A stretch of DNA of 58,913 nucleotides from a virus, in the IMG/VR virus record IMGVR_UViG_3300009163_003453, positions 1 through 58,913 of that record. The stretch is one strand, 5' to 3'. A program made the position numbers and the translations under genes. Shown here piece after piece: positions 1 through 58,913 of the stretch. Within the stretch, counting starts at the first letter, position 1. Each line of letters opens with the position of its first letter. The notes under the pieces were generated by a model. It made no database searches, was not told the origin of the DNA, and saw only the letters and a list, made by a program, of their open reading frames with translations.

Positions 1-389
1 GTAATCTTTTGGAATAAGTCTCCAGCAGCTAATCCATATCCTGTGTTAAACCATCCTGTTGCGGTAAAAACGTAGATATCTTGATTTGCTGAATCTGGAT
101 CCATCCAATAATCACCGAGTGTTGGAAATTGCCAGGGATTACCTCCTGTAATACCTCCAGAAGCAGGGGATGTATCTTGTACAAACCATTTCGTACCTGA
201 AGGTCCTTGTGATCCCTGTACTCCTATTGGTCCTTGTGGTCCAATAGGTCCTGTTGGTCCATCAATACCTCTTTGTCCTTGAGGACCTCCTCCTGCGCTT
301 AGGATCTGATCAAAGTTATAGTTGAGTTTATCAACTATTGTCGATTGATTATCTCCTTGGAGTACGTTTAATATGTTAATCTGTGGCAT
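1..389 (-). CDS. Collagen-like tail fibre or virion protein (3' part missing)
   Basis: The first 129 codons are visible; the gene reads leftward from an ATG at 387-389 and runs off the left edge. About 34 non-repetitive residues come first. Ten Gly-X-Y triplets follow (Gly35 to Gly65), then a segment with the spaced Trp, Asp and Tyr residues (GDYWMDPDS, then VYVF-like and GWF) often found after collagen stretches in phage fibres. Collagen-like triplets in phages usually form trimeric rods in fibres or capsid decoration. It lies downstream of four structural genes on the same strand, separated by a 42-base gap with a promoter-like motif, so it may also have its own transcript. The exact virion location is unknown because the C-terminal part is missing. 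Confidence 0.8.
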   Translation of the reverse strand, partial: MPQINILNVLQGDNQSTIVDKLNYNFDQILSAGGGPQGQRGIDGPTGPIGPQGPIGVQGSQGPSGTKWFVQDTSPASGGITGGNPWQFPTLGDYWMDPDSANQDIYVFTATGWFNTGYGLAAGDLFQKI

Positions 390-405
390 CTCTAGTTATA
401 GTTCT

Positions 406-415
406 ATTATATATC
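406..415 (-). promoter_or_regulatory. GATATATAAT promoter-like motif before the collagen-like gene
   Basis: Read on the minus strand the ten bases are GATATATAAT, ending 16 bases before the start codon at 389. The same or nearly the same decamer precedes other unit-leading genes in this window (23835-23844, 12708-12717, 55772-55781, 57511-57520). It lies in the short gap after the stop of the 1869-residue gene. Promoter function is inferred from recurrence and spacing only. Confidence 0.4.
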
Positions 416-431
416 AAAAATTCACTCCTCA

Positions 432-3400
432 TTAAATTTTTCCTATTTGTATAGAAAATGCTAAGGAATAATTGAAAGAAGGATCCTTAGGAATCCTAAA
501 TTCATATCTTAGCTCATTTACTTTGGTGTATCTAATATCTTGTGAAGGGTAATATCCATTTATCAATTTTTGGTAATCTTGTAAATTGCCTTCGATCGGA
601 GTAAGTGACGCAGGATTTGCTACTGGAACTTTCTTTAGATATGATCCGTTATTCTTTGCTTGAAATATAGGAATAACATTTAACCTCATATATTCAGTAA
701 AATCATCATTAACATCCGTTAATGAGCCAAATCCAAATTCAGGTATTATAAATTCATCGAAAGTTTGTTTACCCCCGTTTTCAAGGAAATATCTAGTTAT
801 CATCCTATCCATTAATAAAACACCTTTAATTTCAGTAGGAGTATTTTCCCATAATATCTCATAGTTAGGATAATTGTTGTAATTAATATCTAAAACATCC
901 TTTAAAGAATTAGGGTAAACTATCTGCTTTTGAGAATTTATAGCATCCGGTGTTTGCATTACTTTACTTCCAAAGAAAGATTTTTCTTCCTTCATACTTC
1001 TAGTTCCTGGTAAACTTGTATATGCTGAGGGTGAAGTGTATTGTCTATAAAATCCTGGGTCCCAAGAGCTTTCAAATAAGGAAAGATCCCTCTTGTCTAC
1101 CGGAGTTTCGTTTATTAAGTTATAAATCGGATTGTAAGGAGAATCTTTTCCTATTCCGTATATCCATTGATTTGAATATTTATAATAGTTTACATTTTTA
1201 ACCTTACCAAAACCATCTCTATAAGGTCCAAATGAACAGTAAGAATATTCTATAGAATCTATAGACTTAATAGCATTTCCCATGTATTTGTCTCCATTAG
1301 AAACATAATAAACAGTAGATGGTAGATCATAAGGAACGTCAAACTGAACATATGATCCAGGAGTTCCCGGAGTTCCAAAAAGAGTATATCCCTGTGTAAT
1401 TCCATCATTTGAAAGGTTATCTCCTATATTGCTTTCTGAGAAGTATATTTGATTACCTAAATTAGATGAATCACTAAGATTAAAATAATATGTTATTCCT
1501 TTTACTAGAGTTATTTTATTTTGTATTACCCCGTTTATTTCGTAACAATGTGTTGATCCTAGATCATAATTAATAGAAGATACTTGCTTATCTACTACTT
1601 TAACAACGAAAGTATAGTAATCAGGTACAGTCCATAAAGGTCCGTCATATTTGACATTTTCAAATTTTAGTATCTCTCTAAAGCTAGGAACATATTCTCC
1701 ACTATATCTATAAAGTTCTGTTTGACCAGCAACTTCAGAAACACTATATCCCACATTAGATCCTGAAAATTCTTGAGGCTTATTTTTTACCTCATCCGTT
1801 ACTAATATAGTATTTTGCTCAAAAGCAGATGGCTGTAAAAATTCAATAACAAACTGATCATTTAATAAATCAGTGGTCTTAGTAGTTTCGTTCCAAACAT
1901 AGGATTTATATTCTATGTAAGGATATCCTGTATTTACCCAATATGATAAATTAGCGAAAGATATTTTTTCCAGTATCTTACTCCAATATCCTTTTCCACC
2001 TTCTCTTTGATATACAGGTATATTAGAAACTGTATTATAATTAGCAAGAGTAGGTACATTTAAAGGTCCAGGTAATCCTATGTCATTAAAATTAAAGAAG
2101 TAGAATGTATCTGTGTTAGTAAAGTTTATAAAATTCTGGCCTACTCCAGTAGGGAATGGTAATGTGTATCCTCCAGTTGTACCCGTAACCCCTACTAATC
2201 CATAAAAAGATCCAGGACCTATAGAACTACCAGAGGTAGGAACAGCAGAAGGAAGATATGTAAAATTAATTTCATCTCTTAAATCTGATTCGTATTCCGC
2301 GTTATTTATAGAATATATTATTCCTTGCTGCCCAGCAGTACTATTATTTACAGCAGAGAATAATCCCTGCTGATTAGGTACAGATGTAACATTTAATGCT
2401 GAAGATAATTTAATATCACCAACCTTAGGTAATTCTATGAAAGAGCTAGGAAGCCACGATGGTGATGATGTTATTGGTGATAATTGTTTATCTAATTTAT
2501 CTTTTAAAGAATATAGTAAAAAATAATCGAGATCAAGGTATTGTTTATCCGGACTAATCTCTTCAAAATTTAAAGCTCTCATATCATCTATGAGTACCTT
2601 AACTACAAATGTTATATTTTTAAAAGTACGATTCTCTACTATCTCTATTTTAATAGGAGCTTGTATTTCGTTCTTTATGTTTTCAACAGGTATAATAACA
2701 CATGAGAATTTATAGTTTTCGTAAAATCTATCATCGTTCACATATTTTATAGATTCACCTTGTGCATAATCAGTAAAAGTTCTTTTTATTCTAGCTTTAG
2801 CTCCTCTAAATATTGTTTCTGAAAATCCATTTCCTGAATTAAAATTGAAAACTGTATATCTCTCGGTTAAATCTATGTTTTCTATAGTATTACTACCTGT
2901 ATAGTAATTAACAAAGTCCTCCCCTTCTATAGAAAAGTAATCCAAGAAATAATCTTTCAATGAGGGATTGCCGTCATAGATGTTATTTAGATTTATTTCT
3001 CCAGCTAAATAGCTTTTATCTTTATGTAAATTTTCCTCTGGTAAAGAGTAAGGTGGCTTTTGTAATTGATACCATTCGTGAGTAAAATACTGAGGATCTT
3101 GAGTTCTTCTAAAAAAGCTAGGAGAAAAATTAAGAGGACTAAAAGCCACGTTTGAGTTCAGCCTATATCCATTACCTCTAATATCTGTTCCCCCTCTGTA
3201 AACCCATTTAGTAATATATGGACTTACTCTACTATTTATAGCATAATCTGGATTATAATTATCTTGAGTGTAATCATACTCAGAATCAAGTTTACCAAAA
3301 TTTAACTGCTGATATTTTGTATCTATGCCTATTTGATTGTTAATAAATTTAAGAGCTTGTATTCCGTAAAATCCAGGGAAAGCATCTAGGTCAGGATAGA

Positions 3401-6041
3401 AAGCATTATCAAAATTAGAAACTGTTACTCCTGATGTGATATTACCTCTAGAATTTAGGGTAGGGAAAACATTAGATTCAGCTCCAGTTGATGAAGTTAT
3501 AAGTGTATATGAATCAGCACCAGCAACACCTTCAAAAAAAGTAGGTCCTGATATTGAGCTATAAATATCATATGATATTTCTGTCCCAGAAGAAACAAAG
3601 TAAGATTTTCCTGGGATTATTTTAGTAACTCCCTCCGGCTGAATATCTAAATATTTATAATATTCTTGTGTTGGAGTATAACCATATTGGCTAGACCAGA
3701 AGTCCATATCAAGTTCTCTTAATCCATAGAAAGAAAAAATACCTAATTTAACATCAAAAGTATTAAAGGCTGATATCTTACTTGAAGAACCAAATGAAAC
3801 ACTTTCAGTAAAATTAGCAATTTCTAAAGTAGCATGCGTTTCAAAATCCTTAAGTCCTATAATTTTTCCATTCTCGTCTTTTGCATATTGATCTATAAAT
3901 CTATATTTTCCTACTACTACAGAAGCTGACTTATTTGAATATTCGGGAAGTCCACTGTAAGTATCAGTTGATGTATTTCTTACAGTCTCTATAAAAGTTT
4001 TACCAACTTCGATCTTGTTAGCATCGTCAATTTTTACTTTAACTCTTGTATTAGAATAGTTAGATCCTCCCAAGAATGATTGTCTTCTATTTATATCACA
4101 TACATCCTTCTCGTTAATAAAAACTATACCTCTCCTTGAGTTAGGCATTCTTTGAGAATTAGTAAAACTTTGGAAAAAATCTAAATAGTATTTAGTATTT
4201 TCTTGTGTTCCCGTTGCTCTTGTTCTTATTACTAGCTCATCACCGCTATTAAAAGCTTCAAACGAATTGTAGTTAAAACTATTAAATACACCAGATAAAG
4301 ATTTAGCTACCTCTTCTGGTGTACCGGCTGGATTATAATAATAAGCTCCGTCCTGAGAATAATAGCTGCCAGGTACCCATTCATCTACAACAGAAGATAA
4401 ATCAGATGCCTTTATTAAGTCATATTTACCGCCAGGATTACCATAAAATCCTAATGGATTATAGAAAACAAAACAATCTTCATAACTCGAAACTAAACTT
4501 TGTCCTATTCTTATTACTGAATATCCTCTACCTTTATCCCCAGTAGTTGCCCCTGTATATTGTTTCTTTGTGTCGTCGTCTTTCCCTGTAAGAAGAGAAA
4601 TGTCTATAGCAGTATCCTGTATAACTATTTCATTTTCAGTGCCATTTAATCCGTAATCTGATCCATTAGATTGGGGAGATACAGAATAGCTATCAGATCT
4701 TTTTAAAGAATGGAAGTCTCCATTTTTATCCTTTATCCAAAATAATTTAGTTGATTCTAAAACATTTACATCATAAGAGCTAGGTAAAACGCCCGAGATA
4801 TAGTTAGGATCCGCGTAAAGCCTAACACCGTTATCGTTGTATTGGTAGTATTTAGTATCTTGGTAAAAATATCCCTTATCATTTCTTTGGGGTACTGGTG
4901 TATTACCAGAATTTCCTAAGCTTTTATATAAAGCATCTCCATCAAGTTTAAAGCTAGCCATTTCAGCAGCATTGACATAAAGACCAAAGTATCTATTGAT
5001 TGTATAATCTTTAGCCTCTATGTCACTAAATAGAAATTCTAGGTTTAGTAATTTACAGCTTATTATACCATTAGATCTAAATCCATTAGTTATAAAATCT
5101 TCAAAAGCTATCTGTGTTTCCGGATTTTGATAATAGTCTAAAAGGTAATCTCCTTTTTTATCAAAAACCCCAGATTGATAATTTACTCCATTAAATGTTG
5201 TAAGCTGTCCCTCCTCAAATCTAACATCGATTAAGCTTTCGCTAAATCCTGAGGCATTTTTTATTTTTCTTAAATACTTACCTATATTAGAATTTTCAGT
5301 TAAATCAAAAGTTGCAACTGCTGTTGATTTTGGTAATATCTTATCATAGAAATGATCCGAAGAATTCTCTACGTTTGATAAATTATACAAAGGATCAAGT
5401 AATATAACTGATCCCTGTCCTTGTACAATAGTAAATGTTGATACAGTAGCAGTAAAAACTTGGCCGTCTGTATAAGTAGATGACCCGCTAGATACCTGAT
5501 AAGGAATATATCCTACAGAATTAACATTAACTGTTGGATCCTGTAGTACTTTATAATTTTTACCAACTTCCAATATTGTTACTGGTACCTGGTACGAGTA
5601 ATCTATTGGATCATTAACTTTAAATATTACAAAATAATCAGGAATATCATTACCTAGCCACAATGGTGAAAGATAAGAAAAATCCTCAGGATAACTATCA
5701 GATATCAAAGGACTAACTCCAGAGCTATAAGTAAAATTATAAACCGATGAAAGATCGTTTAACTGATTCTGTACAGGAGAATCCTCTCCAACTAATCCAA
5801 AAACGAATTGAGATGGGGTTTTGCCTTTATCAAAGAAATTATATAGATCTTTATCAAAAGTTGAATCGGTTGTAATTCTAAATGCCTTATAGGCACGATT
5901 TGACATCTCGGGATTTGAATCTATGGAATTTAACCATATATCGCTATTGGAATCTACTGTGATTTTTACATTCCCAGATATTCTTGGGTTTGCTCTCAGT
6001 ACTCCAAAAGAAGCTGTTTGTTTTGTTATCTTCCTTGCCAA
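432..6041 (-). CDS. Very large virion (tail/baseplate) protein with cupredoxin-like domain
   Basis: This 1869-residue protein has no signal peptide or membrane segment and is rich in Tyr, Asn, Ser and Gly, as large phage tail proteins often are. Residues about 118-142 contain a motif with PEDFSYLSPLWLG followed by DYFVIFKV, which looks like a conserved core. Residues about 1495-1590 resemble the small cupredoxin-like beta domain seen in marine myovirus tail proteins: a VKGITYYFNLSD strand, a GTPGTPGSYVQF turn and a VYYVSNGDKYMGNAI end. The gene is the fourth of five structural genes read leftward from 12690, 9 bases after its upstream neighbour. A role at the baseplate periphery or in fibre attachment is inferred from size and position. 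I could not match it to a named T4 protein. Confidence 0.75.
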   Translation of the reverse strand: MARKITKQTASFGVLRANPRISGNVKITVDSNSDIWLNSIDSNPEMSNRAYKAFRITTDSTFDKDLYNFFDKGKTPSQFVFGLVGEDSPVQNQLNDLSSVYNFTYSSGVSPLISDSYPEDFSYLSPLWLGNDIPDYFVIFKVNDPIDYSYQVPVTILEVGKNYKVLQDPTVNVNSVGYIPYQVSSGSSTYTDGQVFTATVSTFTIVQGQGSVILLDPLYNLSNVENSSDHFYDKILPKSTAVATFDLTENSNIGKYLRKIKNASGFSESLIDVRFEEGQLTTFNGVNYQSGVFDKKGDYLLDYYQNPETQIAFEDFITNGFRSNGIISCKLLNLEFLFSDIEAKDYTINRYFGLYVNAAEMASFKLDGDALYKSLGNSGNTPVPQRNDKGYFYQDTKYYQYNDNGVRLYADPNYISGVLPSSYDVNVLESTKLFWIKDKNGDFHSLKRSDSYSVSPQSNGSDYGLNGTENEIVIQDTAIDISLLTGKDDDTKKQYTGATTGDKGRGYSVIRIGQSLVSSYEDCFVFYNPLGFYGNPGGKYDLIKASDLSSVVDEWVPGSYYSQDGAYYYNPAGTPEEVAKSLSGVFNSFNYNSFEAFNSGDELVIRTRATGTQENTKYYLDFFQSFTNSQRMPNSRRGIVFINEKDVCDINRRQSFLGGSNYSNTRVKVKIDDANKIEVGKTFIETVRNTSTDTYSGLPEYSNKSASVVVGKYRFIDQYAKDENGKIIGLKDFETHATLEIANFTESVSFGSSSKISAFNTFDVKLGIFSFYGLRELDMDFWSSQYGYTPTQEYYKYLDIQPEGVTKIIPGKSYFVSSGTEISYDIYSSISGPTFFEGVAGADSYTLITSSTGAESNVFPTLNSRGNITSGVTVSNFDNAFYPDLDAFPGFYGIQALKFINNQIGIDTKYQQLNFGKLDSEYDYTQDNYNPDYAINSRVSPYITKWVYRGGTDIRGNGYRLNSNVAFSPLNFSPSFFRRTQDPQYFTHEWYQLQKPPYSLPEENLHKDKSYLAGEINLNNIYDGNPSLKDYFLDYFSIEGEDFVNYYTGSNTIENIDLTERYTVFNFNSGNGFSETIFRGAKARIKRTFTDYAQGESIKYVNDDRFYENYKFSCVIIPVENIKNEIQAPIKIEIVENRTFKNITFVVKVLIDDMRALNFEEISPDKQYLDLDYFLLYSLKDKLDKQLSPITSSPSWLPSSFIELPKVGDIKLSSALNVTSVPNQQGLFSAVNNSTAGQQGIIYSINNAEYESDLRDEINFTYLPSAVPTSGSSIGPGSFYGLVGVTGTTGGYTLPFPTGVGQNFINFTNTDTFYFFNFNDIGLPGPLNVPTLANYNTVSNIPVYQREGGKGYWSKILEKISFANLSYWVNTGYPYIEYKSYVWNETTKTTDLLNDQFVIEFLQPSAFEQNTILVTDEVKNKPQEFSGSNVGYSVSEVAGQTELYRYSGEYVPSFREILKFENVKYDGPLWTVPDYYTFVVKVVDKQVSSINYDLGSTHCYEINGVIQNKITLVKGITYYFNLSDSSNLGNQIYFSESNIGDNLSNDGITQGYTLFGTPGTPGSYVQFDVPYDLPSTVYYVSNGDKYMGNAIKSIDSIEYSYCSFGPYRDGFGKVKNVNYYKYSNQWIYGIGKDSPYNPIYNLINETPVDKRDLSLFESSWDPGFYRQYTSPSAYTSLPGTRSMKEEKSFFGSKVMQTPDAINSQKQIVYPNSLKDVLDINYNNYPNYEILWENTPTEIKGVLLMDRMITRYFLENGGKQTFDEFIIPEFGFGSLTDVNDDFTEYMRLNVIPIFQAKNNGSYLKKVPVANPASLTPIEGNLQDYQKLINGYYPSQDIRYTKVNELRYEFRIPKDPSFNYSLAFSIQIGKI

Positions 6042-6050
6042 TTTTCAATT

Positions 6051-9000
6051 TTACTTGTTAGTTATTACAGTCTGTGAATAAGCAGGAGAAACTAAAGATG
6101 TTTTAGTATAACTCCCCGTTACAAGGACGTCAAATGAAAATAGATCCTCATTCTTAACCTGTATATCTATTCCCACTTTTTTACTGTAAGTAATATTTTT
6201 AAGATTACCTGCTGATCTCCATCCCCCAATGTAGCCAAGTTTATCTTGAGCTCTCATTTGGAAAATCAAAGGAACAGTAATCGCATTTTCTTGTCCGAAA
6301 TTCAAAGTCTTTTTAGCAAGCTGTGTTGAACCTTCTATTTGTATAGCAGAATGGTCTGTAGGCGATACGAAAAGATAAGATCCACATGAATATTTACCGC
6401 ATAAATACTCATCAGAATCTATAAATCCTAATTTATTAGGATAGGCATTATCATCAACACCAAAAGAACTAGTAGAGCTTGGTGCATAATATTTCAGCTG
6501 CTGAGTTGAAAGAGTCTGTCCACTAGTGTTAACAGAAGATGTTATAGATGAATCAACTTCAAATCCTAAAGCATGTCTAAATGAAGGATAGTCCATAGGA
6601 CCCCCTGAAGTAACACTCGGTCTTTCTAATGTAGTAAATGTATTAGCAAGAGCGTCATTTATATCCGGATGTGAAATGTGTATACAGAATTCGTTAAGAT
6701 TACCATTACCATCCGGAGTAAATGTTGTATAAGTTCCTGCCCATATGTTAGTATTAGGTCCTGCTCCAGTAACAGTAGTTGTTGCTGGGTTAAAAGGCAT
6801 AATAATACCATCTTCATTTATAGGATAATTAGTACCGCTTACAGCAGATCCGTCAGAAATATTCCATCCAGTACCACTTGTTAAAGGATTAAAATATAAA
6901 TCCTCGTCAAGTCCTACACTTTTGTATCTTGGATAAATGAATTGTGAATATGCGTTTGCACTTTGATATCCTGATGCTTGTATAAAAGACCCAGGGGTAG
7001 CAGGTGTTCCGACAGGGACTGCAGCATTAGTTATACCAGATAACTGTATTGGAGTATCTCCATATTTTCTGTTATTGTTGTAATCTGCTAATCCCGAAAT
7101 TGTAGTAGGTGCTTTAACTGCCTGTCCCCCAGCTATCAAAGATGAAAGCTCTAAAGGAGTTGCTGCTTCGTTTCTTAGTTCTAAGTAATAAATAACAGTA
7201 GCAATCTTACCTTGGTTACTAGGATTTGATAAATCTATAAGCTGATCGTAATATCCCCCAAAAAGATTTACTGTACTTCCTGGATTTATCTTGTTTGTTG
7301 TGCTTCCGCTTCTGATATAAACTCCTAAAGTTCCTTTTGCTTTTGCAATTAATGCTCTTAATGATTGTAATTCATTATCAATCTGAGTTAATTTCTGGAA
7401 AAGATCTATAGCAGTTCCGGTAGCATCAAAAAATCCGGATGCTATAACAGAAGTATTGTGAGCATAGTATTTGTCCCCTGAAGTAAATGAGGTAGATAAA
7501 TGTTGATCTAATCCTTTTGCTTGTAGATCCGTCTGGATTTGAACTAAAGCTTTATCCGATTCGTTTTGACTAATATAAGCGGTGTTATCAATTTGTACAC
7601 TTAAATCGGAAGGGAATTCTACAACTGCAGAGGTTGACCATGCAGATGTTAAAGGATTAGTTGGCCATCCAGCTTCAGAAATAGATTGAACCTGAATCTC
7701 TACCTTTTCTCCTTTTGTAATCGGTATATCTAATTGGTTAATATTAACCGTATTGGCATCACTAACATCCTCCACTTTCCAAATGTAAGTACCTGTATTA
7801 GGATCATACACTTTTTTTCTTAAATCCGATACAAATTGAGTCCAGTTTGTAAATTGACCGGTTTTTTGAACACCGTCATTGTCGATATAATCTATTTGAG
7901 TTGTTCCGTTAGAATTACCAGTTAATGAAAGATATCTATATCTAACATTAAATTGTACAATATTTTGTTCTCCTGTTTTAGCATCAACAATTGGTTCAGG
8001 TATAGGCCAAAATCCTCTAACTCTATAAACAGGAGCTCTCGTTAATTCAGGAGTTGTTACAGTAAGATTATTGATATCAGTGATCGTAGTAGACAAAAGA
8101 TCAGTCCTATTCGATTTATCTTTTGTCAGTGATACTAACTTATCATTTAGTTTTTTAAACTCGGCAGTGGGAGTTTTAGCAGTAGATTTAGTAGTTAATT
8201 CGTTAAGCTGTTTTCTAGTTTGATCGATGGCTTTATCGATTGATCCTATCTCATTTTTAAGCGATGTCTTAACTTGTATCTTGTTCTTAAATTCTACGTT
8301 TTCTTTAGAATCTGTAATTTGAGAATTAATCTTAATTACTTTAAAGTTTGTTGCAGAAACAGAAGGAGCACTTGGTGTTTGTCCGTAAACTGCTGGTATT
8401 ACATTTTCTTTTGCAGAAGCTATAAATATTTTACCAAAATCAGAAACCTGAGATTTATAAAAAGAATCTAGATTTTTAACACCATCTGATGTGTTTATCT
8501 GTAATTCGTTAGACCAGAAGCAAACTCCCGGACTATAGCTACTAGAAGCTACATTAAAATTAGCATCAATAGATTTAATAAAAATAGCTTCCCTTTCGTC
8601 ATACCCAACATTAACATCAACAGCTCTATCAGATAATACGTTAGAATAAATTGTTAACGAGTTGTTCCCTATTTGTATAGCATCAAACCCAAATAATCTT
8701 TTTAATACCACGGTTTGAGAAGTAGTATCAATTGAACTAATTTCATACTTAGTACCCCCAGGAGTAATTAAAGTATCACCTTTCGTAAGAGTTCTTGAAT
8801 TGGTTGTATTAGATAGCGTGTCTGTATATCTTAAACCATTTAATTTATACTTTCTTACAGTATTTGTTGAGGTAATACCATTTTGAGTAGTTTGTGTTTC
8901 CTCGTCAAATATTCTTATAACCCCGAATGATCCAGTATAACGTATTGTTCTTAGCTCTAAATCATTTATTTGCTCATCAGTAAAGTATTGTATGCCTTGG

Positions 9001-9566
9001 CTTTGTAAAGCTGATATAAAGTCAGTATCTGTTAAATCGTTTCTTCCTTTTAAATTATTATCAAAATACTGTTTTTGTACGGTGGATTGTGTATTTGCAA
9101 TTATTCTTTTAACGAAAACTTTCTCCGAATTAACAGGTATTTGATTTTCAACATCAATAGAGATATAAAGTAAAGGATTTAAAAAAGATTCGAAAAACCA
9201 GTTATTTCTAGCTTGGAAAGTTGCTGGAACTTGTAAGCTTGTAGGGGAGGTAGGGTCTTTTAGGACTGTTGCTTGATAAATCTTAGCAACTGTACCGTCC
9301 GGCTTTCTAATATTTGCTGTGTTGTTCTCTAGACCAGATAATGCCTGAACATTTTGATCTAAGCGATTTATCTCAGATTTTAAAAATCCGTAAGAAGGAA
9401 CCTGAATGTTTTGTGACGTGTTATCGTCCATTAAGAATTCTATCTCTACCGAATCTTTAGAAGATGTCGTTACCTCATTTAGCTTATTAACTATCTCCAT
9501 AGAATTCTTTTGAATTCTTAGAAATTGAGCTATTAATGATGAGAATGAATTTTTTGTACCTGACAT
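6051..9566 (-). CDS. Large virion structural protein with coiled coils and FN3-like segment
   Basis: This 1171-residue protein starts at ATG 9566 behind an A/T-rich leader without Shine-Dalgarno. The N-terminal 60 residues look helical and charged. A strongly heptad-like, Lys/Asp/Thr-rich stretch lies at about residues 425-490, with a second short helical stretch at about 719-752. Between them (about 510-650) is a beta-rich segment ending in VEIQVQSISEAGWPTNP, which resembles the last strands of a fibronectin type III domain. The C-terminal part is again beta-rich. Spacing is 6 bases to the upstream gene and 9 to the downstream one, so the set is probably co-transcribed. It is likely a tail or baseplate component; no family name is certain. 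Confidence 0.7.
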   Translation of the reverse strand: MSGTKNSFSSLIAQFLRIQKNSMEIVNKLNEVTTSSKDSVEIEFLMDDNTSQNIQVPSYGFLKSEINRLDQNVQALSGLENNTANIRKPDGTVAKIYQATVLKDPTSPTSLQVPATFQARNNWFFESFLNPLLYISIDVENQIPVNSEKVFVKRIIANTQSTVQKQYFDNNLKGRNDLTDTDFISALQSQGIQYFTDEQINDLELRTIRYTGSFGVIRIFDEETQTTQNGITSTNTVRKYKLNGLRYTDTLSNTTNSRTLTKGDTLITPGGTKYEISSIDTTSQTVVLKRLFGFDAIQIGNNSLTIYSNVLSDRAVDVNVGYDEREAIFIKSIDANFNVASSSYSPGVCFWSNELQINTSDGVKNLDSFYKSQVSDFGKIFIASAKENVIPAVYGQTPSAPSVSATNFKVIKINSQITDSKENVEFKNKIQVKTSLKNEIGSIDKAIDQTRKQLNELTTKSTAKTPTAEFKKLNDKLVSLTKDKSNRTDLLSTTITDINNLTVTTPELTRAPVYRVRGFWPIPEPIVDAKTGEQNIVQFNVRYRYLSLTGNSNGTTQIDYIDNDGVQKTGQFTNWTQFVSDLRKKVYDPNTGTYIWKVEDVSDANTVNINQLDIPITKGEKVEIQVQSISEAGWPTNPLTSAWSTSAVVEFPSDLSVQIDNTAYISQNESDKALVQIQTDLQAKGLDQHLSTSFTSGDKYYAHNTSVIASGFFDATGTAIDLFQKLTQIDNELQSLRALIAKAKGTLGVYIRSGSTTNKINPGSTVNLFGGYYDQLIDLSNPSNQGKIATVIYYLELRNEAATPLELSSLIAGGQAVKAPTTISGLADYNNNRKYGDTPIQLSGITNAAVPVGTPATPGSFIQASGYQSANAYSQFIYPRYKSVGLDEDLYFNPLTSGTGWNISDGSAVSGTNYPINEDGIIMPFNPATTTVTGAGPNTNIWAGTYTTFTPDGNGNLNEFCIHISHPDINDALANTFTTLERPSVTSGGPMDYPSFRHALGFEVDSSITSSVNTSGQTLSTQQLKYYAPSSTSSFGVDDNAYPNKLGFIDSDEYLCGKYSCGSYLFVSPTDHSAIQIEGSTQLAKKTLNFGQENAITVPLIFQMRAQDKLGYIGGWRSAGNLKNITYSKKVGIDIQVKNEDLFSFDVLVTGSYTKTSLVSPAYSQTVITNK

Positions 9567-9572
9567 TTTATC

Positions 9573-11756
9573 TTATTTTATTTGGTCTACCTCGAAAGTT
9601 AAATTGACATCATCGATACAAACTATATCAAAGATAGGTTTATACGAAGAACTAGAGAATTGAGAATTAACAAACCCAGCAACTACAGTTGAATATGGTA
9701 CGCCCGAAGGAGTTCCCTTAGGATATACACCAAGAGCATCAGTTAATACTACTAGTGAATAATTTCCTAGATCTATATCATCACCTATAACTAATCTTAG
9801 AACCTGTCCTTTTTTCCATTTATTTAAGCTGTCGTCGATTTTAATAACTATATCATTATTAGCAGTAATAGAAATACCGTTGTTCTTGTGCTTTAAGTAA
9901 TTAGTATAAAGTACAAGAGGTATAGTATTTCCAGCAACTGGATTTATAGTAAATACCGAATTTTGAGCTATATTATAATCTTGTTGAGTTACGTCTACTC
10001 TTAAAATATTAGGAGTATTTCTATCAACAGCTGTACCGTCCCCGTCTTTTAAAAGATCAAGGTTGTAAGACATTTGAACTGAGGTTTGATTCTGTAAGAT
10101 ATCGCTGATATCGTCACTATTTTTTTCGATTAGACTTAGAATATCTTGTGTGTTATCAAATAAAGCCTGGTTAGCTTGTAAAGAATCTTCAACCACTGTT
10201 AATCTTGCTTTTATTTCTGAGCTATCTTCAGTATTAATAACAAGATCGGTTAAGGCATTTATCTGATTTTGAAGATTTATAATCTCCAAAGTTCTATCGT
10301 TTAAGTTTTTAGCAGCATCTTGTAAAACTGTTGCCGCATCCATGAATATAGAAAGAGAGAAAGATGAATAGTCGTTAATAGCCTGTTCTACTCCTGTGCT
10401 TTCTACGTCAGTGTCAAACTTTAGATTTATTTTAAAACCATATGAATTACCATTTAGTTTAGTAATAGGATCTGGTTTAAATTTCTTAAATGAAGGTAAT
10501 TTAGCAGCATTTGTAGATACCGGTTCAGGATCATTTAAGAATAAAATACCATATAGATTAGTTTCATAATCTGTAGGGTTATTAGGATCGTAAACATTGT
10601 AATAAACAAGTACTGCATTAAAATCAAATGAAGTAGTGGTAGGTGTACCGTTCCACTCCTCTATAGTTGATATACCAACATAATTTTGGATAGCCTTATA
10701 TGATCCTGGCTCAAAATCTATTTGAATACCGTCTAGGTTACTTCTTTTATAAGTTACTGAATATCCAGAAGGACCTGAAGCAGAGATATATTTTTCTAAT
10801 TCATAATTAGTTGAATTGAAGAAAGAGGGGTCACTAAAGTAAGAATTAGCTTCGTCTCTTGGAGAATACCAGTTATTACTAAAAGAACCTGTAGCAGAAG
10901 TTCCACTAACTCCAGGTTCCCCTAAAACGTCCTGATCAAAAATAGCAAGTTTAGGAAGACCGTTAGGTCCATATAAACCGCTTGCTGAGTCTCTTCCCTG
11001 AATATATTCAGTATCTGTAGGATCCGGAGGATTATGGGTCCAAGTTCTGTCTGGGTAATAATTCTCGTCAGCAACAGTTTTAAATAAAACATAAGGTGTT
11101 GCTCCGTCAGAAGTTGGTATATGTATATAAACTTCAGAATAAGCATTGGCTTGATTCTGTACAGAGTTAACAACGTCTATATCACCTACATATTGTACTA
11201 TTCTTTCGTATCTTGGTGTAGGTGTTCCGTTACCTGATAATAATGTATCTTCCTCTACCCATCTTTTGTTAGAAAAAGGATACCCATCAACTGTTGTCGT
11301 GTTAGTTTGATTTAAAGATGCAACAACTTCATTTGTATTTGCTGATCTATAACGAACGCCACCTAATTCTTTTACCCATTTCCAAAATACCCTCTCGGAT
11401 ACATTTCTTTTTAACTCTGGGTTATAATTAGGATCAGAGATTATCGTAGATTCTAAGTTTAAACAATAGTTCTGAAATGATATTTCAGGAGAAGGACTTA
11501 AATTATTAGGATTAGATAGAACAAAGTTACCGTCCGCAGCATCAATAAAAGTTGTGTCTATGGCATTAAATTGTAAGGTATTCTCCCCATAAGTTGGACT
11601 ACCAAACTCTGGTAACTTTAAAAGAGCGTACTTAGAGAAAGTAAACTTCTTTAACGAATTATTAAAAGTTAAAGTTAAATCCTCTGCAGCAGAAGAGAAG
11701 GTATAAAATGTACCCCCTTGTACTGCTATAGGTCTTATAAACGGTGTTTTTGCCAT
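9573..11756 (-). CDS. Virion structural protein with central coiled coil
   Basis: This 727-residue protein has three visible parts. A Tyr/Asn/Pro-rich beta region covers about residues 1-465. A coiled-coil-like segment at about 470-560 shows repeating Leu/Ile/Val at heptad spacing (runs such as LEIINLQNQINALTDLV). A C-terminal beta domain of about 165 residues starts after it. A globular-rod-globular plan of this kind is usual for trimeric fibre or fibre-connector proteins. It sits between the short fibre-like gene at 12690 and the 1171-residue gene, with 16- and 6-base gaps. A role as a tail-fibre or baseplate-connector subunit is inferred from plan and position; I do not recognise the family. 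Confidence 0.7.
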   Translation of the reverse strand: MAKTPFIRPIAVQGGTFYTFSSAAEDLTLTFNNSLKKFTFSKYALLKLPEFGSPTYGENTLQFNAIDTTFIDAADGNFVLSNPNNLSPSPEISFQNYCLNLESTIISDPNYNPELKRNVSERVFWKWVKELGGVRYRSANTNEVVASLNQTNTTTVDGYPFSNKRWVEEDTLLSGNGTPTPRYERIVQYVGDIDVVNSVQNQANAYSEVYIHIPTSDGATPYVLFKTVADENYYPDRTWTHNPPDPTDTEYIQGRDSASGLYGPNGLPKLAIFDQDVLGEPGVSGTSATGSFSNNWYSPRDEANSYFSDPSFFNSTNYELEKYISASGPSGYSVTYKRSNLDGIQIDFEPGSYKAIQNYVGISTIEEWNGTPTTTSFDFNAVLVYYNVYDPNNPTDYETNLYGILFLNDPEPVSTNAAKLPSFKKFKPDPITKLNGNSYGFKINLKFDTDVESTGVEQAINDYSSFSLSIFMDAATVLQDAAKNLNDRTLEIINLQNQINALTDLVINTEDSSEIKARLTVVEDSLQANQALFDNTQDILSLIEKNSDDISDILQNQTSVQMSYNLDLLKDGDGTAVDRNTPNILRVDVTQQDYNIAQNSVFTINPVAGNTIPLVLYTNYLKHKNNGISITANNDIVIKIDDSLNKWKKGQVLRLVIGDDIDLGNYSLVVLTDALGVYPKGTPSGVPYSTVVAGFVNSQFSSSSYKPIFDIVCIDDVNLTFEVDQIK

Positions 11757-11772
11757 TGATTAATTTTCTTTA

Positions 11773-12690
11773 TTAGAATGTAAAGCCTGGTGTAGAATTA
11801 ACAACCACCCATGATCCTTTTTGTATAGCTCCTGATTGATCTATTCTTGGCTCCCACATAAGTGTGATTGAAGATTTATATTGATCTCCTGGAGTTTGTA
11901 TAGAAGGTGAAGAATAAGATGCGTCACCAGTTGAAAATCCAGTATAATAATAAGGAGCAGGTCCAGTAACTCCAGTAACAATAGATCCTGCAGTAGTAGC
12001 AGTATCAATTAGTGTTACAGTATAACCTGCAGGGATAGCAGAAGCAGTTGCTCCAGTGCCTGTTGTAGCGTAAAAGAAAAATCCTGTAGTAAATCCAGCA
12101 TCAGCTGGCGCAGACGAAACGTGATTTGATTGTATATAAATAACATTCTCGGTTAAATTTAATTGGTAAGGTGTTGAGTAAGTTCCTGTTACCCCCGCTC
12201 CAGGAGCAGAAGGGAAAGCTGTTGTAGATCCTACTGTTGCTTTTCTATTAGTGTTAACAAAATTGCCAGAAGCACCCATTGACATTCTTCCTTCTACGTT
12301 TAACTGGCTAGAGAAAGTAGCAGTAGCACCAAAAGTTGCTGCTCCTGAAGCTGACATTGAGTTAACTTGTAAAGTATTAGAGAAGATACCAGTAGCTGCA
12401 GCTACAGTGCTAGAAGCTACCATAAAACCGGCACTAGCTCCAGTTCCATAAACTTGTATAGTTGGTGAGCCAGAAGAAGGCATGACTAAACTATTAGCAA
12501 GTAAAGATTTAGCTTTAATTTGTCCACTAGATGCACTAGATACGTCCATCGATCCGGTCAACACATTAATATTAAACGTGTCCTCTAAATCATTATAAGC
12601 GTTCTCTAGAAGTAAAAAGTTAGCATTAATAGTTAGTCTTGATCCTGATATAGAATCTGTTCCAAGAATTTCTGTAATTGTGATTGCCAT
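11773..12690 (-). CDS. Short tail-fibre-like protein, Ser/Ala/Thr/Gly-rich
   Basis: This 305-residue protein starts with an N-terminal helix-like section (about residues 20-50). It then runs through low-complexity, small-residue repeats such as SASGAATFGATATFSSQLN and similar strands. This pattern is common in phage fibre shafts that fold as intertwined beta strands. The last 130 residues are Thr/Gly/Tyr-rich and may form a head domain. It is the first gene of the leftward fibre group and faces phoH across an 84-base gap holding two inverted repeats and a palindromic GATATATATC. Fibre function is inferred from composition and neighbourhood. Confidence 0.65.
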   Translation of the reverse strand: MAITITEILGTDSISGSRLTINANFLLLENAYNDLEDTFNINVLTGSMDVSSASSGQIKAKSLLANSLVMPSSGSPTIQVYGTGASAGFMVASSTVAAATGIFSNTLQVNSMSASGAATFGATATFSSQLNVEGRMSMGASGNFVNTNRKATVGSTTAFPSAPGAGVTGTYSTPYQLNLTENVIYIQSNHVSSAPADAGFTTGFFFYATTGTGATASAIPAGYTVTLIDTATTAGSIVTGVTGPAPYYYTGFSTGDASYSSPSIQTPGDQYKSSITLMWEPRIDQSGAIQKGSWVVVNSTPGFTF

Positions 12691-12707
12691 TTGAATTTTC
12701 TTTTTTT

Positions 12708-12717
12708 GATATATATC
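12708..12717. promoter_or_regulatory. Palindromic GATATATATC in the divergent gap
   Basis: The decamer is its own reverse complement, so it presents the same promoter-like core to the leftward fibre gene (start 17 bases away at 12690) and the rightward phoH. It matches the GATATATAAT-type motif found before other unit-leading genes. Function is inferred. Confidence 0.35.
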
Positions 12718-12750
12718 CTGTATTTATTACAATAGGAAAAGACAGGATAT
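12713..12750. promoter_or_regulatory. Nine-base inverted repeat between the fibre gene and phoH
   Basis: ATATCCTGT (12713-12721) and ACAGGATAT (12742-12750) are exact reverse complements separated by 20 bases. The left arm overlaps the palindromic GATATATATC. It could be a protein-binding site or an RNA stem in the phoH leader. There is no U-run after it, so a terminator is unlikely. Confidence 0.4.
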
Positions 12751-12761
12751 TTATTAAACTG

Positions 12762-12782
12762 GGAAACATGGAATATGTTTCC
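12762..12782 (+). promoter_or_regulatory. Hairpin covering the phoH start codon
   Basis: GGAAACAT (12762-12769) pairs perfectly with ATGTTTCC (12775-12782) across a 5-base loop. The right arm begins with the ATG chosen as the phoH start, so folding would hide that codon. If translation really begins at the next in-frame ATG (12799), the hairpin lies in the leader instead. Regulation is inferred from structure alone. Confidence 0.45.
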
Positions 12783-13470
12783 GAAAAAAAAGAATCTTAT
12801 GACCGAAAACAACTGGACACAAAAAAGAAAACCAAAAAATCCTATCAAATTCAAAATCAATCTGAACGAAGAACAAAAAGAAGCTAAAGCTATTATTCTG
12901 GAAAATCCAGTTAATGTGCTTAAAGGAGCTGCTGGATCCGGTAAAACGTTATTAGCAGTACAAATAGCTTTAGACATGTTATTTAACAGGGAAATTGAGA
13001 AATTGGTAATCACAAGACCCACAGTGGCAAAAGAGGATATTGGGTTTCTACCTGGGGATTTAAAAGAGAAAATGGATCCGTGGTTAGCACCGATCTATTC
13101 AAATCTTGAAATGATCTACGATAAAACTAAGATTGAAAAATTACTATCCGAAGATATTATAGAAATATTACCTTTTCCTTTCATGAGAGGAAGAACTTTA
13201 GTTAATGCTTGTGTTATTGTCGACGAGGCACAGAACGTAACTATGAGTCAAATGGAGATGGTTCTAGGAAGACTTGGTATTGGTTCTAAAATTATTATCT
13301 GTGGAGATACCTCTCAGATAGATTTAAAAAACAAAAAAGAATCCGGACTAGATTTCATGAATACTATTGCTGCTAGAATACCAGGAGTTAAAGTTATTTC
13401 ATTAAAGAAAAATCACAGACATCCTATTGTTCCTGAGATCTTAGATGTTTATAAGGAATACACCACTTAA
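12775..13470 (+). CDS. phoH: PhoH-family ATPase
   Basis: The protein has 231 residues and a clear Walker A, GAAGSGKT (51-58), with Walker B as VIVDEAQ (147-153). Other PhoH landmarks are present, including TRPTVAKEDIGFLPG and, near the end, KKNHRHPIVPE. PhoH proteins are P-loop ATPases, often carried by marine and jumbo phages, whose role is still debated (RNA metabolism or phosphate stress). This is a short, PhoH-domain-only form. The start is uncertain between 12775 and the next ATG at 12799; the first lies inside a perfect hairpin arm. It is the only plus-strand gene in the left 55 kb. Its stop shares the palindromic TTAA with the stop of the convergent 2263-residue gene. Confidence 0.95.
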   Translation: MFPKKKNLMTENNWTQKRKPKNPIKFKINLNEEQKEAKAIILENPVNVLKGAAGSGKTLLAVQIALDMLFNREIEKLVITRPTVAKEDIGFLPGDLKEKMDPWLAPIYSNLEMIYDKTKIEKLLSEDIIEILPFPFMRGRTLVNACVIVDEAQNVTMSQMEMVLGRLGIGSKIIICGDTSQIDLKNKKESGLDFMNTIAARIPGVKVISLKKNHRHPIVPEILDVYKEYTT

Positions 13471-16400
13471 GGCATTCCTATGTCGAATTTAGATAATGGG
13501 GGAAACCCCATTTCTTTTCGATCATAGTATATTGATCTTTTTAAGAAATCGTCCGGATTAACTACATCTGGTGTTAAATCCCCTGCAAAAGGTTCTTTGT
13601 GATCTATGACTCTTATTTTACCATCATGAGTTACATCATATAGATTTCCGTTAGCATCTTGTAATTGACAACTTATGGTATAGAATCCTGGGCTTGTAAA
13701 CGTCCATATAAAATAAGGGGTTTTTCTAATTTTTACAATTACCTCTCCGCTCTCAGTATCTGTTAATGTCCAAATATGATCTTTCTTACCTGGTATTAAA
13801 GAGTCTATAGGATTAATAAAAATTGTAGAAGCTAAAGGAATTTCAAATTCCCTTTCATAAAATCTATCTTCTTTCCATGACCATGAATGAGATCCCGTCC
13901 ACGATTGAATAGCTCCGATTTTAAGTCCACTTCTAAATCTCTCCTTTGGTATTTTTCCTAAGAAAGCATCAAGACTTGATCCAGGAGGTGATAGAACTAA
14001 ATATGGTGAAAATTCTGCTTGTCCCTCGAAATATCCTGTTAAATAAATATTCTCCTCTCTATCTAATACGAGATCCGCTCCTCTATCATTATTAATACCA
14101 CCAGCAGTAACTATATCTACGATAGTTCCATCTTTGTTAAATTTAGTTAGGTAGATATCATCACCTCCTCTAGAATACACGGTATCTGGTGAGAAATAAG
14201 CTTCTCCTGCAAATGATCCAGTAATATAAACATTCTCTTCAGAGTCACTTTCTATATCATATGCTTCAGTTCCTGAAACACCCCCACACATCTTAAGCCA
14301 TATTAGTTTTCCGGTCGAAAGTATTTTTAAAACAAACACATCAAATATACCAGAGCCAACGAAAGATGTTATAGATTCATTTTCTATTTCCATTGTTCCT
14401 TGGAAAGATCCAGTAACTAATACATGACCCTTAGGATCTACACATATTGAAGGATACTTAAATTGAGTTAATGCTGTACCTGCAAATGATTCTCCCCAGA
14501 TACAAGTACCGTCTCCAGTATTGAATTTACCAACAAACATATCAGCAGTGCTGTTCGTAGTAAGTGTTATAGGACCAAGATCTAAGTCTCCGTTGAAAGT
14601 ACCTGTTAGATATAAGTATCCATCTTTTAGTACGGCTAATTCATTAGCTTGTGAAGCATCTGTATCACTTAGTTTTTTAGCCCATATAAATGTTAATGTC
14701 GAATCTAGTTTTGCAAGATACCCAACACTCTGTGAAGGAGAATCTAATACTATTGTTCCTAATGTAAGTGTTCCTTCGAAAGATCCACATATAAATAAGT
14801 TTTCGTATTGATCAACCTTGATATCTCCTATAAATTGATCAGGAGTAACTGGAAGATTTATAGTATTTAATAATACTCCGTCGCTATCGTATTTATTGAT
14901 CTCGATAAATCCAGTTAAAGAATTATCACTTACAACATAAATATTAGAATATGCGTCAGTTATTACAGATCTAGCGTAAATAGGTCCTTGTGGAACTGTA
15001 GAAGTTATTGCTCTTGCCCACTGTAGAACTCCTCCTTTATTATATTTAGCTATATAAACTCCTTGTTCAGCTGTTGTTAAATATACGTCCTGAGAGCCTA
15101 TATTATTAACCTCGCCCATAAAGATAGTTCCGTTGAAATCTCCAATAGTAACTACGTCACCATCTAGATCTACAGTTACTTTAATACCTTGGTCGGGATC
15201 ACTATTTCCTAGGGTTATAACCCATTCGAAATTCTGAAATAGATCCCTAGATTTTTTCTGTGCTATTCTTTCCACTTGTGAGTTTCTCCAATAGTTTTCG
15301 TATGTCGCTTTACCACTTAAAATATCGCGTAGCGGAGCGTATAAGAAGACATTGTCCAGGTTCAAAGATGGAAACTGGTCTTTGAGGTAATTAATGTTGT
15401 AGCGCTGCCAATTTGGCTTAGACCAGGAGTATCTATCAACCGAAGGCATGATAGGTCTAGTGTAGTCCGAATTTAAAGTTATGTTATCAACCATCGGTCC
15501 CACTACCATGTTGTACCCAAGTAAAGAATATTCTTCAGGAGCGTCTTTAAAATACTCTATAGCAGGAAGAGGAATTGTAGTTTGATGATAAACAAAGTCC
15601 CAGCCATTAGTTCCAGGGAACTTAGATGTTGCATGAATGTGAGGGATTATATAATCAAGCTTTCCTATCTCTCCTTCATCAGTAAGAAATATTAAATTCT
15701 TAGGGAATGTTGTTTCTCCATTTTTTATGGTTTTCCATGGAGCAGAAAGCATAGTTTTACCATAATAACTTCCATCAGGTTTTATTAAGGTAGTACCGTC
15801 GTTTCTGTAAGAAACTAGAGTGAAATAATACCCGTCGAAGAAATAAAGATGTGCATCGCCTTTAGGAGATGTTGTAGGATCTACAGTAAACCATATATTA
15901 GAATTTCCAGTCTCAACTATATTTGCTATTTTACCGGAGATTAATTCGGGATTAGTTGTGCTGTCCCATACAGTCCATCTTATTTTGTCCCAATAAACTA
16001 ATCCAGCGGATGTACCTAACCATTTGTGACCGAGTTTATCTATTGCTATCGAGAATACATTATTAACAGGTAAACCTGAGTTATTCGAATTATAGTTTTT
16101 AAATCTAACACCATCAAATCTAGTTAGTCCTGCAGAAGTAGTAATCCATAAATACCATCTATTAATATCATAAAACTCTATTTTAAGATCAGTGATATCA
16201 TCAGAAGGAAGATCTGAGTTTGCTACAGTATATAAATGCCAAGATTTAGCATGTGAATCATAAAATAAAAGACCATCATAAGAAGGTGAAGCAACAGAAA
16301 CAAAAGCTGCAAATATATCTCCAGATTGAGGGTTTATTTCTATTACCTTAATGCTGGAATCTATTGGAGGGCAAACTGCGTTGCCACCATTATCTACAAA

Positions 16401-19400
16401 TTCAGTTACAGAATAAGCTTTACTAAGAGTCGGCTGAAGATCGTTTAGCTGAACCAAAGGTGTCATACTATTTTCTATACCAATCCACTTAATATCATTT
16501 CTGTCTATTTTAACAGTATTGGTTTGTAGACCAACTCCAGGCATAACACTATTGGAAGAATCATAGGTAGTAAAGTTTAATCCATCAAACTTAACTACAT
16601 CTTCACCAGTTACCCATATATCTCCATCTCCGTCCCATCCCACTGAGGTTGGGTAAAAAGTAATAGGAGAGTATGTAGGTATTTTGTAAAAGGTCGATGA
16701 GATATTTTTAGGTCCAGGATTAGTATTAAGATCCGGTGATATCGGATTCTGATTAGGATAGAAGTTATTAGGTAGTTCAGAATACCCTCTAACTATATAG
16801 TCAAATCTTTTAATATTCTCGTCAACCGAATTGTTTAACTGATCAGCAGCTTCAGATAGGTCTAAATAATTATTTGCAGGTGAATCAGTCTCCTGCATAA
16901 CTATACCCGGTGTTTGTTGTGAGACTTTAACGATATCCCCGTATTGAAGAGAATATAAATCAAATCCACCTAGCCAATCATTATGGTAATCTAACATATC
17001 CCAGGTGTGAGCATACGCTTTAGCAAACTCAAAATCCTCAAATGTGTCCCATGCTAATTTCTTAGTTCCCCAATATCTCATTTCTGGCTTAGGTAAGGAA
17101 CCAAAATCGTAATTTAAGTATTCATCTCTTTCATTTAAGCCTCCGCTAAATAAAATATTAGACGAACTTGTAGTTATAGACCCAGTAGTTTGTAAAACTA
17201 AAGATTTACCATTCCATATACTTCCCGAATTATTAGGAGCTTGTATAACGAACGTTTTTTGTCCTGTATTAGTTACAGAATCAACTAAGCTTGTAACCTT
17301 GTATTTAGGATTAAGTGGTGATGAATTTATAGTACTATAAATTAAGCTAGTAGTTGAATTTATATCACCTTGAAACAAACAACTTGCTATTTCTAATCCA
17401 TCAGCAATAACTTTAACTGTACCACTTCCGTAAACTTCGCCACCTGTTATAGTTGTTATAACTACCTGAGGTATTTCGAAAGTATTGTTAGTTAAAACAG
17501 TGATCGGAAAAATACCATAGGAATCACCTGCTGAATCATATATCCAAACAGTTTCACCAGAAGTTAAACCATGATTTGAAGAGGTTGTTACTACTGCAAG
17601 AGAATAACCTCCGCCTACAGGTACACTAGCTATCGTAGATATGGAAGTACTTGTTATACCCATATCGAATGTTACAGTTGCTCTTACTTCAGGTAAATGT
17701 GTAAGAACTTCACAAGTTTGTCCTTCCTCGTAATTATTGGAATACTCAGGAAAGTTCTGGATAAAGTCAGAGATGTTTTTTACGGTGTCCGTATTTTCAA
17801 CAGGGAATAACCATTGTGATGGATAACTATCCCATTTTAATACGGTGTTATTCCAATCGTATGTTTCAGATTCTCTAAATCTTGTAATTGTATTTAATTC
17901 TATCTCTCTCTTAGATACATTAATTACACTTTTCTTTATACCAAGTGATATTGAATTTAAAGTGTCCCAAACTCTACATTGTACATTATAGATACCGCTA
18001 TAAGGTAAGAAGTGAGGTAATGTGTCTAACTCAGGTAGCTGTCCTCTAATTTGGAAATAATAAGGTCTATCATCATCTTTAGAAATAGTCCATTCTATTT
18101 CATAGAAGTCTAAATAAGGTAATCTGTCCCAAGAATAGAATCCTCCAGAATGTATATAGTTTTCAAAATACTCAAAAGTATAAGGATTGAAGGTTATATT
18201 AGTTGGAGTTACATTCCAATTAGAATAAGATCCAGACCCTCTGGTGTTTATTACTTGTATAAATAAATCACCAGTAGAAGTATTGTAATCACCATCACTA
18301 GAATATCCTAGTAATAAATTTCCAGGTGAATTTACAGATTCAGCCCTAATGAATAGAACTTGAGGAGTAGCTGTATCGAACCAATTATTACCAGATCCTA
18401 TGTTAATAGTTATACCCTGAGGGAATGAATTACTCAAAGTTATTGTATTGGTACTATTAACAGTTTGAAGCGTAGCTCCTGGGTTGTTCTGTGTGGTACT
18501 AGTGTAACTTGCTATATCTAAACTTGTAGTAGTTATAGTGGTATCTAAAGAATTCCAGCCTCCAGAAACTTCATCCCACGCTAAATCAAAAGTGTTATCC
18601 TTAATTATTACTGGAAATCCCGCAGGGAATACATAATCACTTCCGTCAGAGAAAAGTTTATAACCAGGATAATCATAATCACCGTCGCCTAAGAATTTAG
18701 GAAGAACCCCGTTTTTAACCTCGCTATAAAAATTATTAATACCTTTCTCTAAATCTGGTATAGAAGAAATAGGATATTCCTGAAAATATGAATATGGATC
18801 TACCGTATTACCTAGAAAACTTATACCTAGTTCTGTTCCATTAATATTAGGATATAAAAGTCCGCTCTGGTTTGGTTTAGTATAAAAAGGTCTTAAATCC
18901 TCAATGTATCCATTTTCGGGAGAAACTGTAAAGTCTACCTCTATTCCAGATTTAATTTCATCTATACCTAGCTGATCAACCCATCCCCTAGTTTTGTAAA
19001 TATTAAAGTAAATTCCTTCACCTGTTATATCTACTATTCTTGCATTTAAAGGTAAATAATCTCTCTTAAGTCTTTCTTTTAATCCAAATAGTTTTATAAG
19101 TACTTCCTCCGGACTAAATGCAAAAGCATCTTCTACTATAGGATATCCGTATTTATCCTCATCCTGTCCTTCGACTTCTCTATTTATATCATAGAATAAA
19201 CCAAATAGAGCAGTTTTCTTGTATGATTTGGAAGGAAATATTTCCTCAAATTGTTTCTTTAATCCAAAAGTACCATCACTCTTTTTACCGTATACCTCAA
19301 CTTGTTTAAATTTACCTTCATTCTCATCCTTTAATAAACTACTTATTAATTGTAAAGAATTCTGTCCCTCTAAATTAGTTTTACCTAACTGATTTAATAT

Positions 19401-20258
19401 TTTACTATTCTGTTGTAGTGGGGTTAATACATCCGCACTGTCAACGTGAACATTTAACCAATACTCTTTAATTCTAAGATCATAATACCCAAAGAACTTA
19501 ATTGCATTAAACAAAGATTTATACGATCCTAAATAAGGGAATATACTTTCTCCCGTTAATAATAGTTCTTTCCTCTTATTGTTTATTATTTCGTAATTCG
19601 GTAATTCCTCTTTGATGTCAGTTTCTCTAACTATAAAAGAATCAGAAACATTGAAAGATCTTCCGAAGTTGTCTAATAGCACAGATAGTCTACTGTCCTC
19701 ACCTTCAACCTCACCATGAAAATTAACTTTCAATATAGTTACAGGATTATTAGAATCACTGTAATCCTCGAATATTAAAGTCCTGTCGTATATTCCTTCG
19801 CTCTCCGAATTTAAAGCAATGTTTATTTGCATCGAAGATGAATTGATATCTGATGTTACTACTAATCCAGAAGGGGAAGCTATAACATCACCAGGAACAA
19901 CCTCTGGATAAAATTCAACATTAGTTGCTTTAACTAAAACTGGAGCATCTAAATTTGAATCTATACCCAATTCATAGGTATAAATAATAGATGATACATC
20001 AGTTTTACCATCAAAGCTAGACTCCCATCTAGTTCTCCAAACAGGAGATCCTGGACTAATTCCATCTGCATGTGGAAATCCGTATTTTAATTCAGATAGA
20101 TTATTTAAAAATTTCTCTATCACAAATATGTTTTCAACTTCAAAAAGCTTCTCTGAAACTATAGGAAAAAGAACTGATCCTTCCCAATAATCACCATTCC
20201 ATTCAAAATTGTATTGGCCTCCTTTTTTATCGAAAAATAAAAGGTTTTGAGTAGTCAT
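13467..20258 (-). CDS. Giant baseplate-associated protein with two beta-propeller regions
   Basis: This 2263-residue protein lies after gp25-like, gp6-like and an 82-aa gene, the place held by the large wedge gene 7 in T4. An N-terminal portion (about 1-420) includes a conserved-looking stretch at about 217-253 (YLGSYKSLFNAIKFFGYYDL). At about 1209-1482 are repeats like the two-component-regulator propeller motif (for example KWLGTSAGLVYWD). At about 1670-2105 seven SBBP-like units follow, each ending in a form of VTGSFQGT and a tract like VFVLKILSTGKLIW; seven units would close one propeller. A PKD/Ig-like segment (about 2177-2230, FYTISCQLQDANGN) is near the end. Propellers usually bind proteins or glycans, so adhesion is a fair inference. 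Its stop overlaps the phoH stop by 4 bases. Confidence 0.75.
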   Translation of the reverse strand: MTTQNLLFFDKKGGQYNFEWNGDYWEGSVLFPIVSEKLFEVENIFVIEKFLNNLSELKYGFPHADGISPGSPVWRTRWESSFDGKTDVSSIIYTYELGIDSNLDAPVLVKATNVEFYPEVVPGDVIASPSGLVVTSDINSSSMQINIALNSESEGIYDRTLIFEDYSDSNNPVTILKVNFHGEVEGEDSRLSVLLDNFGRSFNVSDSFIVRETDIKEELPNYEIINNKRKELLLTGESIFPYLGSYKSLFNAIKFFGYYDLRIKEYWLNVHVDSADVLTPLQQNSKILNQLGKTNLEGQNSLQLISSLLKDENEGKFKQVEVYGKKSDGTFGLKKQFEEIFPSKSYKKTALFGLFYDINREVEGQDEDKYGYPIVEDAFAFSPEEVLIKLFGLKERLKRDYLPLNARIVDITGEGIYFNIYKTRGWVDQLGIDEIKSGIEVDFTVSPENGYIEDLRPFYTKPNQSGLLYPNINGTELGISFLGNTVDPYSYFQEYPISSIPDLEKGINNFYSEVKNGVLPKFLGDGDYDYPGYKLFSDGSDYVFPAGFPVIIKDNTFDLAWDEVSGGWNSLDTTITTTSLDIASYTSTTQNNPGATLQTVNSTNTITLSNSFPQGITINIGSGNNWFDTATPQVLFIRAESVNSPGNLLLGYSSDGDYNTSTGDLFIQVINTRGSGSYSNWNVTPTNITFNPYTFEYFENYIHSGGFYSWDRLPYLDFYEIEWTISKDDDRPYYFQIRGQLPELDTLPHFLPYSGIYNVQCRVWDTLNSISLGIKKSVINVSKREIELNTITRFRESETYDWNNTVLKWDSYPSQWLFPVENTDTVKNISDFIQNFPEYSNNYEEGQTCEVLTHLPEVRATVTFDMGITSTSISTIASVPVGGGYSLAVVTTSSNHGLTSGETVWIYDSAGDSYGIFPITVLTNNTFEIPQVVITTITGGEVYGSGTVKVIADGLEIASCLFQGDINSTTSLIYSTINSSPLNPKYKVTSLVDSVTNTGQKTFVIQAPNNSGSIWNGKSLVLQTTGSITTSSSNILFSGGLNERDEYLNYDFGSLPKPEMRYWGTKKLAWDTFEDFEFAKAYAHTWDMLDYHNDWLGGFDLYSLQYGDIVKVSQQTPGIVMQETDSPANNYLDLSEAADQLNNSVDENIKRFDYIVRGYSELPNNFYPNQNPISPDLNTNPGPKNISSTFYKIPTYSPITFYPTSVGWDGDGDIWVTGEDVVKFDGLNFTTYDSSNSVMPGVGLQTNTVKIDRNDIKWIGIENSMTPLVQLNDLQPTLSKAYSVTEFVDNGGNAVCPPIDSSIKVIEINPQSGDIFAAFVSVASPSYDGLLFYDSHAKSWHLYTVANSDLPSDDITDLKIEFYDINRWYLWITTSAGLTRFDGVRFKNYNSNNSGLPVNNVFSIAIDKLGHKWLGTSAGLVYWDKIRWTVWDSTTNPELISGKIANIVETGNSNIWFTVDPTTSPKGDAHLYFFDGYYFTLVSYRNDGTTLIKPDGSYYGKTMLSAPWKTIKNGETTFPKNLIFLTDEGEIGKLDYIIPHIHATSKFPGTNGWDFVYHQTTIPLPAIEYFKDAPEEYSLLGYNMVVGPMVDNITLNSDYTRPIMPSVDRYSWSKPNWQRYNINYLKDQFPSLNLDNVFLYAPLRDILSGKATYENYWRNSQVERIAQKKSRDLFQNFEWVITLGNSDPDQGIKVTVDLDGDVVTIGDFNGTIFMGEVNNIGSQDVYLTTAEQGVYIAKYNKGGVLQWARAITSTVPQGPIYARSVITDAYSNIYVVSDNSLTGFIEINKYDSDGVLLNTINLPVTPDQFIGDIKVDQYENLFICGSFEGTLTLGTIVLDSPSQSVGYLAKLDSTLTFIWAKKLSDTDASQANELAVLKDGYLYLTGTFNGDLDLGPITLTTNSTADMFVGKFNTGDGTCIWGESFAGTALTQFKYPSICVDPKGHVLVTGSFQGTMEIENESITSFVGSGIFDVFVLKILSTGKLIWLKMCGGVSGTEAYDIESDSEENVYITGSFAGEAYFSPDTVYSRGGDDIYLTKFNKDGTIVDIVTAGGINNDRGADLVLDREENIYLTGYFEGQAEFSPYLVLSPPGSSLDAFLGKIPKERFRSGLKIGAIQSWTGSHSWSWKEDRFYEREFEIPLASTIFINPIDSLIPGKKDHIWTLTDTESGEVIVKIRKTPYFIWTFTSPGFYTISCQLQDANGNLYDVTHDGKIRVIDHKEPFAGDLTPDVVNPDDFLKRSIYYDRKEMGFPPLSKFDIGMP

Positions 20259-20259
20259 C

Positions 20260-20508
20260 TTATCTTACGTACTTATTATTTTTTGGTACTGTATAATTAA
20301 TGTAATTCTTAATATACTTAGTGGTTTCAAATAATTGATAAACCACTCTTTCTATACTAGCTAAGATATCTATCCTGTTAGCATCACCTTGCATAACTTG
20401 ATTAGAAAGGGTCTTTTCAAAAATCTTACCCTCATAATCAAATCCCTTGTTAGATCTTATATCATTCTGGGATTGTATAAATTCGTACCAACTCTTTTTA
20501 TCTTCCAT
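20260..20508 (-). CDS. Small conserved-position baseplate-cluster protein
   Basis: This 82-residue, charged protein has an amphipathic C-terminal half (RIDILASIERVVYQLFETTK). There is no signal peptide and no motif that I recognise. It is separated from the gp6-like gene by 1 base and from the 2263-residue gene by 1 base, so it is almost certainly co-translated with them and likely part of the baseplate wedge or its assembly. Function is unknown. Confidence 0.65.
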   Translation of the reverse strand: MEDKKSWYEFIQSQNDIRSNKGFDYEGKIFEKTLSNQVMQGDANRIDILASIERVVYQLFETTKYIKNYINYTVPKNNKYVR

Positions 20509-20509
20509 C

Positions 20510-22207
20510 TTAATTTCCTGTTTTTAACGAGCTTTTTAATATGTTATTAACCTTAGTATTATAAGTAACCGGTACAATAGCTCTAACATCAATATTAACA
20601 GATGATAGTGTATTCATACCAGATCCGTAATCATAATAGATACCGTTTCTATCTTCCCATCCACCTGATATAACTACTATCTCGTCATTTTTCATAATTA
20701 TATCACCAAATTCATCGAATCCTATTTCTGGAGAATTAACATTTTGAGCTTTAGCTGCTTCGTTTTCTTCACCAACAAAATACAAAGAAACCGAATCTAT
20801 TCCTGTTATCCCTTCTACAGCAGCGATCAAATCTGATCTAGGGATCTTATCTCTTCTTCTAATATTTAAAAAGTAATCACTAAGAATGCTAACGATTTGA
20901 CTCTTAATTGTATCAGGATCGTTTCCTTCAAAAATAGTAATAGCGATGTTAACTACATATCTTGTTAGTACTGGGTCTAATATTTTAACAACGGTAGTAA
21001 CTATCTTCTGCCCGCTCTCGTCTAATAATTGATAGATTCTAGCCCTCTGTGATTGAGTTAGTTTAAATCTAGAAAGAGGAACATCAAAATATGTTTCGTT
21101 ACTTTTTAGTGTTAATTGAATATCTGGTACAAGGATTAAATAAATGATATTGTCATCGTCAAGATATTGATCATCGAATGTTGTGAATGCCTCTATTATA
21201 GAGAATTGTCCAAACTTTTCAAAGAATGTAATATAGTTAGTTGGATTAGCAAGAACAAAACTTCTTGAAGTTTTAGGAGCTATAAGTCTAGTTAAATCTA
21301 CAGATTCTTGGTTTGCACCTAATTGAGGAGCAATAGAGCAAGAAACTTTTAGTACGTCCTGTAAAGTAACACTAGATCCAAATAGATCAGTTCCGTCTGC
21401 GTCAAATCTAAAAATAGCCTGACTTGCATCTTCAACTAATACGTTTCCAGATGATCCTGTGCATTCTAAATAATTAACTTCGATAACTGATCCAGCTGAA
21501 GGGGGTCTACCAAAATCTATAGTTCCAAAGAAAATATCTATACCCGAAGATAAAGAAGATTTAACAATAAATCCTTTTGCATTCCTAGGTATATCGTATA
21601 ATGATTCGTATTTATTCCACGATTCACCGTTCACTTTAACATTAACTTCAAAGTTTTCTATACTTGAAGTACCCCTGGCAGATACATTATAACTTTGTAA
21701 TTTTAGTCCAGTCCCTGTATATTGATTGGTATTTATTGTTCCTTCTACGATAGAAGCTATAAGTTTAGATGTTGGATCTAAGTTTAATCTTGTGTATTCC
21801 TGTGCTAACTTTAATAAGTAAGTCTTACCATTGTTTATACATTTTAACTGTGAATTATTTGGTACTAAAACTGCGCTTCCTCCTACGTTTTCGAACCCTT
21901 TTCCGTTCCACATGATAACTACTTCCCCCTTTGAAGCTATCGCTCTAGTTGGATTATGACCAGCTAAAGCTGCTAATCCGTATATAGATGATTCTCTAGT
22001 TGCAGTGTTAATATTTAACTCCGTAATTGAATCTTCTATGAAGAAAAGTATAAACTGTGATAGGTTATCAAGAACAAATATAATCTGTCCCCAAACTGAA
22101 GCTACAGTAAAAAGCTGATCCGACATCCCATATCTTGTCTGTATAAGGTCAAATGTTTGTCCTAATAGATCTGATATTTTGGCTTTGTTTTTTTGTAATA
22201 AATCCAT
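20510..22207 (-). CDS. Baseplate wedge protein, gp6/J-like
   Basis: This 565-residue protein begins with a helical N-terminal 60 residues and then shows the typical early motif ESSIYGLAALAGHNPTRA (72-89), as in T4 gp6 and P2 gpJ-type baseplate proteins. A beta-rich middle (about 90-290) is followed by a helical and alpha/beta C-terminal half (RRRDKIPRSDLIAAVEGITG) typical of the J-like family. gp6-like proteins form the dimeric clamp that links wedges into the baseplate ring. It directly follows the gp25-like gene with a 1-base gap, the same order as 25-6 in T4. Family assignment is from motif and gene order. Confidence 0.85.
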   Translation of the reverse strand: MDLLQKNKAKISDLLGQTFDLIQTRYGMSDQLFTVASVWGQIIFVLDNLSQFILFFIEDSITELNINTATRESSIYGLAALAGHNPTRAIASKGEVVIMWNGKGFENVGGSAVLVPNNSQLKCINNGKTYLLKLAQEYTRLNLDPTSKLIASIVEGTINTNQYTGTGLKLQSYNVSARGTSSIENFEVNVKVNGESWNKYESLYDIPRNAKGFIVKSSLSSGIDIFFGTIDFGRPPSAGSVIEVNYLECTGSSGNVLVEDASQAIFRFDADGTDLFGSSVTLQDVLKVSCSIAPQLGANQESVDLTRLIAPKTSRSFVLANPTNYITFFEKFGQFSIIEAFTTFDDQYLDDDNIIYLILVPDIQLTLKSNETYFDVPLSRFKLTQSQRARIYQLLDESGQKIVTTVVKILDPVLTRYVVNIAITIFEGNDPDTIKSQIVSILSDYFLNIRRRDKIPRSDLIAAVEGITGIDSVSLYFVGEENEAAKAQNVNSPEIGFDEFGDIIMKNDEIVVISGGWEDRNGIYYDYGSGMNTLSSVNIDVRAIVPVTYNTKVNNILKSSLKTGN

Positions 22208-22208
22208 T

Positions 22209-22580
22209 TTAAATTATTTTAATACCAAGTATAGGATTACCTCTAATTGCAAAATCAATCACACAAGCATCTCTTGTTTCCCCCTTAAAAAATCCAATTT
22301 TAAAATCAACATCGAATTTACCAGAAGAAAGAGGAACATATGTAAGTAAATGTAATCTTATAGCCCTTTCTAAAGTGCTCTGGTCAACATTAAAATCAAA
22401 AAGTAATCCTTCTAGATCTATACCAAAATATGGGTCTCCTAAAATCTCACCTGGCCTAGTCATCATACACTGTCTAATCATACCGATTAAGATTTCAACC
22501 TCATCATCGGTGTGAAGTAGACCCACTTTGTAATTTGGGTCGTCAGGATTTCTGGGATAAATTTCTGAAAATCTTGCCAT
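22209..22580 (-). CDS. Baseplate wedge protein, gp25/W-like
   Basis: This 123-residue protein has the usual family length. The hallmark TRPGEILGDPYFGIDLEGLL (41-60) matches the gp25 pattern in which a pre-sheath baseplate protein presents a Pro-Gly-Glu turn followed by a phenylalanine-glycine. gp25-type proteins start sheath polymerisation in contractile tails, so the phage is a myovirus. An A/T-rich stretch (22585-22596) resembling the recurring promoter motif precedes it, directly after the stop of the nuclease gene. It is followed by the gp6-like gene with a 1-base gap. Confidence 0.9.
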   Translation of the reverse strand: MARFSEIYPRNPDDPNYKVGLLHTDDEVEILIGMIRQCMMTRPGEILGDPYFGIDLEGLLFDFNVDQSTLERAIRLHLLTYVPLSSGKFDVDFKIGFFKGETRDACVIDFAIRGNPILGIKII

Positions 22581-22614
22581 CTTAGATCTATATATTCTAT
22601 AAAATAGTAATAGA

Positions 22615-23820
22615 CTATTTTACCATCTTTTCTCCTTTTGAATTATAGATCCAAAATTCAAAATAAATTCCAAGATTCAGGCATGCTTGTTTTTTTCTTA
22701 CGTTTATTGAATATGCTGCTTTGTAAGTGTATTCAGATTTAACCTCTATTATTTTATTTTGTGAAACCAAATAAGCATCGGGGTAATATTTTCTTTTTTT
22801 CCTTTCAGAATCAAAATACCATATTATACCAGTGTATGATTCTATTTCTTTATTAGATACAACAATGTCATCTTCCTTATATCCTAAATCTAAAATATCA
22901 TTCAAAGCAAATCCCTCGTAACCTTGTATTTTTTCAACTCTACCGGAAGGGAAAACAAAAATCTTTTTCTTGTACGATGTATTTAAAGATTTTTCAAATG
23001 ATGGCGTATAGTGCATAACCTGTTCAACACCATACTTAGATAACATAGATTCTTTAAACTTATTTTTAAAATCGTCACTTTGTACATACCAATCAGTACC
23101 ATGATTTTTTCTATTAGTTTCCTTAGATTTATTTTTAACTTCTTCTGAGCACATACTAGAATTACCTCCATATTTTAGATTATTTGTTATTCTAGCTTTT
23201 TCTTTTATTTCTGGATTATCTAATACGTGCGCAAATCCGTATTTTTCTTTATTTGTTTTTCTCTTCTTATCTTGTGTTTCTTTTAATTTAGTAGGATGTC
23301 CACCATATTTTTCTAAAAATGTATTTTTTACTTTATTTTTAAATTCTTCCGTTTCTGTGTAAAAATCAACCCCATATTTTTTTCTGTTATTCTGTTTTAT
23401 CTTCTCTATATCCCCTGGTACTTTCATAGGATTAGTAGTACCATGATTCTTCATCATTTTAGATTTAGTCTTATCTAAATTGTATTTTTTATTACACTGT
23501 TCGGACATACATGTTCCATAATAATTAACAGAATTAGTTGGTTTTATCCCGTAACGATCTATAGAAAATTTTGGTTTCTTTGCAAACATTTTAGGGGAAT
23601 CACAATAAGGACAAGTTTCTATTTCATAAAAACTAAACCATACGTGATAAAATCTTTGCTGAATTGAAATGTGATCAGAATTGTATGTTTTATCTAAAAA
23701 TAATGTTAGGTATTTTAATTGTTGAATATCCTCATGATTTTTAGGAATATCCCTCATGATAGTACCAAAAGCTTTACCACTCTTAGATCTCCAATCTTCA
23801 ATTTTTTTTAATATACACAT
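22615..23820 (-). CDS. Free-standing homing-type endonuclease with KYG repeats
   Basis: This 401-residue basic protein has three parts. A Cys4 zinc ribbon (Cys70, Cys73, Cys104, Cys109) comes first. Seven repeats of about 22-28 residues with a KYG or NHG core follow (about 122-280, for example RKKYGVDFYTETEEFKNK); such repeats act as DNA-binding modules in phage homing nucleases. The C-terminal domain carries a PD-(D/E)XK-type signature: Pro347-Asp348 and Glu359-Val-Lys361, followed by an alternating basic helix. It interrupts the baseplate cluster immediately before the gp25-like gene and has its own GATATATAAT motif upstream. Both fit a mobile gene inserted beside an essential gene. Cleavage specificity cannot be read from the sequence. 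Confidence 0.75.
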   Translation of the reverse strand: MCILKKIEDWRSKSGKAFGTIMRDIPKNHEDIQQLKYLTLFLDKTYNSDHISIQQRFYHVWFSFYEIETCPYCDSPKMFAKKPKFSIDRYGIKPTNSVNYYGTCMSEQCNKKYNLDKTKSKMMKNHGTTNPMKVPGDIEKIKQNNRKKYGVDFYTETEEFKNKVKNTFLEKYGGHPTKLKETQDKKRKTNKEKYGFAHVLDNPEIKEKARITNNLKYGGNSSMCSEEVKNKSKETNRKNHGTDWYVQSDDFKNKFKESMLSKYGVEQVMHYTPSFEKSLNTSYKKKIFVFPSGRVEKIQGYEGFALNDILDLGYKEDDIVVSNKEIESYTGIIWYFDSERKKRKYYPDAYLVSQNKIIEVKSEYTYKAAYSINVRKKQACLNLGIYFEFWIYNSKGEKMVK

Positions 23821-23834
23821 CGGATATTTTTATA

Positions 23835-23844
23835 ATTATATATC
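23835..23844 (-). promoter_or_regulatory. GATATATAAT promoter-like motif before the nuclease gene
   Basis: This exact GATATATAAT on the minus strand ends 14 bases before the start at 23820. It is embedded in an inverted repeat, with GGATAT and ATATCC flanking it, that reaches to 2 bases from the start codon. The same decamer precedes the collagen-like gene. Confidence 0.4.
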
Positions 23845-23863
23845 CGAATATAATGTATATTTT

Positions 23864-24643
23864 TCAATTCCACTGTAAAAAATAGCTGGGAGTGTTTTCG
23901 TCTTTTATCATTTGTATGATCTCTCCTTTCTCTGTAGTTCCCATAGTTTGTATATTGTTATAGTTTACACGAACACCGCCAGGGAGATTATATTCAAATG
24001 TACCAAGTAAACGTCCAATATTAATCTTAGCTTCTGCAAGACAATATCTTACGAATAGTTCATCATCGTATAGATTTTCTTCAGGTATAGCAATACAACC
24101 TCTAACACCAACATCTATACCTGTGTAAAGTGTCTGGGAAGTTCCGCCATCAGTTCTATTAGTTCTTGCTGGGTCTCTACCAAGAATAGTTAATTTTTTA
24201 GTATTCTTATTATAATTAAAGGCAAAACTTTCTAACAAATAAGCTTTAGCTAAATCAAAGAATGAATAGAGAACCGTTCTATAAACAAGGTTATCTCCAG
24301 CAAAAGGGGAAAGCATAAGCTCCGATCCTAATAATTTAGATTCACCAAAGTCCTTGTCTGGTGTACCTGTAAGACCTGACCCGTTTACCTCTCTTACGTC
24401 GTATACCGATACCACACAAGGGGGAAGCTGTATTTGTCTTGTTGCTCTGAAAGCGGGTGCAGAAAATAGCTCCCTACCTAAAACAAATATTCTATCCTCC
24501 ACAGCATATTGATAGTTATCATAAAAATAAGCCCTAGCCCTTTTGATGATCCTTTTTATCTCCTGGTCGTTAAGATTGTAAGGTAGCGAACAAGAGTGAG
24601 AGATTTCATCTTTTACCTCTTGAATTAGATCTGCTTCTGTCAT
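23864..24643 (-). CDS. Virion-associated protein of unknown type (possible neck/tail completion)
   Basis: This 259-residue protein begins with a helical section (about 1-45) containing LNDQEIKRIIKRARAYFYDNY and continues into a beta-rich body with Pro/Gly turns. It ends in a helix-rich section (about 195-215, ELFVRYCLAEAKINIGRLLG). No catalytic motif is visible. It lies between the amidoligase-fold gene (5-base gap) and the nuclease, within the tail operon. Length and layout would suit a neck, connector or tail-completion protein, but I do not recognise the family and this is position-based inference only. Confidence 0.5.
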   Translation of the reverse strand: MTEADLIQEVKDEISHSCSLPYNLNDQEIKRIIKRARAYFYDNYQYAVEDRIFVLGRELFSAPAFRATRQIQLPPCVVSVYDVREVNGSGLTGTPDKDFGESKLLGSELMLSPFAGDNLVYRTVLYSFFDLAKAYLLESFAFNYNKNTKKLTILGRDPARTNRTDGGTSQTLYTGIDVGVRGCIAIPEENLYDDELFVRYCLAEAKINIGRLLGTFEYNLPGGVRVNYNNIQTMGTTEKGEIIQMIKDENTPSYFLQWN

Positions 24644-24648
24644 TACCG

Positions 24649-26091
24649 TTAATTATTTGGTTTGAAGTTTACACCAGGGATTCCTGATGGCTTACTATTA
24701 TTGTTACTGAACTTAATAGGACTGGTTAAAGCATCTGATTCATTTCTATTAGGGAATTTTAATTTCTTAGAACTTCCTTTCATTTTTTTATCATCCTCAG
24801 GGTCTTTTACTACTTCTGTTTCTGGTGATAGAGTAGCTAACTTACCAATAAATCCTGATCTAATAATACCTCCATAAACTTCGCAGTTTATTTCTTTGTC
24901 CTTATTGTCTATATAGCTATCATGTACAAAGTTACTGAACATTACATCAGAGTACATTATTTTAGATCGGTAAATCTCGTTATTGGTAAGTAAATCACAT
25001 TCTTCTAAAGTGCTATCATTGATCTTACAGTTAAACAATCTACAATTAAACAAGTTACCTGCAATTTCACTTTCTAGAATATCGTAATCTTTTAAAAGAT
25101 ATGCTTTAGAAGTTTTAATCTCTTTTAACTGAAATTTACCTAGATTGCTATCATAATTAACTAATCCCTCCTTGATGTTATTCTCAACTATCAAATCGTA
25201 AAGAACTTCTCTAATGTTTAAAAAGAAAGATCTAAGAATCTGTGGGTCAGATCTCATATCAATCATAATATTCATATGTGGATAGTTTTTCTGAAAAGCT
25301 TCAGGAGTAACAAAGGTTGAAGAGTTTTTATAGATCTCTCCTAAAAACATTTTTAGAATCTTTAGATCATTATCAGAGAATCCGTCATTTGTTTTTAACG
25401 ACTGTACGGTATAAGTTATTATATAATCAATAACTTCTTTGATTGAGCTATATCTTTTCTGATAATCCGATCCTCCTAAATATCTAACTTCAAAATAACC
25501 TTCAGGTAATTTTAAGAAGTTTATTCCCATATTTTTTTCTAATGGTACTTCAAATAGATTTTTATCTATAAAAGAAATATTTGAAGGATCTACAAACTTA
25601 TTAGAAGGAAGTATTCTTTTTATAGATTTAGCATAAAGAGAGCTAACACTATCTGGAAATCTTTTATATACAACATTCTCATCAAACCCTAGAATGAACT
25701 TAAGTATATTAAGCTGTGCAACAGGAGGCACATCGGGAAAAATAGAAGTGTCTATACTAACACCGAACTGGAAAGCACATTTTTTATCAGTATATCCATT
25801 TAGATCTATCCATCTTAATGTTTTAATTAAAATAGTAATTGCCTCAAAATAAGGAAGAGGACCCGTGATCATTTCGACCATCTTGGATCCTCCTGAGTAA
25901 TCTGGTTCTAATTTAAAGATGTCCTTGGTAGGCTTAAAATTAGAATGGTATTTGTTAAAAAGAAGTATTTTCTTTCCTAGATCTTTCCCTAATTCGTCCG
26001 CTATCTCTGTTCTATTTAAGTTACTGAAAAACTCAAATTCAAATCCTAATTTTGCAGAGTAGAAAAAATCATTAGAAAGTAAATTAGCCAA
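24649..26091 (-). CDS. Amidoligase-fold protein with pentapeptide-like tail
   Basis: The 480-residue protein opens with the amidoligase signature: LGFEFEFF (about 15-22), then LEPDYSGGSKMVEMITGP (61-78) and CAFQFGVSID (105-114). In amidoligase_2 enzymes, relatives of glutamine synthetase and Gcn5-like ligases, the corresponding acidic residues bind ATP and metal and the enzyme forms an amide between a carboxyl and an amine. Residues about 334-391 hold short repeats (FNCRLFNCKINDSTLEECDL) that resemble pentapeptide or beta-helix turns. The last 50 residues are a charged, Pro/Ser/Asn-rich tail. It is unusual to find such a ligase among baseplate genes. It may modify a virion component, or it may have become structural. 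The first Glu-x-Glu pair and the later Glu are intact. Confidence 0.6.
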   Translation of the reverse strand: MANLLSNDFFYSAKLGFEFEFFSNLNRTEIADELGKDLGKKILLFNKYHSNFKPTKDIFKLEPDYSGGSKMVEMITGPLPYFEAITILIKTLRWIDLNGYTDKKCAFQFGVSIDTSIFPDVPPVAQLNILKFILGFDENVVYKRFPDSVSSLYAKSIKRILPSNKFVDPSNISFIDKNLFEVPLEKNMGINFLKLPEGYFEVRYLGGSDYQKRYSSIKEVIDYIITYTVQSLKTNDGFSDNDLKILKMFLGEIYKNSSTFVTPEAFQKNYPHMNIMIDMRSDPQILRSFFLNIREVLYDLIVENNIKEGLVNYDSNLGKFQLKEIKTSKAYLLKDYDILESEIAGNLFNCRLFNCKINDSTLEECDLLTNNEIYRSKIMYSDVMFSNFVHDSYIDNKDKEINCEVYGGIIRSGFIGKLATLSPETEVVKDPEDDKKMKGSSKKLKFPNRNESDALTSPIKFSNNNSKPSGIPGVNFKPNN

Positions 26092-26092
26092 T

Positions 26093-27205
26093 TTATTTTT
26101 GCTCTATTAATTGTATTTTAAGTGAGGATAAATCCACACTCGAGATTGAGCAATTAACCAATTGACCAACCTCATAATCTTTAATAGGGTTAACCAATTT
26201 CTCTTTTTCGATCAATCCTGATAAACCATTTTCTAGCTTAACAAATACACCGAAAGTCTTTAACTTGGTAACCTCTCCTTTATATATTTGCAATTCAATA
26301 TTTTCCCCTAAAGATTCCGCTGAAGTATCTTTTAATTTTTGAATTGTTTGAAGTTTTTCGTTAGGTTCAAGCAAAGAAAGTCCAACTCTGTGTGGATTTT
26401 TAATGTCAATTACATAGAATTCAACAGAATCACCAGATTTTAGTTCTGATAATTTTTCTCTATTGGAATCATCTATAGGAATTATACCAGTAAAGATATC
26501 GTCCCATTCAACAAAAACTCCATTTCCAGAAGCTCCCGTTACGTTTCCTTGATATTTACTAGAGAAAGAAAGACCCTTAACTTCTCCATCTATAATTTTC
26601 TTTAAATATTTTTTAAAGGAAACTACAAAGATATCTCTTTTAGAATCATATATTTCAACCATAACCGTTAATTGCTTTCCAACATAGTCTGCGAAATTCA
26701 TAATTCTATTAGCAGCTGCTAAACTTCCAGGTAAGAAACATTCGATACCAGATAGATCCACCATGAATCCTCCGTTACAAACATTCTTAACTTTAACTTT
26801 AAATGCACAATCTTCTTCTTTAATAGATCTGTGTAATTCAGCTTTAAGTGCTTTCTCGTATCCTGCAGAAACAGAACCGTTAAATGCGCCAGAAAGATCT
26901 TTGTGTATAACAACATCCAGAATCTGTCCTGGTGTTATTTCTATAGAAGGATATCCAAGCTTTCTCATATGCTTTTCCTCCTTTCTAATATCTATAATAA
27001 TGGTTTGACCGAAAGGGGTTTCTCCTAAAGCAACTCCTTTACTCGCATCAAAATCAGTAATCATAATTCTTTCCGAACTGTTTTCTTGTAAATCCTTTCC
27101 GAAAAAATTTCCAATCTGATCAGGAAAAGATTTATTGTAAATCGATTCAAGATCTTCTCTTTCCTCTGCAGTGTATTCAAAGCAGCTATAGTTTTTATTT
27201 TTCAT
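26093..27205 (-). CDS. Ribosomal-protein-S1-like RNA-binding protein with three S1 domains
   Basis: The reading frame opens at a TTG at 27256. The first good start is ATG at about 27205, giving roughly 370 residues beginning MKNKNYSCFEY; the 17 residues before it look like leader. Three S1 (OB-fold) domains are visible at about 151-219, 235-300 and 325-385 (numbered from the TTG), each with a motif such as GGFMVDL, GNGVFVEWDD or TFGVFVKLENGLSGLI. The region before them, including a lysine-rich DIRKEEKH stretch, resembles the N-terminal part of bacterial S1. Bacterial S1 has four to six domains, so this is a short form. It may favour phage mRNA translation, which suits a genome without Shine-Dalgarno sequences. 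Phage-encoded S1 is known from some huge phages, but the role is inference. Confidence 0.8.
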   Translation of the reverse strand: MKNKNYSCFEYTAEEREDLESIYNKSFPDQIGNFFGKDLQENSSERIMITDFDASKGVALGETPFGQTIIIDIRKEEKHMRKLGYPSIEITPGQILDVVIHKDLSGAFNGSVSAGYEKALKAELHRSIKEEDCAFKVKVKNVCNGGFMVDLSGIECFLPGSLAAANRIMNFADYVGKQLTVMVEIYDSKRDIFVVSFKKYLKKIIDGEVKGLSFSSKYQGNVTGASGNGVFVEWDDIFTGIIPIDDSNREKLSELKSGDSVEFYVIDIKNPHRVGLSLLEPNEKLQTIQKLKDTSAESLGENIELQIYKGEVTKLKTFGVFVKLENGLSGLIEKEKLVNPIKDYEVGQLVNCSISSVDLSSLKIQLIEQK

Positions 27206-27260
27206 TCTATTGAGGTTTGTATGTATTGTAGTATTAGTATGTATTAAAATTTCCAAGAAA

Positions 27261-30200
27261 TTAATATTTTTTCACATTAAATTCCTTTTTTAACTCTGTC
27301 TGTAATTCAGGTATAGGATAAGTAGGATCTGCAGCACCCAGGAAAAATTTATATAATCCAGAAACATCTGCAGCGCTTCTTAAGAACTCATCTAAATACA
27401 CCACGTAATAAGGGTTCTTAACACTCATTCTTCTCCATACAGGATGATCATCTGACATAGCTATAGGATTAATAATATTTAATAAATTTCTCCCGATTAG
27501 CACAGTTAAAGGCCAAGGTATTTTACTTAGTATATTTGCTGATATTTCTATAGTAGGTAATGTTATTTTATCGCTTAAAGGTGTTTTAGGAAGACTCTTA
27601 AAATATTTCCAAAAAAGGCTATAAACTATTCTTGCAGGAGGAGGAGAACCCATACCAATTAGTGCTTGTTCTATTAAATCTGTAGGCCTAGCAGGAGGAA
27701 GAACTGGAATTTTAGTTAGTTCTAAAAAAGGAGGTATATTAGGAGATTCTGGATTAAGTACATCCCTAACTAAATTCCTTGCTATTTTTTGTATATCATT
27801 GGGATCAAGATTAGTAAATTTAGGTGAATTCACATCACTTAGCTCAGGCAGTAGTTTTTCCAAAGCCCCGCTATCTAAAAGTTCCCCTATAGCAGTTTTT
27901 ATGAATGATTTTATTTTAGATCCTGGTATAGTAACTTGTATTATACCTCCTGCTCCTGGTGTTTGTGTTATTTGGTCCTGTTTTACAGGAAATACCGTGG
28001 GAAGCTCAAATGCTGCTATAGCATTACCAAATCCTCCATTCAATGATTCGAGACAACATAAGGGTCCTTCTGGATGTGGATAGCTAGATATTAAAGGTTC
28101 CTCAAGATCTATAGGTCTCTCAGGATCGAAAGGTCCTCTTTTACTTAATCCTATCTTCTTAGAAACCAATTTTTTTAAATCTTTAACTCTGATTACTAAC
28201 TCAGGGGATTCTCCAAAATATCTAACATACCTAGCAAAATCTTCCCTTGTATATTCGATCTTAATCATGCCTTCCATAATTCTAAGATACATGGCAGTTA
28301 ATACAGGATCACCCTTCCTTAAAAATCTTAGAGGGAAAGGAGCAGAATTTGTTAGTTTAACTGCAGGGAAAGCAAAAGTACCTTGGAGCTCACATTCTTC
28401 AGTTATAGAAAATGCACCTTTCCTGATTTTTTTAAGTACAGAGAATTTATTTCCCCTTAATAGAATCTGTGTTATTATTAAAGAAGTTCCTCTTATTTCC
28501 AAAACAAGATTTCTGAATTCCTCATCTGTCATCAATCTTGGATCTTTATCAGATTTTAAGAAAATCTTATTAGCATTAGATACATTAAAATTATCAAGGA
28601 TATACTGAGGAGGCGTAGGTATTTTTAAAAGTTTAAGTACCTCTCTTATCTCGTCTTTAAAATCTATAGTTCCTGAGCATTTGATAGGGACAAAACTTGC
28701 TTTCATTTCTTTTAGTATTCTAAGTGATTTTACAATACCAGGAATATCGATTTTAAGTTTATCTTTATCCTTAGGAAAATATACAGCTTTAGGATCAGGT
28801 ATACCTTTATCGATATAATCCATAATAACCTGTTTAAGAGCATTTTTTCTAGAGGTGATTAGGTTTTTTAGTTCTTCTCTCTGTCCTTCTAAATCAGGCT
28901 TGGGAATATCAAGTAAAGCTTCTTTCTTTAGATAGTTCTTAGTTTCGTCATCTATTTTTTTCTTGATCTCCAATTCTTTATCTTGTAGCTGTCTTAATTG
29001 ATCCAAATTACCTGGAGGGGGAACACTATCAAATATCTTAGTTAAATTGGACTGAAGATCCGCTAATATTCTTGCGGGTGAATCTAGATTATCTAGACCA
29101 AATCCAGGGAGAGGAATTAATTTATCGGGAACTCCAAAAGACAAAAGTTGCTTTATTTTTTCCATTGGATCCTTTAATTCAGGATCGGATTTTCTAGGTA
29201 TAAATCTAGGTCCTCTTATCCCGGTAAGAAATAAAGAATTACCTCCTATGAACTCTTTAAGATAAACTAAAGGTGTAGGCATAAATCCTCCTATCAATGG
29301 AATGAATATTACAAGAATACCAAGATTTAGAGGTAAAGGTATTACGATAGGATTTATTATAGTCCATATCATAGGGAGAGGTATTCTAATAAAAGGCTGC
29401 CCATCAATTGGGTTGGGAATAGGGATCGGGATAAAAGCGGGAGGAAGATATCCAACCGGCCAATATTTTAATCCTAATCTAATAGAAGGTCCTTGTGTTA
29501 AAAAGAAATCAGCTTTTTCTATTGGTGGTAATCCGTTAGGATAAGGGAGAAGACCAACTTTAGTAAGATCCTTTGAAAATTGTTTCCACCAACACTTCTG
29601 GAACATAGTAGGGCAATCAGAACTTGGTGGAAGCGAAAGAAGATAGTTATCAGTCTTAAAATCAGATCCAGGTTCCCCGCAACAAGCAGGAGGACAATTT
29701 TCAGGATCATTAGGACTTGTTTGTCCACTAGAGCATTTAATATCAGAGAATGATTTCTCTATATTTTCAGGTTTTAGCGATTCTTCTATTTCACTTCTTT
29801 TCTGGGCAGCATAGAGTATAATCTCCTCTATCTGTTCAATCTTTTTCTTTGTGTCAAAATAGTTTTCAAAAAGACGAACGCCTATCTGATCTGAGGTAGG
29901 TAAAGTTTTTCCTAGCCCTTCTCCCGCTTTTCTAGCTTGTTCTTTTAAACTAGAAAGGGCAGGATCAATATAAGTCTCTCTATTTGATTTATATTTAGCA
30001 TCCCATTTTGGTTTAAAATTACCATAGAATTCAGTAAATACTGGTGTGGGTTCTCCCTCTGCATTAAAACTGGAAGGCCTTAATTTTGCGGGATCTCTAG
30101 AATCATTATCCCCTCTTTCTTCGGCAGTAAAAAATAAAAAATTAGAAGAAGATTTTTCTATAAGCTGTCCGTATAAAATACCCCTATCTTCAACTATCTT

Positions 30201-32360
30201 ATTAATAATATCCTGCTTAGATTTGTTGGTATTTATAACCGAATCAATATAATCATAGAATTTAGCAACGTCAGGCTGTCCAGTTTTAATATTATCTATA
30301 GTTAAATACTGATAGCTTTTTAAATAGGAAGGTGTAAAATTAATTAGTAACCCTCCAGAAGCATGCTCATTACCTATTTTTATCTTTTCCTGATCTGGTT
30401 CATTAACCTCTTCCAGAGGATCTGTTCCTGTTTGCTTAAGAGAGATTTTTCCCGTTTTTTTAACTTTCTTATAAGGTATAGGCATACCAAGATCACTCAT
30501 AAAAGCAAGAGTAAATTTAAGTTCACCTCGATCTTTATCAAATTTAGTATCCTTAAATCTAACAGAGAATTTTTTTAAGTCTTGTAGAAATTGATATCCA
30601 TAAGAATCATAAGTATAAACAGGCAAAATAACATTATCAAAAACCTGAGCATTCTTATATTTCTGTGTTGATCCTTGTCCATATGGATCAGTAAGATCAG
30701 TTGTGACAATTTTAAATCCAACTTCAAGATCATCAATTGTTATAGGAACACCCTTTCTTTCGACTAATACTTGTAAAGTTGATTCCTTTAAAGCTTTTAT
30801 TTCTTCTCTTTCAGTTTTAAGAGATTCTATAAAATTTCCCTGTATTAATATAGCTACTATTGATTCTTGATTTTTTCTAAAGGAATCTACACCCTCCTGA
30901 ATAGAGTATGTTTGGCTTTCAGAATTATATGATACAGGAGATTTATTAGCAGAAATAAGAAAAGAGAAAATTTCAGAAAGCTCAGAATCCGTAAGATTGG
31001 ATGAATTCTCTAGATCTAAAACACTGAAGTTAAATATGTTATCAGTTAACAAAGGATTATTTTCTAAAAATAATTTCTTTTCATTACCTAGATTTTCTTC
31101 CTGTAATAATATCTCTACTGATTTTATTTCTTCTTGATCCCTATATGTCAATATTTGTATAGCTAAATCGAGATTATTAGGATCACCTCCCGAAGAAACT
31201 GGAACTCTAGCTCTCCATGTTTCAGCTAAGGTTCTTTGATATTCCCAAACTACATCATAATGATAATGTATTTCATCTAAGCTCTTCTCTATGTTCTGCC
31301 ATCTGGCAAGAAGCTTACTGTCTTCGTCTATTTTTTTAGTCTTATCTAATGCAGAATCCATACATGCTTGTATAGCATCTACGTCGACTGGTGCTGGTTC
31401 TGGATCAGGATCGTCCGGATTTAAACCAGAAAAATCATAAGCAGGAGGATCACAAAAGTCACCCTGTATATCATCGAATGATTCTTTAGTTGATATTACA
31501 TCTCCCGTAATAGGATCTTCCGGAATACCCGTATCACAATCGGGATCTAATATAGGATCATCCCCATCAGGAAAGAAATTTGCATCATATTCGTCTATTC
31601 TTTCGGAGTTAATATTTTCGTCTACACCATCAAAATCACAGGGATTTGCTCCTTGGTTTTGTTTAGCTAGCATAGAGTTAATATCTTCTAAAGCTTGCTT
31701 ATTAGTTTTTTCTTCTCCCCCTATTTTAACATGCACAATTTTTTTACCAGACATGATAAATTCCAAAGGAATCTTAAATCCTAGTATATTGATCTCTCTT
31801 TTCTTTTTAGAACCAGAGTTTGATGGTTTACCTACTAATAAAGGATCAACATTATCAAAAAGTTTTTCGTTGATTTTTTCTAATAATGATTTGTCCTTGT
31901 CCTTAAGGAAGTTAACTATACCTTCTGAGGGAAGCTTTTTGTCAGTTTTAAGCGACGATATTTTAGTTTTAATACCTAGATCTTCTGCACTAAGATTTCT
32001 TTCGTTTAAAGCGCTAGAATTAAGCAGAGATCTATAAAGATTAATATCATTAATTCTCACGCTTTCTAGTAGTATTCTACTATAAAGCTCATCACCCTCG
32101 AAATTACAAGATAGCTCCTCTATTTTTTTCATAGGTATAGGAGGAGGTCCTGGCTCTAAGCTACTAATTATTGAATCAACCTGTTCTTGATTTTTTGCCA
32201 GCTCTGAATCAAAACCAGCTTCAGATTGCATATCAACATATGGTTGATTAATATCTTGACCCCCAGTGATGAGATTTACTATTTCGCTAGTACTTGTCTT
32301 ACTAAAATCCTTAGAAAGTAATTGGTCTATTCTAGATTCTATAGTGTTATCCCCTGCCAT
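27261..32360 (-). CDS. Very large virion structural protein with proline/isoleucine-rich core
   Basis: This 1699-residue protein has a charged, acidic N-terminal third (EEIKSVEI-type helices and Asp/Pro runs near residues 240-330). A central region is followed by a remarkable hydrophobic, Pro/Ile-rich stretch at about residues 967-1040 (PIPIPNPIDGQPFIRIPLPM, then IPLPLNLGILVIFIPLIGG). After it come long Lys/Glu-rich helices at about 1120-1190. Lys/Pro-rich sections and a further DLEEPLISSYPHPEGP stretch follow. It lies between the spike and the S1-like gene with 2- and 4-base gaps. The position among hub genes suggests an inner tail or baseplate component, perhaps contacting membrane during infection. 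I do not recognise the family. Confidence 0.65.
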   Translation of the reverse strand: MAGDNTIESRIDQLLSKDFSKTSTSEIVNLITGGQDINQPYVDMQSEAGFDSELAKNQEQVDSIISSLEPGPPPIPMKKIEELSCNFEGDELYSRILLESVRINDINLYRSLLNSSALNERNLSAEDLGIKTKISSLKTDKKLPSEGIVNFLKDKDKSLLEKINEKLFDNVDPLLVGKPSNSGSKKKREINILGFKIPLEFIMSGKKIVHVKIGGEEKTNKQALEDINSMLAKQNQGANPCDFDGVDENINSERIDEYDANFFPDGDDPILDPDCDTGIPEDPITGDVISTKESFDDIQGDFCDPPAYDFSGLNPDDPDPEPAPVDVDAIQACMDSALDKTKKIDEDSKLLARWQNIEKSLDEIHYHYDVVWEYQRTLAETWRARVPVSSGGDPNNLDLAIQILTYRDQEEIKSVEILLQEENLGNEKKLFLENNPLLTDNIFNFSVLDLENSSNLTDSELSEIFSFLISANKSPVSYNSESQTYSIQEGVDSFRKNQESIVAILIQGNFIESLKTEREEIKALKESTLQVLVERKGVPITIDDLEVGFKIVTTDLTDPYGQGSTQKYKNAQVFDNVILPVYTYDSYGYQFLQDLKKFSVRFKDTKFDKDRGELKFTLAFMSDLGMPIPYKKVKKTGKISLKQTGTDPLEEVNEPDQEKIKIGNEHASGGLLINFTPSYLKSYQYLTIDNIKTGQPDVAKFYDYIDSVINTNKSKQDIINKIVEDRGILYGQLIEKSSSNFLFFTAEERGDNDSRDPAKLRPSSFNAEGEPTPVFTEFYGNFKPKWDAKYKSNRETYIDPALSSLKEQARKAGEGLGKTLPTSDQIGVRLFENYFDTKKKIEQIEEIILYAAQKRSEIEESLKPENIEKSFSDIKCSSGQTSPNDPENCPPACCGEPGSDFKTDNYLLSLPPSSDCPTMFQKCWWKQFSKDLTKVGLLPYPNGLPPIEKADFFLTQGPSIRLGLKYWPVGYLPPAFIPIPIPNPIDGQPFIRIPLPMIWTIINPIVIPLPLNLGILVIFIPLIGGFMPTPLVYLKEFIGGNSLFLTGIRGPRFIPRKSDPELKDPMEKIKQLLSFGVPDKLIPLPGFGLDNLDSPARILADLQSNLTKIFDSVPPPGNLDQLRQLQDKELEIKKKIDDETKNYLKKEALLDIPKPDLEGQREELKNLITSRKNALKQVIMDYIDKGIPDPKAVYFPKDKDKLKIDIPGIVKSLRILKEMKASFVPIKCSGTIDFKDEIREVLKLLKIPTPPQYILDNFNVSNANKIFLKSDKDPRLMTDEEFRNLVLEIRGTSLIITQILLRGNKFSVLKKIRKGAFSITEECELQGTFAFPAVKLTNSAPFPLRFLRKGDPVLTAMYLRIMEGMIKIEYTREDFARYVRYFGESPELVIRVKDLKKLVSKKIGLSKRGPFDPERPIDLEEPLISSYPHPEGPLCCLESLNGGFGNAIAAFELPTVFPVKQDQITQTPGAGGIIQVTIPGSKIKSFIKTAIGELLDSGALEKLLPELSDVNSPKFTNLDPNDIQKIARNLVRDVLNPESPNIPPFLELTKIPVLPPARPTDLIEQALIGMGSPPPARIVYSLFWKYFKSLPKTPLSDKITLPTIEISANILSKIPWPLTVLIGRNLLNIINPIAMSDDHPVWRRMSVKNPYYVVYLDEFLRSAADVSGLYKFFLGAADPTYPIPELQTELKKEFNVKKY

Positions 32361-32362
32361 TG

Positions 32363-33250
32363 TTAGCCTCCAGTTGTTCCTGTAGCTCCGGTCGTACCAG
32401 CAGCTCCAGTAGCAGGTAAAGAAACAGGGAAATTATTTTGTGCAGGCACAGCGGGAAGATCCGGTGTATTTTCTCTGGTAACCCTTACTGTTTGGCTTGT
32501 AGCTAACTGTTCGAAACTAGATGCTAAGGTTGAATTAACTCCCGGACTGGCTGGCATTTTACTGTCTACAGATATTGCTAATTTTTTAAGAAAGTCCCAT
32601 AAAGGCTCCGCACAAACAGCAGAAAAAACTGGAGAGTGTCCAAGATTTGTTGTTTTACCATCCATCCAAACTTCCTCCGATGAATGTTTGATTCTTGTAA
32701 CTGCAGTATTTTCTATTTCTTGATCCGCATATTTTGTTATCTTTCCTCCTTTCAACTCGATAGAAGAAGTATCGTCTGCATGGGTTATCAATATGGAATT
32801 GTCATTCCTTATTATTATTTTAGAATCCTTAAGATCTATTACCATTCCTTTCTCTACCGTGTAATACATCTTCAGTCTTTCTATACCATCATAAATTACG
32901 GAATGAGCACCGTCGTAACTTGCTCTGATTTCGTCTATTAAATCGGGAGATAATTCCTGTACAGCTTTATATTCAGGACTGTAGAAATTACCATTATTGA
33001 ACTGTACATGAACAACCGATCCTAATTTAGGAACTGACATTCTTCCAGAGCCTCCGTTTAATCCGTAGCTTTGTTCAAACCTTTGATGTGACCAAGGTAG
33101 ATCCGTATCAGCAATCTCATCAAAAATACCAAACACTCTAATCTTAGCCCTTCCTCTGAATTCAGGGTCTTTATTATCAATCACAACACCTAAATAATGA
33201 GAAATCTCAATATTAGGTCTTTCTAGTTTATCTCTATTTACTAATCCCAT
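32363..33250 (-). CDS. Baseplate central spike protein, gp5-like OB-fold, no lysozyme domain
   Basis: This 295-residue protein has an N-terminal OB-fold beginning HYLGVVIDNKDPEFRGRAK (about 18-37), matching the start of T4 gp5 and related spike proteins, which pack on the gp27 hub and pierce the host membrane. A beta-rich middle (about 120-200: KMYYTVEKGMVIDLKDSK, then NDNSILITHADDTSSIELKGGK) is compatible with a short beta-helix. The lysozyme domain of T4 gp5 is absent. The last 20 residues are low-complexity Gly/Thr/Ala (GAAGTTGATGTTGG). It follows the 797-residue protein with a 22-base gap and precedes the 1699-residue gene by 2 bases. Confidence 0.8.
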   Translation of the reverse strand: MGLVNRDKLERPNIEISHYLGVVIDNKDPEFRGRAKIRVFGIFDEIADTDLPWSHQRFEQSYGLNGGSGRMSVPKLGSVVHVQFNNGNFYSPEYKAVQELSPDLIDEIRASYDGAHSVIYDGIERLKMYYTVEKGMVIDLKDSKIIIRNDNSILITHADDTSSIELKGGKITKYADQEIENTAVTRIKHSSEEVWMDGKTTNLGHSPVFSAVCAEPLWDFLKKLAISVDSKMPASPGVNSTLASSFEQLATSQTVRVTRENTPDLPAVPAQNNFPVSLPATGAAGTTGATGTTGG

Positions 33251-33272
33251 TTAAGATTATACTATTTAATTA

Positions 33273-35666
33273 TTAAGAGTTTTCATTACCATTTGTTGTA
33301 GGATATATCCTTCCTAAATTATTCTCCAAAGGAGGTCTTGATTCTGTGTATTCTCTTCCTTTTACATTTGGATAATTTCTTTCGTTTCCACCTAAATCAC
33401 TCCCAGGTACTTTGCTATATAAGTCTTCATTTACATTTTCGTATATTCTACCAATACCCCCTAAGTCAGATCCGGGTACATTTTTGTATTCATCACCCTC
33501 TGCTGGTTTATATTCTCTAGTTGGTAATCCTAGATCTGATCCAGGATTAGTAGGATAGACATCACCTCCAGGAACCTCATACACTCTTCCCATAACTCCT
33601 AGGTCCGATCCCGGTACATTTTTAAATTCATCATCAGAATTGGTAGGATAAACTCGATCAGGTACACCTAAGTCAGATCCTGGATTAGTAGGATAAACAT
33701 CTAAATTTAAATCAGGATAAACTCTCGAAGGAACTCCTAAATCTGCTCCTGGTACGTTTCCGTAAGCATCGTCAGAGATAACAGGATATTGTCTATCAGG
33801 AACACCAAGATCTGTTCCGGGGTTATTCTGATAAATGTCAAGATCTATAGTAGGATAAACTCTTCCAGGTACACCTAAATCTGATCCTGGATTATTAATA
33901 TATTCATCAGTAGATACAGTAGGATATTGTCTATCAGGAACACCTAAATCTGTTCCTGGGTTATTAGGATATGAGTCTTCGTTTAAGCTGTTAGATGATG
34001 CAGGAGGGTTAGTTAATGTGTTTCCTAAACTTCCATTAACTCCAGTGGATGATCCAGGATAGACATCCTCATTAAGAGTTGGGTATTGTCTTTCTCCAGG
34101 TCCTCCTAATCCTTGTCCCTGTGGCGTATTATCATCGAAGGGATTTGGTATTCCATTTTTCAATGTATTAACTAACGATTGTACGTTTCTAGTAGCTGCA
34201 CCAACATTTAATCCACCAAGTCCATATATGTTTCCTAACAAAGCACCCTCCAGTATAGCAACACCTTGATTCTTAAGATCCGCTACAGTATTGTTTATAA
34301 AGTTAGAAGCCATTTGTGCAAATGCCTGTCCTGGATTTGCTGTACTAGATAAATCTACAGATGAAATACCAGTAGACCCAACATAGTCATAATTATTATA
34401 GTCATTAGTTGCTGATCCCCATACGTCAGAAAGAACCATTTGTTGGATATTATCGTTTTTCTTGATAACATCAGAAAGCTGGTTGAATTGTATCTTATAA
34501 TCTTTAACTCTTCCTACATGTATCTTAAATTTGTTAGTTACTGCTTGTCCTCCTTTGTTATCAATAGAACTATAAGAAGGAAATGAATCATCAAAATCAA
34601 ATTCACATTGATCGAATTGGTAAACAAAAGCATAAGGTCCCATTGTATATGAACCGAACTTATCATTATAAGGACTATCAGTATTTGTACTTTTTTGTAA
34701 TAATCCCTGCGTGTTATTTAATAATCCAGTTTGTGAATTAAAACTGTCTAAGAAGTTAGCTGCTTGAGCAACAGAAGGGATAGAAAAAGGATTAAGTATA
34801 TCATTTATCCCGTAGCTAAGTTGTATATTTCTAACCTCCGTTACTACCATCCACATTCTAAACTTTCTTAAATTCTCAGGAAGCATTATTCTATGATAAG
34901 TATAATCATAAACTGCTTTTCTATAAAGTTCGGAAAGAGAGAAAATCCTCATATCTATAGATTCCATACATTCTATATTTAGAGTACCAGCTCTCATTGG
35001 TTTTCCTGCTGCTTTATGGAAGTTTTTAATATCAGTTTTAAGTAATTGATCCAGTCCTGATACACTCTGGAAATAATAAGGGCATTCAGTATTAATAAAG
35101 TTTAGGCCATTTCTAAAAGCGTCAAGCATTTGTTGTCTCTTTAAAGACCTCTGAGCTAAAAACTCTTGTGCTCCCATGTAAGCAACACCACCCCCGTTTA
35201 TATTAAATGCACCGTGGTGATATCTCTCATCAATTCTAAATTTAGATCCATAGAAAAAATCAATATCTGATTTAAATCCGCTGTCACCTACACTTGCAAG
35301 TTGGTCTATCTTTGCTATTTGATCTGGTGTTCCTTGTTTAGTAGGATCAATACTATTTTTTTGAGAAGCCCTAAAGTTTCCTATCTCATTAGCTTCTGCA
35401 GATAGATCTGTAGCAGTAGGCTTAAAGGGTCTAAATAAAGGGGAAGGAGCTAAAAATGTTTCCTGATCTATTAAAGATGTATTTCCTAGATCGAAAATAA
35501 ATTTAAAATGTAAATAGGTTGGGTCTTCTTTTTTACCGTGCTTTGTACTCGAAATTCCTTTTAAGAATTTCTCTCTCTGAGAATCTATTTTTCTGTTTAG
35601 CGCATCTCCATTAGGAAGAACATTTTCTTTTAATCCTGATCCAAAGTCTGATATAAAATCTGCCAT
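33273..35666 (-). CDS. Tail/baseplate protein with nine 23-residue repeats at its C-terminus
   Basis: This 797-residue protein has a globular N-terminal part of about 510 residues. One stretch of it (FRMWMVVTEVRNIQLSYG, near residue 270) and the later QFDQCEFDFDDSFPS look like tail-tube or baseplate core strands. Residues 568-774 are nine exact-length 23-residue repeats built on NPG-S/T-DLGVP-x-R-x-YP, followed by a degenerate tenth unit ending at residue 797. The N-terminal part lies between the gp27-like and gp5-like genes, so it probably contacts the hub. The repeat region may form an elongated arm or beta-solenoid. The family is not certain. Upstream gap 9 bases, downstream gap 22 bases. 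Confidence 0.7.
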   Translation of the reverse strand: MADFISDFGSGLKENVLPNGDALNRKIDSQREKFLKGISSTKHGKKEDPTYLHFKFIFDLGNTSLIDQETFLAPSPLFRPFKPTATDLSAEANEIGNFRASQKNSIDPTKQGTPDQIAKIDQLASVGDSGFKSDIDFFYGSKFRIDERYHHGAFNINGGGVAYMGAQEFLAQRSLKRQQMLDAFRNGLNFINTECPYYFQSVSGLDQLLKTDIKNFHKAAGKPMRAGTLNIECMESIDMRIFSLSELYRKAVYDYTYHRIMLPENLRKFRMWMVVTEVRNIQLSYGINDILNPFSIPSVAQAANFLDSFNSQTGLLNNTQGLLQKSTNTDSPYNDKFGSYTMGPYAFVYQFDQCEFDFDDSFPSYSSIDNKGGQAVTNKFKIHVGRVKDYKIQFNQLSDVIKKNDNIQQMVLSDVWGSATNDYNNYDYVGSTGISSVDLSSTANPGQAFAQMASNFINNTVADLKNQGVAILEGALLGNIYGLGGLNVGAATRNVQSLVNTLKNGIPNPFDDNTPQGQGLGGPGERQYPTLNEDVYPGSSTGVNGSLGNTLTNPPASSNSLNEDSYPNNPGTDLGVPDRQYPTVSTDEYINNPGSDLGVPGRVYPTIDLDIYQNNPGTDLGVPDRQYPVISDDAYGNVPGADLGVPSRVYPDLNLDVYPTNPGSDLGVPDRVYPTNSDDEFKNVPGSDLGVMGRVYEVPGGDVYPTNPGSDLGLPTREYKPAEGDEYKNVPGSDLGGIGRIYENVNEDLYSKVPGSDLGGNERNYPNVKGREYTESRPPLENNLGRIYPTTNGNENS
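33345..33965 (-). repeat. Nine 69-bp coding repeats (23-residue units)
   Basis: The units are exactly 69 bp each and lie in frame in the 797-residue gene. Every unit holds the core PGxDLG, here with S, T or A at x, followed by a position-conserved Arg and Tyr. Units differ at the nucleotide level, so the expansion is not very recent. Alternate units tend to begin with NN/TN or NV, hinting at a two-unit super-repeat. Confidence 0.9.
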
Positions 35667-35675
35667 TTCTTAAAA

Positions 35676-37292
35676 TTATTTCGAGAATATGTCACTCTTT
35701 ATTCTTCCAACTTCTTGTTGTAAAATAGTTGAGGCATTCCCAACAAGATCGTTAAATCCTGCGTCTTCAACTTTAGAATCTAAAGTCCTTGGATCTGAAG
35801 CCAATCCAGGATTAAGAGCCCATTGTTTTTTACCTAAAAGCATAGTCTGATACATTCCTTCACTATTAGTATATTCTATTGTAAATCCTAATACAACATA
35901 ATTTCCACAAAGAAAAGCGTTAGGTACTCTTTTGTCTGCAGGAGGAGCAATAGATGTTTTTTCACCCGAAGCAGGAGTATATTTAGAATCACCCGATGCA
36001 GTAGTACTTCCTTCATTCATAATGATAACAGGAAAAGTCTGTCCTCTATATAAGAATGGAGTCCATGCTTTATTTTTAACTTTTAACAGCATCTTATAAC
36101 TATCGTTTCTATTTAATATATTCTGGATCGAAGCTTGTTGGAAGTTTTCATGTACGTTTTCGAAATACAAAGTACCAACGTACGTTTTCTTTACTTCCTC
36201 TTTGTAAATATCCTCTCCTAATCTTCCTTTATTGATTGTATCTCTTGATCCTAGATCCTTATTAGTTACAGATTCTAAATTGTACTCTACAAATTTGTTT
36301 TTAGGCTTATCTGATTTTAATTTATCATCATAAAATTGTATCTTTTGAAAATATCCTAAATCGTTATTAATCCTACCAGCATTTTGTTCCAATGCTAGAT
36401 CTTTTATAAATAAAGGAGACTTACTAAATTCAGTAGAATTAGTTAATAACAAAGGAAACTCAACTTCCATAGTCTCTGCTCCTGGCTGTAAATCCCCACC
36501 CTCTTCTGCGCCATAAGCCATTCTCATGGTTTCTATTGTTCCGTTTTGCTCGTCAAATTGTTTTTTAAGATTAACAAGATTTATATTGTAATATTGATCA
36601 ACCCAACAATCAAAGTAATCCTCCTCGCCAAGCCAAGCACCGTTAACTATCTGTTTAATTAATGTGTTGTAATCAACATTAGGCGATAGCCAATTCATAG
36701 AATCTGAAGTCTTAGCTTCGTTTGAAGCATAGCCTAGACCAAGGTCCTCTGCTATTTTTATTAAAGCATCTGCACTATTACCTTTAAAAACTTTACATAT
36801 ATCCTTGTATAACTTGGGTATTTTTACTTCCCCCATTATAGTATAATTTTGTATCTTACCTGTAGAAGGAGTATAATCAACGTAAGGACCATTATTAAAA
36901 GGTGAAAGAACCTCAGTAATATTAAAGTCCATTCTAATAGGCTTAAATAGTTCACCAAAAGGCCTAATATAGATAGAAACTATATCGCCGTCCTTAGGAA
37001 AAGATGTAAATAAAAATCTTTCGTCAACAGTTTGGAATCTAAATATTATCTTAGGTAAAAATCCAGTAAGATCTAATTTAAAATACGTTAATCCAGTAAC
37101 TACTAAATTATTGATTCTGATAAGTGGCTCAGCCATACCAAAATACTTCTTCTGTACGTTGTTACCTTTTTGATCATTTAAGTTCTTGTCACCTTCTTGG
37201 CTTGAAGTATCAGCAACAGCTAGTTCGTCCAGTACTATGTCAGGATTTCTATATTGTAATATAGATTTTCTTAAATTGAATTCTACAGCCAT
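35676..37292 (-). CDS. Baseplate hub protein, gp27/gpD-like
   Basis: This 538-residue protein has an N-terminal section that reads as an OB-like barrel: EPLIRINNLVVTGLTYFKLD (about 55-74), then LPKIIFRFQTVDERFLF and DGDIVSIYIRP. This resembles the hub fold of T4 gp27 and phage late-control gene D proteins. A middle helical part (about 170-230, with KIAEDLGLGYASNE) matches the LysM-like insert position in D-type proteins. The C-terminal part carries PGVVIMNEG- and GNYVVLGFTIEYTN-type strands. The gp5-like spike gene is two genes downstream. The family assignment is by fold-like pattern and neighbourhood. Confidence 0.7.
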   Translation of the reverse strand: MAVEFNLRKSILQYRNPDIVLDELAVADTSSQEGDKNLNDQKGNNVQKKYFGMAEPLIRINNLVVTGLTYFKLDLTGFLPKIIFRFQTVDERFLFTSFPKDGDIVSIYIRPFGELFKPIRMDFNITEVLSPFNNGPYVDYTPSTGKIQNYTIMGEVKIPKLYKDICKVFKGNSADALIKIAEDLGLGYASNEAKTSDSMNWLSPNVDYNTLIKQIVNGAWLGEEDYFDCWVDQYYNINLVNLKKQFDEQNGTIETMRMAYGAEEGGDLQPGAETMEVEFPLLLTNSTEFSKSPLFIKDLALEQNAGRINNDLGYFQKIQFYDDKLKSDKPKNKFVEYNLESVTNKDLGSRDTINKGRLGEDIYKEEVKKTYVGTLYFENVHENFQQASIQNILNRNDSYKMLLKVKNKAWTPFLYRGQTFPVIIMNEGSTTASGDSKYTPASGEKTSIAPPADKRVPNAFLCGNYVVLGFTIEYTNSEGMYQTMLLGKKQWALNPGLASDPRTLDSKVEDAGFNDLVGNASTILQQEVGRIKSDIFSK

Positions 37293-37295
37293 TTA

Positions 37296-37901
37296 TTATC
37301 TTTTAAAAATGTTTTTCTGAGCAAGCTTAGATTTAATATCAGTAACAGAAACGTTCTTTCTAACTTTAGCTCTACATTGACCTATATCTGGACCAAATAT
37401 TAATCTTCCTCCCTCTACTAAAATTTGTTGTTGTCCCTCTTGTAGCATATTAGGAGGTAAAGGAGTTTCTGCAAGATTGGATATATTCTTAGAATTTAGA
37501 TAGTTTAATCTTTCCTGACTTACTTGAGATATCTTCTCCTGTAATTCTTTTCTGAATGATTTAGCTTTTTGTCTTTGGTTAGTAGCTGTTTGTCCGCTGG
37601 TAAAAAGATCTTTTAGCATCTGATTCGTAGGAACCGCAAGTATTTCACCAGATTTAACACTAAGGGGATTCGATATATTATTTAGTTTTAGTAACGATCC
37701 TAAATATCTATGATCAGACTGATACGATATAGAAACAAGATCCGGTCTCATTTCAGTCTCATCAGTTACTATTGCAATACTTCTAAGATCATATCTAATT
37801 TGTTTAGTGTCCCAAGAGGGTGCAACTAGATCCAGGTATGTAATACCAGTATTAGGATTAGTCCTATAAGATTTAGCTTCTATAATATCAATTCCTAACA
37901 T
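37296..37901 (-). CDS. gp53-like baseplate wedge protein with LysM-type fold
   Basis: This 201-residue protein carries at residues 52-91 the pattern RPDLVSISYQSDHRYLGSLL followed by NNISNPLSVKSGEILAVP. This is the spacing of the LysM-like domain found in T4 gp53 and related baseplate proteins, where the first part ends in a tyrosine and the last gives a GxxLxIP-like end. A basic helix covers about 105-130. It is 2 bases after the 614-residue gene and 3 bases before the gp27-like gene. A wedge role is inferred from the domain and the neighbours. Confidence 0.7.
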   Translation of the reverse strand: MLGIDIIEAKSYRTNPNTGITYLDLVAPSWDTKQIRYDLRSIAIVTDETEMRPDLVSISYQSDHRYLGSLLKLNNISNPLSVKSGEILAVPTNQMLKDLFTSGQTATNQRQKAKSFRKELQEKISQVSQERLNYLNSKNISNLAETPLPPNMLQEGQQQILVEGGRLIFGPDIGQCRAKVRKNVSVTDIKSKLAQKNIFKR

Positions 37902-37903
37902 AA

Positions 37904-39748
37904 TTATTGAGTTCTATTTGTTTCTGTTCCTGTCAATGTGCTACTTCCTTGAGTTACCACTTGATCTAAAGATGATAGTCTATTAACTTGAACACCGCTA
38001 GTATTAATCCAAGCTTGTGTGGATTCTCCGCTGGTTGTTAATTGACCTAAGTATAATCTTCCGTTACCCCTGTTAAACATAGATTCCCAATCACCTCTGT
38101 GTCTTTGTCTTCCTGGTGCAAGGGTAAACGATGCTTTAATCTCTGTAGGAAAATCATCCGGCCCTAATTCGTCATTAAAGTTTATTTTAACATTAGTGCA
38201 TATTAGATTCCCTATCATTGCTATAGGATTCAATGGATTTCCCACAACTAAATGCCACTCACCTACTGGATATCCGCTTAACATAATAGGTTGATAGTAA
38301 ACTTTCCTTAGAAAAGCATCACTAAGCATAACCGATATTGATCTATATAATTTAGAATCTTTTCCTAATGGCTTATTATCCGGGTCGTTTGCAAAATTTT
38401 TAATCTCAGTAACCATTTGGTTCATTTCTTCAGATACAGATTTCTCTGCAGCAAGTTGTCTTTCCACAGTAGATTTAGATAACATCTTAGAAACTGTATC
38501 TCTTAAATATTGTATCGGATCAACAATAGACTTAGCATACCCAGCAGGTCCGCCAGGGAATCCTAATCCAGTATTAGTTTGAGATAATCTAAGCTCAGGA
38601 GATAAAAATTGCCCGTAATCAGTTCCTATCGAAAATAAGTTCGTCATTAAATCCAAGAAAAGAAGCTTAGAATTAACCTGACCAACAGACGAGAGGGTAT
38701 AATCGAAATTTATAGTAAATCCATCTGTACCACCGGAGAACCCTTGAGTTCTGTAATACATCTGGTTAACTGTATTAACATTAACGAATATCTTTTTAGA
38801 TAAAGGTCCTTCACCACTTACTGCTTCGTCTAGTAAAGCTCTTTTCAGTCTGTTTTCACTTTTTTCGGGAGATAGTAAAGTACCTACTAATTTATCAATT
38901 CCGTCCACATCTAATCCAGAGGTACCGCTTTGTACAAAAGATTTTATTAAATCCCCATAAGGTGAGTTCATTAAACCAGGGTCCCCAGTTTGCTCGTTTT
39001 TTACTGGATCCTGTGTACCCATTGTAAAATTTAATCCAGTAGATATACCTAATATAGTGGATAAGCTATTAGCTGTATCCCCCCCGAAGTAAGTAACTGC
39101 TTGAGCTACTGGTAGTGTGGTATTTTCGGTTCCGGTTAAATCCTGCATTCTTCCCAAATCAGGAACGTCTACCATATCGAACTTAACCTTTTTATCCGCA
39201 CCAACTATAAAATCCCCTGCTTTTGAGTTAGGTATAACCCTAAGAGAATCTAGTGTTGGGTTTGCAAATCTTCTTAAAGTAAGCATCCTGTTGTTAGGAA
39301 TTATACCATAATACTTACAAAATATGAAATCTTTAACATTATATAATTGTCCCCTATAAGGGCTTGCTGGATCTAGATATGCGGGTACCTTATTTGTAAC
39401 TCTAGACGTTACGTCTATTATCATTTTTGCAGTGGGATTCCTAGACTCTATCGGAGTTATCTTAGAGATATTCTTAGTAGTTTCCGATTGATGGTATTTA
39501 ACAGTCTCACCCGCATCTCCTTTACCTAAAACATAATAGGCAAATAAACCCCTATATACACCGTCAGAAGTTGCTGCATCATAAAAAAGACTCTTCGGAA
39601 GTGCCTGTAAATCACCTACTTCATACGTAGCAAACGTCTTATCACTAGGAAAAGAGTAGATGTTCGTAGCAAACCTTTGTATGTCGGTTACCGTAGTACC
39701 CCCAGAAGAAGCGTTACCAGAATTATTATTACCGTCAGTTGTGCCCAT
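37904..39748 (-). CDS. Tail structural protein leading the baseplate operon
   Basis: This 614-residue protein starts at ATG 39748 behind a short gap. The N-terminal part is Thr/Gly/Asn-rich; long amphipathic helices lie around residues 410-460. The best conserved-looking section is at about 493-560: EWHLVVGNPLNPIAMIGNLI followed by NDELGPDDFPTEIKASFTL and MFNRGNGRLYL. No enzyme motif is visible. It is transcribed first of a run of genes ending in the giant 2263-residue protein, and the next genes are the gp53- and gp27-like ones. It is probably a tail or baseplate component. A decamer GGTATATAAT lies 2 bases before its start codon, too close for an ordinary promoter. Confidence 0.65.
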   Translation of the reverse strand: MGTTDGNNNSGNASSGGTTVTDIQRFATNIYSFPSDKTFATYEVGDLQALPKSLFYDAATSDGVYRGLFAYYVLGKGDAGETVKYHQSETTKNISKITPIESRNPTAKMIIDVTSRVTNKVPAYLDPASPYRGQLYNVKDFIFCKYYGIIPNNRMLTLRRFANPTLDSLRVIPNSKAGDFIVGADKKVKFDMVDVPDLGRMQDLTGTENTTLPVAQAVTYFGGDTANSLSTILGISTGLNFTMGTQDPVKNEQTGDPGLMNSPYGDLIKSFVQSGTSGLDVDGIDKLVGTLLSPEKSENRLKRALLDEAVSGEGPLSKKIFVNVNTVNQMYYRTQGFSGGTDGFTINFDYTLSSVGQVNSKLLFLDLMTNLFSIGTDYGQFLSPELRLSQTNTGLGFPGGPAGYAKSIVDPIQYLRDTVSKMLSKSTVERQLAAEKSVSEEMNQMVTEIKNFANDPDNKPLGKDSKLYRSISVMLSDAFLRKVYYQPIMLSGYPVGEWHLVVGNPLNPIAMIGNLICTNVKINFNDELGPDDFPTEIKASFTLAPGRQRHRGDWESMFNRGNGRLYLGQLTTSGESTQAWINTSGVQVNRLSSLDQVVTQGSSTLTGTETNRTQ

Positions 39749-39770
39749 GTATTATATACCTCTACTTTTA

Positions 39771-40091
39771 TTAGTCAGCTAAAACAATATCACAAAATTC
39801 GTGTTCGAAAATTTCTGATATTTTTAATTTTAGGAGATCAATAAAAGGATCAGTAGGGCTGTCATATATTATGACTAATTTACATCCCGTAGAAATTTTA
39901 TTTTTAGAGCTTGTCATTTTTTTATGAAGCCACTCTTCAAATATATATTGACGTACTTCATTCATGCTATCCGGAGTTAAGCTGTTACTTTTAAACCACG
40001 AATTAACATCTATATGGCACACGTCATATTGTTCTGGATTAATATTTTTAATCTTGTCGACTTTAGAAACTATGAAAGATTGAAAATACAC
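39771..40091 (-). CDS. Small protein of unknown function
   Basis: This 106-residue protein has no signal peptide, membrane segment or motif that I recognise. It reads as a compact alpha/beta protein: a strand (CKLVIIYD) near residues 69-76 and long flanking helices. It follows the 57-residue gene with a 4-base gap and lies 22 bases before the 614-residue tail gene, so it is probably in the same transcript. A chaperone or assembly role is possible from position only. Confidence 0.55.
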   Translation of the reverse strand: MYFQSFIVSKVDKIKNINPEQYDVCHIDVNSWFKSNSLTPDSMNEVRQYIFEEWLHKKMTSSKNKISTGCKLVIIYDSPTDPFIDLLKLKISEIFEHEFCDIVLAD

Positions 40092-40095
40092 TAAA

Positions 40096-40269
40096 TTATT
40101 TTTGGTCTTTATTTTTGTTTCTCTGCTCAGTTAGATTTCTAAGTCTTATTAGATTACCCATAGACTTGGCTCTATCTTTAGCCTCTTCTGTGTTCATGGA
40201 TTTATTTTTACCAAATACTCCAATTTCTTTGGCAATTTTTCTTCTTTCTTTTCTATTCGGAAGGTTCAT
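40096..40269 (-). CDS. Small basic protein (57 residues)
   Basis: An ATG at 40267-40269 and a TAA at 40096-40098 bound 57 codons. The product is very basic (MNLPNRKERRKIAKEIGVFG, then EEAKDRAKSMGNLIRLRNL). It overlaps the end of the Nudix-like gene by 17 bases and ends 4 bases before the next start, the same tight packing as its neighbours, which supports it as a real gene. A short charged helix-turn-helix-like layout suggests nucleic-acid or protein binding, but no family is recognised. Confidence 0.6.
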   Translation of the reverse strand: MNLPNRKERRKIAKEIGVFGKNKSMNTEEAKDRAKSMGNLIRLRNLTEQRNKNKDQK

Positions 40270-40816
40270 TTTCTTCTTGGTTTTTGTTAAACAAATCTTT
40301 AAATGTCTTAATAAATAATGTACTAACTAAAGAATCATCAAGATCTAAAGCCTCGTCAACACTTATTAATTCAAATTTAGTGTCTTTCTCGTCCTTAGAA
40401 CCATCTGTTGTTTTTTCCTCCGCTACCATTGATGTGATATTTACAGAAAAACAAGGATTAGAGTTCATTACCAATTTTGAGGTAAATAAGCTACCTAAGA
40501 ATTTCCATCTTTTTAAATCGCTAATGTCAAATCCAGATTCCTCTTTAAGTTCTCTAACAGCAGTTTGGAATATATTATCATCGGAATCATCCTGAGATCC
40601 AGTGATCAATGTCTTAGCCATTCCACCAGGTCTTTGATCTAATACCTCAGATATAATGCCTATTTTATCAGGATAACCATTATCGTTTAAAGTATAGGGC
40701 ATTATAATAACACCAGGATTGATTTGGCGAACAAATAAATGTCCATCAAGTTCAACTACCTCTCTATTCTTCGTCTTTTGTATTACTGTTTGTTCCACTT
40801 TTTCGTTGAGCTCCAT
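40253..40816 (-). CDS. Nudix-like hydrolase
   Basis: This 187-residue protein has a Nudix-box core, REL-KEESGF (88-96), preceded by a region where the usual GX5E is only partly kept: an aspartate replaces the first glutamate. The essential REXXEEXG part is intact, so binding of a metal-pyrophosphate is plausible. Nudix enzymes cleave nucleoside diphosphates linked to another group. In T4-like phages they act on nucleotides, NAD or mRNA caps. The start overlaps the end of the 210-residue gene by 53 bases, unusually long here, but no later methionine fits well. The C-terminal tail is acidic. Confidence 0.7.
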   Translation of the reverse strand: MELNEKVEQTVIQKTKNREVVELDGHLFVRQINPGVIIMPYTLNDNGYPDKIGIISEVLDQRPGGMAKTLITGSQDDSDDNIFQTAVRELKEESGFDISDLKRWKFLGSLFTSKLVMNSNPCFSVNITSMVAEEKTTDGSKDEKDTKFELISVDEALDLDDSLVSTLFIKTFKDLFNKNQEENEPSE

Positions 40817-41354
40817 TTCCTTTATATATATCTTTTATATTTATCCTCAAACTGTCCTTGATTACTTCGATGTCTAGATCTCTAACTACAAATTCTATTA
40901 TTTCATCTTCTGCATCATCAAATGATGAGGATAGAACATTATAAAGATTCTTTGTTGGCAAATTCAATTTTAAGTTTATGCTCACCTCTACCCAATTCGG
41001 TTTTTGCTTTTGTAAAAGAGAAACTATAGGATTATCTGCCATTTTATTTTTTGGCTGATTATCAGAAACCATAACATTTCTAACAGGAGAACTTTGTTGG
41101 ATATTATCCAAATGAGAAGGCAATTGATTAACGATAGACGAAGGATCAACCTGTAGCATATAATCGTTCATTAGGTCGTAGTTTATTCTACTACCACCTT
41201 TAAAATTTATCCATATGATACCACTTGTTGGATCTTTAAATAAATTTTCATATTCACAAACTTGTCCGTCGTTATCTCCCTTAGTCCATTTATAAAGGAA
41301 AGGGGATAATTCCTTATCTAGAATCTCTATATCGATTTCTTCTACGTTTTCCAT
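40764..41354 (-). CDS. Protein of unknown function in the accessory cluster
   Basis: I chose the ATG at 41354 (MENVEEIDIEILDK), which starts 2 bases after the stop of the upstream gene. The frame is open to 41396, but that would overlap the upstream gene by 41 bases and add a Lys-rich leader. The product of about 196 residues is acidic at the start and has a middle section with GIIWINFKGGSRINYDL. A C-terminal helix-strand part includes EDEIIEFVVRDLDIEVI. No motif is recognised. It lies among small genes that precede the tail operon. Confidence 0.55.
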   Translation of the reverse strand: MENVEEIDIEILDKELSPFLYKWTKGDNDGQVCEYENLFKDPTSGIIWINFKGGSRINYDLMNDYMLQVDPSSIVNQLPSHLDNIQQSSPVRNVMVSDNQPKNKMADNPIVSLLQKQKPNWVEVSINLKLNLPTKNLYNVLSSSFDDAEDEIIEFVVRDLDIEVIKDSLRINIKDIYKGNGAQRKSGTNSNTKDEE

Positions 41355-41355
41355 C

Positions 41356-41616
41356 TTATTTTTTTTTCTTGTTATTTTTTTTAGGAGATTCCACATCTTC
41401 TGTAATTTTTATTTCAGTAAATCCCTCGTTTTTTAATGAAGTAATCCAAGAAGGTAAATCTTTTTCTATAATCCATGTGTCTTCGTATCTTGTACTTCCT
41501 ATACTATTAACAATCAATATATTATCCATCGCTGGACTATCATGCCTGGATATCTCTATAGATGATTTACCTTTGCTTTTATTTAAAACCAGTTTAAACC
41601 CTTTAGAAATGTCCAT
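41356..41616 (-). CDS. Small protein of unknown function
   Basis: This 86-residue protein has an N-terminal beta-like section (FKLVLNKSKGKSSIEISR), a Trp-containing segment (DTWIIEKDLPSWITSL) and a lysine-only tail. It is not recognised. It starts 33 bases after the stop of the methyltransferase-like gene. The gap includes a TATAAATT stretch on the minus strand that resembles a T4-type late promoter (TATAAATA) and may start the accessory unit. Confidence 0.55.
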   Translation of the reverse strand: MDISKGFKLVLNKSKGKSSIEISRHDSPAMDNILIVNSIGSTRYEDTWIIEKDLPSWITSLKNEGFTEIKITEDVESPKKNNKKKK

Positions 41617-41649
41617 GGTATAATTTATAGTGTTTTAAATGGAATAATT

Positions 41650-42276
41650 TCAATTAACATTTAAAACTTCAACCGGATATAATTCTAAGAATTCATCCGG
41701 TGTAATTATATCAAGTACTGTGTTCCTATTAGAATCAAAGAAATCCCAGCTAATTGCATCATTAGGGAAAACGTTTATACTTTCACTAAGATCTTTAGTT
41801 AGTATTCCAACTCCCCAGTCGCTATCTACTGTTCTTAGTTTAACATTATTGTTATATAGTCTCAATTTAATTAAAGAAAGATATACTGTTCCATTCCATT
41901 CACCGTTTGCTGGAGGACCAAAATTAGGCTTAGTATCAGCATGAAATGATGTAGGAGGATTGCAATCATGTAGAAGTATTGTTCCACCTTCCTTAAGATG
42001 TTTTAGTGAATTCTCTATATCAACGTCAACCTGAAAATCTAAATGTAATCCATCAATAAAAATCACATCAAATTTAGTATCTTCAGTGATAGAACTAAAG
42101 AAATTGTCAGATGTCATTATATGGGTAGTGCCAGAACTAACTGGATTAGGATCTACGCCTGTTTTATTTTTACAGCATATCTCCTTAAAACATTTACCAT
42201 CTCTTACACCTATCTCAAGGTAATCACTGTATCCTTTAGACTCTATTACCCTGTTAATTATTTCGTATCTTTTCAT
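41650..42276 (-). CDS. Class I SAM-dependent methyltransferase
   Basis: The 208-residue protein has the SAM-binding glycine motif YLEIGVRDGKCF (19-30), an acidic second strand (TGVDPNP, 39-45) and FDVIFIDGLHLD (69-80) followed by GGTILLHDCNP (97-107). The layout fits the Methyltransf_24 group, which often sits in polysaccharide gene clusters and methylates sugars. It overlaps the GT2 gene by 4 bases and is the last gene of the glycan operon. The product (perhaps an O-methylated sugar) is inferred from the company it keeps. Confidence 0.8.
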   Translation of the reverse strand: MKRYEIINRVIESKGYSDYLEIGVRDGKCFKEICCKNKTGVDPNPVSSGTTHIMTSDNFFSSITEDTKFDVIFIDGLHLDFQVDVDIENSLKHLKEGGTILLHDCNPPTSFHADTKPNFGPPANGEWNGTVYLSLIKLRLYNNNVKLRTVDSDWGVGILTKDLSESINVFPNDAISWDFFDSNRNTVLDIITPDEFLELYPVEVLNVN

Positions 42277-42992
42277 TTTATTTTATTTTTCCATTTTTCA
42301 ATAAATATAGGTTGAGATCCCATAGTCATTTCGTGCATTTGATTAGAATCAGTAACTACCCTTTCGGTTGTTTTTCCTATGTTTTTATCATGATGTACAA
42401 CAACTGAATCTGTTACAAGAATATGTGAAAGCCCGTGGTACTGAAGTTCCATAGCATAATCATTATCACAAAACCAATGATGGAATCTTTCGTCAAGATC
42501 TCCAATTATTTCATAAATATCCCTCTTCTGTACTATACACCATCCTGAGATTTCTTTCCTTATGTTGTATCCCATGTAATATCCTGTATTTTCAAATATT
42601 CCATACATGGTCTGTGTTCTAGGACATATAGGAGAAAAAGATAAGGTGTCTTGATTTTCTATAGATGCTTTGAGAATATTGGTAAACCATCCATTAGTAA
42701 ACTCAAGATCATTGTTACATAAAGCAACCCATTGAGAGTTTTCTTTTTTTCTTCCAAAATTTAAGAATTTGTGATATCCGTAAGGAAGTGGAGCTTCGTA
42801 TGTTTTTACATTTTCTGCAATATATTCCCATTTAACTCCAGGTTCAGATTCAACTACTATAATATTAAAATTATCAACCGCATTTTCCTCAGAAAGCAAT
42901 ATTGAGAATATGCAATTTTTTGTAAGGGATTTACAATAGTCATCTTTAGCATAACTTATTATTACAATATCAAGTAATTTATTCTGCATCAT
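42273..42992 (-). CDS. GT2-family glycosyltransferase
   Basis: This 239-residue protein starts with the GT-A entry strand LLDIVIISYAKDDYC (6-20). The metal-binding site is CNND (92-95) followed by LEF, a DxD-like form, and GWCIVQKRDIYEIIGDLDERF gives the acceptor-loop pattern seen in rhamnosyl- and related GT2 enzymes. Either of two leading methionines could be the start. There is no membrane anchor. It overlaps KdsA by 14 bases and the methyltransferase by 4. The sugar it transfers cannot be read from the sequence. Confidence 0.8.
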   Translation of the reverse strand: MMQNKLLDIVIISYAKDDYCKSLTKNCIFSILLSEENAVDNFNIIVVESEPGVKWEYIAENVKTYEAPLPYGYHKFLNFGRKKENSQWVALCNNDLEFTNGWFTNILKASIENQDTLSFSPICPRTQTMYGIFENTGYYMGYNIRKEISGWCIVQKRDIYEIIGDLDERFHHWFCDNDYAMELQYHGLSHILVTDSVVVHHDKNIGKTTERVVTDSNQMHEMTMGSQPIFIEKWKNKIK

Positions 42993-43782
42993 ATATTTTT
43001 CTTGCTTTTTTTATTACCCCTTCAAATAATCCTAATCGTAGCATATTCTCAGAATCAGATGGAGATAATTCAGGATAAGGATGTGTTTCAATAAATAACC
43101 CGTCAGCTCCCATAACTGCAGCAAATTTAACCATATCCTCCACCATATCTCCTCTCCCTTCAGTCTTACCACTTGGTCCATTAGGTCTTTGTAGACTATG
43201 TGTACAATCCATTATTATTACAGATCTTTCACAAGATTTTTTTAACCTGCTTATTGAAGTTGCATCAACAATTAAATCATTATACCCAAAGCTATTTCCT
43301 CTTTCCCCTATGATTAAAACAGATCCTCCAGCTTTATAAAATTTATCTTCTATGAATTTACATGATTCAGGGGAAAGGAATTGTCCTTTTTTAACCAACG
43401 TGGGTTTACCGGTTCTAGCACAAGCTTCTATGAGATCTGTTTGTCTACAAAGAAAAGCAGGAACCTGTAAAATATCTACAACAGAAGCTACCTTTTCAAC
43501 TTGTGAAACATCATGTACGTCTGTAATAACACCGATTTCAAGCCTCTCTTTTATATTTTTAAGTATTTCTAATCCTTTATCTATACCTATGCCTCTAAAG
43601 CCGTCATAAGACGTTCTATTTGCTTTATCAAAACTAGCTTTGAATACGGGATAAAAATTATAAAGTCCAGCGCATCTTTTTACTTCGATAGCAATCTCGT
43701 AGCAAGTATCCCATGATTGAATAACACAAGGACCCGCTATTAATATTTTATTTTTTTGATTTCTCTCCAAGATATCCAGCAT
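42979..43782 (-). CDS. kdsA: 3-deoxy-8-phosphooctulonate (Kdo-8-P) synthase
   Basis: At 267 residues it matches the family length. It condenses arabinose-5-phosphate with PEP to form Kdo-8-phosphate, the committed step to Kdo for LPS. Motifs are AGPC (16-19), FKASFDKANRTS (47-58), PAFLCRQTDL (108-117), LVKKGQFLSP (129-138) and MDCTHSLQRPNG (191-202). Cys19 at the start of the first motif marks the metal-dependent subtype, and His195 and Glu231 are also at metal positions. It overlaps the isomerase gene upstream by 35 bases and the GT2 gene downstream by 14, so the pair is probably co-translated. Kdo-8-P phosphatase and CMP-Kdo synthetase are not in the window. Confidence 0.95.
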   Translation of the reverse strand: MLDILERNQKNKILIAGPCVIQSWDTCYEIAIEVKRCAGLYNFYPVFKASFDKANRTSYDGFRGIGIDKGLEILKNIKERLEIGVITDVHDVSQVEKVASVVDILQVPAFLCRQTDLIEACARTGKPTLVKKGQFLSPESCKFIEDKFYKAGGSVLIIGERGNSFGYNDLIVDATSISRLKKSCERSVIIMDCTHSLQRPNGPSGKTEGRGDMVEDMVKFAAVMGADGLFIETHPYPELSPSDSENMLRLGLFEGVIKKARKIYDAE

Positions 43783-44326
43783 GATGTAACTTTGAGTATT
43801 TTTGTTTAGTAAATTCTTTGCTTGTCATTAATCCAACTACTATAAGATCACATACAACAGACATACAAGTGGTTGAAGTTGTTGGGGTTAGTCCTAATGG
43901 ACATATCTCTTCTACTTCACCAAATTCAATATAGTCTGCACATCTTAGATCTAAATGAGTATTACTTTTCCCTACAACACCAAAGATGATATTTCCGTAT
44001 TCTAATAAATGAACAAGTTCAATCAGTTCTATAACTTCTCTAGTTTTTCCAGAGTTGCTAAAAACTATAATTATATCATCCGGCATTATCATACCAAGAT
44101 CACCGTGTTGAGCTTCTGCAGGGTGTATAAAAAAAGAGGGTGTTCCTGTAGAGCAGAGAGTAGTTGCAAATGTGTGTGCAATTTGTCCTGCTTTACCCAT
44201 TCCAGATGTTATGATTCTTCCACCTTTTAAATCGGAATTTATTCTTGTTACAATATCTCCAATTCTTTGTGTGGGAATTTTTCTTAAATACTCTATTTCT
44301 TTTTCGATTAAACCATTATAGTTCAT
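43748..44326 (-). CDS. kdsD: Arabinose-5-phosphate isomerase, SIS domain only
   Basis: This 192-residue protein has the SIS fold motifs TSGMGKAGQIAHTFATTL (40-57), AEAQHGDLGMI (70-80), VFSNSGKT (88-95) and LGLTPTTST followed by the HAGYLGEK end. The family converts ribulose-5-phosphate to arabinose-5-phosphate, the KdsA substrate. Bacterial KdsD and GutQ carry two CBS domains after the SIS domain; here they are missing, giving the short single-domain form. The overlap with kdsA suggests substrate channelling or at least co-synthesis. It follows the GDP-mannose dehydratase with a 19-base gap. Confidence 0.9.
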   Translation of the reverse strand: MNYNGLIEKEIEYLRKIPTQRIGDIVTRINSDLKGGRIITSGMGKAGQIAHTFATTLCSTGTPSFFIHPAEAQHGDLGMIMPDDIIIVFSNSGKTREVIELIELVHLLEYGNIIFGVVGKSNTHLDLRCADYIEFGEVEEICPLGLTPTTSTTCMSVVCDLIVVGLMTSKEFTKQKYSKLHHAGYLGEKSKK

Positions 44327-44345
44327 TAATAAATAAATTAAAAGA

Positions 44346-45341
44346 TTAACGATTTGATTTTATTCCTTGTAATACATCCATCCAATGATCACACATTTCA
44401 TGAAGCATTTCAGTGAATGTGTAAGTTGTTTCCCATCCTAATTCTTTCCTAATTTTAGTTGAATCTCCTTTTAAGTAAGGAAGTTCCTCCGGTCGTAAGA
44501 ATTTAGGATTTTGTACAATATAGTCTTTATAATCTAAATTAAGATAGGAAAATACCACATCACACATATCTCTAACACTGTGAGTCTCCATTGTTGAAAC
44601 TACAAAATCGTCTGCTTCTGTGTGATTAATTATTTTGTGCATAGCCTTCACGTAATCTTTGGAATGTCCCCAATCTCTATATGAATCCATATTTCCCATT
44701 TCTAGCTTGTCAGCTAAACCTAGTTTAATCTCACATGCTCCTTTTACAACTTTATTAGTTACAAAGTTCGAACCCCTCCTAGGTGATTCATGATTGAAAA
44801 GTATACCATTACAAGCATGAAGACCGTAAGCTCTTCTATAATGTCTTACAATATTGTATCCAAACACTTTACTACATCCGTATGGAGATACTGGATTCAT
44901 TGGGGTCGTTTCTCTTTGGAATTTATCATCTTCAACAGAAAGTCCAAACATTTCAGAAGAACTTGCTTGATAGAATTTAGAATTAGGAACGATTCTTTTA
45001 TATGCCTCTAGCATATTAATAACCCCTATAGAATTAGACTGTACTGTATATTGTGGAATATCAAAACTAATCCTAACATGGCTTTGCGCACCAATATTAT
45101 AAATCTCATCAGGCTTAATTTCTGTTAACAATTTTTCAATTGATGTTTGATCTGTAAGATCTCCATAGTGAGTAAAAAGATTAGGATTATTTAATACAGA
45201 ATCTAATCTTGCTGATTGATTCTCGGATGTAGAATTTCTTCTAACCATTCCATGAACCTCATATCCGAGGGATAATAGATATTCGGAAAGATAGCTTCCA
45301 TCCTGTCCATTTATACCTGTAATAAAAGCTTTTTTTTCCAT
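44346..45341 (-). CDS. gmd: GDP-mannose 4,6-dehydratase
   Basis: This 331-residue SDR-type enzyme converts GDP-D-mannose to GDP-4-keto-6-deoxymannose, the parent of GDP-fucose, GDP-rhamnose, perosamine and colitose. The nucleotide-binding loop is GINGQDG (9-15); the catalytic Tyr154-x3-Lys158 lies in SPYGCSK. The start of the protein, ITGINGQDGSYL, and FNHESPRRG are Gmd hallmarks. A TATAAATA (T4-late-promoter-like) stretch lies about 10 bases before the start on the minus strand, at 45351-45358. No Fcl/GMER epimerase-reductase is in the window. Gmd is known from other phages and chloroviruses. Confidence 0.95.
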   Translation of the reverse strand: MEKKAFITGINGQDGSYLSEYLLSLGYEVHGMVRRNSTSENQSARLDSVLNNPNLFTHYGDLTDQTSIEKLLTEIKPDEIYNIGAQSHVRISFDIPQYTVQSNSIGVINMLEAYKRIVPNSKFYQASSSEMFGLSVEDDKFQRETTPMNPVSPYGCSKVFGYNIVRHYRRAYGLHACNGILFNHESPRRGSNFVTNKVVKGACEIKLGLADKLEMGNMDSYRDWGHSKDYVKAMHKIINHTEADDFVVSTMETHSVRDMCDVVFSYLNLDYKDYIVQNPKFLRPEELPYLKGDSTKIRKELGWETTYTFTEMLHEMCDHWMDVLQGIKSNR

Positions 45342-45386
45342 TATTTTTATTATTTATAAGATGTTCTGACCCCTCTATTTTTTATA

Positions 45387-45989
45387 TCATTTATTTTTAA
45401 AAAATTTCATCTGAGTTAAATCAGGCCAATCTGTATAGACCCATTTTCTTGGCTCTGTTTCTATTGCTTTTTGTAATTTAGATAATCCGATTTCAGCAGA
45501 CTCCGGCGTCATATAATAGTGGTAACCTATAGTATCAATATCCTGGTCTCTCCAAGGTATATTAGGAATCCTACCATCATAGCTCATTTTTTTAAGAGCT
45601 TCGTAATCTTCCTTGTTATCACATAGGATCATTCCACCTCTTCCGATACTTAAATGTTTCTGGTATTGGAAGCTTAAACACATAAATGTATTAGGAATAT
45701 AAGAATCCCTTCTCCATAAAACAGCAGCGTCTATTATTCTTTTATCACCATAATTTAAAGTATAATAATCTTCCCATTCTTCATCTCTCCATTCTCTTTC
45801 TAGCCCCATTTTTTCTGCTAAAAATGGAACGGACAGATATGTTCTGTTTGGTACGTTTATTTTTTTCTCCCTTGTATATCTTAGACATAACTCTATACCA
45901 TGTGTACAGCTGTCTACCGCTACTCCGTAAGGAGCACCAAAAAAAGAAGAAACGCTATTTTCGAATTCTTGAACTATTTCAAATGACAT
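45387..45989 (-). CDS. Miniature DegT/DnrJ/EryC1-type sugar aminotransferase
   Basis: This 200-residue protein is little more than half the usual 370-residue length. The core SFQYQKHLSIGRGGMIL (106-122) matches the PLP-lysine region of the DegT family, with Lys111 as the Schiff-base lysine. YGVAVDSCTHGIEL (21-34) corresponds to the substrate-binding turn. The usual C-terminal small domain is missing. Its stop and the next gene's start are normal, so it is not an obvious frameshift product. With Gmd nearby, an amino-sugar made from a 4-keto-6-deoxy-hexose is a fair hypothesis. It may also be a non-catalytic or partnered fragment. Confidence 0.7.
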   Translation of the reverse strand: MSFEIVQEFENSVSSFFGAPYGVAVDSCTHGIELCLRYTREKKINVPNRTYLSVPFLAEKMGLEREWRDEEWEDYYTLNYGDKRIIDAAVLWRRDSYIPNTFMCLSFQYQKHLSIGRGGMILCDNKEDYEALKKMSYDGRIPNIPWRDQDIDTIGYHYYMTPESAEIGLSKLQKAIETEPRKWVYTDWPDLTQMKFFKNK

Positions 45990-45990
45990 A

Positions 45991-46641
45991 TTAACTATTT
46001 TTTATTTTCCAATTTTCCCAAACCCATTCATAATTCCAGGTTCTTTCGTGGGTTTTTTCTAACTCATAATTTATAAGAGATCTTCTTCTTTCGTGGTCAT
46101 CTATAAATATATGATACTGAACCTGTATATTTTTAATTTTTTTCAATATCTCAGGATTACTAATAAGATAATCCAAAAGATCGTATTCACCACCCTCTAT
46201 ATTGATTTTAATTAAATCAACCTTCTCTATACTATTTTCTTCAAAAAAATCACCGATGGATTTTATCGTAATAATCTCCTTCTCACAATCAGACTCGATA
46301 TTTACAAAAGTGCTGCTTATATCACCGGTAACGGATATAGTACACTTTTGATCCACTCCAGATAAACCATATTTATAAACTTCTACTTTATCGTTATTTT
46401 CAAATTTATAATTACATATATTGTAATACCTATTAACCGGCTCGAAGACCATCACTTTACAGTTGTACCTTGAATATATGGATTCGGTAAAATTTCCGAT
46501 ATAACCTCCTAGATCCATCACTAATGAATTACTATCCATCTCAGGATAATTAAGTCTTCGATAAACATCTCCACTATCGGAAAGCCATCTCTCTATCTCC
46601 GAATTAAATATTTCCTCAATAGTTTGTTTTTCTTCACTCAT
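45991..46641 (-). CDS. FkbM-family methyltransferase
   Basis: This 216-residue protein has the SAM-binding VMDLGGYIGN (41-50), VFEPVNRYY (65-73) and KINIEGGEYDLL (145-156). The last corresponds to the family's KIDVEGaE motif. FkbM-like enzymes methylate hydroxyl groups on sugars and other small molecules. It lies 1 base from the DegT-type gene and overlaps the GT10-like gene by 4 bases (ATGA arrangement). It is the second methyltransferase of the operon, so the glycan may be methylated at two positions. Confidence 0.85.
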   Translation of the reverse strand: MSEEKQTIEEIFNSEIERWLSDSGDVYRRLNYPEMDSNSLVMDLGGYIGNFTESIYSRYNCKVMVFEPVNRYYNICNYKFENNDKVEVYKYGLSGVDQKCTISVTGDISSTFVNIESDCEKEIITIKSIGDFFEENSIEKVDLIKINIEGGEYDLLDYLISNPEILKKIKNIQVQYHIFIDDHERRRSLINYELEKTHERTWNYEWVWENWKIKNS

Positions 46642-47480
46642 ATTTGTTTTATAATTTTTTTTGATTGATCAATAATAGATTTATTAAATGAAGAATATTC
46701 CATTGATCTGTTATAATTATCCTCTATTGCATCTCTCATAGAATGATAGACATCCGGGGTTAAAAGGTTACATTTATTTATTATGTCCTGAGTAGATTCA
46801 CAATATATTATACCACTCATATTAAAAAAATCGCCTATATTACTAGGTCCATAATAAACTGGAACGGTTTTAGTTTGAAAACAGTCTATTATTTTTTCAG
46901 AAAAAGCATTTTTAATCTTATTTGTGTTTTCTATCGCAATATGAAATTGAGTATCGAAAAGCGGATTCTTACTTTCCTTGAGTATTAGCGATTTTTCGTA
47001 ATCAACACCATCTACTAGGGAATGTGAGCTTAGATAAAACCTAGTGGGTATTTTTATATTATTATTTAATTTATGAACCTCCCATCTTGTTAAATATCCA
47101 TCTAGTTTAGGCGAAAATGGACTAGCATGCTTATTGCCTACTAATGATGATACCCCGAAAATTTTTTCATTGAACTCATACCCGTAAGGTATCCAAGTAG
47201 TAGGAGTAACAGATAACATTGAATTCTTGAACTCATCTAATATATCTTGATGATAAGTTAAAATAAAGCTGTATTTATCGGGACAATCTCTTAGGTATCT
47301 AAACATTTTCTTTTTAAGATCGTCAAATGGCTCTAATATTTTTATAATCCTAATCCATCCTTCTGATATTTTTGTGGTAGGCATTTGATCAATAAATATC
47401 TCTACATTAATGTTATCATCAATATCACACATTTTAGATGCTGAATCTAACCAAGGAGCATAAATATTAATTATTCCCAT
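46638..47480 (-). CDS. GT10-like alpha-1,3-fucosyltransferase
   Basis: This 280-residue protein has the GT10 motif at 179-215: FHIAIENTNKIKNAFSEKII followed by TVPVYYGPSNI, with the family's ENS, TEK and PVVYG positions conserved. Bacterial FucT enzymes use GDP-fucose, which fits the nearby Gmd. No membrane anchor or heptad tail is seen. It is shorter than Helicobacter FucT and in line with other viral members. It overlaps the PhyH-like gene by 14 bases and the FkbM-type gene by 4. Another deoxyhexose donor is also possible. Confidence 0.75.
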   Translation of the reverse strand: MGIINIYAPWLDSASKMCDIDDNINVEIFIDQMPTTKISEGWIRIIKILEPFDDLKKKMFRYLRDCPDKYSFILTYHQDILDEFKNSMLSVTPTTWIPYGYEFNEKIFGVSSLVGNKHASPFSPKLDGYLTRWEVHKLNNNIKIPTRFYLSSHSLVDGVDYEKSLILKESKNPLFDTQFHIAIENTNKIKNAFSEKIIDCFQTKTVPVYYGPSNIGDFFNMSGIIYCESTQDIINKCNLLTPDVYHSMRDAIEDNYNRSMEYSSFNKSIIDQSKKIIKQI

Positions 47481-48378
47481 TCTGAAGATAAGTCTTTATA
47501 TTGTTATCATCGTTACACCATTTTTCAGCATATCTTCCTTCTAATGGGCGAGAAAACATAGGATGATAATGTTTATTACATCCTTTGAAAAAATAGTGAC
47601 TAGCTTGTGTTAATCTCGTCTTATTTAAATCTGTAACACCCTCCACGTTACATCCTCCATGTAACATATTAGAAGCCCATATAAGAGCCTGCCCTTTTTT
47701 AAGCTTAACAATCATTGGCTCAGCTTTTTTAGCTTCGATAAGATCAATTAAGAAATTCTCATACTTCTCGTAATTAACAGCTTCACCGTTTTCAATATCA
47801 TCTGGATGTGGAAGGTTTAAATTGTGATACTCGTATAAGTTCCATTTATGACTCCCTGGAACAATTTTCAGTGACCCGTTAGTCTCGTCGACATCTTCGA
47901 ATGCTACCCAAACACCAACCATCCATAAAGCAGGCACCGTATGAAAGTGTATAATATCACTATGTAAAGGCTGATTACTTCCTTTTATAAAATTGATAGT
48001 TGAAAAAGGAAAAGGCTCCTTTGCATATAAAAAAGATAAAGTATCCATTACTTTCTTATTCATAGTAAGATTAGCTATAGGTTTACTTTTTCTCCAATGT
48101 TCAAATATTCTTTTACTCTCAGTATATGTAAAGTGATCTGCGTGATATTTAGTATTTTCGTCGTTTATTGCTTCGTACATATCAGAAACAATAGGATCTA
48201 TATCTTCATCATTTAATTCTAAATCAATTATTAAATATCCTTTCTCGTGATAACTGACACACATCTCTTTCTGCTCATCAGTTAGAGTTGTATCATTTTT
48301 TAATAATTCATAAAAAAACGGAGATTCTACCCAAGGAATATCCAGCGATTCTTTATCTTTAAAATAATCAATCTTCAT
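47467..48378 (-). CDS. Phytanoyl-CoA dioxygenase (PhyH)-like Fe(II)/2-oxoglutarate enzyme
   Basis: This 303-residue protein has the iron-binding triad laid out as His139-x-Asp141 (PLHSDIIHF) and His240 (MLHGG), with Arg255 (KTRLTQASHYFF) as the likely 2-oxoglutarate contact. NGSLKIVPGSHK (167-178) is the typical loop of this group. PhyH-type enzymes hydroxylate small molecules. In phage and bacterial glycan clusters they are thought to oxidise a sugar or lipid carbon. It overlaps both neighbours by 11-14 bases. The substrate is unknown. Confidence 0.85.
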   Translation of the reverse strand: MKIDYFKDKESLDIPWVESPFFYELLKNDTTLTDEQKEMCVSYHEKGYLIIDLELNDEDIDPIVSDMYEAINDENTKYHADHFTYTESKRIFEHWRKSKPIANLTMNKKVMDTLSFLYAKEPFPFSTINFIKGSNQPLHSDIIHFHTVPALWMVGVWVAFEDVDETNGSLKIVPGSHKWNLYEYHNLNLPHPDDIENGEAVNYEKYENFLIDLIEAKKAEPMIVKLKKGQALIWASNMLHGGCNVEGVTDLNKTRLTQASHYFFKGCNKHYHPMFSRPLEGRYAEKWCNDDNNIKTYLQNGNN

Positions 48379-48889
48379 AGTTCATTAATTTATTTGCACT
48401 TTCTATTATTCTTTCTTTTTCTCTTTTTTTAATAGGACGGGCTGGACTTCCAGCGTATATTGTCCAAGGCTCAGTGTCTTTAGTTACTAATGAGTTAGCT
48501 CCTACTATACATCCTTCTCCTAAAGTAACTCCTGGTAAAACTGTACAGTTAACACCAAGAGTAGCATACCTTTCAAAAATTACTGGCTTATTAATAACCG
48601 TTCTGTGTTCAATAGGAACAACAGGAGATATTAGTCCTTGTGTGAAATCATCAGTAGCACAAACTATTCTACTTCCCGATCCAATATTAGTAAAATCTCC
48701 CATAACTAAAAGAGCTGGTGCACCTCCTATAACAGAAACGCTTGGTGCAATATGAATATAGCTTCCCATTTTAAGTTGTGTAGAAATGTATGTCCATTGG
48801 TCAATCGCTATATGATCTCCCATTTCTATCAATTCTGGTCTACATAAAACCGCTAATTCACTTATTCTTACATCTTCCCCTTTTTTCAT
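48368..48889 (-). CDS. Hexapeptide-repeat (left-handed beta-helix) acyltransferase
   Basis: This 173-residue protein has the repeating [LIV]-G-x4 pattern in two blocks: LKMGSYIHIAPSVSVIGG and YATLGVNCTVLPGVTLGEGC. A final IVGANSLVTKDTEPWTIYAG (127-146) is the usual end of O-acetyltransferases. The catalytic His of the family is not clear, because the loop has changed. Many such enzymes N- or O-acylate nucleotide sugars or glycans. It overlaps the PhyH gene by 11 bases and is 1 base from the ketosynthase. Acetyl or a longer acyl group is possible. Confidence 0.8.
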   Translation of the reverse strand: MKKGEDVRISELAVLCRPELIEMGDHIAIDQWTYISTQLKMGSYIHIAPSVSVIGGAPALLVMGDFTNIGSGSRIVCATDDFTQGLISPVVPIEHRTVINKPVIFERYATLGVNCTVLPGVTLGEGCIVGANSLVTKDTEPWTIYAGSPARPIKKREKERIIESANKLMNYED

Positions 48890-48890
48890 C

Positions 48891-49835
48891 CTATTGATAA
48901 TTTACAATTAAAGAACCCCATGTCCACCCAGATCCTATAGCAGTTAATAATATCTTATCGCCTTTTTCAATTTCCCCATTATTTATTGCTTCATCTAAAG
49001 CAATAGGTATAGACGAACCGGCAATATTTGCATACTTATCCATTACTGTTTTAACCTTATTAAAAGGTATATTGTTTTTTTCTGCAATTATCTTAAGTAT
49101 ATTAATACTTGGCTGGTGTGGAACTACCATTTTTATATCATCAATAGTTAGATTAGTTCCCTTTAGTACACTGTTTATAGAATCTGGCAATACTGATATA
49201 GCTTGATCCCAAACTTCTTTACCTCTCATTATAAAAGGAGAATCCAAAGGCATAACAAATCCTGTCATACCTGTTCCAGATCCATTCGAGTTTATTTCAC
49301 TGTAAATCCATCCGTTATCTGATTCTCCTATAATAACTGCACCTGCGCCATCTCCAAAAAATACGCTATGTTGATCTTCAAAATTAGTATGCTTAGAATA
49401 AGATTCTGTTGCAATTATTAATATATTTTTAAAAGCTTTAGTGCTAATGAGAGAACTTCCTAAAGTTATCCCGTAGACAAATCCAGAACAAACGGCATTT
49501 ATATCAAATGCAGGAACGTTTTTCTTTATTCCTAATTTGTAATGTATAGTACATGCTGTAGAAGGTGATATTTTTTCAGGACTAGACGTAGCAACAATAA
49601 TCATATCTAAATCCTCTTTATCAATTCCTGATTTTTCCAATACAGATAATGCAGCTTGATATCCCATTTCAGAAACAGTTTCTTCACTATTAGATATTCT
49701 TCTTTCTCTTATACCTAATTTATTAAAGATCCACTCATCCGAGGTATTTACTCTGCTTGCTATTTCACTATTTGTTAATACCTTACTTGGTAAATATGAT
49801 GAAGTACCTTTTATTGTTACGTTATTATATTTCAT
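48891..49835 (-). CDS. FabH-like 3-oxoacyl-ACP synthase III
   Basis: This 314-residue protein has the full thiolase-fold Cys-His-Asn triad: Cys116 (NAVCSGF), His240 (VPHQPSI) and Asn270 (YANIAGSS). The family usually starts fatty-acid synthesis from acetyl-CoA and malonyl-ACP, and relatives transfer acyl groups to sugars. Beside an SDR reductase and a hexapeptide acyltransferase it could make a short 3-hydroxyacyl group for the glycan. No acyl carrier protein is in the window. It is 3 bases from the GT11 gene and 1 base from the acyltransferase. It is not needed for housekeeping in a phage, so a special substrate is likely. Confidence 0.9.
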   Translation of the reverse strand: MKYNNVTIKGTSSYLPSKVLTNSEIASRVNTSDEWIFNKLGIRERRISNSEETVSEMGYQAALSVLEKSGIDKEDLDMIIVATSSPEKISPSTACTIHYKLGIKKNVPAFDINAVCSGFVYGITLGSSLISTKAFKNILIIATESYSKHTNFEDQHSVFFGDGAGAVIIGESDNGWIYSEINSNGSGTGMTGFVMPLDSPFIMRGKEVWDQAISVLPDSINSVLKGTNLTIDDIKMVVPHQPSINILKIIAEKNNIPFNKVKTVMDKYANIAGSSIPIALDEAINNGEIEKGDKILLTAIGSGWTWGSLIVNYQ

Positions 49836-49838
49836 ATC

Positions 49839-50633
49839 TTATAATTTTATCCACGTATTAGGTACTATATCAACATCCGAATAACCAGGGTCAATTCTAC
49901 CAAACCATTTCATAGGTGAAATCACCTTCTTATTTTCGTTTTTGTTTAGCCAAGCTCCCCACCATGAAAAGCTAGAGCTTGATATTATATTATGTTTACA
50001 CATCGACATCAAAAAAAGCTCTATGTAATCCTTGTCCTCAATAAAAATAAATTTATCTCCTAAAAAATTCTGTTTAGCGTACTCTATATCGTCACTGAAT
50101 ATTATGTATTTTTCAGCATTAATTATATTCATTGCTGAATTGTACCAATCCATATTTTTTGTATGGTGTTTGCTATTTTGATCCAGAGAATAATCACCTC
50201 TTCTAACATGAATAGCACATGTTTCACCTTCTAGAATATTTCTATATTTTTCAATCTGTTGTAAGACAAAATCAGATGGTTCGAATAAATTTAAAATGTG
50301 ATTTCTGTCAGTAAAGTATTTCTCAGTTTGAAAGTATCCATGATAAATTGCTCCATCCCTGTAAGGAATAGGCGAATAATTAAATGGGCATAATATTTTT
50401 CTGTCGCCATTACCTATATCGTTCCATTTAAAATTCTTAAATATTTTTAAATAGTCCTGCGTAGATACATCAGAATTAGGATAAACCCTAGTTCTATCGT
50501 CCTGTACTTTAGCTAAATGCGATTTAACATTAGGAAAATATGCAATGTTATTGTGTGATTTTGCTAAATTTTCAACAGCAGCAATCACAAACATCATATT
50601 TCCAAGCCCTCCTAGTATATTTCCTCCTATCAT
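49839..50633 (-). CDS. GT11-like alpha-1,2-fucosyltransferase
   Basis: This 264-residue protein has GGLGNMMF (8-15), the family's N-terminal GGLGNQ-like loop, then IHVRRGDYSL (141-150) as the nucleotide-sugar motif. SSSFSWWGAWL (219-229) is the family's third motif. GT11 enzymes add fucose from GDP-fucose to galactose in bacterial and viral glycans. Together with the GT10-like gene it suggests fucose or a related 6-deoxyhexose as branch sugar. No membrane anchor is present. It overlaps the cupin by 4 bases. Confidence 0.85.
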   Translation of the reverse strand: MIGGNILGGLGNMMFVIAAVENLAKSHNNIAYFPNVKSHLAKVQDDRTRVYPNSDVSTQDYLKIFKNFKWNDIGNGDRKILCPFNYSPIPYRDGAIYHGYFQTEKYFTDRNHILNLFEPSDFVLQQIEKYRNILEGETCAIHVRRGDYSLDQNSKHHTKNMDWYNSAMNIINAEKYIIFSDDIEYAKQNFLGDKFIFIEDKDYIELFLMSMCKHNIISSSSFSWWGAWLNKNENKKVISPMKWFGRIDPGYSDVDIVPNTWIKL

Positions 50634-51043
50634 TGTAAAAATACTTTATCTAATTTTTGTCCTTCGTAAGGTCCAGTTTTATATTCATAAACTATAGTGT
50701 CGTCCTCTAAAATTTCGTATGTATGTCCGCCATAAAGGGTAAAGCTTGCATCGCCTGGATATAATACCGGCTCTGCAATTAACTTATCATCTATATCGTA
50801 GAATTTACATTTAACACTTCCTTTTATTACCACCCAAGATTCCTGAGCTATCTGAGCTTCATATGTTCTTTGTTTAGTGATATGCTTATGGGGAGGAAAT
50901 GTTTTATCTTTCTCCATTTTTAAAGTAGCGCATTGAATAAAATTATGCTCAGGAACAACCTCAGTTCTTTTTTCTATTTCGGATAATCTATTAATTATGT
51001 GTAATAGTTTTCCTTCTTCTACGTTTGAATATATTTTTTCCAT
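50630..51043 (-). CDS. Cupin-fold sugar-modifying or carrier protein
   Basis: This 137-residue protein has a single cupin barrel: HKH (52-54), a PGD turn (96-98) and GGH (105-107), which together give the metal-binding cluster. Small cupins of this type (for example FdtA- or WxcM-like) act as sugar isomerases or as acyl-handling partners in O-antigen clusters. It lies 1 base from the SDR and overlaps GT11 by 4 bases. The role is inferred from neighbours. It could also be a regulatory or structural cupin. Confidence 0.7.
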   Translation of the reverse strand: MEKIYSNVEEGKLLHIINRLSEIEKRTEVVPEHNFIQCATLKMEKDKTFPPHKHITKQRTYEAQIAQESWVVIKGSVKCKFYDIDDKLIAEPVLYPGDASFTLYGGHTYEILEDDTIVYEYKTGPYEGQKLDKVFLQ

Positions 51044-51044
51044 A

Positions 51045-51758
51045 TTATTTTTTGATTTGAAATGGTCTTATAATTATTTCACTTATGTTCATTCCGTCTT
51101 CCACCTCTATTGTACTCATTATCTGTGATGCAACCCATTCTGCTGTCATACCATTTTCAAAGCTAGGTTTAAATTTAGTAAGAATATCAGAATTTTTAGT
51201 TTGATCTATGAAAGGGGTATTAACAGATCCAGGGCTAATTGTAGTCACTCTTATCTTTTTAGAAAGTTCAGCTCTTAGGCTTTCACTAATAGCAAGTACC
51301 GCATGCTTAGTAGCACAATATACTCCAGATTCAGGAAATACATGATGTGAAGCTACTGATCCTAAATTTATTACCTGTCCATTAGATTCTATTAAATATG
51401 GTAGGAAATAATAAAGCACGTTTAATACCCCTTTAACGTTAACATCTATCATTTTGTGCCAATCATCTAACTCAGAATCTATTAGATTATCGAATATTCC
51501 TATTCCTGCATTATTTAATAAAACATCAACACCACCTATTTTTTTAACAACATCCATAGATAGGTTTTTTACATCATCTGAATTAGTTACGTCCGCTTTT
51601 AAATAAAAAGTACCAGGATTATCATCAGCTAATTTTTTAAGAACTTTTTCGTTTCTTCCAGTAATAAAAACAGTGTGACCATTTTTTACAGCATGTTTAA
51701 AAGTGGCTTCACCTATACCGCTAGTGGCTCCTGTAATTAATATTCTTTTTTTCTTCAT
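51045..51758 (-). CDS. Short-chain dehydrogenase/reductase (SDR)
   Basis: This 237-residue classical SDR has the NADP/NAD loop GATSGIG (10-16), structural NNAG (82-85), catalytic Ser134 and Tyr147-x3-Lys151 (YCATK). Such enzymes reduce ketones on sugars or on 3-oxoacyl groups. Its neighbour is the FabH-like synthase, so a 3-oxoacyl to 3-hydroxyacyl step is one reading. Another is a 4-keto-sugar reductase that would replace the missing Fcl. It shares a single base with the GT25 gene. Confidence 0.85.
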   Translation of the reverse strand: MKKKRILITGATSGIGEATFKHAVKNGHTVFITGRNEKVLKKLADDNPGTFYLKADVTNSDDVKNLSMDVVKKIGGVDVLLNNAGIGIFDNLIDSELDDWHKMIDVNVKGVLNVLYYFLPYLIESNGQVINLGSVASHHVFPESGVYCATKHAVLAISESLRAELSKKIRVTTISPGSVNTPFIDQTKNSDILTKFKPSFENGMTAEWVASQIMSTIEVEDGMNISEIIIRPFQIKK

Positions 51759-52426
51759 TATAATAGATGTTTGGTGTTATCCTTGAATTTACCTTCCATC
51801 CAACTGTAATCTGCAAATGCGTCATGTATATCGCTATGGTTACTAGCTTGTACTGCAGTTATAGGGAAAGTACAGTAGCTCTTAAAGTTTTCCTGCCCAT
51901 AATCAGAAAGCCATACATCTATTATAGGTATATTTCTCCGTTCAAAGTTTTCAATAAAATAATCATAGAAGCTCTCGTGATATGCTACTGCATGAGTTGC
52001 AAATCCTTTTTTTAAGGCTAAAAGATTTTCATCCTCTTTATTTAAAGGAACATGTGTGTTTGCGCCAAGATAAAAAAGACTCCAATCTCTATTTTTTAAC
52101 TGATCAACAGATCTGTCAATTGAATCTATATTAATAAAATCAACATCGTCCTCTAACACCAATACAGATTTTAGGCCCTCTTCCTTTGCTCTTTTGATAA
52201 TATTTATATGGGATAATAAACACCCATATAAAGGTATTTTTATTTTTTCAGTGTCCTTAGTATATGGTATGTCATCAGAAGGATTAGGAACTATACCAGG
52301 AAATCTTTCAACTAAATCCATTACTGAATTCTGTTCGAATATATTATTACATCTATCTAATCTATCTTTACGTTTATCAAGATTTATCAAGAATACTTTA
52401 TCGAAATATTCAAATGCTTTTCTCAT
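51758..52426 (-). CDS. GT25-like LPS glycosyltransferase
   Basis: This 222-residue protein begins in the GT25 manner with FDKVFLINLDKRKDRLD (8-24) and has the metal-binding LVLEDDVDF (89-97). GT25 enzymes, for example LgtB-like ones, add galactose or glucose to LPS or protein glycans. No membrane anchor is seen. It overlaps the next gene by 4 bases. The acceptor and the sugar are not known. Confidence 0.85.
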   Translation of the reverse strand: MRKAFEYFDKVFLINLDKRKDRLDRCNNIFEQNSVMDLVERFPGIVPNPSDDIPYTKDTEKIKIPLYGCLLSHINIIKRAKEEGLKSVLVLEDDVDFINIDSIDRSVDQLKNRDWSLFYLGANTHVPLNKEDENLLALKKGFATHAVAYHESFYDYFIENFERRNIPIIDVWLSDYGQENFKSYCTFPITAVQASNHSDIHDAFADYSWMEGKFKDNTKHLL

Positions 52427-53475
52427 TTTATGTTATTTTTAAAATTGTTTGAAATGTGTGTTATGAAATTCGTTTTATCATCAGAAGACATATTTTTAAA
52501 TCCAGCATATGTGAGATTTTGAATGTGTCTATCAGGATTATCAGATCCATTAGTTCTTGGGTGATCCATATGAAAAACATCAACCAACGGGTTGTCACAT
52601 CCCTGTATGCCAACTGTTATTTCTAATTTATGGTAGAAGAAAGCATCTTCGCAAGAATAACTATGAAAAAATTCAGCATCAAATCCACCAACTCTATAGA
52701 AGCTATTATGACTAATAAATATAGATCCTCCGGGAGCTCCGGGAGGACAATACTGGGATTCGTAGCTTCCTGGTATTACATCTTCTATCCTAGTTCTATT
52801 TCTTAATATTCTATCAGTTAAATCATTATTCATTGCAATAACCCTTCTTCCCCCAAAAGATTGTAATGCACATCCCTCAGGAATACGTGCAAGATTCTGA
52901 AAAATATTATGAAAAAATTGACGGTCAGTTAGAAGATCTATATCGTGAAAAAGATAATACTTTGCTCTATTTGAAAATAAAGCTCCCACATTCATTGACA
53001 GACATTTATTAAATAATCCCCTATCCATTTTTTTAATCCATATGTGATTAGCTAATCCTTTGCATAATTCCTTATGATTAGCTGTTTCGCTATGTTCTAC
53101 GAATGTTATAGAATATGTTTTTTCTTTAAAAAATTCCATAGATGCTAACAAATGATTAACTAAAGGTTTGTTAAAATTCTCCCTTCCCTTTACTGGTATT
53201 ATGATAGAAACATCCACATCATCATTATTGATTAGATTAAATTCACAAGATTCTTTAAGAGATAAATAATCTATTTTATTTTTTTCATATAACTCTATTA
53301 TCTGATGTTTATTCATCATAACTTCCTCATTTTTTATTTCATTATTGATCTTTACCCCGTGAGTGTTAGTTGATGTTTGGGGTGTGACATTTTGCTGTAT
53401 TACTGGTGGAGCAACTCTGTTAATTATTCTTCTCCTTACTCTACTTTCTGATATATTTCTTATTGGCTTATCCAT
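52423..53475 (-). CDS. Glycosyltransferase with GT2/GT7C-type fold
   Basis: The first 55 residues are a basic, low-complexity leader (ISESRVRRRIINRVAPPV). The start at 53475 is 3 bases from the next gene, so the leader may be real. Two methionines at residues 53-54 are alternatives. The catalytic part has DVSIIIPVKGRENFNKPL (88-105), DID at 178-180 (LFHDIDLL) and the acceptor-site GGFDAEFFHSYSCEDAFFYH. The last is typical of the C-terminal domain of galactosyltransferase-like enzymes. It overlaps the GT25 gene by 4 bases. The transferred sugar is unknown. Confidence 0.8.
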   Translation of the reverse strand: MDKPIRNISESRVRRRIINRVAPPVIQQNVTPQTSTNTHGVKINNEIKNEEVMMNKHQIIELYEKNKIDYLSLKESCEFNLINNDDVDVSIIIPVKGRENFNKPLVNHLLASMEFFKEKTYSITFVEHSETANHKELCKGLANHIWIKKMDRGLFNKCLSMNVGALFSNRAKYYLFHDIDLLTDRQFFHNIFQNLARIPEGCALQSFGGRRVIAMNNDLTDRILRNRTRIEDVIPGSYESQYCPPGAPGGSIFISHNSFYRVGGFDAEFFHSYSCEDAFFYHKLEITVGIQGCDNPLVDVFHMDHPRTNGSDNPDRHIQNLTYAGFKNMSSDDKTNFITHISNNFKNNIK

Positions 53476-53478
53476 GGA

Positions 53479-54288
53479 TTAAATATTTAATAAAGTGGGT
53501 CCCGATTTTTTACCAACAAACAATTCCTTTATTGTTTTTGAAAGCTCTAATTGATTCATTCTAGTAAATTTATAGAAAAGAGATTCATTAGTATTTAAAT
53601 TTCTTACATCCTTAGACATATGACTTAAATGTGCAGCTTCGTAAGGAATTCTAAACATACTCTCGTCATCTCTTCCAAGCAATGACTTAATCATTTCTGT
53701 TGCTGCTTTATCTTCCCATCCATATCTAAAGAAGTTTTCGTTGTATCCTCCCATAGTATTCCAGAACCATTCCTTATTATAAACTAGTATAGCTCCGTAC
53801 CCGCATCCTCTAGACATAGATCTAAATTGAAATACAGGATCTCTAGGCCCGCCACCTCTTTTTTTAAAAATATTAAAGTCTTTGGTTCTTAACCACTCCG
53901 AAGTGGGATCTTCATTATTACACCAATAATATGTTTCTGCTCCTGCAGCAAATTCACCCTTAAATTCGCTAATGATAGTGAAATAATTATTATCAAAAAC
54001 AAAATCCGAATCCATCAGGACTATAATCTCTCCTTGGGCTTCTCTCGCTCCTACATTTCTACACCAGCTAAGATTAAATCCTCTATCCTGCGGATCTTTA
54101 ATTCCTATATGTTTATAAGAAATAATTGGATTACTTTGTTTGTAAAAATTATTATCTAAAGATTGCTCCACTACAATAACTTCATAATCAACAAAAGTCT
54201 GATTTTTAATACAAGTAAGGCACTCGTTAAAATTTCTATTTCTTAAATGGTCATTTCCACCTGTCGGAAGTATTATTGATAATTTCAT
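53479..54288 (-). CDS. GT2-family glycosyltransferase
   Basis: This 269-residue protein starts KLSIILPTGG (2-11) and has LMDSDFVFD with Asp93-x-Asp95 as the metal site. The second part shows GGYNENFFRYGWEDKAATEM, the GWED-type acceptor motif found in GT2 and GT27-related enzymes. It is cytoplasmic, with no anchor. It is co-transcribed with its neighbours at 3- and 0-base gaps. The specificity is unknown, but it and the previous gene are probably related duplicates, since both carry the GGx-ED acceptor pattern. Confidence 0.8.
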   Translation of the reverse strand: MKLSIILPTGGNDHLRNRNFNECLTCIKNQTFVDYEVIVVEQSLDNNFYKQSNPIISYKHIGIKDPQDRGFNLSWCRNVGAREAQGEIIVLMDSDFVFDNNYFTIISEFKGEFAAGAETYYWCNNEDPTSEWLRTKDFNIFKKRGGGPRDPVFQFRSMSRGCGYGAILVYNKEWFWNTMGGYNENFFRYGWEDKAATEMIKSLLGRDDESMFRIPYEAAHLSHMSKDVRNLNTNESLFYKFTRMNQLELSKTIKELFVGKKSGPTLLNI

Positions 54289-55023
54289 TTAATCTATTCT
54301 AATTTTATTAAATAATTCTTTACAAATTCCAATATTTAAAGATAATGGTCTTGGTAAATGACAATCTATATATTCATCTACATTGTAGTCAGTTTTTGGC
54401 CATATTGCTTTATCCAATCTTCCTGTAGCATATTTCTCTTCTATCCATCCTCTTTCTAAATGCTTAATAGTAATGTGTTTATTTTTAACAGATTGATTAT
54501 AAAAGAACTTCTGATCTGTACCAAATCTTATATTCATTTTCATTAATCTTCTTAAAAAATCTTGGTGAGAATTATTGTCAATTTCTAATAAATCGGAAAA
54601 GCTTTGCGTGTCTCCTGCAAGATAACACATAGGGTATTGTGGATTAGTTACATACCATCGGTATTTAATAATATCAGAGCTGTAAGAAACTATGCCTTTA
54701 TCTCCAATGGAAGCCACACCATTTTTATAATATTCTCCAGAAATTGGAAGCATATCAATATCTGATATTATAAAAGGAGCATCTAATAGCTTAGCTGCCC
54801 AAAATCTTATACATTGTGCTTGTTGAGCTATACTCCATTCGGGGATTGATTCAAGATATATTACCCTCCCGTGGTCATGTACGCTCTCGTGCGGCTTTTG
54901 TTTATCTATATAAAGAAGAATAGGCTCTATTCCTATTCTTTTCCAAGCCCTTGCTACATATGGCCAAAAATCTAGATATTCAGGATTTGAATCTGAGCTG
55001 ACTACGGCATATTTTAATTCCAT
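54289..55023 (-). CDS. GT-A-type glycosyltransferase
   Basis: This 244-residue protein has a GT-A start (KYAVVSSDSN) and ISDIDMLPI with Asp88-x-Asp90. It has further conserved-looking sites in CIRFWAAKLLD and GTDQKFFYN. Enzymes of this layout transfer sugars from nucleotide donors in many viral and bacterial clusters. It ends 0 bases before the next gene. There is no anchor. I do not recognise the exact family number. Confidence 0.65.
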   Translation of the reverse strand: MELKYAVVSSDSNPEYLDFWPYVARAWKRIGIEPILLYIDKQKPHESVHDHGRVIYLESIPEWSIAQQAQCIRFWAAKLLDAPFIISDIDMLPISGEYYKNGVASIGDKGIVSYSSDIIKYRWYVTNPQYPMCYLAGDTQSFSDLLEIDNNSHQDFLRRLMKMNIRFGTDQKFFYNQSVKNKHITIKHLERGWIEEKYATGRLDKAIWPKTDYNVDEYIDCHLPRPLSLNIGICKELFNKIRID

Positions 55024-55025
55024 GC

Positions 55026-55646
55026 TTATCTTATCCTGAAATTACGATTTTGATTCGTATTTCTATGAACATTCCTTGATTCTTGATAATGCTCTATTAC
55101 AGGGGATATTCCTGGGTACATTGTTTTCATATGATCAAATATGAAAGTGTATTCGGGAGGTAAATTATAATAATCAATTTCGCTCATTTCTCTATGAGCC
55201 CTTTGCATATTTTTTTGCTCCCATGTTTCAGGCTTCATTCTTTCTGCGGGGGTAGCTTCATTCAGTTCGATCCATCGATCAACAAGTCTTTTAACTTTGT
55301 CGTTATTCTTTAGAAATATAGTTCCTGATAAGGCTTCGTCTTTTCTCCATCTGAAGTCTTGTGTCCTGTATGCTATATCACAGGTGAGATCTGGTATAAG
55401 ACTCGGATATTGTTTAAAGACTGCGTCAACATCTACACATAATAGATCTTGATTTCTATCTGTTAAACACTTTTTAATAAAATATGCTTTGTGATGTGTA
55501 TTCTTTTCCCAAGAGCCAAGATCTGCTATTCCTTCTATGTGATGAGCTATTGCAAAGTGTTGTAAAGACTTTTTAAGATTTGCTGCGAGTGCTTCGTATG
55601 GAGTGTTTTCCGTGTAGTAAGCTATAACTAAAAATTGGGGGCTCAT
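55026..55646 (-). CDS. Nucleotide-diphospho-sugar transferase-like protein (first gene of the glycan operon)
   Basis: This 206-residue protein has FLVIAYYTENTPYEALA (5-21), then DLLCVDVDAVF (67-77) with Asp72-x-Asp74 as the probable metal site, and ALSGTIFLKN near residue 105. This pattern is like the nucleotide-diphospho-sugar transferase fold. It is the operon's first gene, divergent from 55803. A TATATAAT-like motif is only 6 bases before its start codon, so the message may have almost no leader. The donor sugar is unknown. Confidence 0.65.
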   Translation of the reverse strand: MSPQFLVIAYYTENTPYEALAANLKKSLQHFAIAHHIEGIADLGSWEKNTHHKAYFIKKCLTDRNQDLLCVDVDAVFKQYPSLIPDLTCDIAYRTQDFRWRKDEALSGTIFLKNNDKVKRLVDRWIELNEATPAERMKPETWEQKNMQRAHREMSEIDYYNLPPEYTFIFDHMKTMYPGISPVIEHYQESRNVHRNTNQNRNFRIR

Positions 55647-55652
55647 AAGATT

Positions 55653-55663
55653 ATTATATATAG
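55653..55663 (-). promoter_or_regulatory. CTATATATAAT motif before the glycan operon
   Basis: On the minus strand the motif reads CTATATATAAT and ends 6 bases before ATG 55646. It lies in the 156-base divergent gap with the plus-strand motif at 55772-55781. The distance is short for an ordinary promoter. I see nothing else distinct in the gap. Confidence 0.35.
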
Positions 55664-55771
55664 ATTATTCATAGCCTGGGATTTTATAGATAAAAATTGT
55701 AGTCCCTGGTTGCAGAAGAGTTTCACCTTTTTAGAAATATTTCTTATAATGTGAATAATTTCTCCCTTGTC

Positions 55772-55781
55772 TATATATAAT
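55772..55781 (+). promoter_or_regulatory. TATATATAAT promoter-like motif before the 238-aa gene
   Basis: The decamer TATATATAAT ends 21 bases before ATG 55803. With the minus-strand motif at 55653-55663 it gives a divergent pair. Its spacing is close to that of the motifs at 406-415 and 57511-57520. Confidence 0.35.
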
Positions 55782-55802
55782 TAGAGATAAAAACATAAAT
55801 TG

Positions 55803-56516
55803 ATGAAAAACTTAAAGCCTTACTGGTTTTTAGAATCTCCAATAGACGCCGAGTATAAGTATTATATTCTTATGGCATTTTTAGTAAAGCTTAAGAAAAG
55901 TTTTCGAACTAAACAGTTTGTGAAAAATTTTAAAGAGCTATTAACTATTAAAAGAGACTTAGAAAGTTTTGATAAAAACACTGAGTTTACATCTAAGACA
56001 CTTTCTAAAATAACGGAAGAGGAGAAGGATCTTATTTACACTCTGCTTGATAAGAATCTTGATAGTATAGAGGAGATAGGAATTATAGTTAAGGATTCTA
56101 TTAAAACAATAGAGAATTTTATAGAAGAAAACAACTTATTTTACGAGAAGTATAACTCATTAGTAAATGTAGAAAGCTATTGTGCAAAATACAATCTTTG
56201 GGACCAGGGATTTCTTGTAATAAGAAAGAACGATGAGGAATATATGAAAGTGTTCACCTGGTTCTTTTCAATAGTAAAGGTCGGTAAGAAAGAAAATATT
56301 GCTCTTTTAATGACTGAATTATTAGATCCCTTGTGTGAGACTACTAATGAAATATCTGTCATTAGAAAATTTCTCAAAGCTAATATTAAAGATTTCTCTA
56401 ATCAATACGACTGTGTTCTAGTTGCGGATGTTTCTGATGATATAGATATAGAAACCGGTACAGATATAAGTAAGGAAAGATCTATAGATCTAATAATGAA
56501 TAAATTTAAGAATTAG
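55803..56516 (+). CDS. Conserved-looking protein of unknown function
   Basis: The frame also opens at a TTG just before (55800), but ATG 55803 gives 237 residues (MKNLKPYWFLESPIDAEYKY). The protein is mostly helical, with a charged stretch (EEEKDLIYTLLDKNLDSIEE) near residues 70-90. The only hydrophobic segment (YYILMAFLVKL) is too short to be a membrane helix. The C-terminal ends with acidic residues and lysines. It converges with the CTS-bearing gene on the other strand, sharing 11 bases at the stops. No enzymatic motif is seen. Confidence 0.6.
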   Translation: MKNLKPYWFLESPIDAEYKYYILMAFLVKLKKSFRTKQFVKNFKELLTIKRDLESFDKNTEFTSKTLSKITEEEKDLIYTLLDKNLDSIEEIGIIVKDSIKTIENFIEENNLFYEKYNSLVNVESYCAKYNLWDQGFLVIRKNDEEYMKVFTWFFSIVKVGKKENIALLMTELLDPLCETTNEISVIRKFLKANIKDFSNQYDCVLVADVSDDIDIETGTDISKERSIDLIMNKFKN

Positions 56517-57066
56517 TTCCCCTAGCTTTAACCAAAGCTTCTAGCTCTTCTTTTTCTTCCTCTGTAAATTCAAATTTATCATAAGGAAAATTATCTACCA
56601 TAAATAAAGCAGACTTGTCTTTTCCTAGATCGTCATCAAATACAACTTCAACTTTAGTTCCTTTCTTATTTATGTAGAAATCTGCTCCACTCCCATCTTT
56701 AAACATTTTGTTTCTAATAAACAAAAGACCTCCGCCAGGCATTATCATTTCTGGCTCATATTCACCAGCATCGATTATCCGTTCTATTTCAGGAATTAAT
56801 TTAGATATAAAAGAGAATGGCTTTATAATAAGATCATCTATTCTTGAAATCTCTGCATTTGCAACTAAAAATTCTGTTATCTCTTCTGCTAATTTTGGCT
56901 TTTCTAAAAAGATTGTTTTTAAATCATCAACGAATGTTTTACTGTTATATCCCTTTTTAGGATCATTCGATGTGTATTTAAAAGGAATTGTATAGAACTG
57001 CCCGTTATTTCCTGCAGCTGAACTTTCATTAAGACCAAATTCATTAAATGTGTATATTCTTCTCAT
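56506..57066 (-). CDS. Probable capsid-internal protein with N-terminal capsid-targeting peptide
   Basis: The 186-residue protein starts MRRIYTFNEFGLNESS. T4 internal proteins have a similar short leader that directs them to the prohead core and is cut by prohead protease gp21 after (I/L)-x-E. Here LNE (12-14) fits that cut site. The rest is a helix-rich alpha/beta protein with an acidic end (FTEEEKEELEALVKARG). It overlaps the 137-residue gene by 4 bases at the start and shares 11 bases with the convergent 237-residue gene. Packaging in the head is inferred from the leader. Confidence 0.55.
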   Translation of the reverse strand: MRRIYTFNEFGLNESSAAGNNGQFYTIPFKYTSNDPKKGYNSKTFVDDLKTIFLEKPKLAEEITEFLVANAEISRIDDLIIKPFSFISKLIPEIERIIDAGEYEPEMIMPGGGLLFIRNKMFKDGSGADFYINKKGTKVEVVFDDDLGKDKSALFMVDNFPYDKFEFTEEEKEELEALVKARGTNS

Positions 57067-57476
57067 AATAATAATCTAGCTGATGTTATTTTGCTTCTTT
57101 CTCCGAAGCTTAGTGAATTTATATTCATTAGATCTTTTCCCACTTTGGTTATAAAATCTTGAGGTATGTTTTCTAATTTAGGACTTCCCTCTGGTGCTTC
57201 TGATAAAGGCCTACATTCCATGTATCCCTCTGTCCCCTTAGCCTGTAAATAACACCCGCTTTTAGAAGCTGATATTAAATCTCCCTTATCACATTTAATT
57301 TTTGACCACATAGGACCGAAATAGGGAATCCCTGATATAGTTCCTTTTGATTCGTAACCCGTTATAACCTCTAGATAAAGTGGTTCTTTTACTTCATAAC
57401 AAGATCCGTCAGCATCCAATCCGTATACTGAAGGAAAATCCTTAGCGAAATTATCTATTTTTAGTATCCTACTCAT
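57063..57476 (-). CDS. Small protein of unknown function
   Basis: The 137-residue protein is beta-rich at the start (SRILKIDNFAKDF, then DGSCYEVKEPLYLEVITGY) with Gly/Tyr turns. The end contains a helix (LENIPQDFITKVGKDLMN). It shares a 4-base overlap with the next gene, so they are a translational pair. A GATATATATT lies 5 bases before its start, close to the divergent plus-strand motif at 57511-57520. No family is recognised. Confidence 0.55.
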   Translation of the reverse strand: MSRILKIDNFAKDFPSVYGLDADGSCYEVKEPLYLEVITGYESKGTISGIPYFGPMWSKIKCDKGDLISASKSGCYLQAKGTEGYMECRPLSEAPEGSPKLENIPQDFITKVGKDLMNINSLSFGERSKITSARLLL

Positions 57477-57510
57477 TTCTTAATATATATCAGATTCATT
57501 GAGATAAAAT

Positions 57511-57520
57511 GATATATAGA
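57511..57520 (+). promoter_or_regulatory. GATATATAGA motif before the 238-aa CTS-like gene
   Basis: GATATATAGA ends 17 bases before ATG 57538. It differs from the GATATATAAT core only at the last two positions and has the same spacing as the motifs at 406-415 and 12708-12717. On the other strand a GATATATATT (57482-57491) lies close to the minus-strand start at 57476, making this a divergent site. Confidence 0.35.
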
Positions 57521-57537
57521 ATAAAAGTAGAAAGAAA

Positions 57538-58254
57538 ATGGTAATACGTAAATATTCCCAATTTATTACAGAGTCTAACAAGACTACATCAATTAGTAGA
57601 TCTAAAGAAATGTATCTTTTAGAAAACGAATATCTTAGAATGAAATCTGAGGGATTAAGTGAAAATGAGATCAACGAAAATATATTCTCATCTTTACTTG
57701 GATCTTTAGGTGGAGGTTTTACCGATACGTTTAAGGATTATGTAATTGACTGGGCAGCTCAAAAATTAGGTATAGAGCCTTTAGACGAAACAGGACAACC
57801 TACATTCTTCTATCAAGTTATACGAAACGTTATCGAGCAAGTTCATTTTACAGAGCTTGGAAGTTATTTCGGTAAGGGATCTTGTAAAAACTGGGCAAGA
57901 GCAATCGTGGAGGGTCTTTCTGAAACATTACAAGAAAGAGGTATAGAATATTTATTACCTAAATTAGGTCTTAAAATAGATATGCAAACTGGTATGGGTG
58001 CAACAATTGCAGCTGGATTACGTGAAGCTTTAACTAACGCAATCAATAATACCGGATTCATGAATAACATTGAGCAAATGATCGGAGATAAAATATGTGG
58101 ATTTAACTTAGGCGACGTTCTTTCTGGTTCTAATGTTACTGCTTCAGATAAGCAAAAATTAGCAACTGATATAGAAAATGCAGAAACTAAAGATCCTAAT
58201 ATATTTGCAAAAGCAATGAAATCCGGATTAGCTGGAATTTTACCGTCATTTTAA
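57538..58254 (+). CDS. Probable capsid-associated protein with N-terminal capsid-targeting peptide
   Basis: This 238-residue protein begins MVIRKYSQFITESNK. The leader has the same aromatic-x2-Phe layout as the minus-strand gene at 57066, and ITE (10-12) matches the (I/L)-x-E site for prohead protease. After the leader come two helical parts (about 22-50 and 130-170) flanking a Gly-rich turn (GSLGGGFTDTF). Residues 178-185 include MIGDKICGF. No enzyme motif is seen. A role as prohead core or injected internal protein is inferred from the leader. It is followed by the 83-residue gene after 12 bases. Confidence 0.55.
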   Translation: MVIRKYSQFITESNKTTSISRSKEMYLLENEYLRMKSEGLSENEINENIFSSLLGSLGGGFTDTFKDYVIDWAAQKLGIEPLDETGQPTFFYQVIRNVIEQVHFTELGSYFGKGSCKNWARAIVEGLSETLQERGIEYLLPKLGLKIDMQTGMGATIAAGLREALTNAINNTGFMNNIEQMIGDKICGFNLGDVLSGSNVTASDKQKLATDIENAETKDPNIFAKAMKSGLAGILPSF

Positions 58255-58266
58255 AGAAGAATAACT

Positions 58267-58518
58267 ATGAATCAGAAGAACGTAAAAAAAAGAGAGATCC
58301 TAAGCTACAAAGACTTTATGAAAGTAGCTAGCGATCCTTGGAACCCTGAAAATCTCAGTAAAGAAGATAGAACAGGGCTTCATAAAATTACTCCAGAACC
58401 AGCTTATGACTATGTTGGTTATAAAGATGCAGTTTACAACGGATTTTCTAAAATAGATTATCCTGGATACGGAGCGACAGAAAGCGGAAGTGCCGCTTCA
58501 ATAGGTGTAACAGAATAA
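58267..58518 (+). CDS. Small protein with CTS-like N-terminus
   Basis: This 83-residue protein starts MNQKNVKKREILSYKDFMKV. The ILSYKDF block is like the ILSFEEF block of the next gene, but no clear (I/L)-x-E cut site follows. The rest is Tyr/Gly/Asp-rich (PGYGATESGSAASIGV). It may be a small virion or core component co-transcribed with its neighbours (14 bases to the next gene). No family is recognised. Confidence 0.5.
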   Translation: MNQKNVKKREILSYKDFMKVASDPWNPENLSKEDRTGLHKITPEPAYDYVGYKDAVYNGFSKIDYPGYGATESGSAASIGVTE

Positions 58519-58532
58519 AAAAAATAAAAAAA

Positions 58533-58913
58533 ATGAACAAATCTATATTATCTTTCGAGGAGTTTAGCTCTAGAAAAAATCAAGAATTGCCAGAAAATGA
58601 CTTTTGGAAAGACCATGAGGTAGAAGAGGAAGAGGAAGAGGAAAACGATGAGGACGAAGAAGAATCTGACGAGGATGAAACTGAAGAATCTGACGTAGAA
58701 GATACTGAAGAAGACGAGGATACTGAGGAAGAAGACGAATCTGACGAAGACGAATCTGACGAAGACGAGGAAGAAGAAGATACTGAAGAGGAAGACGAGG
58801 AAGAAGAAGATACTGAAGAGGAAGACGAATCTGACGAAGACGAGGAAGAAGAAGATACTGAAGAGGAAGACGAATCTGACGAAGACGAGGAAGAAGAAGA
58901 TACTGAAGAGGAA
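58533..58913 (+). CDS. Highly acidic repeat protein, candidate prohead core protein (3' part missing)
   Basis: The first 127 codons are visible and the gene runs off the right edge. The start MNKSILSFEEFSSRKNQ is CTS-like, and LPE (18-20) gives an (I/L)-x-E site. From about residue 30 the sequence is almost only Glu, Asp, Ser and Thr, in nearly perfect repeats (DESDEDEEEEDTEEE). T4 prohead core protein gp67 also has a strongly acidic C-terminal part, so a core/scaffold role is a fair inference; the length cannot be judged. Other options are an acidic linker or a DNA-mimic region. Confidence 0.6.
   Translation, partial: MNKSILSFEEFSSRKNQELPENDFWKDHEVEEEEEEENDEDEEESDEDETEESDVEDTEEDEDTEEEDESDEDESDEDEEEEDTEEEDEEEEDTEEEDESDEDEEEEDTEEEDESDEDEEEEDTEEE
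58749..58913 (+). repeat. 45-bp exact tandem repeat in the acidic gene
   Basis: Three identical 45-bp units lie at 58749-58793, 58824-58868 and 58869-58913. A truncated 30-bp copy is at 58794-58823. The window ends exactly at the end of the third unit, so the true copy number is unknown. Nucleotide identity shows recent expansion by slippage or recombination. Confidence 0.95.

Follow-up and report, generated by a model that had tools for sequence, protein, structure and literature searches.

T4-type capsid-targeting leaders are probable in a large myovirus record, and the leader is extensively re-used across related large phages

Two proteins encoded near the end of the window, by which we mean the whole stretch of DNA analyzed here, a 58.9 kb linear virus record (58,913 nucleotides), begin with short leaders that are very probably capsid-targeting sequences of the T4 type; we place the probability of this reading at roughly 0.8. 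The reading for these proteins, referred to as 57538 and 56506 from the positions of their genes, is supported by a match to the T4 leader register, a conserved Glu-Ser junction and the presence in relatives of a gp21-family protease gene and a gp23-type capsid gene near the same gene cassette. The larger finding is that related large phages re-use this tag on an expanded scale, in sequence terms a much extended variant of the T4 internal-protein system.

The phage is a large myovirus, and its 6051-9566 protein matches huge or jumbo phages, mostly of Bacteroidota, including LR756500 (462 kb), PAU, Tenacibaculum pT24, Chryseobacterium MA9V and the Prevotella Lak phages; a DNA similarity search with the window gene at 27261-32360 against named phages returned no match. 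The record stops within an acidic gene at 58533-58913, leaving the head module outside the window, and because the contig ends here the window holds neither a protease nor a capsid gene. An earlier sequence-only reading had described four open reading frames with a shared aromatic-x2-Phe leader, and these are indeed present at 56506, 57538, 58267 and 58533, the targeting residues being found in all four proteins and in their orthologs. Within the first 18 residues the aromatic-x2-Phe motif occurs in 4 of 5 cassette genes vs 4 of 44 other window genes (Fisher p = 0.0015, a post hoc value since the motif had already been seen). Pfam and PHROGs searches with the cassette proteins of the window gave no family. 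A conserved neighbor at 55800..56516 (plus strand, 238 aa, N-terminus PYWFLESPID) lacks the leader register and is excluded from the count of leader-bearing genes, and the N-terminus (MSRILKIDNF) of a 137-aa cassette protein at 57063..57476 (minus strand), whose gene overlaps the start of 56506, bears a weak resemblance to the targeting half (Ile-x2-Phe) with no cleavage site.

The candidate head or internal protein at 57538..58254 (plus strand, 238 aa) carries a 12-residue leader, MVIRKYSQFITE, encoded at 57538..57573 and followed by S (SNK). Its register is identical to that of T4 IPII and IPIII (MKTYQEFIAE, then A), which the leader scan recovered as a positive control. Mutagenesis of the T4 leader has traced targeting to residues 4 and 7 (Tyr, Phe) and processing to residues 8 and 10 (Ile, Glu) (PMC9026906). 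The pattern Y-[ST]-x-F-[ILV]-x-E-[SN] is common to 15 homologous loci, with a linker of differing length after it; the aromatic residue, the Phe and the Glu junction are retained across homologues while adjacent positions vary. The distant ortholog L173 retains F-E-E-F and has lost the first Glu, and with it the cleavage site. A second site, I-N-E before N, lies at residues 45-48 and is present also in the L173 version, INEN being invariant in an alignment of 13 sequences. A protein similarity search with 57538 against named phages found no match, and its structure prediction, in which the leader is a short helix of low confidence, was of low confidence as a whole and hence was not used.

The second candidate head or internal protein, at 56506..57066 (minus strand, 186 aa), has a leader of 14 residues, MRRIYTFNEFGLNE, encoded at 57025..57066 on the same strand, which comprises F-x2-F and L-x-E and is predicted to be cut before SSAAGN; both leaders fall within the ∼10-20 residue range of the T4 type. 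Relative to the T4 register there is one extra residue ahead of the cut site, and several relatives of 56506 show the exact T4 register (FNQFVNE or FDQFINE, each before S). F-x2-F and E-S are retained at 16 loci, L173 included, and in 12 aligned sequences F7, F10, S15, S16 and A17 are invariant and E14 nearly so, shifted by one column in the L173 counterpart (34% identity; MNRISNFSKFILE, then SSSAG). Over the 15-16 homologous loci of the two families the Glu junction is lost in one distant copy only. Of the (I/L)-x-E sites claimed from the window sequence, those of 57538 (ITE) and 56506 (LNE) are thus conserved, with V also allowed at the first position, and the LPE of 58533 is not. In an AlphaFold2 model of 56506 residues 1-23 are of low confidence and most of the body lies at 75-90 pLDDT; Foldseek searches of viral and PDB libraries with this model gave no fold match, and a PDB sequence search with 56506, the PAU capsid protein and PAU internal proteins likewise gave no match.

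The remaining two leader genes of the cassette are best read as encoding the targeting half only, since the Glu of LPE is not conserved in one and P1 is Val in every ortholog of the other. The 83-aa protein at 58267..58518 (plus strand; REILSYKDFMKVAS), with the targeting half Y-K-D-F-M-K-V, is predicted to remain uncut, P1 being Val in 10 of 10 orthologs and in L173, so that its description as "uncut-looking" was correct. The gene at 58533..58913 (plus strand) is the 5' part of one for a very acidic repeat protein and runs out of the window; it has F-E-E-F near the N-terminus (MNKSILSFEEFSSRKNQELPE, then N). Its orthologs are 59-78% Asp+Glu, those of full length finish with VIRF-D-[NK]-F-F, and all keep the aromatic-x2-Phe motif. 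Cleavage at the LPE of this protein was considered and rejected, as 4 of 8 orthologs have Lys in place of the P1 Glu. From these patterns both proteins are probably core-associated and uncut at the leader. Targeting without processing is known from T4, where Asp at position 10 stops cutting and still allows entry (PMC9026906). T4 gp67, an acidic core protein encoded beside the portal and protease and cut at several L/I-x-E sites, resembles 58533 in being very acidic and differs in position; phmmer searches for relatives of gp67, gp68 and gp22 found none.

In near relatives genes for a gp23-type capsid protein and a gp21-type protease are found ∼10-14 kb away from the cassette; in the relative G006, for example, the cassette occupies 43-46 kb and the capsid gene 54.5-56.3 kb, with the protease gene next to the latter and extending to 58.4 kb. 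The protease belongs to the gp21 family (PF03420, E about 1e-12) and in alignment with T4 gp21 the catalytic triad (H85, S140, D168 in T4 numbering) is invariant; the capsid protein matches PF07068 with E values down to 2e-38. The protease continues into a domain of ∼450-500 residues that contains 14-residue repeats such as YSEYLAENLDKNIS. Near relatives of the window have 12-15 copies of aromatic-x2-aromatic-(I/L/V)-x-E in this fused domain, vs ∼0.1 in shuffles, and other clades have 2-6, while none occurs in the corresponding Lak domain or in T4 gp22. We infer that the repeat domain is a scaffold because it is fused to the protease, lies between the protease and the capsid gene and contains many (I/L/V)-x-E sites. 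A profile built from 71 repeat units finds 57538, with 0 of 2000 shuffles scoring as well; it misses 56506, 58267 and 58533, and two unrelated window genes outscore 57538. Since 57538 alone of the leader genes passes, and below two unrelated genes, the idea that the leader mimics the scaffold is offered as a hypothesis.

The strict leader was counted in the first 26 residues of proteins and compared with the mean of shuffled sequences. For the window the count is 1 vs 0.2 expected, which is no clear enrichment, and the case for a tag therefore rests on the relatives. There the suggestion that the same leader be sought elsewhere in the genome has a strongly positive answer, with 29 vs 1.2 in G015, 27 vs 1.0 in G012, 22 vs 3.0 in LR756500, 15 vs 0.6 in G016, 12 vs 0.5 in G003, 11 vs 0.6 in G025, 6 vs 0.4 in G004 and 5 vs 0.7 in G006. 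Counts are weak in the short relatives G009 (1 vs 0.4) and G010 (1 vs 0.2), and the partial genome of crAss001 has 0 vs 0.1. The junction was also examined without selection for a cut site, by recording the residue that follows M..Ar-x2-F-(I/L/V)-x. Glu is found at this P1 position in 102 of 149 cases (background 7.7%) and is followed by Ser or Ala at P1' in 46 of the 102 (background ∼12%); leaders that recur as near-copies in one genome are not independent, and hence no p-value is attached to these counts. A set of 47 leader proteins falls into 36 unrelated body families. Among 29 records scanned, most contain the DNA pattern of the leader in excess of a reversed control; a PF03420 match (E <= 0.01) is present in 21, and in 16 of these it is above the curated cut-off. 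Our literature searches found no description of such a tag in these phages.

The bodies to which the leader is joined in relatives include, by Pfam, leucine-rich repeats, AAA/MoxR-type ATPases, DUF2201 metallopeptidase domains, adenylate kinase, polynucleotide-kinase phosphatase, GNAT acetyltransferases, a zeta-toxin-like kinase and ATP-grasp domains, and one leader-bearing protein has a sub-threshold match to internal head proteins of phiKZ. Some of these enzymes, such as adenylate kinase and the AAA ATPases, have no obvious use in a head. In G012 ∼14 leader genes form a nearly uninterrupted array at 193.2-200.3 kb. One member matches Tad3, an inhibitor of type I Thoeris (Pfam, E 8e-19), and another, with HCT and HMT motifs, matches the anti-CBASS protein Acb1 (E 1.7e-6, barely above the cut-off). 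These predicted functions are the best evidence that some of the cargo counters host defense, as T4 IPI does, and they pertain to genes of relatives and not to those of the window.

How such a leader might work can be outlined. During head assembly the aromatic-x2-Phe half would attach the protein to the scaffold core and so bring it into the prohead, where cleavage after (I/L/V)-x-E by the gp21-type protease would remove the leader; the mature protein would stay in the head with the packaged DNA and may pass from there into the next host. Many unrelated proteins of related large phages carry this tag, which would make them a loadable set of internal cargo. The most far-reaching form of this proposal, to which we give close to an even chance, is that one interchangeable head-loading tag, imitating the 14-residue scaffold repeat (YSEYLAEN...), is shared by as many as dozens of unrelated proteins, of which many would be counter-defense or host-takeover factors delivered with the DNA; the cargo would enter as scaffold and be freed by the protease that shreds the scaffold.

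A more conservative possibility, compatible with capsid targeting, is that the window proteins are core proteins of the prohead or structural proteins of an ordinary kind, retained in the head or degraded rather than injected, the leader serving in assembly only. This is quite conceivable, if somewhat short of an even chance: the window cassette, present in a single copy, is conserved in relatives, with head genes close by, and the acidic 58533 protein recalls T4 gp67. Against it, the leader in relatives is found on Tad3, Acb1-like, GNAT and zeta-toxin-like proteins that are sensible as factors acting early in infection. The window sequence had suggested prohead core or injected internal proteins, termed effectors, and while the leader reading stands for 57538 and 56506 the word effectors is too narrow for the window genes. 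For these a role in the head or core is no less likely than one as effectors, since proximity to the head module and single-copy conservation fit a core or internal head protein; the effector idea is better supported, on predicted domain content, by the leader genes of relatives just listed.

It is improbable, by contrast, that the leader is a signal to some other destination such as a membrane, a replication compartment or a host partner, the nearby Glu being incidental. In favor of it, the leader genes are scattered along the genome, some of them encoding metabolic enzymes or AAA ATPases, and the 57538 leader is modeled as a short helix, at low confidence. However, the strong preferences for Glu at P1 and for Ser or Ala at P1', the agreement with the mapped T4 register and the head module with its gp21-type protease adjoining the cassette in relatives all argue for the capsid-targeting reading, and in T4 too the genes for internal proteins lie away from the head genes. 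Chance likeness in low-complexity, AT-rich proteomes is scarcely credible, for although the motif is short and degenerate and the window count shows no clear enrichment, matches are far fewer in shuffles and in internal segments of the larger contigs, the leader is conserved among orthologs and the partial crAss001 genome has none.

If the cargo proposal is true, the tag could serve to pick out from genome sequence the proteins, hardly known to date, with which large uncultured phages begin an infection by injecting them, yielding a list of candidate early anti-defense proteins of unknown fold. The T4 internal-protein principle, which there concerns a few proteins, would be widened into a general means of loading cargo, and what huge-phage heads contain could be put to a direct test in culturable relatives, PAU among them.

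Several known systems bear comparison. PAU adds support to the targeting reading, since ∼14 of its genes, in a 32 kb stretch that surrounds those for its protease and capsid protein, start with the analogous MKTxxxLYE or MKTxxxLFE, and two of them are annotated "internal capsid protein", the basis of the annotation being unstated. The likeness is thus of many small proteins near the protease and capsid genes with a common short leader ending in L-x-E; PAU differs in that the leader lacks aromatic-x2-Phe and the protease lacks the fused repeat domain. The mature PAU capsid protein is given, from N-terminal sequencing, as 520 of 585 residues, with ∼65 lost (PMC5646251); the nearest Glu is that of L-M-E64, and a cut there would leave 521 residues, one off the reported value. 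In phiKZ and SPN3US the diverged gp21 relatives gp175 and gp245, respectively, cut many giant-phage head proteins after Glu (PMC9026906, PMC5694885), but the phiKZ motif is S/A-x-E, propeptides are mostly far longer and there is no short shared leader. DarA and Hdf of P1, head-associated anti-restriction proteins that counter host defense (PMC12810830), are similar in this role, a comparison of function alone.

The closest parallel is T4, where the gp21 substrates IPI, IPII, IPIII and Alt share with the proteins of these phages a short N-terminal leader of aromatic-x2-Phe and (I/L)-x-E. In both cases the leader is carried on unrelated bodies and accompanied by T4-type protease and capsid genes, and in T4 IPI the cut site is likewise displaced downstream of the Phe (MKTFKEFTSTTTPVSTITE, then A). 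Unlike T4, with its handful of tagged genes, these phages have up to dozens each, the protease is fused to a scaffold-like domain of 14-aa repeats, V is also allowed at P3 and Ser is favored at P1', and the cargo of relatives includes other kinds of predicted anti-defense proteins.

The sequence (I/L/V)-(N/D)-E|G-(F/I)-(F/L/I)-S-S is found at the N-terminus of 16 proteins against an expectation of 1-2, and is seen in the related large phages G003, G004, G006, G009, G010, G015, G025 and LR756500. It may constitute a second maturation site, leaving a hydrophobic new N-terminus; the window's own copy, one of the 16, is probably a chance occurrence. Orthologs of the acidic protein encoded from 58533 (loci L004, L007, L010 and L011) end in a conserved VIRFD[NK]FF, so that their repeat region, 60-78% Asp/Glu, is flanked on both sides by a Phe-rich motif.

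In relatives a gp21-type protease is fused to a long domain (L049:1137-3224, L034:13083-15143 and LR756500 226725-228623) containing tandem 14-residue units, YSEYLAENLDKNIS, in which L-x-E sites are abundant, and it is possible that this domain serves as a self-shredding scaffold. The portal gene is duplicated in tandem in G006 (C1:82171-85437), G009 (C1:13355-16621) and G010 (C1:41323-44574), each gene of the adjoining pair matching T4 gp20. Within the window a homing-endonuclease-like gene (22615-23820) adjoins baseplate genes, and ∼14 kb (41650-55646) hold sugar, glycosyltransferase and related genes, including a SIS domain, GDP-mannose dehydratase, DegT aminotransferase, 3-oxoacyl-ACP synthase III and a DAHP-synthase family member, possibly a Kdo-8-phosphate synthase.

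An almost uninterrupted run of ∼14 genes in the relative G012 (C1:193196-200277; loci L226, L227) carries the leader MKxxKLFExFxxE. Tad3 and an Acb1-like protein are among them, and the array may encode counter-defence proteins that are packaged into the head. In the culturable phage PAU (NC_019521 100248-113735; L181) about a dozen genes surrounding those for the protease and capsid share an MKTxxxLYE or LFE leader, a tag analogous to the aromatic-x2-Phe leader, yet distinct from it.
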